A stretch of 64,000 nt of DNA, taken from Paraburkholderia fungorum. GTDB taxonomy: Bacteria > Pseudomonadota > Gammaproteobacteria > Burkholderiales > Burkholderiaceae. The notes beneath the pieces were generated by a model that had not been told where the DNA came from, did not search any database, and saw nothing but the letters and a program-made list of their open reading frames with translations. The stretch lies in assembly GCF_900099835.1 (NCBI RefSeq), contig NZ_FNKP01000004.1:372001-436000 (forward strand), given 5' to 3'. This document shows, in pieces, positions 1 to 64,000 of this stretch. The stretch's first letter is position 1. Each line of letters begins with the position of its first letter. Made by a program: the position numbers and the translations under genes.

Positions 1-2031
1 ACAGCCTTCAATGGCAAGGACGAGGTAATAGGCGTGACAGATGCCCGTTCGCTTGGGACTACGTACGTACGCGACGGGTTTGGGAACACCATCCAGAGGA
101 CGAGCCCGGACACTGGTATCGACAAATTCTGGTACGACTTGAGCGGCAACATTATCAGGAAGGTGGACGCGCGGGGCGTAGAAACGGATTTCGCATATGA
201 CGCCGCCAGTCGATTGATCAGTCAGACCTTTCCGACAGCGTCCTCGGAAAACGTTACGTTCGGTTATGACGCTACGGCGAACGGTAACAAGGGTGTCGGC
301 CACCTGACGTCTTTCACCGACCCAAGCGGTTCGACGGCCTCGGTTTATGATGCGCTCGGACGAGTCGTATCCGACGCAAGGCTGGTTGCGGGTGTGTCTC
401 ATGTCATGACTTACACCTATGATCGTGCCGATAACATCCTCACAGAAACCTATCCCTCGGGCCGTATCGTCGCCTACGCGCGCGACGCGACGGGCCGCAT
501 TACCGCGGTAACGACGCAGCAGAATTCGGGTGCCGCGCAGGTCAGTATCGTAGCTGGCGCGAGTTACCAACCGTTTGGCCCACTCGCTGGCTTAACCTTT
601 GGTAACGGTCTCGCTGCGTCAATCACGTCTGATCTGGATTACCAACCAACCGGTTTTAAGGTAACAAACGGTACGACGACGATCCAGAACATCACTAACG
701 GCTTCGACGCGTCGGGCAATATCACATCGATCACCGACCACCTGGCGACCTCCCGCAGCCAGAACCTGGTTTACGACGATCTCAACCGTCTAGCGACCGC
801 AAGCGGTACCTATGGCACACAAACCTACACCTACGATGGGGTAAGCAACCGACTATCGCGCAGTGCCAACGGTACGACGGAAGCCTATGCTTATCCATCC
901 AGCTCCAACCGTTTGGCATCGGTCACCACCTCGGGAGGGAGCGCACGGAACTTTTCATATGAAGCGAGCGGTCAGATGTCGCAAGATGTGCGCGACAGCG
1001 GCCAAACCTACGTTTTTACGGTGAACGGAGACGGACGAGACGCCGCCGTCTCACTGAACGGCGAGGTGGCTGGCAGTTACCTTTACAATGCGCTGGGACA
1101 GCGGGTGCAGAAGATCGCGGGTGGTATCACCACCCAGTTGATATTCGATCGCGCTGGCCGCCTCATGGAAGAGACGGATGGTTATGGCGCAGTGCTGCGG
1201 GACTATGTCTGGTTGGACAGGGTTCCAGTGGCACTGGTGGATGACACTGGTTCAAGCCCGGTGATCTATTACATCCACACGGACCAGCTGGGCACGCCAC
1301 AGAAGATGACTGATGGATCCGCGAATATTGTATGGGACAATGTTACGGATCCGTTCGGTAATTCGGTTGCGACACAGGGAACAAGCTGGAGCGCGGCGAA
1401 CTGGGGCAGCTTCAACTGGGCTGGGACGATGCTGTCGTTGAGCAACCTCCGGTTCCCCGGGCAGTACTTTGACCGAGAGAGCGGGCTAAACCAGAACTGG
1501 AATCGGGACTACGATCCAACCACGGGGCGGTATGTGCAAAGCGACCCGGTGGGTTTGATTGGTGGCGTCAATACCTATCAATATTTAGCGAATCCTGTAA
1601 CGTGGATTGATCCGTTCGGATTAGAGAAAACTTACCAGACATACACAAAGCTCAACCCAGTTACCGGAGAAGTCTATACAGGCAGAACTAGCGGCGATGG
1701 AGATCCGCTGGCGAACATCGCGAGGCGCGATCGATACCATCACATGGGTGATAGGGGTTTCGGGCCTGCAGTTCTTGACGTATCTTCCACAGATGCCTGC
1801 GCGATTCGCGGTCGGGAGCAATTGCTGATTGACGCGCACGGTGGCGCGCGCTCTATGGGCGGAACGTCGGGTAACGCAATCAACGGGATCTCGCCCTACA
1901 ATCCTAAACTTTCAACGTTTTTGGGGGCTGCAGAAGCGGAGTTTGGCCCTATTGGCGGAAGCGGCGGCGGAGGAGCAAACCTCCCGCATGGAATTATTCC
2001 CGACCCGAAGACCGAGATTCCATACGAGTAA
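1..2031 (+). CDS. Rhs/YD-repeat polymorphic toxin, C-terminal part (5' end outside window)
   Basis: The frame is open from the first base, so only the last 676 residues are present. YD repeats such as YDDLNRL and YDALGR fill most of it and form the Rhs shell that encloses the toxic tip. The usual end of the core follows: HTDQLGTPQKMTD, then GRYVQSDPVGL, then DPFGL ending at local residue 541, the point where Rhs tips are normally cleaved. The last 135 residues are the variable tip. It begins with YTKLNPVTGEVYTGRTSG, has RDRYHHM, GREQLLIDAHGG and GGTSGNAINGISP, and ends in a Gly-rich tail. The pattern Y..Y..VYTGRT suggests a GIY-YIG/URI-type nuclease tip, but this is inference. Rhs toxins are usually delivered by type VI secretion; the N-terminal delivery part is not visible. 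An immunity gene follows 3 bases after the stop. Confidence 0.93.
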   Translation, partial: TAFNGKDEVIGVTDARSLGTTYVRDGFGNTIQRTSPDTGIDKFWYDLSGNIIRKVDARGVETDFAYDAASRLISQTFPTASSENVTFGYDATANGNKGVGHLTSFTDPSGSTASVYDALGRVVSDARLVAGVSHVMTYTYDRADNILTETYPSGRIVAYARDATGRITAVTTQQNSGAAQVSIVAGASYQPFGPLAGLTFGNGLAASITSDLDYQPTGFKVTNGTTTIQNITNGFDASGNITSITDHLATSRSQNLVYDDLNRLATASGTYGTQTYTYDGVSNRLSRSANGTTEAYAYPSSSNRLASVTTSGGSARNFSYEASGQMSQDVRDSGQTYVFTVNGDGRDAAVSLNGEVAGSYLYNALGQRVQKIAGGITTQLIFDRAGRLMEETDGYGAVLRDYVWLDRVPVALVDDTGSSPVIYYIHTDQLGTPQKMTDGSANIVWDNVTDPFGNSVATQGTSWSAANWGSFNWAGTMLSLSNLRFPGQYFDRESGLNQNWNRDYDPTTGRYVQSDPVGLIGGVNTYQYLANPVTWIDPFGLEKTYQTYTKLNPVTGEVYTGRTSGDGDPLANIARRDRYHHMGDRGFGPAVLDVSSTDACAIRGREQLLIDAHGGARSMGGTSGNAINGISPYNPKLSTFLGAAEAEFGPIGGSGGGGANLPHGIIPDPKTEIPYE

Positions 2032-2034
2032 AAA

Positions 2035-2496
2035 ATGGCGAAAATAAGAGGACGAGGCAAGGTCGGTGACGTTGTAAAAATCGACCTTGCGAATGGCATT
2101 TTCGGATACGGGCGAGTTTTACCCGAGCCCTTGATGGCTTTCTATGATCTCGGGTCAACTGAACCACTCACCTTGCCGGAAATCGTTGGCTCGCCAGTTT
2201 TGTTTCTGGTTAGCGTGATGTACCGTGCGATTAAGTCGGAGCAGTGGGAGGTCATTGGGACCTGTCCGCTTGAGGAGCGGCTTGCAATCAAGCCCAGGTT
2301 TTTTATGCACGACATGTTTAGCAAGAAATTTTCGATCTATTTCGAGGGAAAAATTACCCCTGCCTCTCGGGAAGACTGTTTGGGTCTCGAGCGGGCGGCG
2401 GTATGGGAAGCCGCCCACATCGAGGACCGTTTGCGCAACCACTTTGCCGGCGTGCCGGATCCGACAACGCAACGTTTGAAACTCCCTGATGCGTAG
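2035..2496 (+). CDS. Imm26-type immunity protein for the Rhs toxin
   Basis: A 153-residue protein starting 3 bases after the Rhs stop codon. It begins GKVGDVVKIDLANGIFGYGRVL, continues with AFYDLG, PVLFLVSVMYRAIKSEQWEVIG and PLEE.L, and so follows the Imm26 pattern (GD.f.i.l..g.ygyGrvl...f.dl...PvlF.v.vm..aik.g.W.vig..pL). Members of this family neutralise the tip of polymorphic toxins, and the position directly behind a toxin tip agrees. No signal peptide or membrane segment is visible, so it should act in the cytoplasm against an incoming toxin. The pairing with this particular tip is inferred from gene order only. Confidence 0.82.
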   Translation: MAKIRGRGKVGDVVKIDLANGIFGYGRVLPEPLMAFYDLGSTEPLTLPEIVGSPVLFLVSVMYRAIKSEQWEVIGTCPLEERLAIKPRFFMHDMFSKKFSIYFEGKITPASREDCLGLERAAVWEAAHIEDRLRNHFAGVPDPTTQRLKLPDA

Positions 2497-3213
2497 TGTA
2501 TTTCGGCATACTGAAGAATAATGGGTTGCTGTCGCAAGCACCTTCGCCATGCTGACTTGGAGTGTAGGGCGCATCGCTGGAACCAACGTCCTAAAGCCGT
2601 AAAGTTTATTGCACCGGGAAGCTTGAGACCGACAGTGTTGCCGGCCTGATCCTAAAAGACTTTGCACTTCCAATCTTCGCTTCTGCAAGCCGCACATAGA
2701 ATGAGATGGCTTTCGGCAGCCTAATCTGCATTATCAGGAAGTTAAGGTCGGGGCGTAGTTGCCTAATGGACCCGGACACCGATTAGCCGAGAATACTCGG
2801 CGCGAAGACATGTCTACAAGCAAGCAACGGCGTACGTTCCCCCCGAATGGAAGCACGCCCCGCATCCCTTGCCCTGGACCAGAGCTATAGGCGTTGCTTG
2901 CAGGGGATGGCGAAACCTACGTTCGAACGCGGATTTAGTAGCTCCTATCGTGCGTTGAGTCTTCTCACACTCCGTCGCAGGTCGCTATGTGGGACTGTGA
3001 CGGTTGCAAGATGCTGGTGACGCTCGAAGTCGCGGAGCCGCAGTTGGACGATGATGGCGTCTACTTCATCTACCCTGTGCCCCGCAACCGCAATGGGCTG
3101 CAAGCATTGCCGAGACCGAACGCGAACGACCACTGGAGCAGGAGCAGGAGCAGGGTCACAAGTAAGGTATATTTGTCGGCGCCGCCCGGTTAGGGCCATA
3201 TACGACTTGAATA
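2497..3213. other. Gene-poor interval, possible decayed zinc-ribbon gene
   Basis: No convincing gene in 717 bases. A short + strand frame at 2987-3193 reads MWDCDGCKMLVTLEVAEP and then GVYFIYPVPRNRNGL. It looks like a small zinc ribbon (CxxC present) whose second CxxC pair became Tyr and Pro, so it may be a gene remnant. No clear ribosome binding site was seen for it. Confidence 0.3.
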
Positions 3214-4017
3214 ATGATCGCGAATCTCACCGACGCATGGAGCAGCCTTAAGAACGTCCCGAACATCGTCGGAATATTCGTTGCAGGCATGACTGCTGTG
3301 GCCGGCGCAACGGGCGCGCTATTTGGCGTTGTAATCACCGCGCTGGTAAGCCTGCGCAATACGCGCAAGACGCTCGACGGTCAGCGCGTTACTGCCGCCC
3401 GATCTGCGTCCACGTTCATTGGCGACAAGCGCCAAAAGTGGATAGACGACCTTCGAGACGACATGGCCCTTTTCATAGCGAACACGCATGAGCTCGTGGC
3501 CATCTGGCTAATGTTCGTAATAGAGCAGGAAGATGACAACACTGTTAACCCGATGGATGCTGCGAGGGTCGCGCGTGAGCATCTGAAAGCGCACATTAAG
3601 TTGAATCGGGACAACACAGAGCGCGACGCCGCGCACCAACAGGTTTTAACACGAATACGATTTCGGCTGAACCCATTAGAAACAGAACATCTCGAATTAC
3701 TGAAGACGCTATATCGGGTGGGGCACGCATTAGAAACCATGGTAAACGGTATAGCGAGGCGTGAGATTCTAGCAACTAAGTTGTCATCAGACATTTATCA
3801 AGATCTTGATAAATGCGCTGCCTACACCACGGCGATATTTAAAGGGGAATGGAACCGAATCGCTCGAGAAGTCGCGGAGCCTGAGAAATTGCTTGAGTCG
3901 ATAATTGCAAAGCCCTTGCTCAACGTTGGCGCCTTAGCGGCCGAACTGCAAAAGAGGAGGCTTAGTATCCGTCCCACGTCTGTAGCGAGTAAGTCAAGAA
4001 GGGGGCAGACGCCATGA
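3214..4017 (+). CDS. Membrane-anchored helical protein, first of a tandem paralogous pair
   Basis: 267 residues, no family recognised. One or two hydrophobic stretches lie near the N-terminus (about residues 15-47, NIVGIFVAGMTAVAGATGAL onward), then a basic stop-transfer region (RNTRKTLDGQR) and a long, largely helical cytoplasmic body. It shares two blocks with the next gene: STFIGDKRQKWIDDLR followed by IANTHELVAIW, and KGEWNRIAREVAEPEKLLE followed by IIAKPL. The two genes overlap by 4 bases (ATGA), so they are translationally coupled. Membrane anchors joined to a helical domain with an R/KxKWIxxLR block are often found in defence islands. Function here is unknown. No strong ribosome binding site precedes the ATG. 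Confidence 0.8.
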   Translation: MIANLTDAWSSLKNVPNIVGIFVAGMTAVAGATGALFGVVITALVSLRNTRKTLDGQRVTAARSASTFIGDKRQKWIDDLRDDMALFIANTHELVAIWLMFVIEQEDDNTVNPMDAARVAREHLKAHIKLNRDNTERDAAHQQVLTRIRFRLNPLETEHLELLKTLYRVGHALETMVNGIARREILATKLSSDIYQDLDKCAAYTTAIFKGEWNRIAREVAEPEKLLESIIAKPLLNVGALAAELQKRRLSIRPTSVASKSRRGQTP

Positions 4018-4820
4018 GTATCCACACGGCGGGGTGGGCAATCATCGGCTCCGTGTCCATCGGCGCCCTGTCCATCCTCGGCAACATCTACCTTGCTTTC
4101 AAGAGCCGCAACCAGGTGATTGACCAAGCGGCCAGCCAATTCAAGCAAGCCGCCGCGTCTCTCGACGTGCAACGAACCTCTACAGCACGCGCAGCATCCA
4201 CGTTCATCGCTGACAAGCGCCAAAAGTGGATAGATGAACTGCGCACGGAAACCTCCCACTATATAGCGCTGACGCTGGAACTGACGGAAGCCTGGAAGCG
4301 TCTCTGCGACGCGATGAACGAAGTATGGTACGAGGTGAATCGAAGCCCGCAGGACCAGCTTGATGAATGCGCAGATTTGCGCTCCAAGTTTGAGCACAGC
4401 ATCGCGGCAAGCAACAGCGAGCACTATCAGCTTCTGGTTCGCGTCACCATGCGACTGAACAATGACGAGTTGACCCACCAAGGTTTGATTAATGCTCTCA
4501 GGAAGCTGCGCGGCCTACTCGCTGACCTCCAAGTGCGTGCGCAGCAGGATAGGACTGACATTCGTGATCTATTGATCCTAACGGAAAGCGAGTCTCAGTT
4601 CGCAACCGGCTTTACCAAGTCGATCCTCAAGGAAGAATGGCAGAAGTTGAAGCGCGAAGTAGCCGATCCTGAGCGTCTGATTGCGGACATCCTCGCTACC
4701 GGCCCATCTCTAGACTACGGCTTAGAGACGCTCGTTCGTAAGGGAGTAGCTCGCGTATCCTCACCGCTCTCAACTGTTGCGCCAGCGCCGACTTCAGCCC
4801 CTCCCAGCTCTAACCCATAA
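4014..4820 (+). CDS. Membrane-anchored helical protein, second of a tandem paralogous pair
   Basis: 268 residues, no family recognised. The ATG overlaps the stop of the previous gene and follows a purine-rich GGGGGCAG. A hydrophobic N-terminus (about residues 5-30, WAIIGSVSIGALSILGNIYLAF) precedes a basic segment and a helical body. It repeats the two blocks of its neighbour: STFIADKRQKWIDELR with IALTLELTEAW, and KEEWQKLKREVADPERLIADILA. The C-terminus is a Ser/Ala/Pro-rich tail (APAPTSAPPSSNP). The pair probably arose by duplication and may form a hetero-oligomer at the membrane; that is inference. Confidence 0.8.
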   Translation: MSIHTAGWAIIGSVSIGALSILGNIYLAFKSRNQVIDQAASQFKQAAASLDVQRTSTARAASTFIADKRQKWIDELRTETSHYIALTLELTEAWKRLCDAMNEVWYEVNRSPQDQLDECADLRSKFEHSIAASNSEHYQLLVRVTMRLNNDELTHQGLINALRKLRGLLADLQVRAQQDRTDIRDLLILTESESQFATGFTKSILKEEWQKLKREVADPERLIADILATGPSLDYGLETLVRKGVARVSSPLSTVAPAPTSAPPSSNP

Positions 4821-5281
4821 CGCTAAATCCTCCCACGACTTCACCTCAACTTCGGGAAGGTCGGTATTCCGTTGCTGCGAACCTTCGGTATGGCTGTCCC
4901 CCGGTGCCGGTAATTGTGGACCCTGAATGTCCCGCCTGCAGGAGTAGCTAGCTGAAGCGCTGCGACGACCGTCACCCGAGTCACCCAGATCTCCTAAGCG
5001 GCCGTAGATGCTGGAATTGCCACCGTTCGTTGCCCGCAAGGCTTGCATCATCGATCAGACCACAGAAATCAACGCGTGAGCATTGCACAAGTGCGAATAG
5101 TCAAAGCTGTTGATCTATACAGCCCGACGGCAGATAACGATGACAACAACGGGCAAGTCGAGTTGAACCGATCGGGCGCATTACTTGGGAGTGGACATTC
5201 GATACCGGATAGATGGCTGTCGAGTAGTCGCTACTATCATGCTAATCTTGCCGTTTCGTGTGAAATAGCGATATTGAGCTT
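4821..5281. other. Intergenic interval with no visible gene
   Basis: 461 bases between two genes on the same strand. Short frames exist on both strands but none has a recognisable motif or ribosome binding site. The last 60 bases are more AT-rich and probably hold the promoter of the next gene. Confidence 0.4.
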
Positions 5282-6001
5282 ATGGCGGATGCAACGGCTG
5301 TGACAAGCGTGGATTGGATAACCGTAGTTGCGTCCAGCGCTGTAATCAGCGCCTTTGTCAACGTATGTTGGGGCGCAGCTTCGAAGTTGCTGGATCGCGC
5401 ACGAGAAAATGCGAAGGACAAACATCGGATTGATCATGTCAAACTCGCCGTTGCACAGCAGCTCGAAGCCTTTGCGAAGAGCTGCCACACCTACATCGAA
5501 GACGTTCAGGAAGCGATCGGCAGATATCACAATCACGAAGAGAAAGCTTTCGATAATATCCAAGGGGCGTTCGTCCTCCGGTTCGACCCTGAACCTAAAT
5601 GGGAAGAGCTATCGGTGGGGTTCGTCTCAACCGTCAAAGCGATGCCCCGCGAGTTTGACTACTCAGCCGAGTGGATTGGTCGCGCAGGCCTATGGGCTGG
5701 CATTGACGACCAATATGAATTCGAGTCTGAGCGGGCAGCGTATTACGGTTTGAAGGCTATGCGTGTCGCGGCAAGCGTGCGCAACGAGATCGGCGCCGTC
5801 GGTGATAGTCGCTTGCAGATGGCCGCTGCCGAGCGGTCGTTTCGAAAGTTGATAGAGACCAAACGGAAGGGTTTTAGAGTAAGCGGCGACGACATAGACG
5901 TCCTTCCTGAATTACGAGCCATGTTCATACAAGAGTCGGAACATTGGCTGACAAAACCACGGATCGACACAGTGCCAGATGTTGATGTTGACTTAGCGTA
6001 A
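5282..6001 (+). CDS. Membrane-anchored hypothetical protein
   Basis: 239 residues, family not recognised. The N-terminal stretch WITVVASSAVISAFVNVCWG (about residues 12-31) is a probable single membrane segment. A basic, charged, helical cytoplasmic region follows (KLLDRARENAKDKHRIDHVKLAVAQQLEAFAKSC in part). The overall plan, a short N-terminal anchor and a soluble helical domain, is the same as in the two genes upstream, but I see no shared motif. The ATG at 5282 is the only start that keeps the whole membrane segment. It may belong to the same accessory module as the ATPase downstream. Confidence 0.72.
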   Translation: MADATAVTSVDWITVVASSAVISAFVNVCWGAASKLLDRARENAKDKHRIDHVKLAVAQQLEAFAKSCHTYIEDVQEAIGRYHNHEEKAFDNIQGAFVLRFDPEPKWEELSVGFVSTVKAMPREFDYSAEWIGRAGLWAGIDDQYEFESERAAYYGLKAMRVAASVRNEIGAVGDSRLQMAAAERSFRKLIETKRKGFRVSGDDIDVLPELRAMFIQESEHWLTKPRIDTVPDVDVDLA

Positions 6002-6251
6002 CGCGCGGCTGGGTCGCCGGATCACGAAAAAGCCGAGCTAATTCGCTCTAGCGCTATGAGGCAAGCTTTACCACACTCGGACGCCATTCTTGACATGCGG
6101 ATTGTGGCGGGCAGACCAAGCGGTAAATCGTCGGTACTATTTGGCGTCATCGGTCGCATTAATGTCGCGTCGACAGGTCAGGGCTCCTGGCTGCTCGCCA
6201 CGCGCAGAAACGCACGCGTATTAAGAGCAAACATTCTGGGGAAGCGGATAT

Positions 6252-7607
6252 ATGACGATCGCGGGGTTCGACAAACAGGCGATTCGCGAGCAACTTAAGG
6301 TCGCGCTATCAGCCGCGCAACCAGTGCGCACGCCAGAGAAACTCAAGGGCCGGGAGCGTGAGCTAGAGGACATCGATCGCGCCATATCGGCCCGTGGGCG
6401 CAACATCTTCATTTTTGGCGACCGTGGCGTTGGCAAAAGTTCATTAGGCGCAACCGCAGCCTACGAGTACCAGAGCGCGGACAATCGCCCCATAATTGTA
6501 GGCGGCTCACCCAACGAGACCTTCGATTCCATCATCGCTAATATCGCGAATCAAGCGATCGGGTACTCGCGGACAACTAACGTCAAGGAGCAGTCCGGTA
6601 TCTCGCTTGAGTGGCGCGGGCTGAAGTGGCAGCAGGGCCGAGAGGTTAGCGCCAAAGATGTGAAGGAGCAACTCAGAACGGTCGGCGACGCAGTAGATTT
6701 GCTTGGGGAAGTTGCGCGCGTGCATTCGAAGCAGCCCGTCGTCGTTATCGACGAGTTCGACACAATTCCAGACACGGAAGAACGCAACCGGTTCGCGGCA
6801 CTACTCAAAGCGCTCGGCGACCGCGAAGTGGACCTCAAATTCATCTTCACAGGCGTTGGGCGCTCGCTCGAAGGACTGCTCGGAGCGCATCAATCGGCCT
6901 ACCGCCAACTCGCAACGTTCGAGGTACACCGCCTTGGCTGGGATGCGCGACGCGAGATTGTCATCCAAGCAGCGCAGGAATTCGGGTTGGATGTGGACAA
7001 CGATGTGAACTGGCGCATTGCGATTGTCAGTGACGGTTTCCCGCACTACGTGCACTTGATCACCGAGCATATGATATGGCAGGCCTTCGATGACGACGGC
7101 GACTGCGACACGCTGGGGCCGCACCATTACCAGTTGGGCTTGCGAAAGGCAATCGAGCAAATCAATGTCGAGTTGAAGCGCCCGTACGAACGAGCTGTGC
7201 TGCATCGGGCACCCGAGTGGGAGGACCTCGTTTGGGCAACTGCTGACGGCGAGGACTTGATCCGGCCGAGCAAGGACATTCAGCACTCTTACCGGTCGAT
7301 TGTCGAGCGTCGCAACAGTCCAGTAATACTCGAGAACGGAAAGTTCGCGGAATCACTGCGTCGACTAAAGGCAGAAAACTATGGCTCGGTACTAGAGGGG
7401 GTGCCCCAACGACAGGGCTGGTACACGTACCGGGAAAAGATGCTGCGAGGCTTTGTACGTATGCAGGCCGAGGCGTCAGGTATCGAGCTTAATGGCGAGG
7501 TCCCGCTGCAGCGGCAGCGAATGCATGTGCCGGCGAACATGCGAAGCGGATACCAAGAGGCGCGCGTACCGAGCAACGTTCGTCTGCGCGACGATCGCAA
7601 GAGGTGA
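6252..7607 (+). CDS. STAND/Orc1-like P-loop ATPase
   Basis: 451 residues. The ATP-binding core is easy to read: Walker A GDRGVGKSS at about residue 56, Walker B VVVIDEFD at about 164, and a sensor-like FIFTGVGRS at about 198. KLKGRERELEDIDRAI before Walker A is the usual entry to STAND or Orc1/Cdc6-like ATPases. The segment SDGFPHYVHLITEHM is typical of the lid or winged-helix part of such proteins. There is no transmembrane segment and no recognisable effector domain, and the C-terminus is basic. The ribosome binding site is GGGGAAG just before the ATG. STAND ATPases often act as sensors or switches in immunity. Position between membrane-anchored proteins and a PIN-like protein suggests that role, but it is inference. 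Confidence 0.85.
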   Translation: MTIAGFDKQAIREQLKVALSAAQPVRTPEKLKGRERELEDIDRAISARGRNIFIFGDRGVGKSSLGATAAYEYQSADNRPIIVGGSPNETFDSIIANIANQAIGYSRTTNVKEQSGISLEWRGLKWQQGREVSAKDVKEQLRTVGDAVDLLGEVARVHSKQPVVVIDEFDTIPDTEERNRFAALLKALGDREVDLKFIFTGVGRSLEGLLGAHQSAYRQLATFEVHRLGWDARREIVIQAAQEFGLDVDNDVNWRIAIVSDGFPHYVHLITEHMIWQAFDDDGDCDTLGPHHYQLGLRKAIEQINVELKRPYERAVLHRAPEWEDLVWATADGEDLIRPSKDIQHSYRSIVERRNSPVILENGKFAESLRRLKAENYGSVLEGVPQRQGWYTYREKMLRGFVRMQAEASGIELNGEVPLQRQRMHVPANMRSGYQEARVPSNVRLRDDRKR

Positions 7608-7792
7608 GACTGCGCAACACACGTTGCCCGAGCTAAGTACCGCACGGTGCACTTCGAACGCCCCTCGTAAACGGTGAGACGGTAGGCTCGGCTCGCAACG
7701 TCGTGATCCTGGCGCCGGAATACGCGAAGGTCAAAGCTGTGCTGGTGACTTCAATATTTGGATACCGTACACCCTTTACCCCCGGACAAACA

Positions 7793-8935
7793 ATGATGCA
7801 CACCGACACTCCACTCCATCTGGATATTGCGCAAGCTCCAGCGCGATGCCTATGGCTTCTCGACAGAAATCTGGTGGAGTGGATCATGCAAGCGAATGGA
7901 GCCAACCCGAAGCTAGACGACGCGAAGCGGGCTATGCTGACCGCGCTATCCACGATCGATCACAAGGGAAGCTACATCAGCCCGCTGGTTTCGATCATCG
8001 AAGGTGAGAAAGGGCGGTTTGATACGGCTGAGGAGAAGGCCGAATGTCTAGAAGCGGAAACCGCGGCGGTTCGAAAATTTTTTAAAGCCGCGACTCTTGA
8101 TTCTGACTACCTTAAAGCAAACGAATCCCTCGCCTCACTCGTCTTTACTCAACATCGGGAAGGCTTCGGGACGCAACGAGAGATTTTTTTTCGACAGGCG
8201 CGAGGCCTGCTTGTTGAAATAGCTAAAAAAGTAGAGCGAAAGCGCATTCAAGAACAACTCATCACCATCGCGACGTCCGTAGGGCTGGCGCTCAATGACC
8301 CCATTCTCGTTTTTTCTATCGCGTGCCTGCATCAAAATGATTGCGCACGAGATGTGCTCAAACCGCGAGACGACTCGATTTTCAATGCGCTCAATGACGT
8401 GCATCTGGTAAGCCGAATCTCCGCCGTAATGGCCGTTGGACTGGCACATGATTCAAGTCTCTCGTTCGGCTTTCTGACCGGAGATATCGGATTGCGAGAA
8501 GTCCTGCGTTTCGTGCAGTTCGGCACCCCAAAGATCTCTGAGGACGGCACGGTTTTCACCGAACTCAAATACTCTGCCGATCTATACCGTGGCCTCGGAC
8601 AGGACGAACGCGAGCTGCTGAAGAATCGCCTCGAACTACCAGCACCCTTCGACAGCGATAATTTAGAGCCAGCGCACACTTACGAGTCAATCACGGCAGG
8701 CACGGAAGCAGCTTGTCACGAGTCTATGGGTATAGCCGCCCAACTCGCCGCAGCTGGAAAGATGCAAGAATGGGCGATGCAGCGAGCAGTGGCAAGTGGG
8801 CTAATAATCTCGTGGCAGTGGTTGACGAAAGACAGCGTTAGCCGTGCAACGTGGAAGGTGGATCGTCAACGCTTGGATGCTATCGTTTTCCCTGAAAGTT
8901 CAATGTCGCGCGAAGCTCAGACGCGACATCCATAA
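7793..8935 (+). CDS. PIN-like domain protein, putative nuclease
   Basis: About 380 residues from the ATG at 7793; an upstream GTG at 7703 would add 30 residues with no family character. The PIN fold is suggested by three acidic positions in the usual order: LWLLDRNLVEW near the N-terminus, SPLVSIIEGEKG, and NALNDVHLVSRISAV in the middle. PIN domains are metal-dependent RNases, common as toxins and defence effectors. The protein is longer than a solitary PIN domain and the C-terminal third is unassigned. It follows the STAND-like ATPase by under 200 bases on the same strand, an arrangement that would fit a sensor and effector pair. Neither candidate start has a good ribosome binding site. Confidence 0.68.
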   Translation: MMHTDTPLHLDIAQAPARCLWLLDRNLVEWIMQANGANPKLDDAKRAMLTALSTIDHKGSYISPLVSIIEGEKGRFDTAEEKAECLEAETAAVRKFFKAATLDSDYLKANESLASLVFTQHREGFGTQREIFFRQARGLLVEIAKKVERKRIQEQLITIATSVGLALNDPILVFSIACLHQNDCARDVLKPRDDSIFNALNDVHLVSRISAVMAVGLAHDSSLSFGFLTGDIGLREVLRFVQFGTPKISEDGTVFTELKYSADLYRGLGQDERELLKNRLELPAPFDSDNLEPAHTYESITAGTEAACHESMGIAAQLAAAGKMQEWAMQRAVASGLIISWQWLTKDSVSRATWKVDRQRLDAIVFPESSMSREAQTRHP

Positions 8936-9033
8936 TAGAAAGATCTGTTGTTTATATCGATCGACAGGGGAAAAAGAGGCATTGATTCGGACAGACATAC
9001 CGCACCCCAAAAAAACGCGGTGTAAGTCATCGA

Positions 9034-10917
9034 TCAGGCGGCAACAGCGTCCTTGCGCGCCAACATAGTAACGAGTGTCGCATCGCTGGACTTCACCAGT
9101 TCCGCGCGCACCTGCCTAATGGCGTGTTCTTGCCGCTCGAAGAACTCACGCGCGCTCTGCATCGTGGGATGGCGATGCAAAGCCTCAAGGAACGTCGCGA
9201 GGACTGACTTAAGATAAAACTCCAGATTTGCACAGAGGAGTGTCGCGTCAACCATTCGCTGTGCGCTATGCACAATGTCACATCGCGCACGGTAGATCCG
9301 TTGCACATGCCAGCGCAGGCGGCGCTCGTGATTGGCAAGCGCTGCTGCGAGCTTGGCCTTGTCCGTCAATATTCCAAAAAGGCGTCTCAGATGAACGAGG
9401 ACGAACGGACGGTCTGCGCATGCAGCCTCGATGGCAGCGCGCTGCGCCTGGTCCTGCAAAAATGCGTAGAAAGCTGCAAGACCCAGACTTTTCAATTCTA
9501 CGGGCGTCCCGGCCGCGTCAGTGAGTTCGATCTTCAACTGGTCCACAAGCAGGACGCGCAGGGCCAACAGCAGTTTCGGCAGGTAGGATAGGGTGACCGT
9601 TGGTGCCAGCGAGTGCTCGACGCCTGCCCCGATCCCGTCCGACGCTCCTCCGCTGCCCTTGACCAAATATTCAATCGCGGTCCACCAGTTAATCAGCTTG
9701 TTTTCGAAGTTGGAGGTCTCCGCGCCGATCCGGTACAGGCGAAACGCCGAGTAGATTCGGTCCTTCGTATCGGCACTAAGGGTACCGCTGCCAACCAGTT
9801 CCTGAAGCCGTCGCATAAAGATGCCGAGTTGCTCTTCGCCTAACGAAGAATCCGGATTCGGGACGGTGCCTGGCAACGGCAACAGGATATGTTTGCCCGG
9901 CTTCTCGACCAGAAAGCTGTCGGCGAGTTGGAGGTTCTTGCGCTCATAGTCGTAACGGACCACATCTAGAACCGCCGCGATGCGATCGCTTGCAATTGAG
10001 CCAGCGATCCGTCCGTCCTGCGCTTCAACCACCATTGTGGCGAACAGCCGTCCGCCGACTGCCCGGGCATAGCGTTGAACATAGCCGCTTGACCGCGCGC
10101 CTAAGTCCGGCGGATTCACGCTAAACGCGATCGAGCCGACCTGCTCGGGAAAGCTTGTAGGCTTGCTCACGTTGCTGATCGCAAATGTGACGCGATACGG
10201 TTTTGGTTCTGCCGTGAGCCGTTGGAAAACCTCGGCCAAGGCCACGTCGAACGCATAGGGTTTGCCAGAGGCACCAGCATCCACCGGCAGCAGCAGCGAC
10301 CGGTAAAGCGTAAAAAGGGACGCAAAACTCCAGCCTTGGTTGACGAGGGTGCTCAACAGCGTGGACAGTACCGCCTCTATTTTGACCAGATGCGGCTCGA
10401 CCTCATCAAAGTTGCTTCCCTCGTCGACGACAGAAAGCTCGCGAGAGAGCCAGGCGATGCATCTGGCAACGAAGTGCCGCTCCAACGCGTCAAGCAGTTC
10501 GCGCCCAAAAGCGTCGATCAGCGACCGGTGTTTCATCAGGGACGCGCCGGCCGCCTTCGCGGCATCGGCGGCCTTTGAACCTTCGTCCGCCGGCTTCGAC
10601 TGTTTGCCACCGAGCGCATCGTCGAGCAACGCACACAATTGCGCCGCGACCGGATTGAAAACCGGATCGCCCAGAATGGTTTGGTCCGCGAGGATCTCTC
10701 GCGCTTCGAGGGCAACCCGGCCGATGTCCGGCTCCTTCGCATGCTCGACGTCGAACATTTTCAGCAACTCGCGAACGATGTTCACCGGATTCATAGCGCG
10801 AACACGGAAGGCGTCAAGGGAGGCTTCGTGCACTAGATTGAACCAGCAATCGCAGAAGAACCGCTGGCGAGGCGTCAGTAAGGCCTCTACGTTGTCGATC
10901 CGACGGTCGGTGCGCAT
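9034..10917 (-). CDS. Large protein with C-terminal HEPN domain (R-x4-H), candidate defence RNase
   Basis: 627 residues. The last 200 or so look like an ApeA-type HEPN domain: NKLINWWTAIEYLVKG, then RIYRARCDIVHSAQ with R545-x4-H550, the catalytic signature of HEPN ribonucleases, then a helix with LLCANLEFYLKSVL. The N-terminal 430 residues have no recognised domain; a low-complexity KAADAAKAAGA stretch near residue 115 looks like a linker. Proteins of this plan are known as single-gene abortive-infection effectors. The gene converges on the PIN-like gene, with 98 bases between the stops. It has no obvious partner on its strand, so it may act alone. The role is inferred from the domain and the neighbourhood. 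Confidence 0.75.
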   Translation of the reverse strand: MRTDRRIDNVEALLTPRQRFFCDCWFNLVHEASLDAFRVRAMNPVNIVRELLKMFDVEHAKEPDIGRVALEAREILADQTILGDPVFNPVAAQLCALLDDALGGKQSKPADEGSKAADAAKAAGASLMKHRSLIDAFGRELLDALERHFVARCIAWLSRELSVVDEGSNFDEVEPHLVKIEAVLSTLLSTLVNQGWSFASLFTLYRSLLLPVDAGASGKPYAFDVALAEVFQRLTAEPKPYRVTFAISNVSKPTSFPEQVGSIAFSVNPPDLGARSSGYVQRYARAVGGRLFATMVVEAQDGRIAGSIASDRIAAVLDVVRYDYERKNLQLADSFLVEKPGKHILLPLPGTVPNPDSSLGEEQLGIFMRRLQELVGSGTLSADTKDRIYSAFRLYRIGAETSNFENKLINWWTAIEYLVKGSGGASDGIGAGVEHSLAPTVTLSYLPKLLLALRVLLVDQLKIELTDAAGTPVELKSLGLAAFYAFLQDQAQRAAIEAACADRPFVLVHLRRLFGILTDKAKLAAALANHERRLRWHVQRIYRARCDIVHSAQRMVDATLLCANLEFYLKSVLATFLEALHRHPTMQSAREFFERQEHAIRQVRAELVKSSDATLVTMLARKDAVAA

Positions 10918-11590
10918 CGGTTGCCCAGTTGGTGAGAAAGTTGTATTCTACTGATTCAGCCAGTGAAACTTTCTTGGCGTCAGAAAAATGGGGTTAGGGC
11001 TTGCTGGTCTGGACGTCGTTCCGCAGCATTCTCCGCCCCGCCTTCACCACGGCCCGCCTTATGCGGGCCGTTTTTTTGCCCCTTGAAAGTCTGATAATTC
11101 TTACTATTAGACTTGCATTTGGGCGGTCGAGCACATTCCTGGCAAAGTGGGTGGCGATGTGACCCGTTGTCGGTCAGTGTCGTTAGCGCATTCTGGTAAC
11201 TTGATTACGGCGGGTCCCCCAAATGCAAAGGCCGCGCATGGTCTGATGAGGAGCGTCTCATGAGCGTTCTGGATGTCGCGGACGCTTCGTTGCCAGATGG
11301 GCGCTCGGTATCTCTTACCCTGTCGGCGCGCGGCTGCCAGTTTGAAGGTGCGATCGCACTGCACCGCGCCGAAAGAATATCTCCGGCTACCCGCGGATGC
11401 CGACGCAGCGCGGACTTTTGTGGATGGCCGAGAGCGGATCGTTGCCTTAGCTCAAAGAACGTGGCTGGCGAGTCAGGATACGGTGGTACGACGGGACACC
11501 CACGCTTTTGTCGTCCGGTGATCCGGGCTACGTTCAAGTCCAGACGACGAGACCGCAGCCGACCCAGCGTCGTCGGGGATCAACTACACC
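10918..11590. other. Intergenic interval with a terminator but no clear gene
   Basis: Frames on the + strand across 11260-11682 exist but show no motif and overlap the RES toxin relic antisense. Apart from the hairpin at 11051 I see no structure. It separates the defence-like stretch from the toxin-antitoxin loci. Confidence 0.4.
11051..11078 (+). terminator. Rho-independent terminator
   Basis: Perfect 7-base stem GGCCCGC / GCGGGCC around a CTTAT loop, followed by G and seven T. The orientation is for a + strand transcript, yet no + strand gene ends nearby. It may belong to an RNA or a gene that has been lost. Confidence 0.75.
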
Positions 11591-12102
11591 CTATGTCCAT
11601 GACGATTGATCCCTGGGAAGCGAACTTTGGGGATCGTGGACGTCAATCCGGTCCGCAGGGGTCAGGTCGTCGACATACATGACTAGGTTGACCCCTTCGG
11701 CGGACAGGCGAGACCGGAACAGGCTGCCTTTTGCCCCAGCGGTGACGACTTCATCAGCGATGATCCAGCTTGGCGGTTCGATGCGCTGGTTAAACCAACA
11801 GCCGCGCCACTCGCAATAGAACTCTTCCCACACGGGCGACCAGACGCCGCCCTGAAAGCCACCTGTGAAATCAACGACCGGATCGGCAGTAACTCGGTAG
11901 CTGACGAGCGTCCCGGGTGGCATCAATGGGGAAATCTGCTCGTATTCCGATACCGCAGTCTGGACGTCCAGGGCTAGGTAGAGCGCGTTCAGTCCGATGC
12001 GGTTGACGCGACCGCCGCGCCGGCGCCGCTGGTCGGCGCTACAGCCCACTTGGGCACGTGCATACGGTACGCCGTGAGGCCGGACAGGTTAGTGAGAATC
12101 AT
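11591..12102 (-). pseudogene. RES-domain toxin of a RES/Xre toxin-antitoxin pair, frameshifted
   Basis: RES toxins degrade or modify NAD+. The natural start is the ATG at 12102, overlapping the antitoxin stop as ATGA. That frame reads MILTNLSGLTAYRMHVPKWA then VAPTSGAGAA, a normal RES N-terminus, but runs into a TGA after about 38 codons. The family continues in another frame from about 12020 with GGRVNRIGLNALYLALDVQTA, SYRVTADPVVDFTGG, WIIADEVV, GVNLVMYVDD and the normal C-terminal end LPRDQSSW. A small deletion between GAGAA and GGR explains this; one or a few residues of the usual A-x-H/Q-GG segment are missing too. The toxin is therefore probably dead unless expression involves frameshifting. 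A sequencing error at this GC-rich spot cannot be ruled out from the sequence. Confidence 0.85.
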
Positions 12103-12506
12103 CCCGCTGCGCCCGCCTCGAGCGACGACACGTAACGAAGCAGGTCGTCCGTCCGGCCATCGGATACCAGCTGTTCGGCCGTCTGGTAATCGAATACCGG
12201 CAGAGGCTCGTTTCTATACCAGAACAAAGCCTGACCGACATCGCCCGAGATATCGGTGGCTGCCCGGATGACCCGGAGTGCGTCGCGCAGGAACCGCTGG
12301 ACGCTTTCCGAGCCGGGCTGGCGGCTCAGGGTATTTCGATGCACGTGCGCCTGCTCGGCGAGTGTCTGCAGATCGATGTGGAGCACCTCGCCGAAGCGGC
12401 GCGCTGACAGGATCGGCGCGGGGTTGTCGGGATCGCGCAGTGAGGCCATGAACTGGTCAAAGCTGGCGCGCGTCGTTGCGCCGGCGTGAGTGGAATCCGG
12501 GCTCAT
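12099..12506 (-). CDS. Xre/MbcA/ParS-type antitoxin (DUF2384)
   Basis: The antitoxin of the RES/Xre pair, 135 residues from the ATG at 12506, chosen because GGAG lies 9 bases upstream; a GTG at 12524 is a poorer choice. The N-terminal half carries an HTH-like segment (RFGEVLHIDLQTLAEQAHVH). The C-terminal half has the DUF2384 toxin-binding signature ALFWYRNEPLPVFDYQTAEQLV followed by GRTDDLLRYVSSLEAGAAG. It binds the toxin and represses its own operon. The frame is intact although the toxin behind it is broken. Repeated sites just upstream of the start fit autoregulation. Confidence 0.88.
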   Translation of the reverse strand: MSPDSTHAGATTRASFDQFMASLRDPDNPAPILSARRFGEVLHIDLQTLAEQAHVHRNTLSRQPGSESVQRFLRDALRVIRAATDISGDVGQALFWYRNEPLPVFDYQTAEQLVSDGRTDDLLRYVSSLEAGAAG

Positions 12507-12520
12507 AAGCAATACTCCAT

Positions 12521-12555
12521 GCACAAAATATGCACAAGAATAGCACAGAGTATGC
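12521..12555. promoter_or_regulatory. Paired operator-like sites upstream of the Xre antitoxin
   Basis: Two copies of GCACARARTATGC (12521-12533 and 12543-12555) spaced 22 bases start to start, about two helical turns. Each is a short inverted repeat around GCA...TGC. They lie directly upstream of the antitoxin start, where autoregulatory operators of Xre antitoxins are expected. Confidence 0.55.
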
Positions 12556-12769
12556 TACAAAAAAGCAGCATGTCGGCCAGCGCAACTCAGGCTAGCTCAG
12601 CTGCTGAACGCAAGATAGGTCCGAAACAAATCCGATAAAACGCTCCGACCCTATTTTGTTGATAACTTTAATTATGTCAAATACGATCTTATTTAATCAG
12701 ACGGCAGGATTGCCATCGAACCGTTAATGGTTTAAATTCAGTCTTGATGAACCTCCCGTGGAGCGGACA

Positions 12770-13054
12770 ATGCATCTCGCCGATCACATCAAGCCCATCA
12801 GTTACCTCAAAAGCGAAGCCGCTCAAATCGTCAAGGATCTGACTGATTCCGGCGAGCCGCTCATCATCACGCAGAATGGTGAGGCAAAGCTCGTCGTCCA
12901 GGACGTGCGATCGTACGAAGCGACACAGCAGACACTCGCGATGCTGAAATTGCTGGCGATCGGCCAGAAGCAGATCGAGCGCGGAGATCACGTCGATGGT
13001 GACGATTTCTTTGCGGAACTCGATGACCTCGACCGCCGGGAGCAACTGCGCTGA
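12770..13054 (+). CDS. Phd/YefM-family antitoxin
   Basis: About 94 residues from the ATG at 12770, which has GGAG 8 bases upstream; a GTG at 12758 is less likely. MHLADHIKPISYLKSEAAQI is the DNA-binding N-terminus of Phd/YefM antitoxins. LIITQNGEAKLVVQDVRSYE and TLAMLKLLAIGQKQIERGD complete the family pattern. The acidic C-terminus FFAELDDLD binds the toxin. The stop overlaps the start of the toxin gene (TGATG), giving coupled translation. This pair appears intact, unlike the RES/Xre locus beside it. Confidence 0.9.
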   Translation: MHLADHIKPISYLKSEAAQIVKDLTDSGEPLIITQNGEAKLVVQDVRSYEATQQTLAMLKLLAIGQKQIERGDHVDGDDFFAELDDLDRREQLR

Positions 13055-13392
13055 TGGTGGAACCGCTGATGAAATACCGTATCCTCCCGACCGCGCGAAT
13101 TGGCATCGACGAACTCAGAAGCTATGTCGTCCGGACTTTCGGATGGGAAACATGGCGGCAAACGTCGACGCAACTGCAGGAAACGATCGCACATATTCGC
13201 CAGTTCCCCGCTAGTGGTCACACGCCTGACGAACTTGAGGGCCTGTTCGAGGACAGTTTCCGGCAGGTCCTGTCCGGCAAAAACCGGATCATTTATCAAG
13301 TCCGTGAAGATACCGTTTTTATCCATCTCGTCGTTGACGTCCGGCGTGACCTACCCTCCCTCCTCCATCGAGTCCTGCTTCGCTTGATGTGA
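13054..13392 (+). CDS. ParE/RelE-family toxin
   Basis: 112 residues (107 if it starts at the internal Met in MKYRILPTARI). The pattern ARIGIDELRSYVVRTFGWETW, IAHIRQFPASGHTPDEL, RQVLSGKNRIIYQV and VFIHLVVDVRRDL is that of ParE/RelE toxins, which inhibit gyrase (ParE) or cleave mRNA on the ribosome (RelE). The GKNRIIYQV strand and the VVDVRRDL end are well preserved. Which target applies cannot be told from the sequence. It directly follows its Phd-type antitoxin. Confidence 0.9.
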   Translation: MVEPLMKYRILPTARIGIDELRSYVVRTFGWETWRQTSTQLQETIAHIRQFPASGHTPDELEGLFEDSFRQVLSGKNRIIYQVREDTVFIHLVVDVRRDLPSLLHRVLLRLM

Positions 13393-13673
13393 CAGATCAG
13401 ACGAGCAGTCCTGTGCTTCCCTCACTGAAGTTCAGCAGTCGACCCTGAAGCGCTGTATGTCAAAGTGATCAACTTTTTCGTGCTTGCTCCCATTGTCCTG
13501 ACTGGTCTTCTGCGGTTGCTTCCCATAATCATTTGGCATCGCTGGTGAGCCACGGCTGAAACGCTTAACAGATATTTCGCGGCGGTTGGGTCTTTAGCTG
13601 GTGTTCCATCAAGTTTCCCCTGCCGCCGTCACGCAAACGCAGGGTCAAGAAGGATCAGTCCCACGTCGTTATA

Positions 13674-13700
13674 GGGGTAATCGTCCTTTTCGTGCTAAAG
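13674..13700 (+). repeat. Possible Tn3-type terminal inverted repeat
   Basis: The stretch begins GGGGTAATCG and ends CGTGCTAAAG, like the GGGGT...CGCTAAG pattern of Tn3-family ends. It lies about 120 bases before a Tn3-type transposase relic in the right orientation. The opposite end was not found, so the call is tentative. Confidence 0.3.
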
Positions 13701-13814
13701 CTGGCGGTTCGTCCGCAAAGCCTTTATCTATACCGCTGCGATCGGCTCTAACTGTTGTCTGAAGGTCTCAAAAGCGCTTGCGATAACATACCCGCCCGCA
13801 ACTGTGGATCGCGC

Positions 13815-14425
13815 GACTTTGATGGGAGGCAGGAAATTCCAGGTCTGGAATTTCGCTATGTGGGACAGCGTCGCCCGCCAATCCAATTGTCGGAATTCGA
13901 CGTGTAGCGCTACTTCGCGGTGACTGACAGCGACATTGCCGCCGTCAACAAGCATTTTCGGCGTGATCGCCGTGCCGGCGTCGCGATCCAGTTGCTCTTT
14001 CTGCGGGCGAGTGGCCACACTCTTGATCATGTCGGCACACTGCCACGCCAACTGTTGCACTATATCGGTGAGCGGCTCGGCCTGCCCACCCCGACGATCG
14101 CCCCCCTCTCCCCACGCTCTATCAACGCTATAAGACACTCTACGAGCATCAGGCGTGGACCTGCTAATACCTTTGAAGTGCGGATGCGACAGGACGCCGC
14201 CGAATGGCTCACGCTCGACGAACTCCTCCAGCACGCCCATTGCGGGCTTTATGAACGTCGCGATCTGATACCCGCCGAACGAAAGCCGGTCGATCTGGTC
14301 GGACGTTGAACGTGGCTTGCTCGCACTTATCGAGGCCACGGTCACAGAAACGCAGTTGATGCACACCGATGCGGTCCTATCTGCCCAGCACGATATCCAA
14401 CTGATCCTTGAACTCAACACCTGAT
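13815..14425 (+). pseudogene. Tn3-family transposase N-terminal relic (DUF4158 region)
   Basis: Only the N-terminal domain of a Tn3-family transposase can be read, and it is broken in several frames. The clearest part is RYFAVTDSDIAAVNKHFRRD, then GVAIQLLFLRASGHTLDHVG and LLHYIGERLG (from 13920). Then LYQRYKTLYEHQAWTC appears in another frame near 14114 before a stop. DAAEWLTLDELLQHAHC is back in the first frame near 14190, and DVERGLLALIEATVTETQLM in yet another frame near 14300. The catalytic DDE part is absent. This is a dead remnant, butting against the lipoprotein gene on the other strand. Confidence 0.75.
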
Positions 14426-14475
14426 GTTTGCCCGGGACAAAAGCGCGCACCCATATGGATGCGCGCCCGCTCAGC

Positions 14476-15753
14476 TCATTGCTTGTTGCACAGACCCATC
14501 ACAAAGAAGCCGGATCCGTTTGGCTCGTCGAGCCAGTACATCGTCGAGCTGTTCACCGGCAGCAGTACGGTGGTTTCTTTTCCTGCCTTCAGCTGGAATT
14601 GCGCCGCAATCAGACCGTCAATGCCTTGCGCAACCACCGGATCGGCACCGGACAACGCAGCCGCATCAAGGTCGAAGGCCGCGTTGTAATACAACGGTGA
14701 TTGCGATTGACCATCCGCGCTCAGCATCAAGGCACCGCTGATGGTGGTCTGGATCACATCGGTCTTGCCGGTCAGCACATTGGCGGGCGTCGTATCAGGT
14801 TCGGTACAGACCCAACTGCCGTCGTAGTCGCCGCTATTCAACGTGCGAGTGCTGGTCAGCACCCACGAACCCGTGCGCGGATTACCTTCGGGTGCAGTGC
14901 CGAAGCGATCAATCAACAGCGTCGTGTTGCCGCCCTGGCGCGTGGTGAACACACGGCCGACCTGCTGACCGCCGACCGTCATGTCAAACGCGCCAGGATA
15001 GCTGGTCTGGTCGGGGTCGGCGGAGAAAGTTGCAGTGTCGGTGAGCGTCGCCCCGGTCGACGTATCGATGTCCGTGCACGTATCCGAATAGACCTTGCCG
15101 AAGCAGAAGCGCGCACTGCCGTCCGCATTGATGCGAACCTGGCCCGCTTCCGGCGCCTGCGAGTCGACCGGCACACCCTGGCTGCTGTAGTCGCCGGTCA
15201 ACCCGACCATGCTGTATGTGCCCGCGAGTTGTGCGAGGTCAGGCACGCCGTTGTTGGTCAGCGCAAGTTGGCCCTGCAGCAGCCCCCCGCCGCCCAGCAG
15301 GTTGGGCACATTCGACAGCGCGCCGCTCAGCAGGCCCGCTCCGCTGCTGTCCTTCACGAGCGTAAGCGACAGACCCAACGCCGCGGCCTGCGCGGCTGAC
15401 AGTGTCGAACCCGTGCCGGCCGTCAGGCCCGACACTGTAATCTGGTTGGTGCTGCTGATCTGATAGGAGCCCGTCACCTGCCCGGCCAGACCGAACTGCG
15501 ACTTGACGAAGCTGAGCGTCAATTTCCCTGCCACGGGTTGGTCAAGATCGACGCGAATCGTATCGCCGAAGCCCACCATGCCGACATAGCTAGATCCGGA
15601 GGTGAGCGGCGTCACGGTGCCGGCGCTCTGAGCGGTTGAGGTTTGCGTCGACGGCGAGCCGGAACCATTGCCGGCGCCCCCGCCGCATGCGGACAACAAG
15701 ATCGATGCGCCGACGCAGAAGGTGAGAATTGTCAGATTGGTCTTTTTCATCAT
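14476..15753 (-). CDS. Large hypothetical lipoprotein
   Basis: 425 residues. The start MMKKTNLTILTFCVGASILL runs into the lipobox LLSACGGG, so it should be exported, lipidated and membrane-attached. A low-complexity Gly/Ser/Thr linker follows, then a beta-rich body with many Gly, Thr and Asp. No catalytic motif or known domain was recognised. Cys pairs in CFGKVYSDTC and at the extreme C-terminus (GLCNKQ) suggest disulphides outside the cytoplasm. Similar large lipoproteins of unknown role are frequent in Burkholderiaceae. Confidence 0.82.
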   Translation of the reverse strand: MMKKTNLTILTFCVGASILLSACGGGAGNGSGSPSTQTSTAQSAGTVTPLTSGSSYVGMVGFGDTIRVDLDQPVAGKLTLSFVKSQFGLAGQVTGSYQISSTNQITVSGLTAGTGSTLSAAQAAALGLSLTLVKDSSGAGLLSGALSNVPNLLGGGGLLQGQLALTNNGVPDLAQLAGTYSMVGLTGDYSSQGVPVDSQAPEAGQVRINADGSARFCFGKVYSDTCTDIDTSTGATLTDTATFSADPDQTSYPGAFDMTVGGQQVGRVFTTRQGGNTTLLIDRFGTAPEGNPRTGSWVLTSTRTLNSGDYDGSWVCTEPDTTPANVLTGKTDVIQTTISGALMLSADGQSQSPLYYNAAFDLDAAALSGADPVVAQGIDGLIAAQFQLKAGKETTVLLPVNSSTMYWLDEPNGSGFFVMGLCNKQ

Positions 15754-15843
15754 GTTTTATGTTGAATCAAAGTTTATGTGATCGAATCAGAGAGCCATTG
15801 CGCTGGTCGACAGGTATCCACGAGTTGATGCCGCGCTGTGGCT

Positions 15844-16182
15844 TCATTGCCCCGACGTGCGGCAATAGTTTTGAAACCCCCTTTGCAATCGGGGATGCGC
15901 TTTCACGACGTCAAGACACAAGTCGGGGAATTGCTTTAGAAACGGAATCAAAGGCGTGTTGTCGCGCGGAAAATGAGTGTCATCGGTGGGGCAATCGATT
16001 GTGACTTTGTTCGCATCCGCGGAAATCTCGATTCGCGGCCACGCGAGGCAGATAAAGCAGCCTTCCACAAAAACATTGGTATCGGAATGAAATGCCTGAG
16101 GAACAGCGTCCAGCATGAATTGCAGCGCCATGGATTCCATAGTTCTTGAATAACCGGTACTTGCTATGCGTAGACCGTGCAT
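15844..16182 (-). CDS. Small hypothetical protein downstream of a shared promoter motif
   Basis: Up to 112 residues; a second ATG at 16140 (MESMALQFMLDAVPQ) would give 98. No family recognised. The body has a plausible folded-protein composition: DTNVFVEGCFICLAWPRIEI, VTIDCPTDDTHFPRDNTP, FLKQFPDLCLDVVKAHP. I accept it as a gene mainly because the promoter-like motif at 16226-16253 points at it with a short leader, as it does at the lipoprotein gene at 31 kb. Neither start has a strong ribosome binding site. Confidence 0.48.
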   Translation of the reverse strand: MHGLRIASTGYSRTMESMALQFMLDAVPQAFHSDTNVFVEGCFICLAWPRIEISADANKVTIDCPTDDTHFPRDNTPLIPFLKQFPDLCLDVVKAHPRLQRGFQNYCRTSGQ

Positions 16183-16225
16183 GAATGGCGCGGCCGGATC
16201 GACGCATCTAAGCGTCTTACTGAGG

Positions 16226-16253
16226 TATTCGTGGATGAAGCCAATTTGTTCGC
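16226..16253 (-). promoter_or_regulatory. ECF-type promoter motif, copy A
   Basis: On the minus strand it reads GCGAACAAAT-N12-CGAATA followed by CCTCA. The same two blocks with the same 12-base spacing occur at 22026-22053 (+) and 31146-31173 (-). It lies 44 bases upstream of the 16182 start. The layout resembles the -35 and -10 of an ECF sigma factor promoter. Confidence 0.6.
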
Positions 16254-16456
16254 CACCGGTCCGAAAATATTTTTGTCATCCGGTCGCCGTGGAGAAGACG
16301 ACACGGACCCGTCATCCGCTTCGATATAGCAATGTTACCTTTTAAGGCGCATTGAAACTCAATACGCCCTGTATGTCAACAGGTAGTGATGCGACTATTA
16401 AGGTAGTGTGCATACCAGCGCCAGCAATCACGCAATCACCAGCAGGACAGTGGAAT

Positions 16457-16801
16457 ATGAATCGAAACGAAGAACAGGCGTTGGCCGAAGCAGTCGGCCG
16501 TGTGATCGCGCGCAAGCGCGTCGAGGCAGGGTTGACGCAGGAACAGGTGGCGGAGCAACTATCGCTCGGACGGGAAGCGGTTGCGCGAGTCGAACGCGGC
16601 ACGGCCGTGCCGACGGTCGTGCGTCTGGTGGAATTGGCGGAGCTGTTTGGCTGTCGCGTGGAGGAACTGCTGGCCGGCGCGTCGACCCGCGAAGACGATC
16701 AGGCCGCAGCGATCGCGCGCAGCCTGCGTGGCGTAGCATTGAAGGATCGGCAGATGCTGGTCGACTGGGTCGAGACGTTCGCACAGCGTCTACGCAAATA
16801 G
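16457..16801 (+). CDS. XRE-family transcriptional regulator
   Basis: 114 residues from the ATG at 16457, which has AGGACAG upstream. The HTH is plain: VIARKRVEAGLTQEQVAEQL, SLGREAVARVERGTAVPTVV, RLVELAELFGCRVEELL. A short C-terminal helical part (DQAAAIARSLRGVALKDRQM) follows with no sensor domain. It is a single-domain repressor of the kind that often controls one neighbouring operon. It stands alone between the small protein gene and the end of the caspase gene, so its target is not evident. Confidence 0.88.
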   Translation: MNRNEEQALAEAVGRVIARKRVEAGLTQEQVAEQLSLGREAVARVERGTAVPTVVRLVELAELFGCRVEELLAGASTREDDQAAAIARSLRGVALKDRQMLVDWVETFAQRLRK

Positions 16802-16827
16802 AGCGAGGCGCATAGGGCCTCGCTCTA
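16799..16827. terminator. Hairpin between convergent genes, probable bidirectional terminator
   Basis: Perfect 11-base arms TAGAGCGAGGC and GCCTCGCTCTA around a 7-base loop. The left arm includes the stop codon of the XRE gene and the caspase gene ends 13 bases beyond on the other strand. No T tract follows, so termination may be weak or Rho-assisted. Confidence 0.5.
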
Positions 16828-16839
16828 CCTCATGTCACT

Positions 16840-18357
16840 TCACTGACCCGGTGTACTGCCTGGATACGGTTTGCGTGGCCGGATGCTGTCGATCATCAGG
16901 TTCATCGCATCGGCCCAGTTTTGCATCGTGTTGCCCTGGCCACGTTCGGCGCGCAGCTGCGCGAGATCGAGCCGCGCACGGCTGAAGTCCTGGGCCGCCG
17001 CGCGTGCCAGCCACTTCTCCGCCTGGTCCAGATCGCGCGGGACAAGTTTCCCTTCGAAATACGCCTCGCCGAGCAGGGTCTGCGCGATCGGATAGTTTGC
17101 CTCGGCGCCGCGCCGGTAGTACGACATCGCGGCGCGCGGGTTGCGCGGCACACCAAGCCCCTCTTCAGACATCATGCCGAGCGTCGTCAACGCTACCGGA
17201 TCGTGCGGACGGGAACGCAGATTCTGCAGATCGCTGCGGCTGCTTTGATGCGCGGCCGTGGTAATCCTCATTTCGGCGTCGTCCCACGACTCGGCTCGCT
17301 GCCGGGTGCCGGGATCGTTGCGCAGTGGTTGCAGGTTAAGCGAATTGTTTGCATTGGCCGGATTGACCGGCGCACCGGGTGCGGGCACCACCGGCACTGT
17401 CACAGTTGCCAGATTCGAGGGAGTGGGCCACGGCGGTGTCCCCGCCGCAGCGACCCCACGCGTAGGGCCGTTGGGCGGCGCGACCTGCGCATAGACCGGT
17501 GGTGGAGGCGTGCCTGTCAGGTTCTGCGCGAGCATAACGTCGCCGATCAGTCCGCTTTCGATCCACGGCTGCTGCTGGCCACCGGTGATATCCGCGACCT
17601 GTTGCTGCGTGTGTTCGAGTGCTCCTTTGATTGTCGCATTGGGGGCCTTCATGTACATCGCCAGGTAGTACGCAAACGGACCGTCGTCGGTCTGCGTGCC
17701 GAAGGTGCGCATCGAGTCATAGGCGGCAGCTTGCGTCGCGGTCGAATAGGCGATCAGTTCACCACGTGCGGCGGGTTCGCGTTTGAGCGTGCTGGTGGTC
17801 GCGCCGCGCGACGGCACGCGGCACGCATCGATCAGCGCAATGAACGATGTGGGCTGCGACGCCCTGACCTTCGCCAGCGCGCCCTTCAGACGGATGGCCC
17901 GTTCAAGTAGCAACGAACGCGTCATCGCATTGATGGCGACGCCGGCATGCACAGGCACGAGGAAGTTATCGCCCGCCGATTCGAAGCCATGGCCCGCGTA
18001 ATAAAACACCACGACCTGCGCGCCCCGCGCGTGCGTGGCCAGCCAGTCGATCGATCCATTGAACTCGTCTTGCGAGAGGTCATAGTCGACCCGTGTATCG
18101 AAGCCCAGGCCGCGCAGCGTTTCGCCGATCAGGCGTGCGTCGTTGGCGGGTGACACCAGGCGATCACCGCCGCTATACGCGCTGTTGCCGATCACCAGCG
18201 CGACCTTGGCGGCGTGGGTGGTTTTAGTGACCGCGGATCCAGTCTCAGGTGCACTAGCCAGAGTTCCGGCGGTCGCGAACGCCGTTACATATAACGTACA
18301 GGCCATCGTCGCCACGACGCCTACGATCAGTTTCGACAGATAAGTCCAGCGCAGCAT
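16840..18357 (-). CDS. Caspase-fold (C14) protein with C-terminal Sel1 repeats
   Basis: 505 residues from the ATG at 18357, which directly follows the stop of the SulP gene; upstream in-frame codons overlap that gene and lack protein character. An N-terminal hydrophobic segment (residues 9-30, KLIVGVVATMACTLYVTAFA) is a signal peptide or anchor, so the protease domain should sit in the periplasm. The caspase fold has KVALVIGNSAY, a catalytic His in FYYAGHG (H123) and a catalytic Cys in IDACR (C179). A Pro/Ala-rich linker leads to two or three Sel1-like repeats (TLGMMSEEGLGVPRNPRAAM, LLGEAYFEGKLVPRDLDQAE). It is the last gene of the sigma factor operon. Substrate unknown. Confidence 0.88.
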   Translation of the reverse strand: MLRWTYLSKLIVGVVATMACTLYVTAFATAGTLASAPETGSAVTKTTHAAKVALVIGNSAYSGGDRLVSPANDARLIGETLRGLGFDTRVDYDLSQDEFNGSIDWLATHARGAQVVVFYYAGHGFESAGDNFLVPVHAGVAINAMTRSLLLERAIRLKGALAKVRASQPTSFIALIDACRVPSRGATTSTLKREPAARGELIAYSTATQAAAYDSMRTFGTQTDDGPFAYYLAMYMKAPNATIKGALEHTQQQVADITGGQQQPWIESGLIGDVMLAQNLTGTPPPPVYAQVAPPNGPTRGVAAAGTPPWPTPSNLATVTVPVVPAPGAPVNPANANNSLNLQPLRNDPGTRQRAESWDDAEMRITTAAHQSSRSDLQNLRSRPHDPVALTTLGMMSEEGLGVPRNPRAAMSYYRRGAEANYPIAQTLLGEAYFEGKLVPRDLDQAEKWLARAAAQDFSRARLDLAQLRAERGQGNTMQNWADAMNLMIDSIRPRKPYPGSTPGQ

Positions 18358-18361
18358 GAGG

Positions 18362-20083
18362 TTATCCGGTGACGGCAGAGGTAGCGGGGGTACGAGGGCG
18401 AGCCGCGAAGTCCAGACTGTCCGCGCGCTGAAAAGCCCGCATCGCCATGGCGACCTGCCCTGCGCGCGCGTGTGATGGTTGCGCCAGAATGAAGCGCAAC
18501 GCAACCCCACGTTTCGCACAGAACACATCGAGTTGCGCCAGCGCGCGGCATGCCGACGCGTCAATTCGTGCGACTTCGCCCAGATCGAGCACGATACGCG
18601 CGGGCGGTGCGCTCTGCAGGCGGCGCAACAGCGGCCCGACGATCTGTCGCTCGACGTTGTAGCTGAGCAGCGCACCCTTTGCGCTCAGACCCAACTGCGA
18701 GTTTAGTTCCCCCGGCTCATCCCAATGGACTTCGAGCGAACGTGGCGACGGAACACCGAGCAACGCACCGGCCACGCAGCCGACAAAAAAGCCAATGCTG
18801 GGCTGCGCGGTGAACAGCGTCACACCCGCTTCGATCAGGAAAAGCCACATCGCGCAGCCGATCACCAGACGCGGCTCGGTGTCCGAGAACGCCATCGAGG
18901 TCATGGAGCGCGACCAGTCGTCGATCATGTCGAGTGACATGACGATCACCACGACTGCGGCCGAAAGTTTCGGCAGCATCGCCACCAGTTGCACGCCCGC
19001 GGTCAACGCCAGCAGCACCAGCGCGGCATGCAGCAATGCGACAAGGCGGGTTTGCGCGCCTGCGGCGATCGCCATCGTCGAGCGGGTGACCGAGCCGACG
19101 CAAGGCAGCAGCGCGAGCACACCGAGCAGCATGTTTAGCGCACCGAATGCAGTGAGATCACGGTCGACAGAACCGCGCCGCTGCGTCAGCGATTCAATGC
19201 TCGACACTGCGATCACGGTATCGATCGAAGCAATGAAACCGATCGCCACGCCGTAACCGATCACCCACGCGAGCGTCGACAGATCGAGCACGCCAGCGAG
19301 GCGCTGCCAGAGTGGCAAATCGAGCGGCCGCCACGCCGCCAGGTCGAGCCCCGCGACGCCGACCAGTCGGCACGCGGCAGGTGGCGTAGGCAGCACCGAG
19401 ACCACTGCGTAATACGCGGCGGCGGAGACCATCAACGCGGCGAACATCGACAGACCCGGTGGCAGCTTCACGTGCGGTGCGACACCCCGGCACAAGGCCT
19501 TCCAGCCGAAATGCGCGGCAACACCGAGCACCACCACACCGAGCGTGGCGACGTGCCAGTCGAACACGCAGGTCGTGACAAAGGCGAACTGATCGCTCAT
19601 CGCGAGACCCGCCACGCCGAACAGCAGGCCGGACAGCACCGGCGCGGGTACCATGCGCACGAGCGAGCCGCCGCGCAACGCGCCGAGGGCGAGTTGGAAC
19701 AGGCCGGCAATCGCCACTGCGACGCACGAAAGCGCCATCACAGCCTTGATGCCGAGCATAGCCACCTGGCCGTTCAACAGCAGTTGCCCCACCAGTTGCG
19801 ACATCAGCACGGTCGCGGCCACTCGTGGCCCGGAGATCATTGGGCGTGTGCTAGCGCCGAGCGCCGACAGAGGCACACCGATCACGGCCGTCAACACACC
19901 GAGCATCACGCCATACGCCGCTGCCTGCGACCCCGGTAATGCCGAGGTGGCCTGCGAGCCGAGCGCCACGTACTCAGTCGCGCAGCCCAGCGTGACTATC
20001 AGCGCGGCGAACGCCTCGACCAGCCAGCGAGTGCGGCCCTCGGGCGCGGCGCCTGGCGCTTTCAAGGTGCCTGGCGCATTCAT
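18362..20083 (-). CDS. SulP-family anion transporter with STAS domain
   Basis: 573 residues from the ATG at 20083, which overlaps the preceding stop as ATGA. About ten to twelve hydrophobic segments (for example AAALIVTLGC-type and LVIGCAMWLFLIEAGV) match the SulP membrane domain, with STRPMISGPRVAATVLM as the substrate-site loop and SIDTVIAVSSIESLTQRRGS as a conserved inner motif. The C-terminal 110 residues are a STAS domain (RIVLDLGEVARIDASACRAL). SulP carriers take up sulfate, bicarbonate or other anions. The substrate is not evident. It is unusual for such a transporter to sit inside a sigma factor and caspase operon. Confidence 0.9.
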   Translation of the reverse strand: MNAPGTLKAPGAAPEGRTRWLVEAFAALIVTLGCATEYVALGSQATSALPGSQAAAYGVMLGVLTAVIGVPLSALGASTRPMISGPRVAATVLMSQLVGQLLLNGQVAMLGIKAVMALSCVAVAIAGLFQLALGALRGGSLVRMVPAPVLSGLLFGVAGLAMSDQFAFVTTCVFDWHVATLGVVVLGVAAHFGWKALCRGVAPHVKLPPGLSMFAALMVSAAAYYAVVSVLPTPPAACRLVGVAGLDLAAWRPLDLPLWQRLAGVLDLSTLAWVIGYGVAIGFIASIDTVIAVSSIESLTQRRGSVDRDLTAFGALNMLLGVLALLPCVGSVTRSTMAIAAGAQTRLVALLHAALVLLALTAGVQLVAMLPKLSAAVVVIVMSLDMIDDWSRSMTSMAFSDTEPRLVIGCAMWLFLIEAGVTLFTAQPSIGFFVGCVAGALLGVPSPRSLEVHWDEPGELNSQLGLSAKGALLSYNVERQIVGPLLRRLQSAPPARIVLDLGEVARIDASACRALAQLDVFCAKRGVALRFILAQPSHARAGQVAMAMRAFQRADSLDFAARPRTPATSAVTG

Positions 20084-20487
20084 GACGCTGCGCCGTCGGG
20101 GACCACCACGTCGGCGGCGCGGCATTGCGCATTGGCTCGAGCACGTATCACGCCCGTTGCGCGCGAGGTGACCTGAACCGCCTGGTCCGACTGCAAGTCC
20201 GGAAAATGCAACTGATACGCGCCCTCTTCGTTCGGGCCGTAAGTGATGACCGCACCGTACTGAAGCAGAAAATCGTTGACCGAGCGCAACGGCACGTCAG
20301 CGGCGAACCACGTCAGGACCTCACCGCACGGGCCACTGCTCGCGCCGCGCGTCGCGCTATGGCCGTGGTCGCCCGTCAGCCTAACGGCGGCGTGTGAGAG
20401 GCCCATCACCAGCCCGATCAGCACCAGCGCGAACGCCAGTACGAAAGCCGCTTTGCTGTTGATCCAGTGTGCAAGGGTGTTTAGCAT
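20080..20487 (-). CDS. Small membrane protein with an anti-sigma-like C-terminal domain
   Basis: 135 residues from the ATG at 20487. An upstream in-frame start would overlap the previous gene and be proline-rich, so I rejected it. One membrane segment (AAFVLAFALVLIGLVMGLSH, about residues 13-32) is followed by a periplasmic part. That part has VNDFLLQYGAVITYGPNEEG and YQLHFPDLQSDQAV, and a Cys near each end. The same domain occurs at the end of the anti-sigma-like protein just upstream: LRDWLLQYGGSIVAGPDAQG, LRITLPDVESRVAF. The two are paralogues in that region. It probably acts with the sigma system; function unknown. Confidence 0.8.
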   Translation of the reverse strand: MLNTLAHWINSKAAFVLAFALVLIGLVMGLSHAAVRLTGDHGHSATRGASSGPCGEVLTWFAADVPLRSVNDFLLQYGAVITYGPNEEGAYQLHFPDLQSDQAVQVTSRATGVIRARANAQCRAADVVVPDGAAS

Positions 20488-20512
20488 AGGCGTTTCGTCT
20501 GGCGGATGAGGG

Positions 20513-21280
20513 TCAGGGGGCGCTGGTCGCGGCGGCGGCACGATCACCGCACTGCACTGCGTCGTCGATGCTTTGTGTCAGGCGGCTGCGAGCCGGGTCA
20601 TGGATGAACGCGACACGCGATTCGACATCCGGCAACGTGATACGCAAACGGCCCTGGGCATCGGGGCCGGCCACAATCGAGCCGCCATACTGCAGCAGCC
20701 AGTCTCGCAAGCCCTTGACGGTCGCATCCGGGGTTGGCGTGACCCAGACATCGAGGCACGATCCGGTCGCGCCGCGAGTTGCCGCCGGCGCCTCGGTGGT
20801 CACATGATCGCGATTCTGGCCGTTGATGAAATAGCCGAGCACGCCCGCTTGCGCGACGATCAGCGTAAGTAATATGGGCTGCAATGCCGGGGCGTGCGAA
20901 CGCAACCACGCTTGTAGCCGCTCGAATAGCGATGGCTCGCGGCGGCGGCTCGATGCCGATGCCCGATTCGGCGATAGCGACGTCGGGTTGGGCGCGTTGT
21001 CCGACGTAGTGCGCCCGGCATGCGTGCCGCCTAGCGCACTTTCCAGGCGCGCGAACGCGGCATCCGCTGTGCTGTTGACATAATCGTCCTGCACCGCCTG
21101 GGCCGTCGCGCGCAACCACGCGAGTTCTTCCCGCAAGGCCGGCGAAGCGGCCAGCCGCTGTGCCAGTTTACGCATCTGTTCGACGTCCAGCTCGCCGCGC
21201 AGATAGCTAAGCAGCGCATCGTGTGAGTTTGCACCGTGGTCGTCGCCGTCCATTTCCGGCAAAGGTGTGTCCATGCTCAT
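20513..21280 (-). CDS. Membrane anti-sigma-factor-like protein
   Basis: 255 residues. The ATG at 21280 overlaps the stop of the sigma factor gene (ATGA). The N-terminus (LLSYLRGELDVEQMRKLAQRL, ELAWLRATAQAVQ) resembles the helical cytoplasmic domain by which anti-sigma factors hold a sigma factor. It lacks the HxxxCxxC zinc motif. A single membrane segment (LQPILLTLIVAQAGVLGYFI, about residues 135-155) is followed by a periplasmic domain with SCLDVWVTPTPDATVKGLRD, QYGGSIVAGPDAQGRL. Position behind the sigma gene and this topology support the role; it is not proven. Confidence 0.8.
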   Translation of the reverse strand: MSMDTPLPEMDGDDHGANSHDALLSYLRGELDVEQMRKLAQRLAASPALREELAWLRATAQAVQDDYVNSTADAAFARLESALGGTHAGRTTSDNAPNPTSLSPNRASASSRRREPSLFERLQAWLRSHAPALQPILLTLIVAQAGVLGYFINGQNRDHVTTEAPAATRGATGSCLDVWVTPTPDATVKGLRDWLLQYGGSIVAGPDAQGRLRITLPDVESRVAFIHDPARSRLTQSIDDAVQCGDRAAAATSAP

Positions 21281-21906
21281 GCTGCGCCTCCCAGCGAGGA
21301 TTGCGCGCAACGCGTGAGTACGCCCTTGGTTTCGGAAATGCGCCGGCGCACGGCGACGGCCGAGCCAGCGCCGGTATGCGCCTGGATTTCGACGTCGCCG
21401 TAGCCACGTAGCGCGAGTTCGAAGGTTTGCCTGGCCAGCACGGTCAGCTTGCGCATGCAGTCGGAGAGCACCCGCATGCGCGTTGCGTGCATGAGGTTGT
21501 CTTCAGGCGTCGGGGTGCTATGCCCAGCCTCGCGCATCAGCCGGTCGAGCACGTCCGATGCGTCCTCTCCGTCTTCGACGACAATGGGCTCGGGATCGCC
21601 CGGACCCGGCCGGCCGATCCGGTCGATGATCTTGTTGATGGCAGCTGCACGCAAGTAGGCGGACAGGTGCGCAGCGAAACGCTCCAGATCGTCGAGTACG
21701 GCTGACGGCGCCGAGTAACTGCCACGGCGCTCGAGTACCGCCACAAAGCATTCCTGCACGCTCTCCTCGACATCCGCGTCGCGCACCCACGGAAAACGGC
21801 GCCGCGCCATGCGAAAGACATCCTTACGCAAGGTCAGGAAGAAACTGCGCAGTCGCTCCCGGTCCGCAAGCAGACGGTCGATCGCAATGGAAGCCCCATG
21901 GTCCAT
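21277..21906 (-). CDS. ECF-like sigma-70 family RNA polymerase sigma factor
   Basis: 209 residues. Region 2 is seen in FFLTLRKDVFRMARRRFPWV, then DADVEESVQECFVAVLERRG and LSAYLRAAAINKIIDRIGRP. Region 4 is weaker but recognisable in LSDCMRKLTVLARQTFELAL, GYGDVEIQAHTGAGSAVAVR. A linker of about 35 acidic residues separates them, longer than usual for ECF factors. First gene of a five-gene operon in which each start overlaps or nearly touches the previous stop (sigma, anti-sigma-like, membrane protein, SulP, caspase). A repeated promoter motif in the region may be its target. No copy of it was found before this gene itself. Confidence 0.85.
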   Translation of the reverse strand: MDHGASIAIDRLLADRERLRSFFLTLRKDVFRMARRRFPWVRDADVEESVQECFVAVLERRGSYSAPSAVLDDLERFAAHLSAYLRAAAINKIIDRIGRPGPGDPEPIVVEDGEDASDVLDRLMREAGHSTPTPEDNLMHATRMRVLSDCMRKLTVLARQTFELALRGYGDVEIQAHTGAGSAVAVRRRISETKGVLTRCAQSSLGGAA

Positions 21907-22025
21907 TATTTGGTCAATCTCAAAAGCATTATTTTTGAGTAGCGCAGAGTATCAGAATTGAAACCGCCGCGAAACTCCCACGACACAGGCGTTGCGGACC
22001 GCATGCAAAAGAGCTGCAAAAACCA

Positions 22026-22053
22026 GCGAACAAATCCGCCTGGCCCACGAATA
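22026..22053 (+). promoter_or_regulatory. ECF-type promoter motif, copy C
   Basis: Reads GCGAACAAAT-N12-CGAATA on the + strand, identical in both blocks and in spacing to the motifs at 16.2 and 31.1 kb. It points toward the zinc-ribbon membrane operon, away from the sigma gene. Confidence 0.6.
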
Positions 22054-22085
22054 GCAAGGGGAGCCCTACCATTAGGAGAATTTTC

Positions 22086-22256
22086 ATGCCGCGCTTTCGT
22101 CTTTTCATTTTTTTGCACAACATACCTTCCTCATGCCGTATTCCCGGCATAAAATCCGCGTCACAAAGCAAATCCGAAGTAACGCAGCGTGCGGTAAGGC
22201 CAGGGGTGGCCTGTGGCGCGGCGATGAACCAAAAGAGACCAAAACATGCGATATGA
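22086..22256 (+). CDS. Possible small protein downstream of motif C
   Basis: A 56-codon frame beginning MPRFRLFIFLHNIP. It has a very good ribosome binding site (AGGAG, 7 bases before the ATG) and starts 33 bases after the promoter motif. The sequence is basic and has no recognised domain. It may be a leader peptide or a real small gene. Confidence 0.25.
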   Translation: MPRFRLFIFLHNIPSSCRIPGIKSASQSKSEVTQRAVRPGVACGAAMNQKRPKHAI

Positions 22257-22547
22257 ATACGTAAAACGTTTGCCCCGACCGCGATTAGAAAGTCGGTCTT
22301 GTACATTGGCATTTTTTCAGGCCGGTAATTAGCGTATTCGTCGCCGCCTTCAGGCCGCTACTGCCATCCAAATGTCATGGTGCTTTAAACGTACCGAATA
22401 GAGACGCATTAAGCGCGCCGTCAAGTTTTTCCGATCTTATGCCGTTAAGTCGAACGGGCATTGTGTCGTCGCACGTCATTGCTTTATGCAACGTTTCGCG
22501 CCGGTTCATTTGCCCGTCATAACCACAATCTGTTAGCCGGGGAATAA

Positions 22548-23666
22548 ATGTCATCATCACAAGACGCGATTCGCGGATCGTTAGTGGTTTTCGAAGCGGT
22601 AGATTCCGCACGCAATACGCGCGCTTTTGCCCTGTTCCTCGGTTGCGCGGTCTCCGCGCTGGTCGTCGCCGGGGTGTTCGCCGGGATCGGCGCAACGCTG
22701 GCCGGCAATGGCGTATTCGTGATCGGCGGCCTGTTCACGTTCATCGGCGTGATCGCTGCCCTGATCGTGGCCGGCACCGGCGTGTCGGCGGCGGGCAAGA
22801 CGCTGATGGATCAGATCCAGCAACGCGCGCCGCTGTCGATTCGCGACGCACTGATTACCGGTCTGATGACGCTGCCCAAGCTGCTCGGTGTCTTCCTGAT
22901 CGAAATCGCGGTCTTCATCGCGTTCATGATCGCGCTCGCGATCGTTCTGTTCGTCTGCAAGATTCCCGTCCTCGGACCGTTGCTCTACGTTGTGGTCTAT
23001 CCGGTCGCTTCCGTGATTGCAGGGATCGTGTGGTTCACGTTCGTGTTCATCGTCAATCCCCTCGCAGCGCCCGCACTGTGGGAAGGGTACGGCGTGCGCG
23101 AGGCGCTTGGCGTGCTGGGTCTGAATCGCCGAGCCTTGAACATTGGCCGCTTGTTGCCGCCGATCGTGCAGCAGATGGCGTTGCTGCTGGTGGTCGGGCT
23201 GGTCGGCTTCATAGCCTCGGCGATCCTGTTCAGCGGCTCCGCTTTCGTTGGGATGTTGGGCGGTGGCATCATCGGCTTCGGCGGCGGCATGCTGTCGATG
23301 GTCTCCGGCATGGCCGGGCTCGGCGGCATGGGTGGCGGCCTGAACGGCTACGTGCTGGCCACCATGATCGGTGTCGGCGTCCTGGCTTCGCTCGCCTACA
23401 CGTTCCCGCTGATGGTTTATCTCGCGGGCACCTGCCGCATCTTTCTGAATCTCGCCGACGGCTATGCCGGACCTGGCGGTCCCGCATTGACCGTGGAGCC
23501 GTCCACGCCGGCTCCACACTTCCCCGCCGCGCCGATGGCCACGACGACCCAATCCACCGTGCCGGCCACTGACGCGACTCACGCGTGCTCGCACTGCGGC
23601 ACGCCGGCCGAACCGGACGATGCGTTCTGCGGTGAATGCGGCGCCGATCTGCCGCGAGGTGTCTGA
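22548..23666 (+). CDS. Polytopic membrane protein with C-terminal zinc ribbon
   Basis: 372 residues, start supported by GGGGA upstream. At least six hydrophobic segments: FALFLGCAVSALVVAGVFAG, GVFVIGGLFTFIGVIAALIV, KLLGVFLIEIAVFIAFMIAL, LLYVVVYPVASVIAGIVWFT, ALLLVVGLVGFIASAILFS and a Gly/Met-rich segment near residue 250. The C-terminal tail is a cytoplasmic zinc ribbon, CSHCGTPAEPDDAFCGECG. No transport motif recognised. First recognised gene of an operon whose members repeatedly combine membrane segments with such ribbons, and coupled to the next gene by a TGATG overlap. Confidence 0.85.
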   Translation: MSSSQDAIRGSLVVFEAVDSARNTRAFALFLGCAVSALVVAGVFAGIGATLAGNGVFVIGGLFTFIGVIAALIVAGTGVSAAGKTLMDQIQQRAPLSIRDALITGLMTLPKLLGVFLIEIAVFIAFMIALAIVLFVCKIPVLGPLLYVVVYPVASVIAGIVWFTFVFIVNPLAAPALWEGYGVREALGVLGLNRRALNIGRLLPPIVQQMALLLVVGLVGFIASAILFSGSAFVGMLGGGIIGFGGGMLSMVSGMAGLGGMGGGLNGYVLATMIGVGVLASLAYTFPLMVYLAGTCRIFLNLADGYAGPGGPALTVEPSTPAPHFPAAPMATTTQSTVPATDATHACSHCGTPAEPDDAFCGECGADLPRGV

Positions 23667-24877
23667 TGGCGAAATTCTGCGTCAAGTGCCGCGCCGCGCT
23701 GGAGGCCGATGCGAAGTTCTGCGACACATGCGGCGCGCCAGTGCGTGCGCCGCGTGCCGCGCCGGTGGCGCCACTCGTTCAACCGCACGGCACCGGCCCG
23801 ACCGCTGCCGCCCTGGCCGCGCCGCCACTCGAGATCAACTGGCGCAAGGTCGGGTTGTGGGGCGGTACCGGCATTGGCGTGCTGGTGGTGGCAGGCGGGA
23901 TCGCCGCCTTTCTCGCCATGCCGCCCGCAGCGCCCGGTGCGAGCGATGTCGAAACCATCGTCAACGCAAACCCGGTGCGGGTCGCGGACCTGACGTGCCT
24001 GAGCAATTTCCCTTATGACAAGAACCCGGTTCAAGTTGGCAGCTTCGACACCAACACGCAGCAATGGCTGGCGGTGCTGAGCAAAGCCAACATCTATACG
24101 ACTCCGCAGCACGTGGGCAACGGGGCGATTTTCGGCGGCAGTCTCGAGTATTCGCACACGGCCGATGGCGAGAAGAAGATTCACAACGGCAAGCTCTGTT
24201 TTGCCGATGGTCTGACGGTAACGTCGGTGCAGTTAGCCAAGCCGGTCAAGCTCGGCAAGCAATGGCATGTGCGAGGCACGTATAGCTACGGCTACCGTCA
24301 CGCCGACGCATGGATCCAGACGCCGGAAGCGCAACGCAATGTGCCGGATCGGTTTGCGGACCTGCCGAAGACCGCTTCGATTGCACTCGTCAAGGGGGAA
24401 CATGGCTGGGAGGCGGATAACGGCTCCGGGTTCGGCTATGCGGCCCAGACCGACGGGTTGAATGCAATGGCTAACGGGTTGTCGCAAGGGTTGACCCAAA
24501 GCCTCGCGCGCCGGGTTCTCGAACACGCGATGGGAGCAAACGGATCCGCCGATGAGCGTGCCGCAAGCAGCAACCAAGCCGGCATTCTGAGCCAGCTCAA
24601 GTCGATGGTGTCGGGACTATTCGGTTCGAATAGCGGGCTGGTCGGCAAATGGCAGGCTGATAACGATAGCCTGCCCATCATCGAATTCACACGTGACAGC
24701 CTGCTGATACAGGGCAAGCCGATTCCCGTCACGTTCGATAAAGACAGCGGCGACGGCAAACGAATTCACGTCAGGACGAAAACCGGCGCGACGGTGGCCG
24801 ACATAGACATCATCGACGGCGACCATTTTTATATTTCCCAAGGCTTTGGAAGAGCGCGTTTTCATCGCGTCAGCTGA
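23666..24877 (+). CDS. Zinc-ribbon, single-span membrane protein with large outer domain
   Basis: 403 residues from the ATG at 23666, which overlaps the previous stop. The N-terminus is a zinc ribbon, MAKFCVKCRAALEADAKFCD followed by TCG. A Pro/Ala linker and one membrane segment (VGLWGGTGIGVLVVAGGIAA, about residues 60-85) come next. The remaining 310 residues should be outside the cytoplasm. They contain TYSYGYRHADAWIQTPEAQR and, at the end, a small beta domain (GKWQADNDSLPIIEFTRDSL, YISQGFGRARFHRV) like those that read out as lipocalin-like or META-like modules. No enzyme motif seen. Confidence 0.8.
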   Translation: MAKFCVKCRAALEADAKFCDTCGAPVRAPRAAPVAPLVQPHGTGPTAAALAAPPLEINWRKVGLWGGTGIGVLVVAGGIAAFLAMPPAAPGASDVETIVNANPVRVADLTCLSNFPYDKNPVQVGSFDTNTQQWLAVLSKANIYTTPQHVGNGAIFGGSLEYSHTADGEKKIHNGKLCFADGLTVTSVQLAKPVKLGKQWHVRGTYSYGYRHADAWIQTPEAQRNVPDRFADLPKTASIALVKGEHGWEADNGSGFGYAAQTDGLNAMANGLSQGLTQSLARRVLEHAMGANGSADERAASSNQAGILSQLKSMVSGLFGSNSGLVGKWQADNDSLPIIEFTRDSLLIQGKPIPVTFDKDSGDGKRIHVRTKTGATVADIDIIDGDHFYISQGFGRARFHRVS

Positions 24878-24945
24878 CGTTATGCGCGCCCGATAGCGCG
24901 TCATGCGCAAATCCAACTGCCCATTTACGAACCTTGAGACCAAGC

Positions 24946-26712
24946 ATGCGTTGTCAGAAATGCGGATTGACCAATAGCCCGACTGCCCGGTTTTGCAAAC
25001 AATGCGGCATGCCGATGCCTCGCAGTGCGCAGGCGGCAGTCGTCTCGCAACCTGCCGCTCACGCAGAGGCGCTGGCGTCAGAGACTGGCGGCGTGATGGA
25101 AACCTTGGTCGTACCCGCTGAGCTGGAGGTCGGGAGAGCTGACCCGGCTGCCGCTGCGGCTCTTGCCGATACGCAGGCCACAACTCCAGCACTGTCCATA
25201 TGTCCACAATGCTCAACCGAACGGATTGGCGGCAAGCGCTTTTGCCGAGCCTGCCGGTTTGATTTTTCCACGCTGCCTACGGCGGACGACGACAACGCCG
25301 ACACGTCAGTGGAGCGTAAGGCCATAGAACAGCGCCTTGCCGCTGAAGCCAAGGCCGAGGCGCAACGCGAAGCCGAAGCGCGCGCTGCTGAAGAGGCAGC
25401 AGAACGACAGCGTGCCGCTGAGGCTCGAGCCGCAGCGCAACGCGAAGCCGAACAACGTGCTGCCGAACAGGCCGCCGAACGACGCCGAGCCGCTGAGGCT
25501 CAAGCCGCGGCGCAACGCGAAGCTGAACAACGTGCGGCTGAACAGGCCGCCGAACGACAGCGTGCCGCTGAGGCTCAAGCCACGGCGAAACGCGAGACCG
25601 AACAACGCGCCGCCGACCAGGCAACTGAACCACGCGTTGCTACTGAGGCTCAAGCCACGGCGCAAAACGACGCCGAAGCAGGCGCCACCGCAACCCAAGC
25701 CACCGAAGACGAGCCCTGCCCGACTTGCTCGACGCCGCGCGCGAACGGCAAACGCTTCTGCCGCACATGCCGTTTCGATTTCGTCGAACGTATCGCACAT
25801 CAAGAGCCGAGTAAGGTTGTCGGCGAAGACACCAGCACCTCGCTTCCGATTAGCAGTGGTTCCGATCGCGAAATTGAAGAGCCGGACGCTACCTTGCTCG
25901 CAGAGAAGCCGGAGGTCACAACGCCGGCATCCGGCACCGGTGCATCAGCCACAGCGGCCGCCGGTCAGCGCAATCAGCCAGCTTCTGACCTGGATCAGAA
26001 CGCCACGCAACCCAAGCTCGAAATCGAAGCGGGAAGCGACAGGTCCCTCCCCGCCAATCGCAGCAAAAAACTGCTGATCGGCTCGATCGCCATTGTGGTG
26101 CTAGGCGTTGCTGTTGGCGCAGGTTTGTTCATTCGCTCGCAACATGCGAAGCCCACGGGCGATCAACCGCAGGAAGCGAGCGCGCCTGCCACTGCCGCGG
26201 CTGCTCCAGCGTCGGACACCGCGCCCACCGCCGCGACCGCGACTGCATCGCAGTCCGTCGCGGCCTCACAGGCCGGTGCGCAACCGGCCACGCAGCCGGC
26301 AGCAAGTGGACCCGCGAACGTCGTCGACTCCAGCGCGTCGACTACAGCGGCGAGCCAGACCGACCTTCCTGCGGCGCCTCAGACAGCCGAACCCGCCCCG
26401 GCGCCCGCGCCCGAAGCTCCAGTCGCCGCCCCGCAACCTGAAGCAACAGCAACCGCGCCAGCGCATCCGAAGCCGCGCAAACCCGTCGCGACGCCAGCAG
26501 ACGCCGGCGCGCAAAGCCCTACGATCCGCGCGGCGATCGACGGCAGTCTCGCGGACGGCACCCGCTGTTTCGAGGACAAGAAGTACGACTGCGCGATCTC
26601 GAATGCCAATGCCGTTCTGCGCCTCGATCCGCACAATAGTCAGGCGCTGTCGCTGCGCCGCCGCGCGAAGTCCGCCCAGGACAACGCGTTGAACAGTCTG
26701 TCGATTCAATGA
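24946..26712 (+). CDS. Triple zinc-ribbon protein with Ala/Glu/Arg coiled coil and TPR-like end
   Basis: 588 residues from the ATG at 24946. Zinc ribbon 1 is MRCQKCGLTNSPTARFCKQC at the N-terminus. Ribbons 2 and 3 are near-repeats, CPQCSTERIGGKRFCRACRF (about residue 85) and CPTCSTPRANGKRFCRTCRF (about 263). They are separated by a 150-residue charged repeat built of AEAxAxAQREAEQRAAEQAAER units. One membrane segment follows (LLIGSIAIVVLGVAVGAGLF, about 370). Beyond it are an Ala/Pro/Thr-rich linker and a final TPR-like helix pair (RCFEDKKYDCAISNANAVLR, LDPHNSQALSLRRRAK). The ribbons lie on the cytoplasmic side and the TPR-like end outside. Function unknown. Confidence 0.82.
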   Translation: MRCQKCGLTNSPTARFCKQCGMPMPRSAQAAVVSQPAAHAEALASETGGVMETLVVPAELEVGRADPAAAAALADTQATTPALSICPQCSTERIGGKRFCRACRFDFSTLPTADDDNADTSVERKAIEQRLAAEAKAEAQREAEARAAEEAAERQRAAEARAAAQREAEQRAAEQAAERRRAAEAQAAAQREAEQRAAEQAAERQRAAEAQATAKRETEQRAADQATEPRVATEAQATAQNDAEAGATATQATEDEPCPTCSTPRANGKRFCRTCRFDFVERIAHQEPSKVVGEDTSTSLPISSGSDREIEEPDATLLAEKPEVTTPASGTGASATAAAGQRNQPASDLDQNATQPKLEIEAGSDRSLPANRSKKLLIGSIAIVVLGVAVGAGLFIRSQHAKPTGDQPQEASAPATAAAAPASDTAPTAATATASQSVAASQAGAQPATQPAASGPANVVDSSASTTAASQTDLPAAPQTAEPAPAPAPEAPVAAPQPEATATAPAHPKPRKPVATPADAGAQSPTIRAAIDGSLADGTRCFEDKKYDCAISNANAVLRLDPHNSQALSLRRRAKSAQDNALNSLSIQ

Positions 26713-26730
26713 TGCGAGACGGAGCCAACC

Positions 26731-28518
26731 ATGTCGTATGAGTTCAATTCTGAAGGTGATCGTCTCAACCTGCCGAACCCGTTTCGTGTCGAGAACTGGT
26801 TTCGCTTTGCCGCCGCGCTGTTGCTATTCGTCGGCGGTTTAGCCGCGCTTCTGCTGAGCCGCCACAACCTCGCCGAGCATCACGGCGGCTGGGCGTTTTT
26901 GCCACTGGCGATGGGGATCTTCCTGCTCGGCAGCGGCATCAACTATGCGCGACTCGGGATGATGCAGTTGCGCTTTTACTTTGGCCGCGGTCAGCCGCTC
27001 AGCCTTGCCGATGAAATCGCCGCTAGCAATCAGGACGGCGTCATGAATGGCGCGGCGAATCTCCAGGAGCGTATGCGTTCCGGCGCCCTGTGGTTCGAAG
27101 ATCCGAAAGGCGCGCTCAACGGTTTGCTGTACTCGCTGATTCCGGCGCTGATCTATGCACCGGTACCGATCCGACGACTCGCACAGTCGCAATTCGAATC
27201 GGGGCTCGCGCTGACCGCTACGCTGCTGAGTTTCCTGATCGCCACGATCGGCTTCGACAACAGTTCGGACCGCACATGGGTCGCACTGCTGTTTTTTGGC
27301 TTTACGTTTTTCCTGCTGCTCAAGCCAATCGAACATGCCGGTCAGAAGACAACACCGCTAGGTCCGGCTGGCCTGATCGGGCTGCTGCTCGTCGCGGTAT
27401 TCGCGCCGATCGTGGTGCCGCTCGCGTCAGCGCATCTGCCGGACCTGAGCTGGCTGCCACTGACGACACAAACTTTCGCGCTGCTGATCTGCGCCGCGAT
27501 TGCCGTACTGCTGTTCTTTGTCGCCCTGATCCGACAAACGGTTGTCCCGCCGAAAACCAGCATGGGCAGCGAACTCGCCACGGTGTCGTTAAACGGTCAA
27601 CCGAAGCAACTGCTCGACGAACTCGAGCGTCACATGCAGCGGCGCTGGGTCGAGCAGATTCCGAACCGCCGTTACGCGCGCCAGACGCCTAACGTGGCCG
27701 GACAATCCGGGCAATTCAGCGGCCAGCTGTTCGAGGAGACCCAGCCGTTGCCACGTGACGATATGCGCCGGGTCGATCTGCAACGTGCTTTCACCGAACC
27801 GCGCTACCGCTGGCTCGTCGGCCTGAATGCCTTCGGAGTAGCACTGGTCGCTATCTCCGTAATCTGCCTCCTCTGGTTTGCCGCCGCCTTTTCGTCGTCG
27901 CTCGACAGCACGCGCTCCGATGCGCTGGGTTGGGCCACCTTTGGCAGCGCGATGCTCGCAGTAGGTGCATTCTGCCTGCGCGTCGGCCACATGCTGTGGG
28001 CCCGCTTCGACTTCCTGTCCAAACTCGTCTGGGTGCAGTTCGATGGCAATTTCCAGCGTTCGAAAATGAACATTGGCGCGCAGTTCACAGACCGCGTGCG
28101 CACCGAAAGCGATGTGATCGCCGTGCACGACATGTCGGTACGCATCTGGGTAGCGGAAATCGATTCGGTGACATTCGGGCGCGACCATCGACGCATGATC
28201 GTCGGCATGCGTGGCCTTCCCGATGAAGCACGCGAGTTGCGCCAGATTCTCGAGCAATGCGCACAGCAGCAGACTGTGGTCGTGGCGCCGACCTCGCAAC
28301 GCGACGTCGAAAAAATCGCCGTTGCCAGTGCGCTGAACAAGCTCGGCGATACCGCTCAAACGGACCTGTTGCCGAAACACCTACGCGAAACCCTGAGTGG
28401 TGCTTCGCCGACCGGGCGCGATGTGGCTGCCTTCAGCAGACACGACTGCACGAGTTGCGGCGAAACACTCGAAGCGGATTCGCGTTTCTGCGACAACTGC
28501 GGCCAGGTAGTGAGCTAA
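26731..28518 (+). CDS. Polytopic membrane protein with C-terminal zinc ribbon
   Basis: 595 residues. GGAG precedes the ATG, 18 bases after the previous stop. Hydrophobic segments occur at about residues 25-45 (FAAALLLFVGGLAALLL), 50-70, 135-180, 190-210, 215-235, 250-275 and again at 365-420. Soluble parts lie between (NPKQLLDEL-like ERHMQRRWVEQIPNRRYARQ) and after. The C-terminus is a zinc ribbon, CTSCGETLEADSRFCDNCGQ. The ending is analogous to that of the first gene in the operon. No transporter family recognised. Confidence 0.82.
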   Translation: MSYEFNSEGDRLNLPNPFRVENWFRFAAALLLFVGGLAALLLSRHNLAEHHGGWAFLPLAMGIFLLGSGINYARLGMMQLRFYFGRGQPLSLADEIAASNQDGVMNGAANLQERMRSGALWFEDPKGALNGLLYSLIPALIYAPVPIRRLAQSQFESGLALTATLLSFLIATIGFDNSSDRTWVALLFFGFTFFLLLKPIEHAGQKTTPLGPAGLIGLLLVAVFAPIVVPLASAHLPDLSWLPLTTQTFALLICAAIAVLLFFVALIRQTVVPPKTSMGSELATVSLNGQPKQLLDELERHMQRRWVEQIPNRRYARQTPNVAGQSGQFSGQLFEETQPLPRDDMRRVDLQRAFTEPRYRWLVGLNAFGVALVAISVICLLWFAAAFSSSLDSTRSDALGWATFGSAMLAVGAFCLRVGHMLWARFDFLSKLVWVQFDGNFQRSKMNIGAQFTDRVRTESDVIAVHDMSVRIWVAEIDSVTFGRDHRRMIVGMRGLPDEARELRQILEQCAQQQTVVVAPTSQRDVEKIAVASALNKLGDTAQTDLLPKHLRETLSGASPTGRDVAAFSRHDCTSCGETLEADSRFCDNCGQVVS

Positions 28519-28578
28519 CGGCGTCCCATTACCGTTGCCTCACACCGGCTGCACGACCATAACGATCAAGAGGAAGCC

Positions 28579-29280
28579 ATGCAAGTGATTCAGTTTTCAA
28601 AGCGCCTGATTGCCGGCGCCACACTCACCGCATTGATGGCGGGTTGCGCCACCAACGGTGGTCCGTCGCCGCTCGCTAATATTTCCTGTAACCCGGCGAT
28701 TGCCGCTGTGGCAGGCGGCGTGCTCGGCGCGGTCGTCACCGGCGGCAACAAGGTCGCGGGCGCCGCAATCGGCGCGGGCGTCGCCGCGCTGATCTGCGCG
28801 GCCGTCGACTATGAAGCGAAGCAGATCAAAACCGCGCAACAAGCCCAAGCCGACTACAAGGCTGAACACCATGGCCGCTTGCCAGAGCAGGCGGCGGTGG
28901 TGAAGTACACCACATCGTTCACGCCGTCGTCGATTTCCGCGGGCGACAAGGCCACCCTGAATTCATATATCGAAGTCGTCAAAGGCAAGCAGGACGCCGC
29001 CGACCCGCTGATCGAGGAGGAAGCAACCATCTATAAACCGGACGGCACAGTCGCCAAGTCGGTTCGCAAGCCGGTCGCAAAGACAGCCTCCGCAGGCGCG
29101 TTTTCCAGCAGCTTCACGATTCCGATGCCGCAGGGCGTGCCGCAAGGTGCTTATCCGGTGAAGTCGACGCTCTACGTGAACGGCATGCAGGTTGCCGAAC
29201 GTAAGGTGGCGTTGCAGGTCGTGGCGAGCGCGTCGGGCGGCGCGACGTACGCGATGGTGAATGCGTCGGTGAATCGATAA
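28579..29280 (+). CDS. Lipoprotein with glycine-zipper segment
   Basis: 233 residues, ribosome binding site AGAGGAAG. The lipobox is LMAGC (Cys23). A Gly/Ala-rich zipper follows (AGGVLGAVVTGGNKVAGAAI, GAGVAALICAAVDYEAKQ), a feature of outer-membrane glycine-zipper lipoproteins. The C-terminal 130 residues form an Ig-like beta domain (YTTSFTPSSISAGDKATLNS, MPQGVPQGAYPVKSTLYVNG). It is probably the envelope component of the zinc-ribbon operon. Confidence 0.82.
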   Translation: MQVIQFSKRLIAGATLTALMAGCATNGGPSPLANISCNPAIAAVAGGVLGAVVTGGNKVAGAAIGAGVAALICAAVDYEAKQIKTAQQAQADYKAEHHGRLPEQAAVVKYTTSFTPSSISAGDKATLNSYIEVVKGKQDAADPLIEEEATIYKPDGTVAKSVRKPVAKTASAGAFSSSFTIPMPQGVPQGAYPVKSTLYVNGMQVAERKVALQVVASASGGATYAMVNASVNR

Positions 29281-29313
29281 CCCTCTTTCAATCCCTCAAA
29301 TCAGGACGAATCC

Positions 29314-29496
29314 ATGTACAAATTCATCACTATCGAAGGCGCCTGCGGCAAGCCCTACGACACCACTTCATGCGAACGCCACGCCAACCGCATGGCGCAG
29401 GAGGGCTACTGGCTCGTGCAGGTTTATCAATCGTCCACGGCAACGTGTGGTGGCTCGAAGAGCGTGCTTGTGATGGTGTTCCGCCGCAATGAGTGA
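29314..29496 (+). CDS. Small hypothetical protein
   Basis: 60 residues with AGGACGA before the ATG. It reads MYKFITIEGACGKPYDTTSC, ERHANRMAQEGYWLVQVYQS, TATCGGSKSVLVMVFRRNE. No signal peptide or known family, and three Cys. The stop overlaps the next start, so it belongs to the operon. Confidence 0.75.
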   Translation: MYKFITIEGACGKPYDTTSCERHANRMAQEGYWLVQVYQSSTATCGGSKSVLVMVFRRNE

Positions 29497-30136
29497 GTCC
29501 GGCGACAAGCGGCAGCCAGTCGACTTTGCGAACTTCGGCACGCCGATGCCGTCGTTTGCTCAGGTCCGGCAGCTCGCCGCCGGCTCGGGCATGTTGCGCT
29601 GGGCGCATCATCCGCATTGCTCGCGCCACGATCACCATTTGCTGCGGCCGTTTGGCCGCCCCGTTTGCCTCGGCTGTACCTGCGTGGCGATTGGCGCACC
29701 GCTGGGCATCGTTTTCGCGTGCGCGATGCCGTGGCACGCGTGGACGATGTGGCAATGGATCGCGTTGCACCTGCTTCTGCTCGCGCCTACTGCTGTACAA
29801 CCGCTGTTGCAAAAGAAAGCATTCAAGATGTTCGCACGCATACTGCTTGGTGCGGTAAGCGGCAGCTATCTGATCAGCGGCCTGTTCAAGGTCGACTTCT
29901 TTGCACCGGCCTGGCTGTTCAAGCTGGCGGTCGCATTGGCCTTTGCGGCCGTGCTGAAGATTCTGTTGGCCTGGCGCAATCGCCGCACCAGTGATCCGTG
30001 CAGCAATTGCCCACAGGGCATGTTCCCGACATGCGAATGGAATCTGCCGCGGCTGCTCGCCGCGAATCCGCATGATTCGTTGCTGAGCCAGATCCGGATC
30101 AGCGATGTCACGAAGCCGCAGAACATCAACGGGTGA
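29489..30136 (+). CDS. Cys/His-rich membrane protein
   Basis: 215 residues; the start overlaps the end of the previous gene. The N-terminal part has a Cys/His cluster, WAHHPHCSRHDHHLLRPFGR and VCLGCTCVAIGAP, recalling small DUF2085-type membrane proteins with a CxR/CxxC metal-like site. Three hydrophobic segments follow (GAPLGIVFACAMPWHAW, WIALHLLLLAPTAVQPLL, LFKLAVALAFAAVLKILLA). A second cluster, SDPCSNCPQGMFPTCEWNLP, is near the C-terminus. It is the last gene of the operon. Confidence 0.78.
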   Translation: MSESGDKRQPVDFANFGTPMPSFAQVRQLAAGSGMLRWAHHPHCSRHDHHLLRPFGRPVCLGCTCVAIGAPLGIVFACAMPWHAWTMWQWIALHLLLLAPTAVQPLLQKKAFKMFARILLGAVSGSYLISGLFKVDFFAPAWLFKLAVALAFAAVLKILLAWRNRRTSDPCSNCPQGMFPTCEWNLPRLLAANPHDSLLSQIRISDVTKPQNING

Positions 30137-30145
30137 AACGGACGA

Positions 30146-30175
30146 AGCGGTATGAGGCGAATGCCTCATACCGCT
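30146..30175. terminator. Strong hairpin between convergent operons
   Basis: Perfect 13-base arms AGCGGTATGAGGC and GCCTCATACCGCT with a GAAT loop, between the end of the zinc-ribbon operon (+) and the lipoprotein gene (-). There is no T tract on either strand, but the position fits a shared terminator. Confidence 0.6.
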
Positions 30176-30239
30176 GGTTGCGCTGCTCGTCTGGACGCAA
30201 ACCGATCAAGTTATCGTTGCACGCCCTGCTTCCTCTGCG

Positions 30240-31070
30240 TCACAGATCGAACGAAGCAAAGACCTTGCCGCGCTTGTCCCACGCCGGCGCATCGTAAAGG
30301 TCGATGTGCATATGCGTCGCGGTCGCCAGCACACGGTTGCCGTTCTGAATGCCATCCACGTGGAAATAGACCAATCCCCGCGCCGACAGCTTGTTGGCCG
30401 CGCGTAACTGCTCGATCTGCTTGGCAACTGCCTCATTCGGCACTGGCAACTGGCAAAGGTTGCTGCCCGTTTTCGTCAGATCGAGTGCCACGTTCTGACG
30501 ATTCATATACACCATGTTCCAGCACTGGCCCGAACTCATCTGGAAACTCTTCGTACTGAAGTCGTACCCGCTCTGGAAGAAGAAATTCATATTGAGCGAA
30601 GTGACCGTCGGATCGCCAAATGGCAACGCGTAATACGCCTGGTTAGCGTAACGCTGCAGGTTCGCCTTGACCGGTGGCAGTTCCGTGGCCACCAGATCGT
30701 GTTTCTTGAAGACGTCCGGTTCGTTAAAGTAACGAGGTGAAAACATCCCGAGCAGTTCGTCGTCGCCCGGCTGCGGCGTCGCACGGCTGACGGCCACGTA
30801 CGTCAACCACGTGCCGCCGTCGGACTGATCGACGGTCGTGTAGTTGGCAACTGGTACGCCAGGGTCGGCTTTCGGCTGCGCTACCTCCGTTGCTTTCTGC
30901 GCATCGGCGAAAGCTTTAGCTGCATCGCTGTTTTTTCCGGACTTGATGTCGCTTGCAGGCGCGGGGGCCGATGCTTTAGTGCTGGTGCTGGGCGTGTCGG
31001 ACTCGCGTTGTCCACAGGCAGCGAGCATGGCAATGGTGAGCAGGCAAAGGGCGGAAAGTTTAACGTTCAT
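30240..31070 (-). CDS. Hypothetical lipoprotein under promoter motif B
   Basis: 276 residues. MNVKLSALCLLTIAMLAACG is a lipoprotein signal with lipobox LAAC. A Ser/Thr/Ala/Lys linker precedes a domain with TVDQSDGGTWLTYVAVSRAT, DDELLGMFSPRYFNEPDVFK, YYALPFGDPTVTSLNMNFFF and GLVYFHVDGIQNGNRVLATA. Family not recognised. GAGGA lies 8 bases before the ATG and the promoter-like motif at 31146-31173 lies about 75 bases upstream. It thus appears to share control with other genes of the region. Confidence 0.82.
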   Translation of the reverse strand: MNVKLSALCLLTIAMLAACGQRESDTPSTSTKASAPAPASDIKSGKNSDAAKAFADAQKATEVAQPKADPGVPVANYTTVDQSDGGTWLTYVAVSRATPQPGDDELLGMFSPRYFNEPDVFKKHDLVATELPPVKANLQRYANQAYYALPFGDPTVTSLNMNFFFQSGYDFSTKSFQMSSGQCWNMVYMNRQNVALDLTKTGSNLCQLPVPNEAVAKQIEQLRAANKLSARGLVYFHVDGIQNGNRVLATATHMHIDLYDAPAWDKRGKVFASFDL

Positions 31071-31145
31071 CTGAATAGTCCTCGAGGCGGGTGTTCAATA
31101 CGATCGTCGAAGACGAATCGCGCGCGGCGTAGCGCCGTATTGAGG

Positions 31146-31173
31146 TATTCGAGGAACCCGACGATTTGTTCGC
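31146..31173 (-). promoter_or_regulatory. ECF-type promoter motif, copy B
   Basis: The minus strand reads GCGAACAAAT-N12-CGAATACCTCA, identical in both blocks to copies A and C. Like copy A it is followed by CCTCA. The lipoprotein start lies 75 bases downstream, a normal leader length. Confidence 0.62.
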
Positions 31174-32264
31174 CCTAAATTTTCATTGCCGCAGAAATCA
31201 CAGACGTTCTACGTTGCACGGGCTGTGTATGCTTCTCTTCGTAGACGGAATGACGCAGTCTTCCCTTACTGGACGCCGATACTCCAATTGCGTCAGCATG
31301 GAGCACGATCATGACGACGCGCTAAGGTACCGGCTAGCAAGCGCCCTCGTTGATCGGCGGTGTACATAGCCAGGAATCTTGTTCTATTGGTGCCGCGTCT
31401 TCTTGAACAAATCTGTAACTCACTGCAGTCGGCTGATACGGCAGGCCAATCAGCCTGTTTGCCAGGGAAGAGACTGGCGAATTGCGCTAAGGCGTTGCAC
31501 TCTACAACTGACTTTTTTGCTTCGGTAACCCGAGTGTGTAAGGCAGTAATGGTCGCAAGCAGAGCGACGGCAGCGCTTTGCATAGTTTTGAGCGCGCTCG
31601 TAGGAACGTTTTAATTGCCGTAGACCTGATACCGTCAAAGGCAGCCAGTTCTCCGCTAATGGTGAAATCAAGTGAGTTTGCGGCCGGACAAGAAGGCCGG
31701 CCGCAAACGGTCAACTGCATGGGCGCCAGTCTTCCGGGGTGTCATAGATCTCGCCGTTTAATTTCATTTGCGGGTCTCCGTCGGTGGTCAATATTTTCAG
31801 TCATACCGCCAAGCGTTGTGGACCGAATCGAATTGATGCGGATCCGGATCGTGGTAGGTGTCGTGGTCTCTGTAAAGCCGCCTATAAGATGGCTCGCTTG
31901 AGCGCCCTGCCCGTACATCAGCCGGCCGAACCTGGTGCCCAGAACCACTCGACTGATCCCTTGGTCCGTCAGGCATATCTAGTTGCCAACAACGCGGTCC
32001 TGTTCGATCGTAGCGGTATTTGCTGACTGAGATTCAGTCGCTGTTTCTCGATGACCTGGAGATGAGCATTACGGGCGTAACCTCTCGCTCGGAGATCGCT
32101 GCGAGTAACGCATTACGGGCCGCAAGCTCGCCTTCATAGGCGAGCCGTGTTTCCCGACAACCTAGCGACTTCCTCGACAAGGGCGAGTCCCTTGCTGAGA
32201 TGCAATTCTACTTCCGTATGGACCGCGCCCCGTATATCTATTGGAGCGAACGCGAGGCCGCTCG
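31174..32264. other. Gene-poor interval with an inverted repeat
   Basis: About 1.1 kb with only short frames of no recognisable family on either strand. The hairpin at 31676-31708 is the only structure seen. This may be an insertion scar separating the envelope region from the chaperone-like operon. Confidence 0.4.
31676..31708. repeat. Inverted repeat
   Basis: Perfect 12-base arms GTTTGCGGCCGG and CCGGCCGCAAAC with a 9-base loop. There is no T tract and no gene ending close by, so it could be a terminator of a lost gene or a protein-binding site. Confidence 0.5.
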
Positions 32265-33908
32265 CTACCCATTCAAAAGAACGATTAACATTAGGCCAAG
32301 AAAGACGCCAATATGCCATTTATCGAATGCCCGCAACTTGGCCTTCCCCAGGAATCTATACCCACGACCAGAGGAAATTACGCGGTACCGGGCAATTGGC
32401 CAGATCGGAATGAAAAAGAACACAAAATAGTAGGTTGCCATATACGATCCCCCAGGCTTTGAATCGGTTTTCCCGTAAAGAGCAAAGCCAATCCCGTTAA
32501 TCGTACGTAGCGATGGCGCGCTCCCGATCGGCTCAAGGTCTCCAAAGTTATCGGAGTTCCCTTTGGCGATAACCAGATTGTCGCTAATTCTCTTTCGAAG
32601 GTTTGTATCCGAAGCAAGTTCCAGAGCCCTTTGCAGAAGGGAGACGCAAGGAGCCCATTGCGAAGTTTTATTTCCAAAAGCTATGGCACATTGCATCGCA
32701 CCGGCTGCGATTATGTCTTTTCCTTCACAATACGTCGCAGATTCCGCCTTGATGGGTGACGCATCTAGAAGAGCCATACCTTCGATTAACAAACGCTCTC
32801 CATCGGCGCTTGCCGTGTCAGGACTGAGTTCGATACTTTTCAATACTTCCTCGACAAGATCCCTCACGGGATTGATCGCTTCCGCTTCATTTCGACGTTG
32901 CTGAATATCCGTGAGGACCTCGGAATCCTCGCTCACGCGATCAGAAACATCCGGCACTTCCGAAAAAAGTTCTTGAATCAGGCTTGTGAGTCGCTGAGAC
33001 TGCTTCAACATGTCGTGACCGTTGAAGATATCAACCGCCAAGCTGCGAATGGCCCACCCTAATTCACGGCTCGGTTCGTGATCAATACCGCGAGCTTTGG
33101 AGCTAAGTTGAATTGGCTGTGCAACGTTGTCCCAATTCCGCACCACGGCCTCAAGCTTGTCCACATAAGGTTTGACGGCAGATTCGCCAGCGCCAGCTGC
33201 ATCACGGACTGCTTTGATCAGCTTGCGGACGATTTCGGCTTCGCTCTGAAGAAAACCTTGAGCTTCCACCTCATAGCTATCGACAAGATCATCAATCAAT
33301 TCAGGAGCGTGATTCTCACCGCCGGCTGTAACCCGATTGACAACGTCCGTCATGACCTGAACGAGTGCCATTGTCGGCAAGCTATCAAGTGCGCTTTTGA
33401 TGACGCTGCAGTAGTAGCGCTTGCGCTCTGCAAGTTCGATTTCTATCTGATCGACGGATCGTACTTCCGGGAAGCCGGAGACGGCGCGATCTTCATTGAT
33501 GTCCCGCAGAATAGCTTCCGAATTAAGGTTATCGGCGAGATACGCAATCTCCTCTATGAAGCCAACCAAGTCGTCCGCGTTGTATTCTCCGTTCACCGGT
33601 TCGAGCGCAGCAGCCAGCAGATTCAGGTGTGGGAGCGTAGGCAGTCCCGACTCCTGCCTTACCGCCATTCGCTTGCTAAGCAAGCTTTCGAGTGCCTGGG
33701 TCGCTTTACGTGGAGAAACGCCGGGAAACCACGCGATTTCCGCGATCAGTCTGTTCCGCGGACTTGTCAGGTCGGAACGCGCCTTCTGGCAAACGTCGGG
33801 ATCCAACTCCAAAGACATCTCTTCCGCTACCGCGACTATGCGTCTGCGGTCATCGCGAGTCGTTACGCCTAATATGGCAAAAGGCGACATATGTAGCGTT
33901 GTCTTCAT
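32265..33908 (-). CDS. J-like membrane protein, last gene of an Hsp70-type operon
   Basis: 547 residues from the ATG at 33908, which overlaps the previous stop (ATGA). The N-terminus MSPFAILGVTTRDDRRRIVA then LELDPDVCQKARSDLTSPRN has the outline of a J domain (PYxILGV..., helix II, then the loop). The HPD motif that activates Hsp70 reads DPD, so His is missing. Long helical regions follow (VIKSALDSLPTMALVQVMTD, AVRDAAGAGESAVKPYVDKL). The C-terminus has hydrophobic segments YYFVFFFIPIWPIARYRVIS and WHIGVFLGLMLIVLL, so the protein is tail-anchored. In this operon it would tether or recruit the DnaK-like protein at the membrane; that is inference. Confidence 0.8.
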   Translation of the reverse strand: MKTTLHMSPFAILGVTTRDDRRRIVAVAEEMSLELDPDVCQKARSDLTSPRNRLIAEIAWFPGVSPRKATQALESLLSKRMAVRQESGLPTLPHLNLLAAALEPVNGEYNADDLVGFIEEIAYLADNLNSEAILRDINEDRAVSGFPEVRSVDQIEIELAERKRYYCSVIKSALDSLPTMALVQVMTDVVNRVTAGGENHAPELIDDLVDSYEVEAQGFLQSEAEIVRKLIKAVRDAAGAGESAVKPYVDKLEAVVRNWDNVAQPIQLSSKARGIDHEPSRELGWAIRSLAVDIFNGHDMLKQSQRLTSLIQELFSEVPDVSDRVSEDSEVLTDIQQRRNEAEAINPVRDLVEEVLKSIELSPDTASADGERLLIEGMALLDASPIKAESATYCEGKDIIAAGAMQCAIAFGNKTSQWAPCVSLLQRALELASDTNLRKRISDNLVIAKGNSDNFGDLEPIGSAPSLRTINGIGFALYGKTDSKPGGSYMATYYFVFFFIPIWPIARYRVISSGRGYRFLGKAKLRAFDKWHIGVFLGLMLIVLLNG

Positions 33909-34951
33909 TTGGAAGTTACATCCCCAGTCTGCGAAATTTTGGTCAGAACGTCTATTTGATAGGCATACCATGCAGCAACGCACTGCTTGTCGCGGCAATG
34001 CTTTTCCCTATAGTTCCATTGCTTGCGTGTTCTGTCTGCAAAGGCCTTCTGATCGTAAGCAGCCGCTTTCGCCTGTTGGTAGATAGCGGACAACTCCACG
34101 TCGTCCGCGGCTAACTCGGGGTCGTGGCAGATAAGGTTTTCAGGAATCGAGCGCGCTTTCGTGCAATCAAAACTTGTGGGATATGTCGCTTCGGTACTTT
34201 CCATGGTTACGGGAGCCGAGTTGAGACTGGAATTAGCGTCAAGCTGACCTCCGTTCGCAAGCGAGGTTGTGGCCGGCGCTGGAGAGAAGCGCATCATCCC
34301 TTCGACGCGAAGCTGGTTTCGGTACGGCTCGATATCTCGCCGAGCACTTTCCAGCGCACTATTTCGGTAGCGGAAATTCCCACAACGGTTGTTGTAATCG
34401 CCCACCATTGCATTGAACCTGTCCACGTCGTCGTCACTGTAATTGTTGAGAGCGGATTTCGCTCCGTCCATGCGGATGTTCTCTGCCATGCAATACCGGA
34501 TTTGCTCCGTCGAAAAGACGAGAGCTTGGCCGATCGGGGGCATCGACTCAGCCGGACGTGAAGGCATCTGCTGAGATTCAGAAGAAGGCGAATAACTGGG
34601 CGTCTCTGTCTGCGCAGGGGGCGAGTATGTGGGAGCCGGTGGTGGAGCAGTCTTATCAAGTATGCCAATGAGCGCCGACACCCCGACCACAGCGACGATT
34701 GCAATTACCCATTTTCCACCGGATGAACCGCCTCCGGATTGTTTCGTCGCTGTGTAAGGCCGCTGTGGGATGGATTGCGGCGCGGGGGGCGTTGGCTGGG
34801 AAGCCGGAAATTTAGCGTCCGAGTCTGCTTCAGAGCGGCCACTAGCTACCCTCTGTCTAGCAGGCGAAAGCGTCGTATCCACGTCGGATACAAGTTCATT
34901 CAGACCCCCGAAGCCTTTGCCCAGCTTCTTATCGTTTTTATCCACTGCCAC
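33905..34951 (-). CDS. Single-span membrane protein with C-terminal LprI-like domain
   Basis: About 348 residues. No ATG is available near the end of the AAA gene. I chose the GTG at 34951 because AGGAG lies 4 bases upstream; a GTG at 34945 is equally possible. One membrane segment (WVIAIVAVVGVSALIGILDK, about residue 80) is followed by a Pro/Ser-rich linker. The C-terminal 90 residues (FDCTKARSIPENLICHDPEL, LSAIYQQAKAA, KQWNYREKHCRDKQCVAAWY) match the lysozyme-inhibitor-like LprI domain, with its paired Cys. That domain lies outside the cytoplasm. It is the fourth gene of the Hsp70-type operon. Confidence 0.82.
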   Translation of the reverse strand: MAVDKNDKKLGKGFGGLNELVSDVDTTLSPARQRVASGRSEADSDAKFPASQPTPPAPQSIPQRPYTATKQSGGGSSGGKWVIAIVAVVGVSALIGILDKTAPPPAPTYSPPAQTETPSYSPSSESQQMPSRPAESMPPIGQALVFSTEQIRYCMAENIRMDGAKSALNNYSDDDVDRFNAMVGDYNNRCGNFRYRNSALESARRDIEPYRNQLRVEGMMRFSPAPATTSLANGGQLDANSSLNSAPVTMESTEATYPTSFDCTKARSIPENLICHDPELAADDVELSAIYQQAKAAAYDQKAFADRTRKQWNYREKHCRDKQCVAAWYAYQIDVLTKISQTGDVTSK

Positions 34952-34958
34952 GAGTCTC

Positions 34959-36398
34959 CTAAATGAACCCGATTCGATGAGTTGCGATGCTACTTTGGTG
35001 ATCACGCACAGGTGCCAGTTCGAGCGCAGCGAGAAGACTGGGCTGATCTAACTTGTCCTTTCCGGACCGGGCGGCAAGACGAGCACCTTCGCGAACAACA
35101 AAAGTGACATCAGACAAGGGTCTGCCAGTTAGCTCTTTTGCCAGCGGTTTGGAATCCACGCACGACTGCTTCGGCAAAGCGGAGAGCAACTTTTCTAGTA
35201 GTTCCTGCACTTCGACTTCACTGGCGAAGTCCACCTTGATGACGTGATCGAAGCGTCCCCGGCGCTGGATCGCTGTGTCGATCATTTCGATTCTGTTCGT
35301 CATGGCGATGATCAACACGTCTCGCTGCACAGCCTCCGGAATACGGCGCAGAAACTCGGCTACTTCCTCGACACGGTGATGGCCTGTCCCCATCTCCCGA
35401 TCTGCAAGGAACGCCTCCATCTCGTCGATCACGAGGACAGATGGCGCGTTCGCCATCGCGTTATCAAACACCTGCGCTACCTTCTTGCTGGTCTCGTGGA
35501 TGTAGGGACTGGCAACGCTCGACGCGTCGATCTGGAAACTCGGCCAGCCAAGGAAATCCACTAGCTGGTCGACAGCAAAGGTTTTGCCGCAGCCCGGGGG
35601 GCCGTGCAGAATCACTGCGGACGGGAACTCGATGCCAAACGCCTTGTAGCGGTCGCGGTGCACGACGATGTCTACGACGTGCTCGTTGAAGAAGGCCGCG
35701 AGTTCCGGACGACCTGCCAACTCGAACACCTTGTTCGGCTCTGGGCTGGTGCGTCTGGCTTCCACCTTTTCGTCGGCGGGAGACGCTTCGGTTTTCTCGG
35801 ACGGCGTCCCAGTCTCGCGTTCGAGCGGAATGATCTCGCCGACCTCGAAACCTGCTGCCTGCACGACATCCTTCAAGTGACTCGCGCCGAGCCAGCTCAT
35901 AGTCTGGCGCAGGCGTCGGAACGAGGTTGCCGGAATACTTGTGCCTCCCGTCAGCCAGTAACCGAGCACAACGTCGTCTCCAATTCTGGAACTGATGCTG
36001 TAGGTAGGCAACAAGCGGGTGATTTTCTCGACGTAGATCGCATCTTGAAGTGGCGATTCCGCATCGATGTCGCGCGTCGCTTTCAATCCCAAAGCAAACG
36101 ACAACGCCTCGGATTTGCTGTCCGGAGACTTTCCTTCACTAACCGGGCAGAGTGTCTGACTTGGTGCGCAGGAAATCACCCGAAGCTGGAGCGCGCCGAA
36201 CTGGAAAACGTCCAGCGTCCCTTCAGCGACCAAGCCCGACTGCAGCCAACGTTGCGCCAGAGAGTCGTGTACCACCAGCGCGCGACCACCTCCCATCGTC
36301 TCGTAAATCTGCCAGTCTGTGCCTTCGAACAATGCGATCCGTACCTTCGCGCCATCAGGCAACATAAGCCCGACAGGCAGCCACGATTCCACGGCCAT
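34959..36398 (-). CDS. AAA+ ATPase of the Hsp70-type operon
   Basis: 479 residues from the ATG at 36398, with GGAG upstream and 2 bases after the DnaK-like stop. The N-terminal 250 residues are not a known domain. The AAA module is of the FtsH/Cdc48 type: ILHGPPGCGKT (Walker A, about residue 265), VLVIDEMEAF (Walker B, about 325), IIAMTNR (sensor 1) and an arginine finger region in IQRRGRFDHVIKVDF. There is no protease domain, so it probably remodels proteins rather than degrading them. Flanked by DnaK-like and membrane partners, it would make a disaggregase-like pair (inference). Confidence 0.88.
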   Translation of the reverse strand: MAVESWLPVGLMLPDGAKVRIALFEGTDWQIYETMGGGRALVVHDSLAQRWLQSGLVAEGTLDVFQFGALQLRVISCAPSQTLCPVSEGKSPDSKSEALSFALGLKATRDIDAESPLQDAIYVEKITRLLPTYSISSRIGDDVVLGYWLTGGTSIPATSFRRLRQTMSWLGASHLKDVVQAAGFEVGEIIPLERETGTPSEKTEASPADEKVEARRTSPEPNKVFELAGRPELAAFFNEHVVDIVVHRDRYKAFGIEFPSAVILHGPPGCGKTFAVDQLVDFLGWPSFQIDASSVASPYIHETSKKVAQVFDNAMANAPSVLVIDEMEAFLADREMGTGHHRVEEVAEFLRRIPEAVQRDVLIIAMTNRIEMIDTAIQRRGRFDHVIKVDFASEVEVQELLEKLLSALPKQSCVDSKPLAKELTGRPLSDVTFVVREGARLAARSGKDKLDQPSLLAALELAPVRDHQSSIATHRIGFI

Positions 36399-36400
36399 GG

Positions 36401-38890
36401 TCAGCTCCGCACGATGTTTGCGCCCGCCATCATGTCGGCTTCGCCCGCGGAACCGATGCGGATAGAATCGAGATGAGCAACGGCGGTACGCAGTTTGTCG
36501 ATGTCGTTGGCTTTCAGAGCCTCTGCACCGACAGCGACCAACTGTGCGTGCTCGCGCAGGTCGGCGAAGAGGTGGGTCCCCTGTGCCAGCCATTTGAAAC
36601 GATCGATCACGAACCAGTCCTGACGCCACAGGATCATAAAGCTCCGACCGCGTAAATCGTCCAGATGCGATTCAAAGTCACCGCTTGGATTTGGAATAGC
36701 GCGCTGCGCCGTTTTCACCAGGTTGTCGAACGACGTGATTTCGGTCACGCCCGCGTGTTGACGCACATTCTTCTCAAAGAAGTCGACGGACTTGTCCAAA
36801 TCAAGCTGGCGAATCTCTTTCAGATTCTCTTTGCGACTCAACGCCAACAGACGCTTGGCGTCCTGAACGTTGTCCATAGCCTGCTTGGCCGTTTCAGGAT
36901 CAGTCTCGCCAGGTTTAATTCCGCTCGCCTTCTGCAACTTCTCACGGGCCTGTTCCAGACGCGAGTCGTCCAGCTCGGATGCCATCTCTTCAAGACGCCC
37001 CAACGTAATCGCCGACTGCTCCTTAATGTTCTTGGCCTGACTGGTGTAGTCAATCTTGCCTTCCTGACTGGAGTAGTAGTTGTGCCCGCTCTGAAACGAA
37101 CCGCTGATGGAAGGCACTGAGACTTCCAATCGGATATTGCCGGAGTCGAGCACTTCAAACTCACAGATCAGTTCTGCGCCAGCGGTGATTACACCGTCGT
37201 CGAAGTCTGTACCCTTAATCTCGAACATGCCGATGAAGCGGTTGTCATTGATGGAATCGGAGATTTCGCCTTCCCACAGCTTGAACTTGAGCGAGCCAGC
37301 GCTTCCGGCTTTGAGCGACTCGCCCGCCTTGAAGGTTTTTTTGCCCTTCTTCGGCAATTGCTCGCCCTCGCGCACGAGGTAGTCCAGCAACAAGCGGCCG
37401 CCGACTTTGTCACGAACTTCGACGCTGACGGTGTGGGATGCTGGAATCGCATCGACGCTGACGGCGGTACGGGCGATAACGATCTTGTCTTCGCGCAAGT
37501 CAACAGGTGCGCCGTTCGAGTCGAACACGAACACCTTGAAGACGTTATCACCGGGTTTGGTCAAGCTGAGTTCGATGCTTGCGCCATCCTTCAGCGCGAC
37601 GCGCCCAGACGACCAGCCTGTGTCGAGACTGTCGATCTGAAGCTCGACGCCGGTATGAGCACGCAATAGCCTGGCGACGATCTTGGCCCTGGGCTCCGGC
37701 GTGCGGGCAATATAGTTAAACGAAAGGTCGAGTGCGCCACCAGCGCTGAGTGCACCACGGGAACTCTTGCGCCCACGACTCTGCGAGTCCCAGTCGATGG
37801 ACTCGGCAAACACGGCCGCACCTTCGGCGACCGCTGTCATCGGGTTCGCCTCGGTCGACGACGCAATACCAAGCTCAAAGGCGACCTTGTCTCGCAAGTT
37901 TTTGTATTGAGCAGGGCCGCCCACAAAGACCAGCCGCTCCACATCATGAGGGCTCAACCCAGCCTTTTCGAGACTCTCTCGGGTAGCCTGGATGGATTCA
38001 TCGAGTTTTGATGCAATCAAACCGTCGTACTGGTTTCGATCGATGGGAATATCAAGGTAAACCTCCTCACCGGCCAAGTCACGCGCTCCAAGCTCGCTTT
38101 CGGCAAGGCTGATAACAGCCTCATCATTTTGCGACAACGCGATTTTTGCTCTTTCGGCAGCCCACGTCGCAATGGTACGCAGTGACCTGTACTTTGGATC
38201 GGATGCCAAATCTACTGGCAGGTCAAAGTTTTCAAGCAACCACGGCTTGACGACGTTATCAAAAAGAATTCGGTCAAAATCTCGTCCACCACACATGGCT
38301 ATACCGCCATGTGACAACAGATTGACTCGGCCAGAGATGCTCTCGGCAATGGCAACATCTAGAGTTCCGCCACCGATGTCGTACACGATAAAAACACCGT
38401 CGTTCTTTCGCTGGCGCATGATGCTCATCACGGCTGCCACTGGCTCCTGCATCAAAGCAACGCGCCCGAGGCCAGCCATATCGGCAGCGGACATCGTGGA
38501 GTCTTTCTGCATTTGGTTAAATGCGGCAGGAACTGTGATGACCGTACCTGTGTTGCCATCAGCGCGGATTTCTTCCGGCAAGTAGCCGAACAAAGTGCGG
38601 AGTACCTCGGCGGAGCATTCTTCAGGCGTCAAGGTAAGGTCGACCGCGGGCATCTTCACCGGTGTGCTGGTGCCCATAAGTCGCTTGAACAACGTCGCAG
38701 CGCTATCCGGATTGCGCGAAGCATTGTTGTAAGCACGGGAACCCACGTACTTGTTGCCACGACGATCGATAAAGATCGCAGAAGGAGTGACGTCGTACTG
38801 CTCTGGGCTTTTATGTAGGCGAATTGACTCGCCATCGAATGAACAAATGGCACTGTTGGTCGTGCCGAGGTCGATTCCTACGTATTTCAT
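36401..38890 (-). CDS. DnaK-like Hsp70 protein
   Basis: 829 residues from MKYVGIDLGTTNS at 38890; the ATG overlaps the stop of the GrpE-like gene. The ATPase domain is well preserved: GIDLGTTNSAI (phosphate 1), TVPAAFNQMQKDSTMSAADM, EPVAAVMS, VYDIGGGTLDVAI (phosphate 2) and RLVFVGGPAQYKNLRDKV (adenosine). The protein is about 190 residues longer than DnaK. After residue 400 the substrate part diverges: a beta-rich region (HTVSVEVRDKVGGRLLLDYL, EGEISDSINDNRFIGMFEIK), a coiled region, and a unique C-terminus (SFMILWRQDWFVIDRFKWLA). It is not the housekeeping dnaK, which normally sits with dnaJ and has a shorter tail. Confidence 0.9.
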   Translation of the reverse strand: MKYVGIDLGTTNSAICSFDGESIRLHKSPEQYDVTPSAIFIDRRGNKYVGSRAYNNASRNPDSAATLFKRLMGTSTPVKMPAVDLTLTPEECSAEVLRTLFGYLPEEIRADGNTGTVITVPAAFNQMQKDSTMSAADMAGLGRVALMQEPVAAVMSIMRQRKNDGVFIVYDIGGGTLDVAIAESISGRVNLLSHGGIAMCGGRDFDRILFDNVVKPWLLENFDLPVDLASDPKYRSLRTIATWAAERAKIALSQNDEAVISLAESELGARDLAGEEVYLDIPIDRNQYDGLIASKLDESIQATRESLEKAGLSPHDVERLVFVGGPAQYKNLRDKVAFELGIASSTEANPMTAVAEGAAVFAESIDWDSQSRGRKSSRGALSAGGALDLSFNYIARTPEPRAKIVARLLRAHTGVELQIDSLDTGWSSGRVALKDGASIELSLTKPGDNVFKVFVFDSNGAPVDLREDKIVIARTAVSVDAIPASHTVSVEVRDKVGGRLLLDYLVREGEQLPKKGKKTFKAGESLKAGSAGSLKFKLWEGEISDSINDNRFIGMFEIKGTDFDDGVITAGAELICEFEVLDSGNIRLEVSVPSISGSFQSGHNYYSSQEGKIDYTSQAKNIKEQSAITLGRLEEMASELDDSRLEQAREKLQKASGIKPGETDPETAKQAMDNVQDAKRLLALSRKENLKEIRQLDLDKSVDFFEKNVRQHAGVTEITSFDNLVKTAQRAIPNPSGDFESHLDDLRGRSFMILWRQDWFVIDRFKWLAQGTHLFADLREHAQLVAVGAEALKANDIDKLRTAVAHLDSIRIGSAGEADMMAGANIVRS

Positions 38891-39249
38891 GCGCCCACCT
38901 TTTTCAACATCACTGTGCCCTCTTTGCGTAAGCCATCTCGGCACATGATGATCGGCTCCAGCATTTGATCTACCAGCAAGAGATCTTCGGCACCGAAGTC
39001 GCCTAGATTCAAGGCGGAGGCGGCCATCCCGGGATCGTAAGGGTGTCCCTCGACGTTGACCAGTTTGAGATCGTTGGCGTCGAGGATTTCGTCAACCTTC
39101 TTCTGGAAATAGCGAAGTTGATTCAGGTAGCGAGTGGATTCGCCTGCGTCGAGTTTGCTGACTACTCGCGCAAAAAGGCGGGAAAAACGCCAGCCTTCTA
39201 CTGCCATGTCGATTAAAGACTGCTCCGCTTGGTTATCCCCGTTCTTCAT
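38887..39249 (-). CDS. GrpE-like nucleotide exchange factor for the neighbouring Hsp70
   Basis: 120 residues from the ATG at 39249 (a GTG lies one codon earlier), with AGGGGA upstream. The N-terminal half is a coiled-coil helix (YLNQLRYFQKKVDEILDAND). The C-terminal half LKLVNVEGHPYDPGMAASAL, then LLLVDQMLEPIIMCRDGLRK and EGTVMLKKVGA follows the head domain of GrpE (GepfDP......v.....GY.l.gkvlrpa.V.V). It is shorter than E. coli GrpE, as the helix is reduced. First gene of a five-gene operon: GrpE-like, DnaK-like, AAA+, LprI-domain, J-like. The GrpE assignment rests on this pattern and on the neighbour. Confidence 0.7.
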   Translation of the reverse strand: MKNGDNQAEQSLIDMAVEGWRFSRLFARVVSKLDAGESTRYLNQLRYFQKKVDEILDANDLKLVNVEGHPYDPGMAASALNLGDFGAEDLLLVDQMLEPIIMCRDGLRKEGTVMLKKVGA

Positions 39250-39593
39250 CACCGAAATCCCCTATTTGAATAACTTCTATTGTCATGCCCGACATAAGTT
39301 CGTGGAAACGCGGCATCTGACGAACAGTTTTTTGATGTTTGCTATTTTTTTGAGCTATCGCCAAGTTCAACGTCGGAGTGAGTCGGAATGCAGTTCCTCG
39401 CTGTACCCTCGTGTAACCGACATATGGCCTGCGCTCTTCTGATCGACGTTACATATGCTTACAATATAGTAACATGCGAGGCTATGCACGAGGGGGTCGG
39501 TGATGCATTCGCGTCGCCGACCCCACGAATGCATCCTATCTTCCTGCTCATTTGAGTACACCGTCACGTTCAACAAGTGCCGACAGGGGGAAA

Positions 39594-40087
39594 TGAGCGA
39601 ACAGAAAGGAGGGTTGGAGAGTCGTCTGGTAGCTGATTTGAAGGGTGACGGGCGGCGCAAGCACGAAGAGCGAATGGAGCGCGAGCTGATACAGGATGTC
39701 TTAAGCCGGGCTTATCGACAGCGCGTACCGAGATGGATCACGGTATCAGTCCAAGCCTCGTGCGGACCCGGATTTCGCAGTACCAACGCGAGTGGAACCG
39801 GGTCGGAATTGCCGGGCCTGCGAGTGAGCCTGTCAGTCGGGCCCAGACCGAGATTGTTCCCGTCGCGCAGTCGGATGACCCGGTCTTCGTCCAGATGGAG
39901 ACTCCTTGCCAGCCGCTGGCACGGGCACCAATCGAATGAGCGCCGGCGTTCCTGTTGATTGCCGCATTGCCAAACGGCGTCCGCCTCGAGGTTGGCCCAG
40001 CAGTCCTAGATGAGTTGGAGAGGGTAGTCCTGATGCCAGGGAGGCTGCCGTGCTCCGGTTCGACGAAGGGCTGGTCAGGATCTTGTG
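39594..40087 (+). pseudogene. IS66-type TnpA relic
   Basis: MSEQKGGLESRLVADLKGDG, RRKHEERMERELIQDVL is followed, after a frameshift near 39730, by MDHGISPSLVRTRISQYQRE in another frame. A C-terminal piece, LPNGVRLEVGPAVLDELERV, appears in a third frame from about 39960. Together this is the small HTH protein (TnpA) of IS66-family elements, broken at two places. TnpB and TnpC are not present here. Confidence 0.55.
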
Positions 40088-40371
40088 AAAATCAACAGAT
40101 ACCGTGCAATTATCTTGTCCACGCACAGTGTTCCCCGCTCTCTCTCGTTCGCCGGGTCCATACATGCACGGAAAAGATGATCATCCCAATTTGGCCGAAT
40201 CCGGAAGATCGCGCGGATCGATGCGAGATGGATTGGGTTGCGTCGTCACCTTCCGCAGGCGACCCGATCCAGCCTTCCGACCAAGTGCGACCGCAGTGGC
40301 TGTTTGCAAGGTACAAGAGCCATCGGCGCGGGCACGCCGGTCGACAACTGCCGTTGATGTTCACGCAGAAC

Positions 40372-40538
40372 TGACCTACTGGGGATACGGACAAAATCTT
40401 GGACTACTTTGGAGGTAGTCCATGTATTCATACGAAGACCGCGTTCGGGCGGTCGAGCTGTACCTGAAACTCGGGAAGCGCATCAAGGCGACAATCTGCC
40501 ACACACTGAAGACTGCGCAAGCAGTGGGAGTGTTGCAG
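40372..40538 (+). mobile_element. IS3-family left-end fragment
   Basis: It begins TGACCTACTGGGGATACGG, a plausible IS3-type end. A start codon at 40422 then opens the HTH start of an IS3 OrfA, MYSYEDRVRAVELYLKLGKR. After about 30 codons the reading frame passes without a stop into the IS30 transposase, so the rest of this element was lost when the IS30 element inserted or recombined. Confidence 0.55.
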
Positions 40539-41699
40539 ATGAAACAGCGACGCCGGATTTATTACAGCGATACGCAGAAAGCGCTGATGTGGGAGCGCTG
40601 GCAGAAGGGCGAATCGCTTCAGCATATTGCCCAGCTTTTTGATCGAAACCACTCCTCTGTGCAACGGATTCTGGCCGAAACGGGCGGCATCCGGCCAGCG
40701 CAGCGACATCGATCGCGGCTGGCGCTAACATTAGCCGAACGCGAGGAGATATCGAGGGCGCTTGTTGCTGGCGATTCGATCCAGTCCATTGCCGTGCGGC
40801 TTTCACGCGCGCCCTCCACCATCTGTCGTGAGATCCAACGTAACAGTGACGCAGACGGCTATCCGGCAAGCCGTGCCGACCAGCTTGCCTGGGATCGGGC
40901 ACAGCGGCCCAAAGTCTGTAAGCTGGTTGAACACTGGATGTTGGCACGCATCGTGGCAGACAAACTCCAACTGGAGTGGTCACCCCAGCAGATCGCCGGA
41001 TGGCTGAAACGTGCGTACCCGGGCAACGAGGATTACCAGGTGTCACACGAGACCATCTATCGCAGTCTGTTCATCCAGGCCCGTGGTGCCCTGAAGAAGG
41101 AGTTGCTGGAACATTTGAGGCGCACCCGCGCCATGCGCCGCTCGCGCCATCACACGCAGAAGACGGATGATCACGGCAGGATTCGCGACACGGTGTCGAT
41201 CAGCGAACGCCCAGCCACCGTTGAGGACCGCGCGGTACCGGGCCACTGGGAAGGGGATCTGCTGTGCGGCAGCGGGAGCAGTCAGATTGCGACGCTCGTT
41301 GAGCGCCAGACACGCTATGTGATGCTGGTGAAGATAGCTACCAGGGACAGCGAGACGGTCATTAATGCGCTTATCAAACATGCCTGCAAGTTGCCGCAGG
41401 AACTCTACAAATCGCTAACCTGGGATCGGGGAACGGAGATGGCAGAACACAAGCGCTTCACCGTCGCCACTGACATTGCCGTCTACTTCTGCGACCCGCA
41501 ACATCCATGGCAGCGCGGATCGAATGAGAACACGAACGGACTGCTGAGGCAGTACTTCCCGAAAGGTACTGATCTGTCGGTGTATTCGCAGGCCAAACTC
41601 AACGCCGTGGCAAGGCGCCTGAACGAGCGTCCCAGGAAGACGCTGAATTACGAAACGCCAGCTGAACGGTTCCAGCAAACTTTTGCATCCACCGGTTGA
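40539..41699 (+). CDS. IS30-family transposase
   Basis: 386 residues if it starts at MKQRRRIYYSDTQKALMWER (40539), a normal IS30 length; an upstream in-frame ATG at 40422 adds the IS3 fragment. Two N-terminal HTH motifs are present (ESLQHIAQLFDRNHSSVQRI, DSIQSIAVRLSRAPSTICRE). The catalytic DDE triad is in GHWEGDLLCG, LTWDRGTEMAEH and GSNENTNGLLRQYFPKG, all intact, so the enzyme may be active. I could not identify convincing terminal inverted repeats or a target duplication. Confidence 0.9.
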   Translation: MKQRRRIYYSDTQKALMWERWQKGESLQHIAQLFDRNHSSVQRILAETGGIRPAQRHRSRLALTLAEREEISRALVAGDSIQSIAVRLSRAPSTICREIQRNSDADGYPASRADQLAWDRAQRPKVCKLVEHWMLARIVADKLQLEWSPQQIAGWLKRAYPGNEDYQVSHETIYRSLFIQARGALKKELLEHLRRTRAMRRSRHHTQKTDDHGRIRDTVSISERPATVEDRAVPGHWEGDLLCGSGSSQIATLVERQTRYVMLVKIATRDSETVINALIKHACKLPQELYKSLTWDRGTEMAEHKRFTVATDIAVYFCDPQHPWQRGSNENTNGLLRQYFPKGTDLSVYSQAKLNAVARRLNERPRKTLNYETPAERFQQTFASTG

Positions 41700-41872
41700 A
41701 TCCGCCAGGTTGAATGGTCATCCGCGCCTCTGCGCTGGCCGAGGGCCGGCTAGCGCCCCTGACTTTCAAAGCCAGGCATCTATTTTCCGGAGCCCAGTTG
41801 GCTCCGCATCGAATATGAGCGATATGACACAATGCGATTGCAAAACAATCCCTTGAACTCGGCTTGAATGAC

Positions 41873-42772
41873 ATGAATCTGCCCTCGCTCACAGAAGAAC
41901 AGCTCGCCATATTTCGTTGGATTCACGAACGTTTCGGTGACGATGTTCTCCTGCCATCCGCCGACGACCACTTGAAGATGACGGATACGGACGTCTGGAT
42001 CCGGGTAGTGAGTCAGGTCGTTGTGGTTGGAAAAGCGGAGCCTGCTAAGAGACTCAAAGATACGGACATCCGAGCGAAGTTGGACTACAGCTTTCTATGT
42101 TCGATTTCGAAGGCCGAGGCGGCGAAAGAGATCGGGAAAGTATTATCCGAGATCAAGGCTCGATACGTCCCCGATCTCAATCCGGAGTCGTCCCCGAAGG
42201 TTGTAGCCCTAATCAAGAACCTGGCCGTCCTCAAGGCTTACAAAGGCGGCCCGAGTGGTTTTATTCGCGACGTCGCGGCATTGGAGACTTCGGAGCAACG
42301 CTGGAATTACGTCGCGAAACACTTGTCCTACATAAAGAACAAGGGAGCACGCGATTTTCTTACGACCGGGTTTGGCTTGGCGACGGATCGGATCGCCCTG
42401 GACAGCCGCGTAATGGGCGTGGTGAGCCAAATCGTGCCGGAGTTACCCGCCAAGGTTCCGCCGGCCGCATACGCCGCTATCGAGGAGTTTCTTGTTAAGG
42501 GCGTATGCAAACCCCTCAAGATCACACCCGCGCATTTGGACCAACTACTCTTCAAGTATCAGCCCCAGATCCTCGCGGAACTCGGCTCGATGGCGCCGGC
42601 TAGGGATCTGACTTCCGTAAGCAATGAAGCGTTGCTACGCCAGCACGGCCAGATACTCGCGGAGCTCAAGCGCCGCGAAGTCCTGCGGGCGGAAAACGAT
42701 CCGACCGGCAACTACGCCAAATGGCTCGCTGCTCAGAAGCCATTCAGTCCAGACTGTGGTGACCAGTCGTAG
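41873..42772 (+). CDS. DNA-glycosylase-like (HhH-GPD) protein with C-terminal partial domain
   Basis: 299 residues from the ATG at 41873; a TTG lies 9 bases earlier. The middle is like helix-hairpin-helix base-excision glycosylases of the Ogg/AGOG type: VVSQVVVVGKAEPAKRL, then LSYIKNKGARDFLTTGFGLA and RIALDSRVMGVV, where K and D correspond to the catalytic pair. The last 45 residues, LLRQHGQILAELKRREVLRA and DPTGNYAKWLAAQ, match the start of a different domain common in bacterial hypothetical proteins (DUF6998-like). It stops abruptly, so the C-terminus looks truncated. The substrate is unknown. It follows the IS30 transposase. Confidence 0.6.
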   Translation: MNLPSLTEEQLAIFRWIHERFGDDVLLPSADDHLKMTDTDVWIRVVSQVVVVGKAEPAKRLKDTDIRAKLDYSFLCSISKAEAAKEIGKVLSEIKARYVPDLNPESSPKVVALIKNLAVLKAYKGGPSGFIRDVAALETSEQRWNYVAKHLSYIKNKGARDFLTTGFGLATDRIALDSRVMGVVSQIVPELPAKVPPAAYAAIEEFLVKGVCKPLKITPAHLDQLLFKYQPQILAELGSMAPARDLTSVSNEALLRQHGQILAELKRREVLRAENDPTGNYAKWLAAQKPFSPDCGDQS

Positions 42773-43345
42773 ACCGACTTCGGTGGAAGGAAATCCTCTC
42801 AACTTCACCGTAGCGTGACACGCCCGCTACCTACGACGGTGTTGGCCGTTTTGCGCCATCCCTAATCGGCTTTGGAGTGGTGGTTTTGCGGGTAAACCGG
42901 ACGCCCGAACGTCTCCGCAGGGAAGGTACCGAACGACTCTTCATGGCCGAGATGGAATGGACACCGGAAGTCAGCAATCAAGCAGTGGCAGACTAGCCTG
43001 ATGTTTCCTCGAACTGCTGAAGTCGTATCGCTGGCGTCGTTCGCAGCACTGCGCGCCGACTATGTCGCGATATACGCCAGCGCATCCATCCCCCTTCAGC
43101 GTCTCGTCTGTCACCAAACGCGATGCATCAAGGACGGGGTGAAAATGTCCTCGCTCCGGCGCATCGGGCACTTTTCCGGCGGGACCGTTGCCAGCACCAG
43201 AACAGCCTTGATGCTCGATAAATCGAACACTATGGCGTTAATGCTCGATTTATCGAGCATTTGAATTCACGCTGGTTACCGACCATGTGCTACACTGATG
43301 CTCGATAAATCGATCCTTAAGCCGGTACGGCTCGTTTTAACGATC
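42773..43345. other. Interval before hipBA with no visible gene apart from operators
   Basis: 573 bases. Short frames lack motifs. The last 140 bases hold three copies of the hipB operator-like repeat and the probable promoter of hipBA. Confidence 0.45.
43211..43313. promoter_or_regulatory. Three HipB operator-like repeats
   Basis: ATGCTCGATAAATCGA occurs at 43211-43226 and 43298-43313. At 43241-43260 it becomes a near-perfect palindrome, ATGCTCGATTTATCGAGCAT (9-base arms). The third copy lies just after TACACT, a possible -10. Such repeats are typical for HipB, which represses its own operon cooperatively. Confidence 0.75.
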
Positions 43346-43687
43346 ATGAAAAGCAAACAGAGCGTCATCGTCAGCCCCGCGATCCTCAAACAAACTCAGC
43401 GCTTGGGTCAGTCGCTCGCGCGACTTCGCGTCGCGCGACATGTTCAGCAAAGTGAAGCCGCCGTGCGCGCGGGACTCTCGCGCAATACCGCGTACCGGCT
43501 CGAAACCGGCGATCCTGGGGTCGCGATCGGTCAATGGCTACGCTACCTCGAAGCCATTGCACCTGGACTCACCCTGCTCGATCTGATTACTGCCCGGGAC
43601 CCTGCGCTAAAAGCGCAGACGGAGCGCGAGCGCACCCAGCGCGTGCGCAACCTTTCAACCGAAGAACTTGATGATCTGGATTTTTGA
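43346..43687 (+). CDS. hipB: HipB-type XRE antitoxin
   Basis: 113 residues from the ATG at 43346 (MKSKQSVIVSPAILKQTQRL); an earlier GTG/ATG in frame overlaps the third operator repeat and is less likely. HTH: LARLRVARHVQQSEAAVRAG, LSRNTAYRLETGDPGVAIGQ. The C-terminal tail RVRNLSTEELDDLDF is acidic, as in antitoxins that bind HipA. The stop overlaps the hipA start. Three operator-like repeats stand upstream. Confidence 0.85.
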   Translation: MKSKQSVIVSPAILKQTQRLGQSLARLRVARHVQQSEAAVRAGLSRNTAYRLETGDPGVAIGQWLRYLEAIAPGLTLLDLITARDPALKAQTERERTQRVRNLSTEELDDLDF

Positions 43688-45039
43688 TGTCCGCGTCAGA
43701 AAAACGCCTTTATGTGTTCGCGTCTCTCTCCGATGGCGAATGGGCTCCGGCCGGCCAGCTCCTCATGACGGAGGACGATGCAGATCTGCAGGCGTCCAGC
43801 TTTGCATATGGACTGCGCTATATCGATCGCGCTGACGCGATTGAGATCGACCCGGTCAGCCTGAGTTTGTCTGATAAGGACGCTGTCCGCGCAAAGCGCC
43901 TCTTCCCCGCGAACGGGCTGACGCTTTTTGGCGGCATTCGTGACGCTGCGCCGGACGCCTGGGGCCGGCGAGTGATTGAAGCGAAGCTGAAGGTGAAGGC
44001 AAATACGCTTCCAGAATCGACGTATTTGCTTCATGCGGGCACGCAGCGCATCGGCGCGCTCCACGTCAATGGAGATCTCGCGTGGCGCCCTGACGATGCT
44101 GGCGGCGCGGGTGTCGACTCACTTCAGTATCTCGTTGAATCCGCCGATCGCATCGAAGAAGGCATTCCAGTACCCGCGACCCTCGAGGCGATTTTCGTAC
44201 AGGGAAGCGGACTGGGTGGCGCGCGGCCAAAAGCGACCGTACGCGATGACGCAGGGGTCCTGTGGCTCGCGAAATTTCCGAGCAAGACCGACCGAATGGC
44301 CGTGACCGCGATCGAGGAGGCCACGCTTCGACTCGCAGCTGACTGCGGCATTCGCGTGCCCCCGACCCGGATAGTGTCCCTCGGCAAGCGCCAGGTCATG
44401 CTGATCCGCCGGTTCGACCGCTACTGGAGCAACCCGGAATTCGCCACCAGCGTCGGCGACGACGGATTGTATCTCGCACCAGGCAAAGGCACGCAGGAGC
44501 GCCGGGTGCCGTTCGCGAGCGCCCTCACCCTGGTCGGCTGCTCAGAGGTCGAGTCGATCACGAAAAGCTACCAGGACATCGCAGACTCCATCCGCAAGTA
44601 TGTGCATGTCGGTATGGTCCGTGCGGATTTGCGCGAACTCTTCAAGCGCATGATCTTCAACATTTTCGTGAGCAACGACGACGATCATCTGCGCAACCAC
44701 GGGTTCATCTGGGATGCGAGACTGCCGGGCTGGCGGCTTAGCCCGCTCTATGACGTCATGCCGCGCCCCAGCAGCGCATATGAGCGCACGTTGCATCTCG
44801 GTATCGGCCAGCAGGGACGCGCCGCCACGCTCGACAACGCATTGCCGGGTGCTGGCGCCTTCGGACTCTATGGAGCAGATGTGCTCGAGGCGATCAGCGA
44901 GGTCTGGACAAAGGTGCGTGAGTGGAAAGTCTTTTTTGAGGGCCATGGCGTAGCAGCAAACGAGATGGACAACATCCAGCCTGCTTTCCGGCACATCGAC
45001 GATGTATCGACTGCTGAGCTCCGCAAAAAGCTCCCCTGA
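43687..45039 (+). CDS. hipA: HipA-type serine/threonine kinase toxin
   Basis: 450 residues from the ATG at 43687 overlapping the hipB stop. FANGLTLFGGIRDAAPDAWG-like, then GSGLGGARPKATVRDD (nucleotide loop), LWLAKFPSKTDR (Lys), IEEATLRLAADCGIRVPPTR, RQVMLIRRFDR, then the catalytic stretch MIFNIFVSNDDDHLRNHGFI and LSPLYDVMPRP (metal Asp) are all in place. HipA kinases phosphorylate glutamyl-tRNA synthetase or related targets and induce growth arrest. No truncation is seen, so the module looks functional. Confidence 0.93.
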   Translation: MSASEKRLYVFASLSDGEWAPAGQLLMTEDDADLQASSFAYGLRYIDRADAIEIDPVSLSLSDKDAVRAKRLFPANGLTLFGGIRDAAPDAWGRRVIEAKLKVKANTLPESTYLLHAGTQRIGALHVNGDLAWRPDDAGGAGVDSLQYLVESADRIEEGIPVPATLEAIFVQGSGLGGARPKATVRDDAGVLWLAKFPSKTDRMAVTAIEEATLRLAADCGIRVPPTRIVSLGKRQVMLIRRFDRYWSNPEFATSVGDDGLYLAPGKGTQERRVPFASALTLVGCSEVESITKSYQDIADSIRKYVHVGMVRADLRELFKRMIFNIFVSNDDDHLRNHGFIWDARLPGWRLSPLYDVMPRPSSAYERTLHLGIGQQGRAATLDNALPGAGAFGLYGADVLEAISEVWTKVREWKVFFEGHGVAANEMDNIQPAFRHIDDVSTAELRKKLP

Positions 45040-45461
45040 AGATAGGTGATCCCACGTACGTCAGTGCGAGACAAAAGATATTCAGCCGCCGCGCATCGGC
45101 GCGCGAGTCGTCTACGCGCAGCCCCGTAAATACGGTTTCAAGCCTTCTCGCACAGAGCAAGGACTTGTTCATAGTAGTTGCTTTGGCCTTCCTGTCATGT
45201 AGCAACAGGAGCGTCGCGCGATACCTACAAAGGAAACGCGGGCATTCAAAGCCTGACCAGCGAGCCGCTCGCACCTGAACGCGCGCTCGAGCGTACGTCA
45301 ACAAGCGCTCAGATTTATGGCGCCGGTCCTTCGATGACGCGTCGTCAAACGGCGGGTCTTCCGTTATCAAGAGACATTCATTGTGTGTTGGCCGCAGGCC
45401 GCTTGATCCGCTGGCTAGCAGAGAACGTCAGCGAATGAGTCAGCAGCGGGAGCCAACGACA
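45040..45461. other. Intergenic interval with no visible gene
   Basis: 422 bases between hipA and the IS66 element. Frames present on both strands have no motif and no ribosome binding site. Confidence 0.4.
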
Positions 45462-45537
45462 GTAAGCGCCCGGTCATCTCATCTTGAGTTGCGCTGAAAG
45501 TCGTGGGAGCATCGTGTGCACTTAAATAGGTGGACAC

Positions 45538-45936
45538 GTGAACACTATTGAAGAAGGAGTAGTGCCTGGCCGTCGACGACGCCGGCGCTACAGTATCGAG
45601 TTCAAGGCTCAGGTTGTGGCAGCTTGCCAGGGGCCGGGGGTGTCGCTCGCGGCTATCGCGTTGCACCACAAGCTGAACGCCAATCTGCTTCGACGCTGGG
45701 TCGAGCAGGCCGAAACGAACGATTGTGTGCTTGTGGCCCGTAGCGACCTGACAGCGCCCCCATCAGCGGCGCGGACACCGACACCGGAATTTGTACCGCT
45801 GCCACTTGAGATGCGAAACACGCGTACAGCTGAGATTCGCGTCGAGGTGCGTCGCGCGGACCTGTCGATAACGGTGAGCTGGCCAACCTCAGAGGCAGCG
45901 CAATGCGCCGCCTGGCTGCGCGAGTGGCTCGCATGA
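45538..45936 (+). CDS. tnpA: IS66 TnpA (HTH accessory protein)
   Basis: 132 residues. RRRRYSIEFKAQVVAACQGP, then GVSLAAIALHHKLNANLLRRW is the HTH characteristic of the first IS66 protein. The C-terminal half is a small basic/beta part (EIRVEVRRADLSITVSWPTS). The stop overlaps the tnpB start (ATGA). Confidence 0.9.
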   Translation: MNTIEEGVVPGRRRRRRYSIEFKAQVVAACQGPGVSLAAIALHHKLNANLLRRWVEQAETNDCVLVARSDLTAPPSAARTPTPEFVPLPLEMRNTRTAEIRVEVRRADLSITVSWPTSEAAQCAAWLREWLA

Positions 45937-46271
45937 TCCGTATTGATCAGGTGTGGCTGGCAGTTGACCCGCTGGACATGCGGGCCGGATTCGATACGGC
46001 ACTGGGTCGGGTGATCAACGTGTTCGGCGCCGCGCATCCACACCATGCGTACCTGTTCGCCAACCGGCGGGCCAACCGCCTGAAGGTCCTGGTTCACGAT
46101 GGGATTGGCATCTGGCTGGCCGCGCGACGGCTGAATGAGGGCCAATTCGTCTGGCCGCGCGCCGGTAGCGAGCCCAGGCAATACGCGCTCACGCAGGAAC
46201 AGCTCGAAGGTCTGGTAGTGGGTTTGCCGTGGCAGCGCATCGGCGCGAACGGTGTGATCCGTGTCATTTGA
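45933..46271 (+). CDS. tnpB: IS66 TnpB (Orf2-like)
   Basis: 112 residues from the ATG at 45933. MIRIDQVWLAVDPLDMRAGF, VFGAAHPHHAYLFANRRANR, LKVLVHDGIGIWLAARRLNE and a QLEGLVVGLPWQRI end match the conserved IS66 Orf2 protein, needed for transposition though its biochemical role is not settled. Confidence 0.92.
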   Translation: MIRIDQVWLAVDPLDMRAGFDTALGRVINVFGAAHPHHAYLFANRRANRLKVLVHDGIGIWLAARRLNEGQFVWPRAGSEPRQYALTQEQLEGLVVGLPWQRIGANGVIRVI

Positions 46272-46334
46272 AGACGCCAGGGACGTAAACAGTCGCGCTT
46301 TCGCGCTCTCCGGGGTTCTGGCAGACTCGTCTGC

Positions 46335-47915
46335 ATGGACCTGCCAGCCGACCTCAATGCTCTTAGCCCGGAACAGTTGCGTGCGCTCGCCACACAATTG
46401 ATTGCGCGCGTCGAAGACAGGGACCGGGAGATCGAGGAGAAGACCCGCGAGGTCGGTGAGAAAGAGCGGGAGCTACGCTACCGGCAGACCCGGATCGACC
46501 AGTTGACCCACGAGATATCGATTCTCAGACGTTATCAGTTCGGCAAGCGCAGCGAGCAGGTCAGCCGCGATCAGATGAATCTGCTGGATGAGGCGATTGA
46601 CGCGGATCTCGCCGCCATTGAAGTTGAGCTCGAGCAACTTCAGCCACAAGACACCACCGGGCCGCTACCCCAACAGCCGAAGCGTGCCGCGCTGCCGGCG
46701 CAATTGCCACGCACAGAGATTCGCCACGAACCGCAGAGCACCGTATGCCAGTGTGGCTGCGAGCGAGTGCGCATCGGCGAAGACATCAGCGAGAAGCTGG
46801 ACTACACGCCGGGCGTGTTCACCGTGGAGCGGCATATCCGTGGGAAGTGGGTGTGCAGACACTGCGAAACACTGATTCAGGCTGCGGTGCCAGCGCACGT
46901 CATCGACAAGGGCATCCCGACCGCGGGACTGCTGGCGTCAGTGCTGGTTGCCAAGTACGCCGACCACCTTCCGCTGTACCGTCAGGAGCAGATCTTTGGG
47001 CGAGCAGGCGTCGCGATTCCGCGCTCGACATTGGGCGCATGGGTCGGCACGTGCGGCGTGCAGCTAGAACCGCTGGTCGACGCGCTGCACCAGGAAATCC
47101 TGCAGCAGGGTGTGCTGCATGCGGATGAGACGCCGGTACAGATGCTCAGTCCGGGCAAAGGCAAGACACATCGCGCGTATCTGTGGGCATATACGCCGAC
47201 GCATTACAGTGAACTGCGCGCCGTGGTCTACGACTTCGCCGACAGCCGTGCAGGCGAACATGCCCGCGCGTTCCTCGCTGGCTGGCAAGGCAAACTGGTA
47301 TGCGACGACTACAGTGGGTACAAGGCTGGATTCCAGCAGGGCATCACTGAAATCGGATGTGCGGCGCACGCGAGACGCAAGTTCTTCGATCTGCACACTA
47401 ATCACAGCAGTCAGATCGCCGCGCAGGCGCTGCCGTTCTTCGCTGCGCTTTACGACATCGAGCGTGATGCCGTAACACTGCAAGCTGAGGAACGCTACAC
47501 CCTCCGGCAAAGTCGGGCCAAACCGGTTTGCGACGCACTTCACGAATGGATGACGGCGCAGCGCAAGCTGGTGTCGGAAGGCTCGGCAATTGCCAAAGCG
47601 CTGGATTACAGTCTTAAACGATGGGATGCGCTGACCCGCTATCTCGATGATGGTCACGTGCCTATCGACAATAACTGGGTTGAGAACCAGATACGCCCTT
47701 GGGCTATTGGCAGGTCGAACTGGTTGTTCGCTGGTTCACTTCGAGCCGGAAAACGAGCCGCAGCCATCATGAGTCTGCTACGTTCAGCGCAACTGAATGG
47801 GCACGAACCACACGCCTATCTGAAAGACGTCCTCACACAGCTGCCAACCCACAGGGCCAGCGATATCGCGACATTACTGCCTCATCGCTGGCAACCAGCG
47901 GACCCTGTTCGATAA
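46335..47915 (+). CDS. tnpC: IS66 TnpC transposase
   Basis: 526 residues. An N-terminal coiled coil (ALATQLIARVEDRDREIEEK) and RRYQFGKRSEQ are typical of IS66. A zinc-binding region CQCGCERVRIGEDISEKLDY, then WVCRHCETL, precedes the DDE core: LHADETPVQML, LVCDDYSGYKAGFQQG and IDNNWVENQIRPWAIGR. All three catalytic positions are present and the frame is intact. Confidence 0.93.
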   Translation: MDLPADLNALSPEQLRALATQLIARVEDRDREIEEKTREVGEKERELRYRQTRIDQLTHEISILRRYQFGKRSEQVSRDQMNLLDEAIDADLAAIEVELEQLQPQDTTGPLPQQPKRAALPAQLPRTEIRHEPQSTVCQCGCERVRIGEDISEKLDYTPGVFTVERHIRGKWVCRHCETLIQAAVPAHVIDKGIPTAGLLASVLVAKYADHLPLYRQEQIFGRAGVAIPRSTLGAWVGTCGVQLEPLVDALHQEILQQGVLHADETPVQMLSPGKGKTHRAYLWAYTPTHYSELRAVVYDFADSRAGEHARAFLAGWQGKLVCDDYSGYKAGFQQGITEIGCAAHARRKFFDLHTNHSSQIAAQALPFFAALYDIERDAVTLQAEERYTLRQSRAKPVCDALHEWMTAQRKLVSEGSAIAKALDYSLKRWDALTRYLDDGHVPIDNNWVENQIRPWAIGRSNWLFAGSLRAGKRAAAIMSLLRSAQLNGHEPHAYLKDVLTQLPTHRASDIATLLPHRWQPADPVR

Positions 47916-47975
47916 TTCAATTCGTCAAGGCGGGTTTGCCGGTCGCTTACATTTCATCAACGGAGAGCCCACTTT

Positions 47976-48497
47976 ATGAGTCAGCCACGCGGCCGATATC
48001 CGGGATCTCGGGACTACGGAGGGCGTCCTTCGCGCCAGCCCTCAACGACATCCCACCGTCAAAACAAACCGTACGCAAAATCTCGTCCCACGCGCGAAGC
48101 GGCGCAGACCGCGTCCATTTTCAAAACGCGTTCATTCAAGTGGCTGGTCGATGCAGTGGGCGCAGAGAACATCGCGCTCGGCCTCGACTCGAACCTGTCG
48201 CGGGTGGCCGAACTGATCAACGGCGAGAGATTCACGCCCGAGACGGCCTTTCATATTGAAACCACGCATTGGGAAGACGGTCATTCGATTGCCGCACCAG
48301 GCCACCGACTGCACTCAGCCACATTGCTGACCTTACAGTCGGCCCGTCCTAGTGTCGGCAAAGGCCGACGAGCGGCCTCCCCCCCGCGTCAACCGACTGC
48401 TGAATTAGAAAGGCGCGTCGCGTCCGGTCGCCATTCCAACCGCGTTTGTGACGCGTCATCCGATTGGGCAGTTTGCCTCCCTGCCCCTCGCTTATAA
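47976..48497 (+). pseudogene. Truncated tandem copy of the downstream double-HTH gene
   Basis: The first 97 codons or so match the gene at 48540 nearly residue for residue (MSQPRGRYPGSRDYGGRPSR, TASIFKTRSFKWLVDAVGAE, NLSRVAELINGERFTPETAF). Right after HIETT the sequence departs from the paralogue and runs on as low-complexity, Arg-rich frame with no homology. The copy has lost its second HTH and C-terminus. The IS66 element ends 25 bases before its start, so it has also lost its own promoter. Confidence 0.75.
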
Positions 48498-48498
48498 T
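48472..48498 (+). promoter_or_regulatory. Sigma-70-like promoter of the double-HTH gene
   Basis: A perfect -10, TATAAT at 48493-48498, with a weak -35 (TTTGCC at 48472-48477, spacing 15). The start codon lies 42 bases downstream. Confidence 0.5.
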
Positions 48499-48539
48499 CC
48501 CCGCATTGATAGTGATTTCACCAATGGAGAGCCCACTTG

Positions 48540-49877
48540 ATGAGTCAGCCACGTGGCCGATATCCGGGATCTCGGGATAAGGGGGGGCGTCCAACCCGCC
48601 AGCCCTCAACGACATCTCACCGACAAAACAAGCCGTACGTAAAGTCTCCACCCGCTCGCGAGCCGGGCCAGACCGCATCCATTTTCAAAACGCGTTCATT
48701 CAAATGGCTGGTCGATGCAGTGGGTGCGGAGAACATCGCGCTCGGCCTCGACTCGAACCTGTCGCGCGTGGCCGAACTGATCAACGGCGAGAGATTCACT
48801 CCCGAGACCGCCTTTCATATTGAAACGACGCTTGGACTGCCTGACGGTTTTTTCGATCAGCCCAACCCTGCCCTCCCATCAGAGACCATCAGTCGTCTGA
48901 AGGCGCCGCTCGATTTCATCCACGCCAATGTCGAACCCGAAGCGGCGGACGAGCATGTACCTTTAACGCTTGCGAACCATCGCACGCCTGCTGACCGTTT
49001 GCCCAAGGAACCGGAAATGCCCAAGAAAACTGATGGCGGCTCGCCACAGACCATCGCGAAGAACAAACCTGCCGCGGATAAGTCAGTTACAGCGCCGTCG
49101 CCGAAACCGGCAGCGACGAAAACCAGGGCACACATGAAGCGCGGGGCTCAGCAATCGCTGCCGCTGAACGACGAGGCCGCGCTGCAGAAAATCCGTCGCG
49201 CCAACCTGCACGTCCTCACCTCACGCAAGGGATCGAAAGTGCGGCTTGCCGTGGTGGTTGAGATCAGCGCGTCGAATCTGGACAACCGTCTGTATGGCCA
49301 GAAGCGCATGGACGACGCCGAAGCGCAACGCTTCACTGAGCGCCTTGGATTGCCAACTGGCTGGCTCGACGTTCCGCGGCTGGTCATGGATGTTCCTGAA
49401 TCGGTCTCGGCTCTGCTCGATCCGCAATCGGGTCGGCCTGCATCCGTTCAACATGCGCCGCTTGCGACAAAGCCGGAAGCGGCGGTGACAGGAAAGGTCT
49501 CGACCAGGAAGGCGAAAAACGCTAGCGCCTCACAGGCTCAATCGTCTGGGACCGAGCAACATAGCGGCGAAGTTGCGACGAAGAATGTCGTGGAGCAACA
49601 AGATGCGACGCCCGCATCGGTTACCGATCTGGCGATCAGCCAACCTGCCGACAACGACGTCCCGGCGTCCGCTTCCCAACCGGAGGCTGTATCAGCCGCC
49701 TTCACCGAAATCGTCACGGAGCCGCGCCGGTCTGCGGCTGTGACCAGCCTTGACGATCTGATCGGTATTGCACCGATCGCAGAGGCGCTGATCAAGACGC
49801 TCGCCGGTAAAGCGCGTACCGGACGGCTGGACGAAGTGAAAGCGCTGGCGTTGTTGCAACAGATCGTTGCGCTCTGA
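48540..49877 (+). CDS. Double-HTH DNA-binding protein of unknown role
   Basis: 445 residues. After a basic, disordered N-terminus (PRGRYPGSRDKGGRPTRQPS) comes a first HTH-like domain: FKWLVDAVGAENIALGLDSN, LSRVAELINGERFTPETAFH, TLGLPDGFFDQPN. A second, related one lies near residues 215-285: QKIRRANLHVLTSRKGSKVR, LDNRLYGQKRMDDAEAQRFT, RLGLPTGWLDVP. Between and after these are Lys/Ala/Pro- and Ser/Ala/Gln-rich linkers. The end is a short helical segment (SLDDLIGIAPIAEALIKTLA). The repeated GLPxGxxDxP motif marks both domains as relatives of phage-repressor-type HTHs. Role unknown. Confidence 0.82.
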   Translation: MSQPRGRYPGSRDKGGRPTRQPSTTSHRQNKPYVKSPPAREPGQTASIFKTRSFKWLVDAVGAENIALGLDSNLSRVAELINGERFTPETAFHIETTLGLPDGFFDQPNPALPSETISRLKAPLDFIHANVEPEAADEHVPLTLANHRTPADRLPKEPEMPKKTDGGSPQTIAKNKPAADKSVTAPSPKPAATKTRAHMKRGAQQSLPLNDEAALQKIRRANLHVLTSRKGSKVRLAVVVEISASNLDNRLYGQKRMDDAEAQRFTERLGLPTGWLDVPRLVMDVPESVSALLDPQSGRPASVQHAPLATKPEAAVTGKVSTRKAKNASASQAQSSGTEQHSGEVATKNVVEQQDATPASVTDLAISQPADNDVPASASQPEAVSAAFTEIVTEPRRSAAVTSLDDLIGIAPIAEALIKTLAGKARTGRLDEVKALALLQQIVAL

Positions 49878-50064
49878 TTTCAATCGACTGTTGAACGGGA
49901 CATCCCTACTTGCGGCTGAGCTGAAAAGCGCCGCCTCGTGCACCGTTAAGCACTTCATAACCGGCAAGTGCCGGTGAACGCAGGCAGGAACATTCCTCGA
50001 GCAAATGGCCGGGTCAGGTTGGGTCCTGCACTCGAGGCACGCAAGACCACCCCGCGCGTTTCGG

Positions 50065-51222
50065 CTAAGTCTTGCGACCGCCCCGCTTTATCGACGGTAG
50101 AGCTGGATGCTGCGCCTCCCATTGACGACGGGTCTTCTCCAACTCCTGAGCAAGCATTTTCTCGTCGGGGAGCACCATGTTGTATTCGGCGGCCAGCACC
50201 TTGTTCGGTAGTCCGTCCAGTGCGTATCGCGCGATTGCTGCATTCGTCCTGGCGCACAGTATCAGGCCGACTGGTGGATTTTCGCCAGGTAGCGTCCAAT
50301 GCTCCTTTGCATAGTTGCAATACATGTGCATCTGCCCAACATCGGCATGACTCAGCTCGGTGAGTTTCAGGTCAACGATCACAAGACATCGCAGACGCCG
50401 ATGGAAAAACAGGAGATCGACACGAAACCAACTGTCACCAATCCGCAACCTTCTCTGTCGTCCAACGAAAGTGAAATCGCCGCCTAATTCGAGCAGAAAG
50501 TCTTCGAAACGGTGAATCAACGCGTCTTCCAGGTCGCTTTCGGAATATTCGTCTTTCAGATCGAGGAACTCGAGCACATACGGGTCCTTGATCGCTTCCT
50601 CTGGGCTGACTGCGTCGCCCGGCTGCTCAATGTTGCCTTTTTCAAGCATTGCCTGCTTGTTTCTGGACATCAGGGTGCGCGAATAGAACTGACTTCCGAT
50701 CTGTCGCTCCAGTTGGCGCACGCTCCAGCCGCCGCGCAAGGCTTCCTGTTCGTAGAACACCCGCTCTTCTGGCGAACGCGTCCTTCGCATCAGGCGCACG
50801 TAATGCGTCCACGACAGAGGAAACCGTTCGGCGAGTTCATGGAGCCGAAATTCCCGAATCGGTGATTCGGATTTTGGCTGTGCTACCCGACTGCGAGATT
50901 TCCGAATCGCAGGTTCGGAAATCTCGCCTGGTTGATAGCTCAAGTAGAACAGGCGCATCAATTCGAGATTATCCGCTCCGAAGCCGCGTCCCAACTGCCC
51001 GGTTAGATCGGTCGACAGTCGCTGCAGGACCGCCTGTCCGTACGCGGCGCGTTCCAGGCCGCCTTGCTCCGATTCAACGATGCGCCGGCCGACCAGCCAG
51101 TATGTTGCCGTTATGAGTGCATTGACGCTGCGCGCCGCAGCCCGCCTTCCTTCCTCAAGCAATGCGATCACGTCGCTCAGGGTACTGTCGTAGTCGTCGT
51201 CCGGCGGAGTATTACCGCTCAT
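50065..51222 (-). CDS. PDDEXK nuclease family protein (DUF1016/YhcG type)
   Basis: 385 residues. The N-terminal half is the DUF1016 helical domain: ITATYWLVGRRIVESEQGGL, RAAYGQAVLQRLSTDLTGQL, GFGADNLELMRLFYLSYQ. The C-terminal half is the nuclease: EDALIHRFEDFLLELGGDFT, FVGRQRRLRIGDSWFRVDLL, then LRCLVIVDLKL with the D-x-K end of the PDDEXK site, and GQMHMYCNYAKEHW. Members act in DNA processing and are frequent in mobile islands. Between residues 97 and 125 the sequence contains an extra segment encoded by two DNA palindromes, absent in my recollection of the family. Confidence 0.88.
   Translation of the reverse strand: MSGNTPPDDDYDSTLSDVIALLEEGRRAAARSVNALITATYWLVGRRIVESEQGGLERAAYGQAVLQRLSTDLTGQLGRGFGADNLELMRLFYLSYQPGEISEPAIRKSRSRVAQPKSESPIREFRLHELAERFPLSWTHYVRLMRRTRSPEERVFYEQEALRGGWSVRQLERQIGSQFYSRTLMSRNKQAMLEKGNIEQPGDAVSPEEAIKDPYVLEFLDLKDEYSESDLEDALIHRFEDFLLELGGDFTFVGRQRRLRIGDSWFRVDLLFFHRRLRCLVIVDLKLTELSHADVGQMHMYCNYAKEHWTLPGENPPVGLILCARTNAAIARYALDGLPNKVLAAEYNMVLPDEKMLAQELEKTRRQWEAQHPALPSIKRGGRKT
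50854..50927. repeat. Two palindromes inside the PDDEXK gene
   Basis: A 14-base perfect inverted repeat, GCGAGATTTCCGAA (50893-50906) and TTCGGAAATCTCGC (50914-50927). A second one is CCGAATC-GGT-GATTCGG (50854-50870). Both share the core CCGAATC/ATTCGG. They are translated in frame as part of the nuclease. Confidence 0.7.
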
Positions 51223-51936
51223 CGATTCAGTCCAAAATTCATATTGAGGAACGGAGCCCCGACTGGGTATTCCCCGTCTTCGTTTTACATAGGGCTGTCT
51301 TCGTTCAGGTTAACCGCCGTAAAGACTCCGATTCTGACGGTTGCACCGAGATCTGCAAAGTCTGGCGTTTTGTAATTGATGATCGTGGCCACCAAATCTG
51401 TGTCGTTGCGCGTGGATGGCCACCACGGCGAGTAAAAACTAACGAGATCCCGTTGCCGCACACCCGCACCCGTACTGCATCCACACCCCGCCATCCAGCG
51501 GCTTGTCAGTCACGGGAATTCAATGAACGGTCGTCACCCTCACCATCGCCCGCACGGTGTCGATGAAGGAGCGCTCGGTGTCTTCGATGGTTTCACATTT
51601 CGGCGCGCACGATTGATTTAGCGATCGTACGGAATTCCCGCCATGGCTGCCGTCGATCGCGATCCCATACGACAGCCCGAACAGAAAAGTATGGCCTTCA
51701 ATCTCTCGGGCTCGTGACGGCGCACGACGTCATGCCATCGGACGATTTCGCCGCAGTACCGCCGCAAGCGCCTGTGTCGCAAACACCCTTTTCGTGCACT
51801 GACGGATGTTGACAGTCGATCGAGTGTTTCACGTCGCATCCCGGGGCTGGGGGGATGCCAGCATGGGTCAGTCCGAAAGACGAAATTTGCGCCTTTACTG
51901 CGCACAGATTGCCGTGTGATGGGGCTCACGTATTGC
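51223..51936. other. Intergenic interval with no convincing gene
   Basis: 714 bases between the nuclease and KfrA genes. A minus-strand frame at 51618-51929 is Arg/Cys-rich without a recognisable family and I take it as non-coding or decayed. Confidence 0.4.
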
Positions 51937-52968
51937 CTACCCTACCTTCCTGCGACGTGTGAGCGGTCTGGCCGGCCCGCTCCGAGCAGGCCCAACCGCA
52001 CGTAGCGGCCGGCGATCAACGGCGGAGGCAGTGCGTTCACCGGTGCCGGGAGCGCCCGCTTGTGCTTCCCGCAGCGTGACAACCTCAGACTGCAGCCGTG
52101 TGTTCTCCGCTACGGCCGCGTCCAGCCGCCCCTGCAGCACGCCCGTCTGATGCCGTGTTTCGCCCAGTTGCGTCTGCATCGTTTCGATCACACGTCGATG
52201 CTCGGCCTCTCTCTGCTCTGCTCGGCGTGTCACGTCCTCAACCTCCTTCTGCAATTTTGCCGCCGTGCTGCGCTCCCGATCGATCTCCAGCAGAGCGCGC
52301 TTTTCCGATGCGCGCAGCCGTTCCTCTGCACGCTCCGCCGCTTCGCGCAGCTTGTCGAGATCGCGCGAAAAACCTTCCCTCACCTCCACCAGTTCGCGGT
52401 CGCATGCGGTGAGTGCCGCGCGGCTGCGTTCCAGTTCGGCCTCGAGCGCCTGACGTTGAGCGTGGCCTTCGGCCTGCGCCTTCTCCAGTTCCCGTACTTC
52501 GACCTGGGCGGCGAGCAACGCTGCGGTGCGCTGCTCGAGCGCGATCTCGACCCGGCCAAGTTCATCGCGGGCTGCCGCCACCGATAGCTGCGCGTCCGCC
52601 CTTGCGCTCTCTACTTCATCGCGCAGCGCGTCCAGCGCGGTCGCGGCCGACGCGGTCGCACGCGTCCAGAGGGTCGCCACCAGTTCGCCTGCTGCCGCGC
52701 CGAGATCAGCCGGCAAGTCCGGGTGTTCGATACGCACGCGGCTCTTTTCGCGCAACTCCGTCCAGAACTCGCCGAGCACCTGAGTCGGCGTACCCATGCT
52801 GCCGCGCCGGACCAGCTGGTACAGCCGGTTCGCAGTGGGCGTGATGCCGTAGCGGAAGAACAGCAGCGCACACACCTCGCGGTACAACTCGCGCGTTTTC
52901 GGGTGCGAGAGCTTTACGCGCTCGATGTCGGCAGCCAGAGCGGCATCAGGGGAAAGGTCGGCGTCCAT
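51937..52968 (-). CDS. kfrA: KfrA-type plasmid DNA-binding coiled-coil protein
   Basis: 343 residues. The N-terminal domain (SHPKTRELYREVCALLFFRY, GITPTANRLYQLVRRGSMGT, PTQVLGEFWTELREKSRV) is the KfrA N-terminal winged-HTH region. The rest is one long Glu/Ala/Arg coiled coil (about residues 105-310) ending in a basic tail. KfrA proteins bind their own promoter and support plasmid stability. The gene marks this replicon as a plasmid or chromid. Palindromes upstream of the start may be its binding sites. Confidence 0.85.
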   Translation of the reverse strand: MDADLSPDAALAADIERVKLSHPKTRELYREVCALLFFRYGITPTANRLYQLVRRGSMGTPTQVLGEFWTELREKSRVRIEHPDLPADLGAAAGELVATLWTRATASAATALDALRDEVESARADAQLSVAAARDELGRVEIALEQRTAALLAAQVEVRELEKAQAEGHAQRQALEAELERSRAALTACDRELVEVREGFSRDLDKLREAAERAEERLRASEKRALLEIDRERSTAAKLQKEVEDVTRRAEQREAEHRRVIETMQTQLGETRHQTGVLQGRLDAAVAENTRLQSEVVTLREAQAGAPGTGERTASAVDRRPLRAVGPARSGPARPLTRRRKVG

Positions 52969-52996
52969 GGGGAAATCCGTAATTCGCTGGAGATAA

Positions 52997-53011
52997 TTTT
53001 ACTACGTAAAA
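52997..53011. promoter_or_regulatory. Palindrome upstream of kfrA
   Basis: TTTTACTACGTAAAA, 6-base arms TTTTAC/GTAAAA, 29 bases upstream of the kfrA start in an AT-rich stretch. It is a plausible autorepression site. Confidence 0.5.
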
Positions 53012-53043
53012 CGACCGATATATCACTCATTTATTTAAATTTG

Positions 53044-53065
53044 CGACATTATTACTATAATGTCG
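53044..53065. promoter_or_regulatory. Second palindrome in the kfrA upstream region
   Basis: Perfect arms CGACATTA and TAATGTCG around TTACTA. It lies 76 bases upstream of the kfrA start and may be an operator or overlap a divergent promoter (TATAAT-like within it). Confidence 0.5.
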
Positions 53066-53703
53066 TGTGAAATATGTCGACACGCCTGCGAAAACGAGCC
53101 TCTCGACGTATGGCAAGGAAATCGCAATTACCAGCACTGCTGCGGGACCGTTTTGAACCACGCGGTAGACGGCCGCTATGGATAGGTTCGCAAGAGATAT
53201 AAAATGTCTCGAAAAATGGGTGAGGTTTTACAGGAGTGAGGAATGCCGGCGTGCGCGCCTAGATTGCAAGAGCGCGTTTGGGATCATTGCCAATACCGAT
53301 GCAGCTGAGCGGGCGGCCGCCGCCACCTTGGGCGCATGCCGGCGGCCTGTGCCACGCCTCTCGCGAACGCCCGCACGCAAACGCGATAAGGCGACCTCAC
53401 AGTGGAGAGCAGAGATCTGGAACCCGCTGCGAAGGACTTCCAGCGGCCGCAGACCACACAGCGACACCGCAGCATCGCAGTCCACCGGTTTGCCGTATCC
53501 ATTGCCGCATGGCATCCCGGGGTGGTGCGATAGACGCGTCGTGGCAGCAGATCCGCGAACACATGGGTGCTCGAACGGCGCACACAGCCACAGAGATGAA
53601 CGTTAGCGTGCGGGATTGGCTCCGGAAGCCGGCCACCGGTTTTCATTGACCGGCCCTCGCCCCCTCCTGCTATCGTTGCGCACCGACAATCCCCTCCGAC
53701 ACA
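53066..53703. other. Interval between kfrA and a plasmid-type small gene
   Basis: 638 bases. Frames on both strands lack motifs. No iterons or replication gene were seen, so I cannot place an origin here. Confidence 0.4.
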
Positions 53704-54144
53704 ATGCCCCGAAACAGATCATCGCGCCCCTCCGCCGCGCGCTCCAAAGCCCTTTTCTTGCCTATGCCTCGCAAGGAGGCATCAGCTCTCGTGCTTCGTA
53801 CCCGGCTAATGCTTGTGCGATTCCATAGCGGCGATACCGATCGATCGCTCGTTAATCACCTCGCCCAGGTCCTTATTCTTACCCGCTTTGTGCGGCAGGC
53901 AGGGTATGGGGACCTCGAACTTAAGACCCTCGACGACATCGAGATGGCACTCGGCACGTTACTGGTTGAGTTCGATGAGACCGGCAAGTGGGCCATCGTC
54001 AGCGATGGGGTCATCCACGGCCTGACTAAGATCATCAACGAATACGACCGCCTGCTCGGCACGGTGCGGATGGAGATATTGGTGCGGGCGAGCGCGTATC
54101 TGGACCGTCTCGTGGACGCAGCCAGACCGACAGATGCGAGCTGA
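53704..54144 (+). CDS. Plasmid-type small hypothetical protein
   Basis: 146 residues. MPRNRSSRPSAARSKALFLP then MPRKEASALVLRTRLMLVRF is the typical start of a small protein common on Burkholderia plasmids and chromids, often annotated as a Fis-type regulator. The rest (LVNHLAQVLILTRFVRQAGY, DDIEMALGTLLVEFDETGKW, IINEYDRLLGTVRMEILVRA) is helical. I see no clear HTH, so a regulator role is not demonstrated. It shares the neighbourhood with KfrA. Confidence 0.78.
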   Translation: MPRNRSSRPSAARSKALFLPMPRKEASALVLRTRLMLVRFHSGDTDRSLVNHLAQVLILTRFVRQAGYGDLELKTLDDIEMALGTLLVEFDETGKWAIVSDGVIHGLTKIINEYDRLLGTVRMEILVRASAYLDRLVDAARPTDAS

Positions 54145-54622
54145 CAAAGCGACGGCGTGTTTCAACAAAATGATCCCATGCGAGGCGCAGCAGTCGACCG
54201 CGAGTAAGCGCAAGCTTCATTCATCACCCCAGTGCGAAAGTCCGTTCGTCATTAACAGCAATGCAATCGACGCTCCCTTCCGGTGCGTATGGTGCCGTTC
54301 GCATTTCTCCTATGGCCGCTTGTCGATTCTGTCGACTACACCTGCGATGTGCAGGCGAGACCACCTCGCCATCAGGCGTCAAGTGCTTCTCCGACTAGGC
54401 ATTGGTGCCCCGGGTATGTCGAACTGATAATCGTTGCAGTCGGAGGTATCGGACCGCCCCTCCCCCTCCCGTTCTGGTTTGTGGCGAAGCGACTGGGCGG
54501 GTCTGCCGTGGCTGACGATTAGTTACATTTATGCTTCGCTGACGCGAGGTGACACATTTAATGACGCAACAGAGACAAAATTAATACGTTCTACGTTTAA
54601 CCATTGAGCGCTCGCGAAACCC
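54145..54622. other. Intergenic interval with no visible gene
   Basis: 478 bases without a supported frame or repeat. It separates the plasmid-maintenance-like genes from the efflux operon. Confidence 0.4.
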
Positions 54623-55060
54623 TCACGAAGACCGCCGCCCCAAACGACCGTTTCCGGAAAACATCGGCGCGCGGTAAGACACCAGATCGAGCGCCTCTGC
54701 CAGCGTACCCACCGCGCGGTGCGGGATACCAAATGCCCTGGTGGCACCCCGGCCGCGCACCCTCGCCTCCTCGCGCCGGTCGTCATCCGGCTCGACGGTA
54801 ATCAGCATCGTGCAGACGCGCGCCAGTGCTTCCTTGTTCTGCTTGAGCCACTGTCCCCGTTGCCGGAAGTCTTCATGGGCCTCGTTGTCTGGCGGCTCGA
54901 CATACAGCATGACGAAAGGTCTGCCATGCGCAACCAGCACGTCCATTTCACGCGCCCACTGCATTGCGTAGCCCGCCCGGATCGCGTAGTTACGTACCGT
55001 GATAATCGGGAAATGCTGAATATCGAGTACCTTGAAAGTCGCCGTATCAAACATGATCAT
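54623..55060 (-). CDS. Hypothetical protein at the end of the efflux operon
   Basis: 145 residues from the ATG at 55060, which has AGGA upstream and overlaps the end of the outer-membrane channel gene. It reads MIMFDTATFKVLDIQHFPII, REMDVLVAHGRPFVMLYVEP, ARVCTMLITVEPDDDRREEA. It has no signal peptide and looks like a small alpha/beta cytoplasmic protein. No known family; the overlap suggests co-expression with the pump. Confidence 0.75.
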   Translation of the reverse strand: MIMFDTATFKVLDIQHFPIITVRNYAIRAGYAMQWAREMDVLVAHGRPFVMLYVEPPDNEAHEDFRQRGQWLKQNKEALARVCTMLITVEPDDDRREEARVRGRGATRAFGIPHRAVGTLAEALDLVSYRAPMFSGNGRLGRRSS

Positions 55061-56582
55061 GGTGTCCTGACTGGCCCGATCTGGCTTCCTGTTCACCGGC
55101 TCTGTTGCGATCCGGCTGCACTGGAAACACGCTTTGCCACCCGCCGCCCAACGCCTTGTAAAGACTGACCAGCGACACCGCCACGTCAGCCGAACTGGAG
55201 GCGAGCGCCTGCTGCGTACCGAGCAAATCTTTCTGCACGGTCAACACGTTCAGAAAATCCGTTGCACCGGCGATGTACTGCCGCTGCGCGTTTTCCAGCG
55301 CAATCTGGTTCTGTTCGACCGCTTTAGCCAGTTTGTCGCGATTGTTCTGTCGCGCTTCGTATTCGGTCATCGCATTGTCCACGTCATGCCATGCGTTCAG
55401 GACCGTCCGCTGAAAATCGATTGCGGCTTCCTGTTGCTGCGCGTTGCGCAGCGCGAGTTGTCCCTTCAACCGGCCGCCATCGAACAGAGGCACGCTAAGC
55501 GCTGGACCTACTCCGAACATGCGCGAGTCCCAGCTATCGAGATCGCTGAAATGCATCGCCTGCAAACTGAAATTCGCCGACAGAGTGATGCGCGGATAAA
55601 AGTCGCCGACCGCGACTCCGATGTTCGCCGTCGCCGCATGCAGCCTCGCTTCCGCCACGCGGATGTCGGGGCGCCGCTCAGCCAGTTCCGACGGCAGCCC
55701 CGCGGGCACCCGGGACGGCATCGACGGAATCGGAGCGTATTCGCGCAATTCATTGTCGAGCGTGCGCGGAGGTGCTCCCATCAGCAGGCTCAGCGCATTG
55801 ACGAGATGCACGCGCCGATTGTCGAGCAACGGTAATTGCGCTTCGATCGTGCTGACCTGTGCCGAGGCTTCCGCCATGTCCAGACGCGTCGCAACGCCAT
55901 CCGCAAAACGGATCTGGGTGAGTTCCAGGCTATGACGCGCCATCTCAAGATTCTGTTCAACGATCTTCTGCTGCGCCTGTATCCCGCGCAACTGCATGTA
56001 GTCGCTGGCAGTGTCCGCGAGGGTCATCAGCAAGACATCGCGGCGTAGATCGGCGGCGGCTTCGACGGCCGCGTCGGAAGACTCGACTTCGCGGCGCACA
56101 CGTCCCCACAAATCCAGTTCCCACGACGCGTCGACGCCAGGCTGCCACACGTTGTAATCATGCTTGCCCTCCAGTCCGGATATATCGAGCACCCCGTTCT
56201 GACTCGATCGCGCATGCTGCCAGGACGCCGTCCCTGCAACCGACGGCAAAGCGTCGGCTCCGCTGACCCCGCGCGCCGCGCGCGCCTGCAGCAGACGGGC
56301 AGCCGCAGCCTTGACGTCCAGACTCGACGCGGTGACACGCTGAATCAGGGACGTCAATTCCGCGTCATGAAAAACCTCCCACCACTGCGAATCGGGCGTA
56401 CCGTCGACCACTGGCGATAACGTGCCGGCAATGTCAGCATCAGGCTGTCGAGTATCGGTACGCCAATGTGCGGGCAACGCGGCAGCCGGCCTCTGAAAGT
56501 CGGGACCCACTGTGCAGGCCGTCAGTCCGGCCATGGCGAGCAGGCTAACGCCCGCTGCGAATCGTGAAGTCAGCAGGCTCAT
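55047..56582 (-). CDS. Outer-membrane efflux channel lipoprotein (NodT/OprM type)
   Basis: 511 residues from MSLLTSRFAAGVSLLAMAGL at 56582, which overlaps the stop of the fusion protein gene (ATGA). The lipobox is LTACTVGPDF. The repeated coiled helices (SLDVKAAAARLLQARAARGV, LELTQIRFADGVATRLDMAE, NQIALENAQRQYIAGATDFL) and GLPSELAERRPDIRVAEARL are typical of the TolC/OprM family. It forms the trimeric exit duct for the inner-membrane pump encoded upstream. Confidence 0.92.
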   Translation of the reverse strand: MSLLTSRFAAGVSLLAMAGLTACTVGPDFQRPAAALPAHWRTDTRQPDADIAGTLSPVVDGTPDSQWWEVFHDAELTSLIQRVTASSLDVKAAAARLLQARAARGVSGADALPSVAGTASWQHARSSQNGVLDISGLEGKHDYNVWQPGVDASWELDLWGRVRREVESSDAAVEAAADLRRDVLLMTLADTASDYMQLRGIQAQQKIVEQNLEMARHSLELTQIRFADGVATRLDMAEASAQVSTIEAQLPLLDNRRVHLVNALSLLMGAPPRTLDNELREYAPIPSMPSRVPAGLPSELAERRPDIRVAEARLHAATANIGVAVGDFYPRITLSANFSLQAMHFSDLDSWDSRMFGVGPALSVPLFDGGRLKGQLALRNAQQQEAAIDFQRTVLNAWHDVDNAMTEYEARQNNRDKLAKAVEQNQIALENAQRQYIAGATDFLNVLTVQKDLLGTQQALASSSADVAVSLVSLYKALGGGWQSVFPVQPDRNRAGEQEARSGQSGHHDHV

Positions 56583-57637
56583 CGCGCGACCACCTCCGGG
56601 GCGGTGTCCGTGTGAACCGTCACCTCCGCCGACATGCCGACGCGTAATCGGTCGAGTCCCGCCTGCCCGGCGCGCAACGCTATCTTGACGGGAATTCGCT
56701 GGACCACTTTCGTAAAATTGCCGGTGGCGTTGTCCGGCGCGATGGCCGAGAACGTGACGCCGGTTGCAGGCGCGAAACTGTCGACCGTCCCGGTCAGCAC
56801 GACGTCGGAATAGGTATCCACGCGAACCTCGGCGGCCTGGCCTGGCCGCACATGCGCCAGTTGCGTCTCCTGAAAATTGGCCACGACGTAGGCCTGTTGC
56901 AGCGGCACGAGCGCGAGCATCGGCGTGCCCGGCGTCACGAACGCGCCCACGCGAACAGCGCGCTGACCGACCACGCCGTCGATAGGCGCGACGATGCGGG
57001 TCCATGAGAGGTTCAGACGCGCGGTGTCGAGCGCGGCCTGTGCCCGCTGCAGCCCGGCCTCGGCGCGCGCACGCTGCGTGGTGAGAACCGCCACCTGCTG
57101 CTTCGCGGCGCTCAGACCCGCCTCGTCACGCGACACATCGGCGAGCGCGGTGTCCGCGCGCGAGCGTGCCTGCTGCTCGTTTTGCCGGCTTCCGGCGCCG
57201 TGTTGCGCAAGATCGGTGTAACGGTCATAGTCGGCACGCGCGAAATCGCGATTGGCATGTGCCGCGTTCAGCGCCGCAGCGGCCTGATCGATCAGCGAGC
57301 GCTGCTGGACGATGCTCGCCGACACGTTGTCGATAGCCGCCTGCGCGACCGCGACATTCGCCTGGGCGGCCGCCACGGCCGCAGCGTAATCGCGGTTGTC
57401 GATCTGCGCGAGCAGGTCGCCTTTGCGAACCACCTGGTTATCGTCGACGCTCAACGCCGTGATCTGTCCGGCGACGCGCGGCGCGACCACGGTAAAGTCG
57501 GCGCTCACAAATGCATCGTCGGTGCTCTGTCCTGCGGGTCTCATCACGCCGTAGGCCAGTGCCGCCGACAAGCCGAGCGCGACGATCACCAGGCTGCTCG
57601 TGAGATAAATTTTCCGGTTTGATTTCAACTCAGACAT
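56579..57637 (-). CDS. Membrane fusion protein, EmrA/HlyD family
   Basis: 352 residues. One N-terminal membrane segment (IYLTSSLVIVALGLSAALAY) is followed by TDDAFVSADFTVVAPRVAGQ, a biotinyl-lipoyl-like half domain. Then come the coiled hairpin (AAVAAAQANVAVAQAAIDNV) and the second half (TRIVAPIDGVVGQRAVRVGA). This is the EmrA arrangement. It links the MFS pump in the inner membrane with the outer-membrane channel. The start lies 41 bases after the pump gene. Confidence 0.92.
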   Translation of the reverse strand: MSELKSNRKIYLTSSLVIVALGLSAALAYGVMRPAGQSTDDAFVSADFTVVAPRVAGQITALSVDDNQVVRKGDLLAQIDNRDYAAAVAAAQANVAVAQAAIDNVSASIVQQRSLIDQAAAALNAAHANRDFARADYDRYTDLAQHGAGSRQNEQQARSRADTALADVSRDEAGLSAAKQQVAVLTTQRARAEAGLQRAQAALDTARLNLSWTRIVAPIDGVVGQRAVRVGAFVTPGTPMLALVPLQQAYVVANFQETQLAHVRPGQAAEVRVDTYSDVVLTGTVDSFAPATGVTFSAIAPDNATGNFTKVVQRIPVKIALRAGQAGLDRLRVGMSAEVTVHTDTAPEVVAR

Positions 57638-57678
57638 AGATCAGCTCTTTGAATTTCTGCGAGGTTCGATGAAGGGAT

Positions 57679-59286
57679 TCACTGCTTCGCAGCAGGCGCA
57701 GCGCTGCTTGCGCGCGGCGGATAAACCCGCGTGGGTAGAAACGGAATCAGCAGAATCAGCGCGAGCGCGATCAGCGCCATCAGACGGAACACGTCGGCCG
57801 ATGCGAGCACCAGCGCCTGCTCGCGGATGCGCTGATCGAGCAACGCAAGCGCGGCATGCGGATCGATATGCACGCCTCGCACGAGATTGAGCGGCAAGGC
57901 TGCAGAGGCCAGTGGCCGGTTGCCGTACTGGTCGACCAGTACATTCGAATGGAAATGTTCGCGCATCGTCGTCAATCCTTCGACGGCTCCCGTGCCGACG
58001 ACTGCGGCAAAACCCTTGACCGTGTTGAACCACGCCGATGCGAAAGGACCTTCCATCGGCGTCATTCCGTTCGTGGCGAGCAGCAGCAACGGAATCACCG
58101 CCATCGGCTGCGCGACGATCTGCATGATCTGGATGACGTAGAAGTTGTCGCGAATCCAGTCGGCGGTCATGAAACTGCCTGCTGCGCACGAGAGCGCGAT
58201 CAGGCCGAGCCCCACGGCCAGCACCCAGCGGCAATCGACGCGGCGAATATTGCAGAGCGCCGCCACCGCCGGCAACGCAATCAATTGCGGCAGCGCCACG
58301 CACAACGCGAGAGGCGTCAATTGAAGCGGCCGATAGCCGCGCACTTCGACGAGATAAGCGGCAGGCACACCCGCTACCGCGACCAGTATCACCAGCACGC
58401 CACCCAGCGTGATCAGCGCATGTGTGAGATTGCGGCCCGCGAGCAACTGCAGCTTGAAAAACGGCAAAGGATGAAACCATTCGTTGACGAGAAACAGCAC
58501 CATCGCGACGACGCCACCCGCTAACAGAGCGCAGATCAGCGGCGAATCTGTCCAGCCGAGGCGCGCGCCCTGCTCGAGCGCGACCACCAGCATCCCGGTG
58601 GCCGGGACACCGAGCAACACGCCTCGCCAGTCGAACTGACGAAAGCGCTCGAGTCGCAGCGGATCTTGCGGGAGCCCCCACGCGACCATCGCAATCGATA
58701 CGAGCGCGAGCGGCACGATCTGCCAGAAGAGAAAGCGCCAGCCCACGTAGTCGCTCCATAACGCGGCGAGCGGAATGCCGAGATTGGGCGCGAAGGTCGC
58801 TGTCAGCGCATAGGCGGCAAGTCCATAGAGCTTGATGCCGGACGGCAGGAAGCGCAGTGCGACGGTCATCAGCATCGGCGGAAGGCAACCTCCCGCCAGT
58901 CCCTGAAGTGCCCGGAGTAATAACAGCTCGCTAAATGTCGTCGCGAATGGAAAAGCGATGCCAAGCAGCGCGAACACCGCGACGGCCGAGATCGTAAAAC
59001 GCCGCAGCGAGAAGGTGACGGAGAACCATGGCGCGAGCATCATCGCCGACACCTGCATGACCTGATACGCAGAGCCGAGCCACGAAGCGCCGTCGTGACT
59101 GACGCCCAGTGCGCCGCGAATGTCGGCCATGGCGATATCGGTGACATGGTCGTTGATCTGCGCAACCACGACGGCAATCAGCACGCCCACCAGTCCGGTG
59201 ATCACGCGTGCGTTGAATGCAGGCGCTGCGGCTGTCGGCGCAGCACGTGTTTGAGCGGCTGACGGCTGAAGGACGGTCGCGTTCAC
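57679..59286 (-). CDS. MFS drug efflux pump, DHA2 (EmrB) type
   Basis: 535 residues with about 14 membrane segments. VVVAQINDHVTDIAMADIRG and WLGSAYQVMQVSAMMLAPWF are the usual first segments; LLLLRALQGLAGGCLPPMLM is motif C-like. DHA2 pumps use the proton gradient and work with EmrA-type fusion proteins, which is the next gene. The substrate is not evident. A LysR gene lies 194 bases upstream on the same strand. Confidence 0.9.
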   Translation of the reverse strand: MNATVLQPSAAQTRAAPTAAAPAFNARVITGLVGVLIAVVVAQINDHVTDIAMADIRGALGVSHDGASWLGSAYQVMQVSAMMLAPWFSVTFSLRRFTISAVAVFALLGIAFPFATTFSELLLLRALQGLAGGCLPPMLMTVALRFLPSGIKLYGLAAYALTATFAPNLGIPLAALWSDYVGWRFLFWQIVPLALVSIAMVAWGLPQDPLRLERFRQFDWRGVLLGVPATGMLVVALEQGARLGWTDSPLICALLAGGVVAMVLFLVNEWFHPLPFFKLQLLAGRNLTHALITLGGVLVILVAVAGVPAAYLVEVRGYRPLQLTPLALCVALPQLIALPAVAALCNIRRVDCRWVLAVGLGLIALSCAAGSFMTADWIRDNFYVIQIMQIVAQPMAVIPLLLLATNGMTPMEGPFASAWFNTVKGFAAVVGTGAVEGLTTMREHFHSNVLVDQYGNRPLASAALPLNLVRGVHIDPHAALALLDQRIREQALVLASADVFRLMALIALALILLIPFLPTRVYPPRASSAAPAAKQ

Positions 59287-59479
59287 GCTGACCGCCCGGC
59301 GCGATTGCGCGCGAGATTAATCAGCGAGCCCGGTCGGGCCGCTTTCGAAACATGCATGAGACTGGCTCCGCGAATGACACAGCAGCCAGTCTAAGAACAG
59401 ACCGTAGTTTCGAAAATTGCAATGTTTGCACATGATACGTGCTTCAAACGCACGCATCAATATCAACTAGCTACAGTGC

Positions 59480-60376
59480 TCAACCGGTACACACCTCCCT
59501 CACCACTCGTCGCAACCATCGATGCGCGGGATCGTTCTGCCAACGCGGATGCCACGCCTGAACCACGACGATGGTCTCCAGCGGCAAGGGAATTTCGAAA
59601 GAACGCACGCGCATTCCCAGTTTCTTTGCAGCAGCGGCAACGTGCTCGGGCAGTCCGGCAATCAGGTCCGACAGGCCCAATGCGAAGACGCCCGAATGAA
59701 ATGACGGCACGACCAGCGACACTGTTCGCCGCAGACCGAGCGCGTCGAGCGCGGCATCGATCGGACCCACGGTACGACCGCGACGCGACACGCTGATGTG
59801 ATCGTAAGACGCGAAGCGCTCAGGCGTTATCTCGTCGCCGAAGATCGGATGATCTTCCCTCGCGAGGCCGACGAAGGTCGTGGTGAACAGCTGTTGCACA
59901 CGGATATCAGGTCCCAGGGGACGCATCGCACTGATGTAGAGGTCGCTTTCTCCGTCCAGCACGACGTGGGGCTCCGTGTCGCTTTCGGGCTGAAAGCGCA
60001 ACACTGAGCGGGGCGCGTCCTGCCGGACCCGATCGAGCAACGCACTGCCAAACGACCCTGAAAACGTGTCGTTCGCGTGCAGGACGAAATGGCGCTCAAG
60101 GGTCGCCAGGTCGATGTCCCGCTCGGGCCGCAACAGACGCACTGCGTTCTGCACGGAGTCCCGCACCTGCTCCCTAAGCGCAAGGGCTCGCGGGGTCGGC
60201 ACCAGACGCCGGCCGATCTTGACGAACACCGGGTCACCCAGCGCGTCGCGAATTCGCGCCAATGTGCGACTCATGGCGGGCGCACTCAGATGCATCCGTC
60301 TTGCGGCGCCGACCACGGAGCCCTCTTCAAGAAGTGCGTCGAGTGCGATGAGAAGGTTGAGATCGGGTAGTTGCAT
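59480..60376 (-). CDS. LysR-type regulator of the efflux operon
   Basis: 298 residues from the ATG at 60376. The HTH is MQLPDLNLLIALDALLEEGS, VVGAARRMHLSAPAMSRTLA. A substrate-binding domain follows (VLHANDTFSGSFGSALLDRV, DLYISAMRPLGPDIRVQQLF, GLSDLIAGLPEHVAAAAKKL). It is encoded on the same strand as the pump rather than divergently, which is less common. It probably controls the pump operon in response to an unknown ligand. Confidence 0.9.
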   Translation of the reverse strand: MQLPDLNLLIALDALLEEGSVVGAARRMHLSAPAMSRTLARIRDALGDPVFVKIGRRLVPTPRALALREQVRDSVQNAVRLLRPERDIDLATLERHFVLHANDTFSGSFGSALLDRVRQDAPRSVLRFQPESDTEPHVVLDGESDLYISAMRPLGPDIRVQQLFTTTFVGLAREDHPIFGDEITPERFASYDHISVSRRGRTVGPIDAALDALGLRRTVSLVVPSFHSGVFALGLSDLIAGLPEHVAAAAKKLGMRVRSFEIPLPLETIVVVQAWHPRWQNDPAHRWLRRVVREVCTG

Positions 60377-60777
60377 GGAACGCAATCATGGATGGCGAGC
60401 CATGTAGTTTGCGGTATAACTGGAATTTTTTCCCGGATTTGCGTACCTCGGGCGGTGGGATGGGTTGATTCAGGCGGCGAACCTGCGGTGACTTGCCGGA
60501 ACATCGTGATGAACCCGCTCGCACTGTTGTCGCCGATCGGGTCCTGCTTCGAACGATGCGACGAATCCAATGAACGGCTCTGCCTTTGCTTCGCTGAAGC
60601 TCCGCAAGCGAGCCGCAGCGTCGTGGGCCCCAGTAGCCCAACTAGAGCAGTGATTATTTGCGGATCGAGTCAATTCTGTGCGGCAACGCGTCGAGCGTCT
60701 CCAGAATCATGCAATCAAGTTGCTAAGAAATACGAAAAACATTCACTTCAGACTCCGTAACAGCACTCACTTATTTT
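60377..60777. other. Intergenic interval with no visible gene
   Basis: 401 bases. It should contain the LysR promoter on one side and that of the next gene on the other. No other structure seen. Confidence 0.4.
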
Positions 60778-61125
60778 ATGAGCCACGACACTGATATCAC
60801 CACAAGTTTCCTGCACACCGCTGAAGCGTGGGCGGAGGAACACAACCGAAAAATCGCAAATGGCGAAAACCCCTGGGAAGGCATTCCCGAACCGCGCACA
60901 TATGAACCACTTCCCGACGGCTCTTGGAAACGACATATTGACCTCATCTATGAAACGATTGAATTACAGCGGCCAATAATGACGGTTCGTAACAACGCCT
61001 TGGACAAGCAGACGTGGGAAAATTCTCATCGTGCCTATTACTATCTGCTCACGGCAGAAAGAAATCGCCTGCTCTTGGGCGTCCTGAAAGGTGTCGATCT
61101 CGGTGACGACGCCGATTCTTATTGA
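60778..61125 (+). CDS. Small hypothetical protein
   Basis: 115 residues: MSHDTDITTSFLHTAEAWAE, NPWEGIPEPRTYEPLPDGSW, YETIELQRPIMTVRNNALDK, RAYYYLLTAERNRLLLGVLK. It is acidic, mostly helical and cytoplasmic. No family recognised. The upstream region is AT-rich but shows no strong ribosome binding site. Confidence 0.62.
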   Translation: MSHDTDITTSFLHTAEAWAEEHNRKIANGENPWEGIPEPRTYEPLPDGSWKRHIDLIYETIELQRPIMTVRNNALDKQTWENSHRAYYYLLTAERNRLLLGVLKGVDLGDDADSY

Positions 61126-61264
61126 CGTTGGATTTTCCCATACTACGAATGTTCGAATCCGGGATAGCCACGCGTTGGCCGATCCAAAACTCAAACGGCG
61201 ACGCTTCCAAGCTCTATGGAAGCCGGCTCCTTCGTATGCGCAACAAGGATCGAAGGGCCTGTGT

Positions 61265-61519
61265 TCAATCATGCCGCCGTTCAACGGGCGACCCTGACTC
61301 GTCTTCGAGGTCTAGCTCGGCGAAAAGCGATTCAACTTCTCGTCTGCGGCCGGCTTTAATGTCGGCTTGGCCTATGGCAAGAATCGCCGCGAGCGTGGCA
61401 CGCTGCTCCATTTCATAAGACGAACAGTCCTCTGCGCACATCTGGCGAATCTCCCGTGATGCCCCTGCGATGATAAGACCCCGATAGGGGGAACGGAAAC
61501 CCCCTCTGACGCGCATCAA
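61265..61519 (-). pseudogene. Possible remnant of a Phd-type antitoxin
   Basis: The second half of this 84-codon frame, SSYEMEQRATLAAILAIGQA followed by DIKAGRRREVESLFAELDLE, resembles the C-terminal half of the Phd antitoxin at 12770 (RSYEATQQTLAMLKLLAIGQ, FFAELDDLD). The DNA-binding N-terminus of the family is missing and the start of the frame has no family character. No toxin gene follows. It may be an orphan fragment. Confidence 0.38.
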
Positions 61520-61771
61520 TTTCTGAAAGTCGCCTCAACCCCACTACGGAAAAGCGCCGGGTGCGTCAGCGACAGTCCCTTCAGTCGCGAAAACCATTTC
61601 CGAGGTCGAACTCGCGAAGCACGCGATTCCAGTTCATCTACATCCATCGAAGGTAATGGTGATGGCGGGTAAGGTAGCTGCTCGCGTTCGCACGGCACGA
61701 ATGGGGCGCCACCCTCCTTGCCTCGCAATTGTCAATCTACGAAGCTGCAACGAGGACTCGGAACAAAAGAA

Positions 61772-62071
61772 ATGGATTCGCTCAGCCTTGAACTCCTGCA
61801 GGCATGTGAAGACTATCGCCGATATATCGACGCGATATTTCAACCCGCGATGAACCGTCTTGAGACAGATATCAGCCGGCGGCAGGTTCGCCTGCACGAG
61901 GTATTTGGCGCCAATCTGTTTGTGGCGCATGCTATCGACTACGTCCAGGCAATCCGGAGGTTCGATGAAGTCGCTGAAATCGCCAATATCAGCTGTGTCA
62001 ACGGCGAGCGTTCTGACGTCTCTATCGAGCATCAGTCCGCAATTGGAAAAGCGCGACTTGCCATTCGATAA
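61772..62071 (+). CDS. Hypothetical small protein
   Basis: 99 residues from the ATG at 61772: MDSLSLELLQACEDYRRYID, AIFQPAMNRLETDISRRQVR, LHEVFGANLFVAHAIDYVQA. The first 65 residues look like real helical protein; the rest (SCVNGERSDVSIEHQSAIGK) is less convincing, so a frameshift may have changed the end. No family recognised. Confidence 0.38.
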   Translation: MDSLSLELLQACEDYRRYIDAIFQPAMNRLETDISRRQVRLHEVFGANLFVAHAIDYVQAIRRFDEVAEIANISCVNGERSDVSIEHQSAIGKARLAIR

Positions 62072-62841
62072 CGGCATCTCTTTGTCATTCTTGACGCCGA
62101 TCTACAACAAAACGAATATCGGCGCCGCTCGCCGCTTGACCTTCCGGCGCTTGCGACGGCATCCCGTAAAGGCTCGCCGTTCACGGCCTCCAATACTCCG
62201 TGCCCCTGCCGCACCTTCGGACCTATGCTCACCGCTCCAAACCGAAGTTGCCCCCGCAGCGTAGTCTATACGTCGACCATCAATGCGGTGAAACACGCAG
62301 CGCGACGGGGCTGGAGTATTCAGGCTGGCTCAGCGGGCGTCATCGTCTAGCGCGGACAGAAGTTGACTGAACGCCTGCCGCGTGCCGGCACGGTGATCCG
62401 CGTACCGGTACGGGGTCGCCATCACGCCCTCAAGCTACCTGCAAGGAAAGGCCGGGATTCGGGTGTGATCGATTAGTGCAGTGTTTATGCGGTGTAGAGG
62501 TGGTGTGGCGCGTGAGCGCTGGCTTGCCACCCGGGGCGGCTTGCCGCGCCGGCGTGCGAAAGGCGCCACCGGCGACGGCGGCAACGCCGCTCCCTCAGCA
62601 GGAACCACCGCTACCCCTGCGACAAATATCTGCAGGTGCAAATTTGTGCACTATTAAGATAGCGGTAGATACAAGGGGAATGGACAGTGGTGATTTGAAC
62701 ATCTCTAAAATCATCGCCTCGTGTGTCGTCGTTACATTGAAATTCTATCGCGCAACCTTGATTTGCCAAAAACAGACATTATTTAGTGGGCGCTGGGCCT
62801 TCTGATTTTTTATCCACCCGCTATGATTGAAAGGGATCGCT
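62072..62841. other. Interval with decayed or non-coding sequence
   Basis: 770 bases. A 30-codon minus-strand frame at 62330-62422 (MATPYRYADHRAGTRQAFSQ) has protein-like composition and may be the tail of a lost gene. Nothing else is supported. Confidence 0.35.
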
Positions 62842-63081
62842 ATGGCCTTCTACGCTGATAAAAAAAACGTCAAAGAAAGCGACAAACCTGAGAGATACAA
62901 TAAATTGCGAAAACCTGGCGAAGCCCCGGGCGGTCCGGGTATTTACCGATGCCAAAGCTGCGGCTATGAAGATGTAATCAACCGCGAGTGCGGTGTGCTG
63001 CCGCCATGCTCGAATTGCGCCACGAATGGCAAAAATCGCAACGAGCATTGGAAATGGCTGGTCCGCGCAGAAAACGCGTAA
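62842..63081 (+). CDS. Small zinc-ribbon protein
   Basis: 79 residues from MAFYADKKNVKESDKPERYN at 62842; a GTG/ATG 15 bases earlier is possible. GIYRCQSCGYEDVINRECGV, LPPCSNCATNGKNRNEHWKW carries CxxC...CxxC, a rubredoxin-like zinc ribbon. Such proteins are small nucleic-acid or protein adaptors; no specific role can be given. A terminator follows 7 bases after the stop, so it is a single-gene unit. Confidence 0.8.
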   Translation: MAFYADKKNVKESDKPERYNKLRKPGEAPGGPGIYRCQSCGYEDVINRECGVLPPCSNCATNGKNRNEHWKWLVRAENA

Positions 63082-63087
63082 ATCTTT

Positions 63088-63112
63088 AGCCGCCGCTAGG
63101 CGGCTTCTTTCG
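63088..63112 (+). terminator. Rho-independent terminator of the zinc-ribbon gene
   Basis: Stem AGCCGCC / GGCGGCT with loop GCTA, followed by TCTTTCG. Short T tract, but correctly placed just after the stop codon. Confidence 0.65.
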
Positions 63113-63910
63113 TCCATATGCATTTGGGTCACATTCCGGCGCGGCTGGCAGAACAAATGGACCACAGTCCGCACCGTGGCGCAATGATTCTTGACGCCTG
63201 TTGAGACGTTAGTCACCGTTTTTACAAGTTGGCTGTTATCGCCAACGCCATTTGTTCGCTTGCGACTACCGCAATCCCCCAGTTAGCTGAGTGTTCGGTA
63301 AGGGCTCTATGCACGCTTTTCTGATGCACTCGACACCGTGTACCTGTCAAAGGCGTGCGCCGTCAACCTACCTCGTGGAGACTACGTATAGATGCAGTTA
63401 TTGCACTGATTTTGAGGACGCGATGTCTCGTTTATCGACTAATATTTCGACAACCGCCTGATGCTACTCCGTGGCTGCTGCGTTGGCATGAAATATAGGA
63501 CTCAATTTAGGCAGCGTCTCATTCGCGAACGCGGCCACAACACTTGCACTTCAAATCCGCACGGTTCAGTCGGCACCTGTGGTGCACTCGAACATTTGCT
63601 TGCAACGACCGGCAGTTTCCGTTGGAAAGCGCCCGAACCGAACGCCCGGCCTACTATCACCCGTGATAACTTTACTCTCCGGCACGAACACACGATGTCA
63701 GCGCTCGAACAGCCAGAGCGATTCGTCATCGAATATTCAACTCCCGGCGAATGAATCACCCGCAGGGATAATTTAGAGCCGGCTCGAACTTTGATTGAGT
63801 CTTCGTGCTGATTTACTCCAATGGAAATCAGCAATCTCATTCAAAACGCATATCTACGAGTGCCGCTTATGGTAGCGTCTTGCTTTCTGATCAAGCGACT
63901 TCCGCAGCCA
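63113..63910. other. Interval with no visible gene
   Basis: 798 bases. Short frames on both strands have no motif. The last part should contain the promoter of the ATPase gene that enters the window end. Confidence 0.4.
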
Positions 63911-64000
63911 TGTCCGTTTATGTAAAACCCCGCTGGTTACGGGATTTATTGCGATTTCTCCCTTTAAAAAGTCAGTTTGTTCTCTCCGGGAACGTTCGCG
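63911..64000 (+). CDS. N-terminus of a probable AAA-family ATPase (3' end outside window)
   Basis: Only 30 codons are present: MSVYVKPRWLRDLLRFLPLK then SQFVLSGNVR. The phrase RFLPLKSQFVLSGN followed by [IV]R is, as I recall, characteristic of the start of a group of large AAA ATPases in bacteria. The frame is open to the window end. The family call rests on this one motif. Confidence 0.55.

Follow-up and report, generated by a model that had tools for sequence, protein, structure and literature searches.

Five adjacent genes of Paraburkholderia fungorum, lying at 32265-39249 on the minus strand of the window (the whole 64,000-nucleotide stretch of DNA that was analysed), make up a mobile operon, called A-B-C-D-E here, which probably constitutes a bacterial defence system not described so far, a function that we infer from the location of its relatives among known anti-phage genes. 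Sequence comparisons and structure models give good support to the view that the operon encodes a conserved unit, in which A is GrpE-like, B is an Hsp70, C is an AAA+ ATPase with no recognised protease domain, D crosses the membrane once and bears a tag, and E is helical and putatively J-like. The conserved tag on the D-type proteins was newly found here.

All five reading frames are open at the coordinates given below, all on the minus strand, and they overlap or nearly touch, as had originally been predicted. A (38887-39249, 120 aa) resembles the C-terminal part of GrpE, and B (36401-38890, 829 aa) is an Hsp70 whose ATPase residues are invariant among its relatives. These are followed by the AAA+ ATPase C (34959-36398, 479 aa), by D (33905-34951, 348 aa), a membrane protein that bears the tag, a single hydrophobic segment and an end resembling LprI, and by E (32265-33908, 547 aa), which is helical, putatively J-like and has a membrane module at its C-terminus. 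Four-base ATGA overlaps join A to B and D to E, the spacing is 2 bases between B and C and 7 bases between C and D, and D starts with a GTG codon that has AGGAG ahead of it.

The original prediction took the five genes to belong together, and the recurrence of their order in several bacterial classes bears this out. Among 65 related loci, which are not independent since near-copies and metagenome bins are among them, 42 contain all four of A, B, C and E. The A-B-C-D-E order on one strand is kept in 36 of these 42, with no gap longer than 100 bases in 31 of the 36, and an overlap joins the two genes in 38 of 40 A/B pairs. The operon recurs in Alpha-, Beta- and Gammaproteobacteria, and metagenome bins that bear the labels Campylobacteraceae and Hydrogenedentota contain it too. 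Because it recurs across classes, the five-gene arrangement is beyond chance. D is missing from two loci (L071 and L105), which run A-B-C-E, and E is divergently oriented in two loci, so that D is not always needed. A is missing from 16 loci, 13 of which begin at most 150 bases from the locus start; L039, L049 and L052 do not.

The operon is a mobile unit. Few genomes of the genus carry it (4 of 144), copies of it adjoin Tn7-like transposition genes, relatives are present on IMG/VR contigs, and the tree of the relatives mixes bacterial classes, a mixing that alone is no proof of transfer. A search of phage records with B returned 40 records, none covering 80% of B, and a DNA pattern for the tag had one match in viral contigs, the contig of locus L101. 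The genes of one relative had no match in complete E. coli genomes by megablast, which finds near-identical DNA only.

Judged from its sequence and structure model, B is an ATPase-competent type of Hsp70. It matches the Pfam Hsp70 family (PF00012) at 3.6e-51 and has an actin-like nucleotide-binding domain, in which 18 ATPase positions, whose roles are known from DnaK and which were mapped onto B by alignment with it, are invariant in 35 of 35 Hsp70 rows. Structure comparison with full-length BiP aligned 469 residues at 2.9 A, spanning residues 1-610. The substrate-binding beta domain (residues 488-600; 37091-37429) is present in B both by sequence alignment and by structural alignment with DnaK and BiP over residues 1-610. 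About 110 extra residues separate the nucleotide-binding and substrate-binding domains; residues 376-474 (37469-37765), which alignment and model strands place as a beta stretch between the two, align with nothing in DnaK or HscA of the host. It had been proposed that B is about 190 residues longer than DnaK and has a new C-terminus. The helical C-terminal region of the model (residues 618-829; 36404-37039) follows the substrate-binding domain and is indeed longer than the tail of DnaK, but part of the extra length is the insert of about 110 residues; most of the best structural alignments stop near residue 610. A canonical DnaK paralogue or orthologue was considered and rejected, B scoring 186.3 bits against the NCBIfam DnaK equivalog cut-off of 822.55.

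C matches the Pfam AAA family at 2.9e-29, and the Pfam search found no peptidase domain in any of the five proteins, which agrees with the earlier description of C as an AAA+ ATPase that lacks a protease domain. Residues from about 238 to 458 are closest to the Cdc48/VCP/NVL type, and the nearest solved AAA relatives are NVL, VCP and Cdc48. The Walker A lysine, the Walker B DE, the RxGRFD motif and a pore Y or F are found in 42 of 42 C rows. An FtsH-type match of C covers the AAA part of the FtsH model.

The two proposed co-chaperones are more remote from their namesakes. We place moderate confidence in A as a GrpE-like protein: its best PDB profile match is GrpE (4ani_A, E-value 0.038), and hhalign of A against GrpE gave an E-value of 0.0018 with a probability of only 14.7%, but no Pfam family, GrpE included, matched A at E-values up to 1. 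At E-values up to 0.001, 2048 relatives of A and 1555 of E were found. The assignment of E as a J-like protein is weak. In the structure model (pLDDT 87.8) and by alignment, residues 9-58 (33735-33884) form four short helices in J-domain order (9-13, 21-31, 37-48 and 50-58), but LDPD replaces HPD, and the HPD motif is absent in 56 aligned E rows, of which row P0064 begins inside the region. Similarity to DnaJ profiles is low as well, with an hhalign E-value of 0.018 (probability 2.5%) and a Pfam DnaJ match in 1 of 31 E members (E-value 0.11). The best Pfam match of E itself, 0.083 in a search at E-values up to 1, is at chance level, and the fold comparison returned helical repeats and bundles only, barely testing the J-like part. 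Two of the five proteins had been thought to be membrane-bound. D fits this, and a simple hydropathy scan finds a hydrophobic segment at the C-terminus of E, from residue 527, but the C-terminal membrane module is a minority form among the relatives of E.

The hydrophobic segment of D lies in a 19-residue window from residue 76 (34670-34726; simple hydropathy scan), and the conserved tag is at the N-terminus, at residues 12-25 (KGFGGLNELVSDVD; 34877-34918). The tag has a sharp consensus, KGFxGLSxLVSDVD, ahead of a variable linker, with conservation of 2.6-4.3 bits per position inside it and 1.0-1.7 after it. Every one of the 65 D or D-like proteins that are complete and stand alone carries it (63 recognised by pattern, 2 by eye), and it was recognised by pattern in 119 of the 120 listed database relatives of D and by eye in the last one. 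The middle domain (residues about 142-225; 34277-34528) has no Pfam match, and its DYNxRC motif occurs in 119 of the 120 listed relatives. Of the same 120, 114 have one hydrophobic segment and 93 a peptidoglycan-binding domain (PG_binding_1). D-like and E-like stretches form one polypeptide in L013 and L014, and different proteins within one locus carry the same N-terminal tag. D-type proteins were collected by a search with the whole of D, so the downstream tag-only proteins were found because of the tag. We read the tag as probably marking D for docking to the chaperone machine or as its client, the partner being a guess. No columns in B, C or E and two in A co-vary with the absence of tagged D, as counted over 3 to 5 untagged loci.

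An LprI-like domain had been proposed for D, and the region is present (residues 263-321; 33989-34165) but falls below the Pfam cut-off (PF07007, E-value 0.083; 13.7 bits, the gathering score of 22 not being reached), and it is not a feature of the whole system. The outer end of D takes several forms, of which LprI is one; others are the peptidoglycan-binding domain, a lytic transglycosylase end and a cytochrome end (single cases) and, as seen by eye in some D proteins, cysteine-rich repeats; for this reason the idea of LprI as the defining domain was dropped.

The flanks of the relatives are rich in defence families, in line with the enrichment that the original prediction had led one to expect. 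Counted as PADLOC families, not proteins, such that a single protein may match many, there were 122 in 148 flank proteins and 26 in 148 control proteins at 1e-10, and 53 in 133 flank proteins and 1 in 124 control proteins at 1e-30. The first flank set took the nearest two proteins per side, of at most 1000 aa (148 of 159 eligible), and the second all 133 remaining eligible proteins of at most 1100 aa, from 304 proteins initially. The flanks of L010, L034 and L069 were left out as near-copies. The sets include Zorya genes from locus L011, which was found by way of plasmids, and also genes that lie after E in many of the loci and may belong to the system. The controls came from six genomes, all of the window's order. 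For the first, 148 of 149 proteins were taken from 20 stretches of 10 kb placed at random in three genomes. One of these genomes, G093, carries the operon elsewhere, and this control held a strong match, a DinG-type helicase (7.3e-121); the second consisted of 19 stretches from three other genomes (124 of 134 proteins), a twentieth being left out as it overlapped another. In every set, gene calling took the longest ORFs that did not overlap. Gabija, Zorya, Shango, SoFic, Wadjet JetD, AbiEii and type I restriction are among the matches listed for the flanks at 1e-30. Polaromonas plasmid pPNAP01 has a copy that lacks D; Zorya is on one side of it, and on the other is a helicase/AAA pair with BREX genes after it. 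A gene in such an island may accompany defence genes for reasons unrelated to defence. Against the PADLOC profiles (2023), at E-values up to 0.1, no core gene other than generic AAA was matched: A, D and E had no match and B reached only 0.013. Our searches of open-licence PMC papers turned up no description of the system, and the main text of the DefensePredictor paper (PMC13092281) does not mention Hsp70, DnaK, DnaJ, chaperone or peptidoglycan.

We regard a mobile chaperone system of defence islands, together with the mechanism proposed here, as reasonably likely. D would span into the periplasm, where its outer domain is often peptidoglycan-related, and its cytoplasmic side would be the tagged, probably disordered tail, to which E and the tag may recruit B and C, although the partner is a guess. 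An infection that disturbs the envelope, or phage protein that misfolds and so occupies the chaperones, would alter the state of D. The pair of Hsp70 and AAA+ ATPase might then unfold, extract or assemble a target, itself a guess, and thereby block the infection. By analogy, the tag might act as the LPPVK motif does for HscA, a private Hsp70 that recognises its client IscU through this motif, or it might offer a starting grip to the AAA+ ring. More tentatively, the operon could represent a new anti-phage class in which a private Hsp70 cycle and an AAA+ unfoldase work on cell-wall-anchored sensors recognised by the 14-residue tag, and in which swaps of the outer domain retarget the motor to other envelope signals. 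If true, chemistry that is familiar from protein repair, that of an Hsp70 with an exchange factor and an AAA+ ATPase, would here serve bacterial defence, with a modular link from envelope sensing to a cytoplasmic remodelling motor. The short tag offers a direct experimental handle on the system.

A role in stress or protein repair instead of defence is an alternative that we consider unlikely. An Hsp70 with an AAA+ protein is the classic disaggregase pair, and one copy of the operon is near mercury resistance genes. The tLST loci are reported to pass laterally in beta- and gamma-proteobacteria (PMC8290217 and PMC8407380). Against this role stand the neighbourhoods rich in defence genes, the nearest solved AAA relatives of C, which are those named above, and the wide variation of the outer ends of D, a variety that a general repair factor would not need.

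The Hsp70-AAA+ machine could also be an assembly or secretion helper that matures or inserts D and other tagged membrane proteins, the real effectors at the cell wall. The occurrence of different proteins with the same N-terminal tag in one locus is as expected of clients, and HscA and IscU set the precedent of a private Hsp70 with a client motif; however, A-B-C-E occurs in two loci that lack D, and a helper alone would leave the defence-island context unexplained, so that we think this rather improbable. That the operon is a random assortment of chaperone-like genes whose roles are unrelated might be argued from A and E, neither of which has a Pfam match above cut-off, but with order and spacing kept in several classes it is very unlikely indeed. 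The suggestion of a dedicated membrane-linked remodelling or defence system is supported in part, by the conserved private operon, by the membrane protein D and by the strong association of the relatives with defence genes.

Several known systems share features with the operon. An AAA module related to C occurs in IetAS (PADLOC IetA-type AAA, 2.5e-26), but at 89.7 bits C is far under the 510-bit cut-off of NCBIfam NF042959, and IetA was rejected as an identity for C on this score and on the lack of a peptidase domain in the five proteins. In Kaur et al. 2020 (PMC7159879), the GAP1-N2 systems are predicted conflict operons that likewise have a private HSP70-GrpE set and a DnaJ fusion; they are GTPase-centred, DnaJ or TPR is fused to their FNIII-repeat proteins, and the HSP70 theme is predominantly found in actinobacteria and firmicutes. 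The operon described here, in contrast, has an AAA+ ATPase and a tagged D, no GTPase in its five genes, and mostly proteobacterial hosts. CoCoNuT type III systems also combine an Hsp70-like NBD/SBD with restriction-type defence, but according to PMC11090510 their Hsp70-like proteins have degenerate motifs and are fused or linked to McrC-like proteins, whereas the ATPase positions checked are invariant in the relatives of B, and this identity was rejected for B. The ZorAB part of Zorya is a peptidoglycan-binding membrane protein needed for defence that works with a cytoplasmic part (PMC11890865); D differs in its tagged N-terminal tail and its other outer domains, and profile searches found no MotA-type channel among the five proteins. 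DnaJ/DnaK chaperones are likewise tied to phage detection by bNACHT25, which, according to PMC12169576, senses through the host's own DnaJ, whereas the operon encodes a private chaperone set. The canonical grpE-dnaK-dnaJ operon on contig C1 of the host has the three roles in the same order; the operon in the window differs from it in two genes added between, a shorter A, an E without HPD and a B with an insert.

The five minus-strand genes of the operon, encoding the GrpE-like A (38887..39249, 120 aa), the Hsp70 B (36401..38890, 829 aa), the AAA+ protein C (34959..36398, 479 aa), the membrane protein D (33905..34951, 348 aa) and the J-like E (32265..33908, 547 aa), are open and overlap or nearly touch as first noted, on a contig of 503,609 bases in an 8.58 Mb genome of four contigs. 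The gene order recurs elsewhere. Our set of 65 loci comprised 59 from the E alignment (named genome records, bins included) and six IMG/VR contigs from the C alignment. A, B, C and E occur together in 42 of these, and 36 of the 42 have the order A-B-C-D-E on one strand, with all gaps at most 100 bases in 31 of the 36; the other six are two A-B-C-E-D loci, two with a divergent E and two without D. A and B overlap in 38 of 40 pairs. Runs without A were found at 16 of the 65 loci (seven BCDE, four CDE, four DE, one BCE), 13 of them beginning no more than 150 bases into the locus; six loci hold E alone and one has no callable E. In two alphaproteobacterial plasmids (L013, L014) the E-like and D-like stretches form a single polypeptide, followed by A and B, which argues that D and E are functionally tied; C was not found in either locus.

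Alignment of B with the host DnaK and HscA gives a nucleotide-binding domain at residues 1-370, about 110 extra residues, the beta part of the substrate-binding domain and a longer tail. The structure model (pLDDT 83.9) has the same layout; its structural alignments include full-length DnaK and BiP in their ATP states, for example 469 residues at 2.9 A within 1-610. None of the 18 ATPase positions checked varies among the 35 rows. By sequence and model B is an ATPase-competent type of Hsp70, in contrast to the Hsp70-like proteins of CoCoNuT, which PMC11090510 describes as degenerate. Among solved structures C is closest to NVL, VCP and Cdc48. In all 42 rows it retains the Walker A lysine, the DE of Walker B, an aromatic pore residue (Y or F) and RxGRFD, and a Pfam search found no peptidase domain in it. 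A has no Pfam match; its best PDB profile match is GrpE 4ani (E-value 0.038), hhalign against GrpE gave an E-value of 0.0018 at a probability of 14.7% with the same kind of positions aligned, and A shares with the host grpE on contig C1 a position immediately before an Hsp70 gene. E is weakly similar to DnaJ profiles and its modelled N-terminus has four short helices in J order; the HPD motif is absent from the alignment rows examined, and fold comparison of the long helical body returned only helical-repeat lookalikes. The C-terminal membrane module of the window's E was recognised in ten of 73 E proteins by motif and in two more by eye, and in 45 of the 73 its place is taken by a soluble stretch, PH-like by eye, that matches a loose motif, one protein with such an end matching DUF6585 weakly.

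D proteins have in common the motif KGFxGLSxLVSDVD (the tag, residues 12-25 in the window's D) near the N-terminus. Behind it come a poorly conserved linker, a hydrophobic segment and a middle domain containing DYNxRC. Each motif position carries 2.6-4.3 bits of information, and the positions that directly follow carry 1.0-1.7. Among 69 D-type hits, 63 have the tag by pattern and two are near variants (L044, L103); the other four are two cut by contig ends and the two E-D fusions, which lack the tag. A separate database search gave the pattern at residues 11-20 in 119 of 120 listed relatives and, by eye, in the last. Among the 6246 ORFs of the loci the pattern is confined to D proteins and further genes of the same loci, 16 of which hold at least two tagged ORFs, some otherwise unlike D. 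As the main feature common to these different proteins, the tag may serve as a shared docking site or mark clients; a co-variation search identified no partner for it. The outer ends of D vary: PG_binding_1 is given for 93 of the 120 listed relatives, a lytic transglycosylase (L053), a cytochrome c (L019) and, by eye, cysteine-rich repeats also occur, and the LprI-like end of the window's D is probably common to the few relatives whose alignment covers 99-100% of that protein.

The flanking genes are rich in defence families. At a PADLOC threshold of 1e-30, 53 families had matches among 133 flank proteins and one among 124 random proteins, counts being of families, many of which a single protein can match; the 25 of the 53 that were listed include GajA/GajB, ZorA/ZorB, SngB, SoFic, JetD, AbiEii and a type I restriction enzyme. 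At 1e-10, in a first pair of 148 proteins each, flanks gave 122 families and the control 26; a DinG-type helicase (7.3e-121) was the one strong match in the control. On Polaromonas pPNAP01 a D-less copy has Zorya on one side and, on the other, a helicase/AAA pair and then BREX genes. A more distant Hsp70-AAA-TerB set, possibly a remote cousin of the operon, adjoins BREX on a Haliscomenobacter plasmid (L016, 5345-12870), where it is accompanied by a CFI-box protein and a membrane protein whose alignment is weakly GrpE-like. Two plasmid copies directly follow Tn7-like transposition genes; among viral contigs, two carry integrases and one a phage tail gene roughly 5 kb away from the operon. Carriage is sparse: counting the window's own genome each time, a full-length A match occurs in 4 of 399 genomes from the order, a further match being weak and interrupted by stops, and carriage is 3 of 398 in the phylum and 4 of 144 in the genus. 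In the Hsp70 tree Beta- and Gammaproteobacteria are intermingled, and the window's B groups with Aeromonas simiae (SH-aLRT 98).

Our favoured reading is a putative defence machine anchored in the envelope, where the tag would link D to an Hsp70-AAA+ motor. Precedents are ZorB of Zorya, described in PMC11890865 as peptidoglycan-binding and required for defence, and bNACHT25, which according to PMC12169576 senses phage via DnaJ. The closest described relatives in spirit (PMC7159879) are the HSP70-GrpE-DnaJ operons of the GAP1-N2 systems; these have a different motor, other partners and other hosts.

At one locus (L009, 17452-21259) E is followed by genes for 214-aa and 162-aa proteins, a tagged 349-aa protein, a 217-aa protein and an RDD protein; such genes recur in Tn7-linked and other copies and may represent a longer version of the system. 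Upstream of the operon in the window, two transposase genes, at 40422 (HTH_38/rve type) and 46335 (IS66), suggest a mobile region at 40422-47915. The ORF at 41864-42772 partially matches the PADLOC type II methyl-directed restriction enzyme model (7.9e-11 over 44 residues), and a HipA-like gene at 43684 (3.3e-45), preceded by a small ORF (43298-43687), forms a possible toxin-antitoxin pair at 43298-45039. A minus-strand gene at 50065-51222 with DUF1016 and a YhcG PD-(D/E)XK nuclease domain is possibly a further defence or mobile gene. The plus-strand run at 22548-28518 has zinc-ribbon matches in three genes (22548, 23636, 26731), two of them just above the Pfam cut-off.
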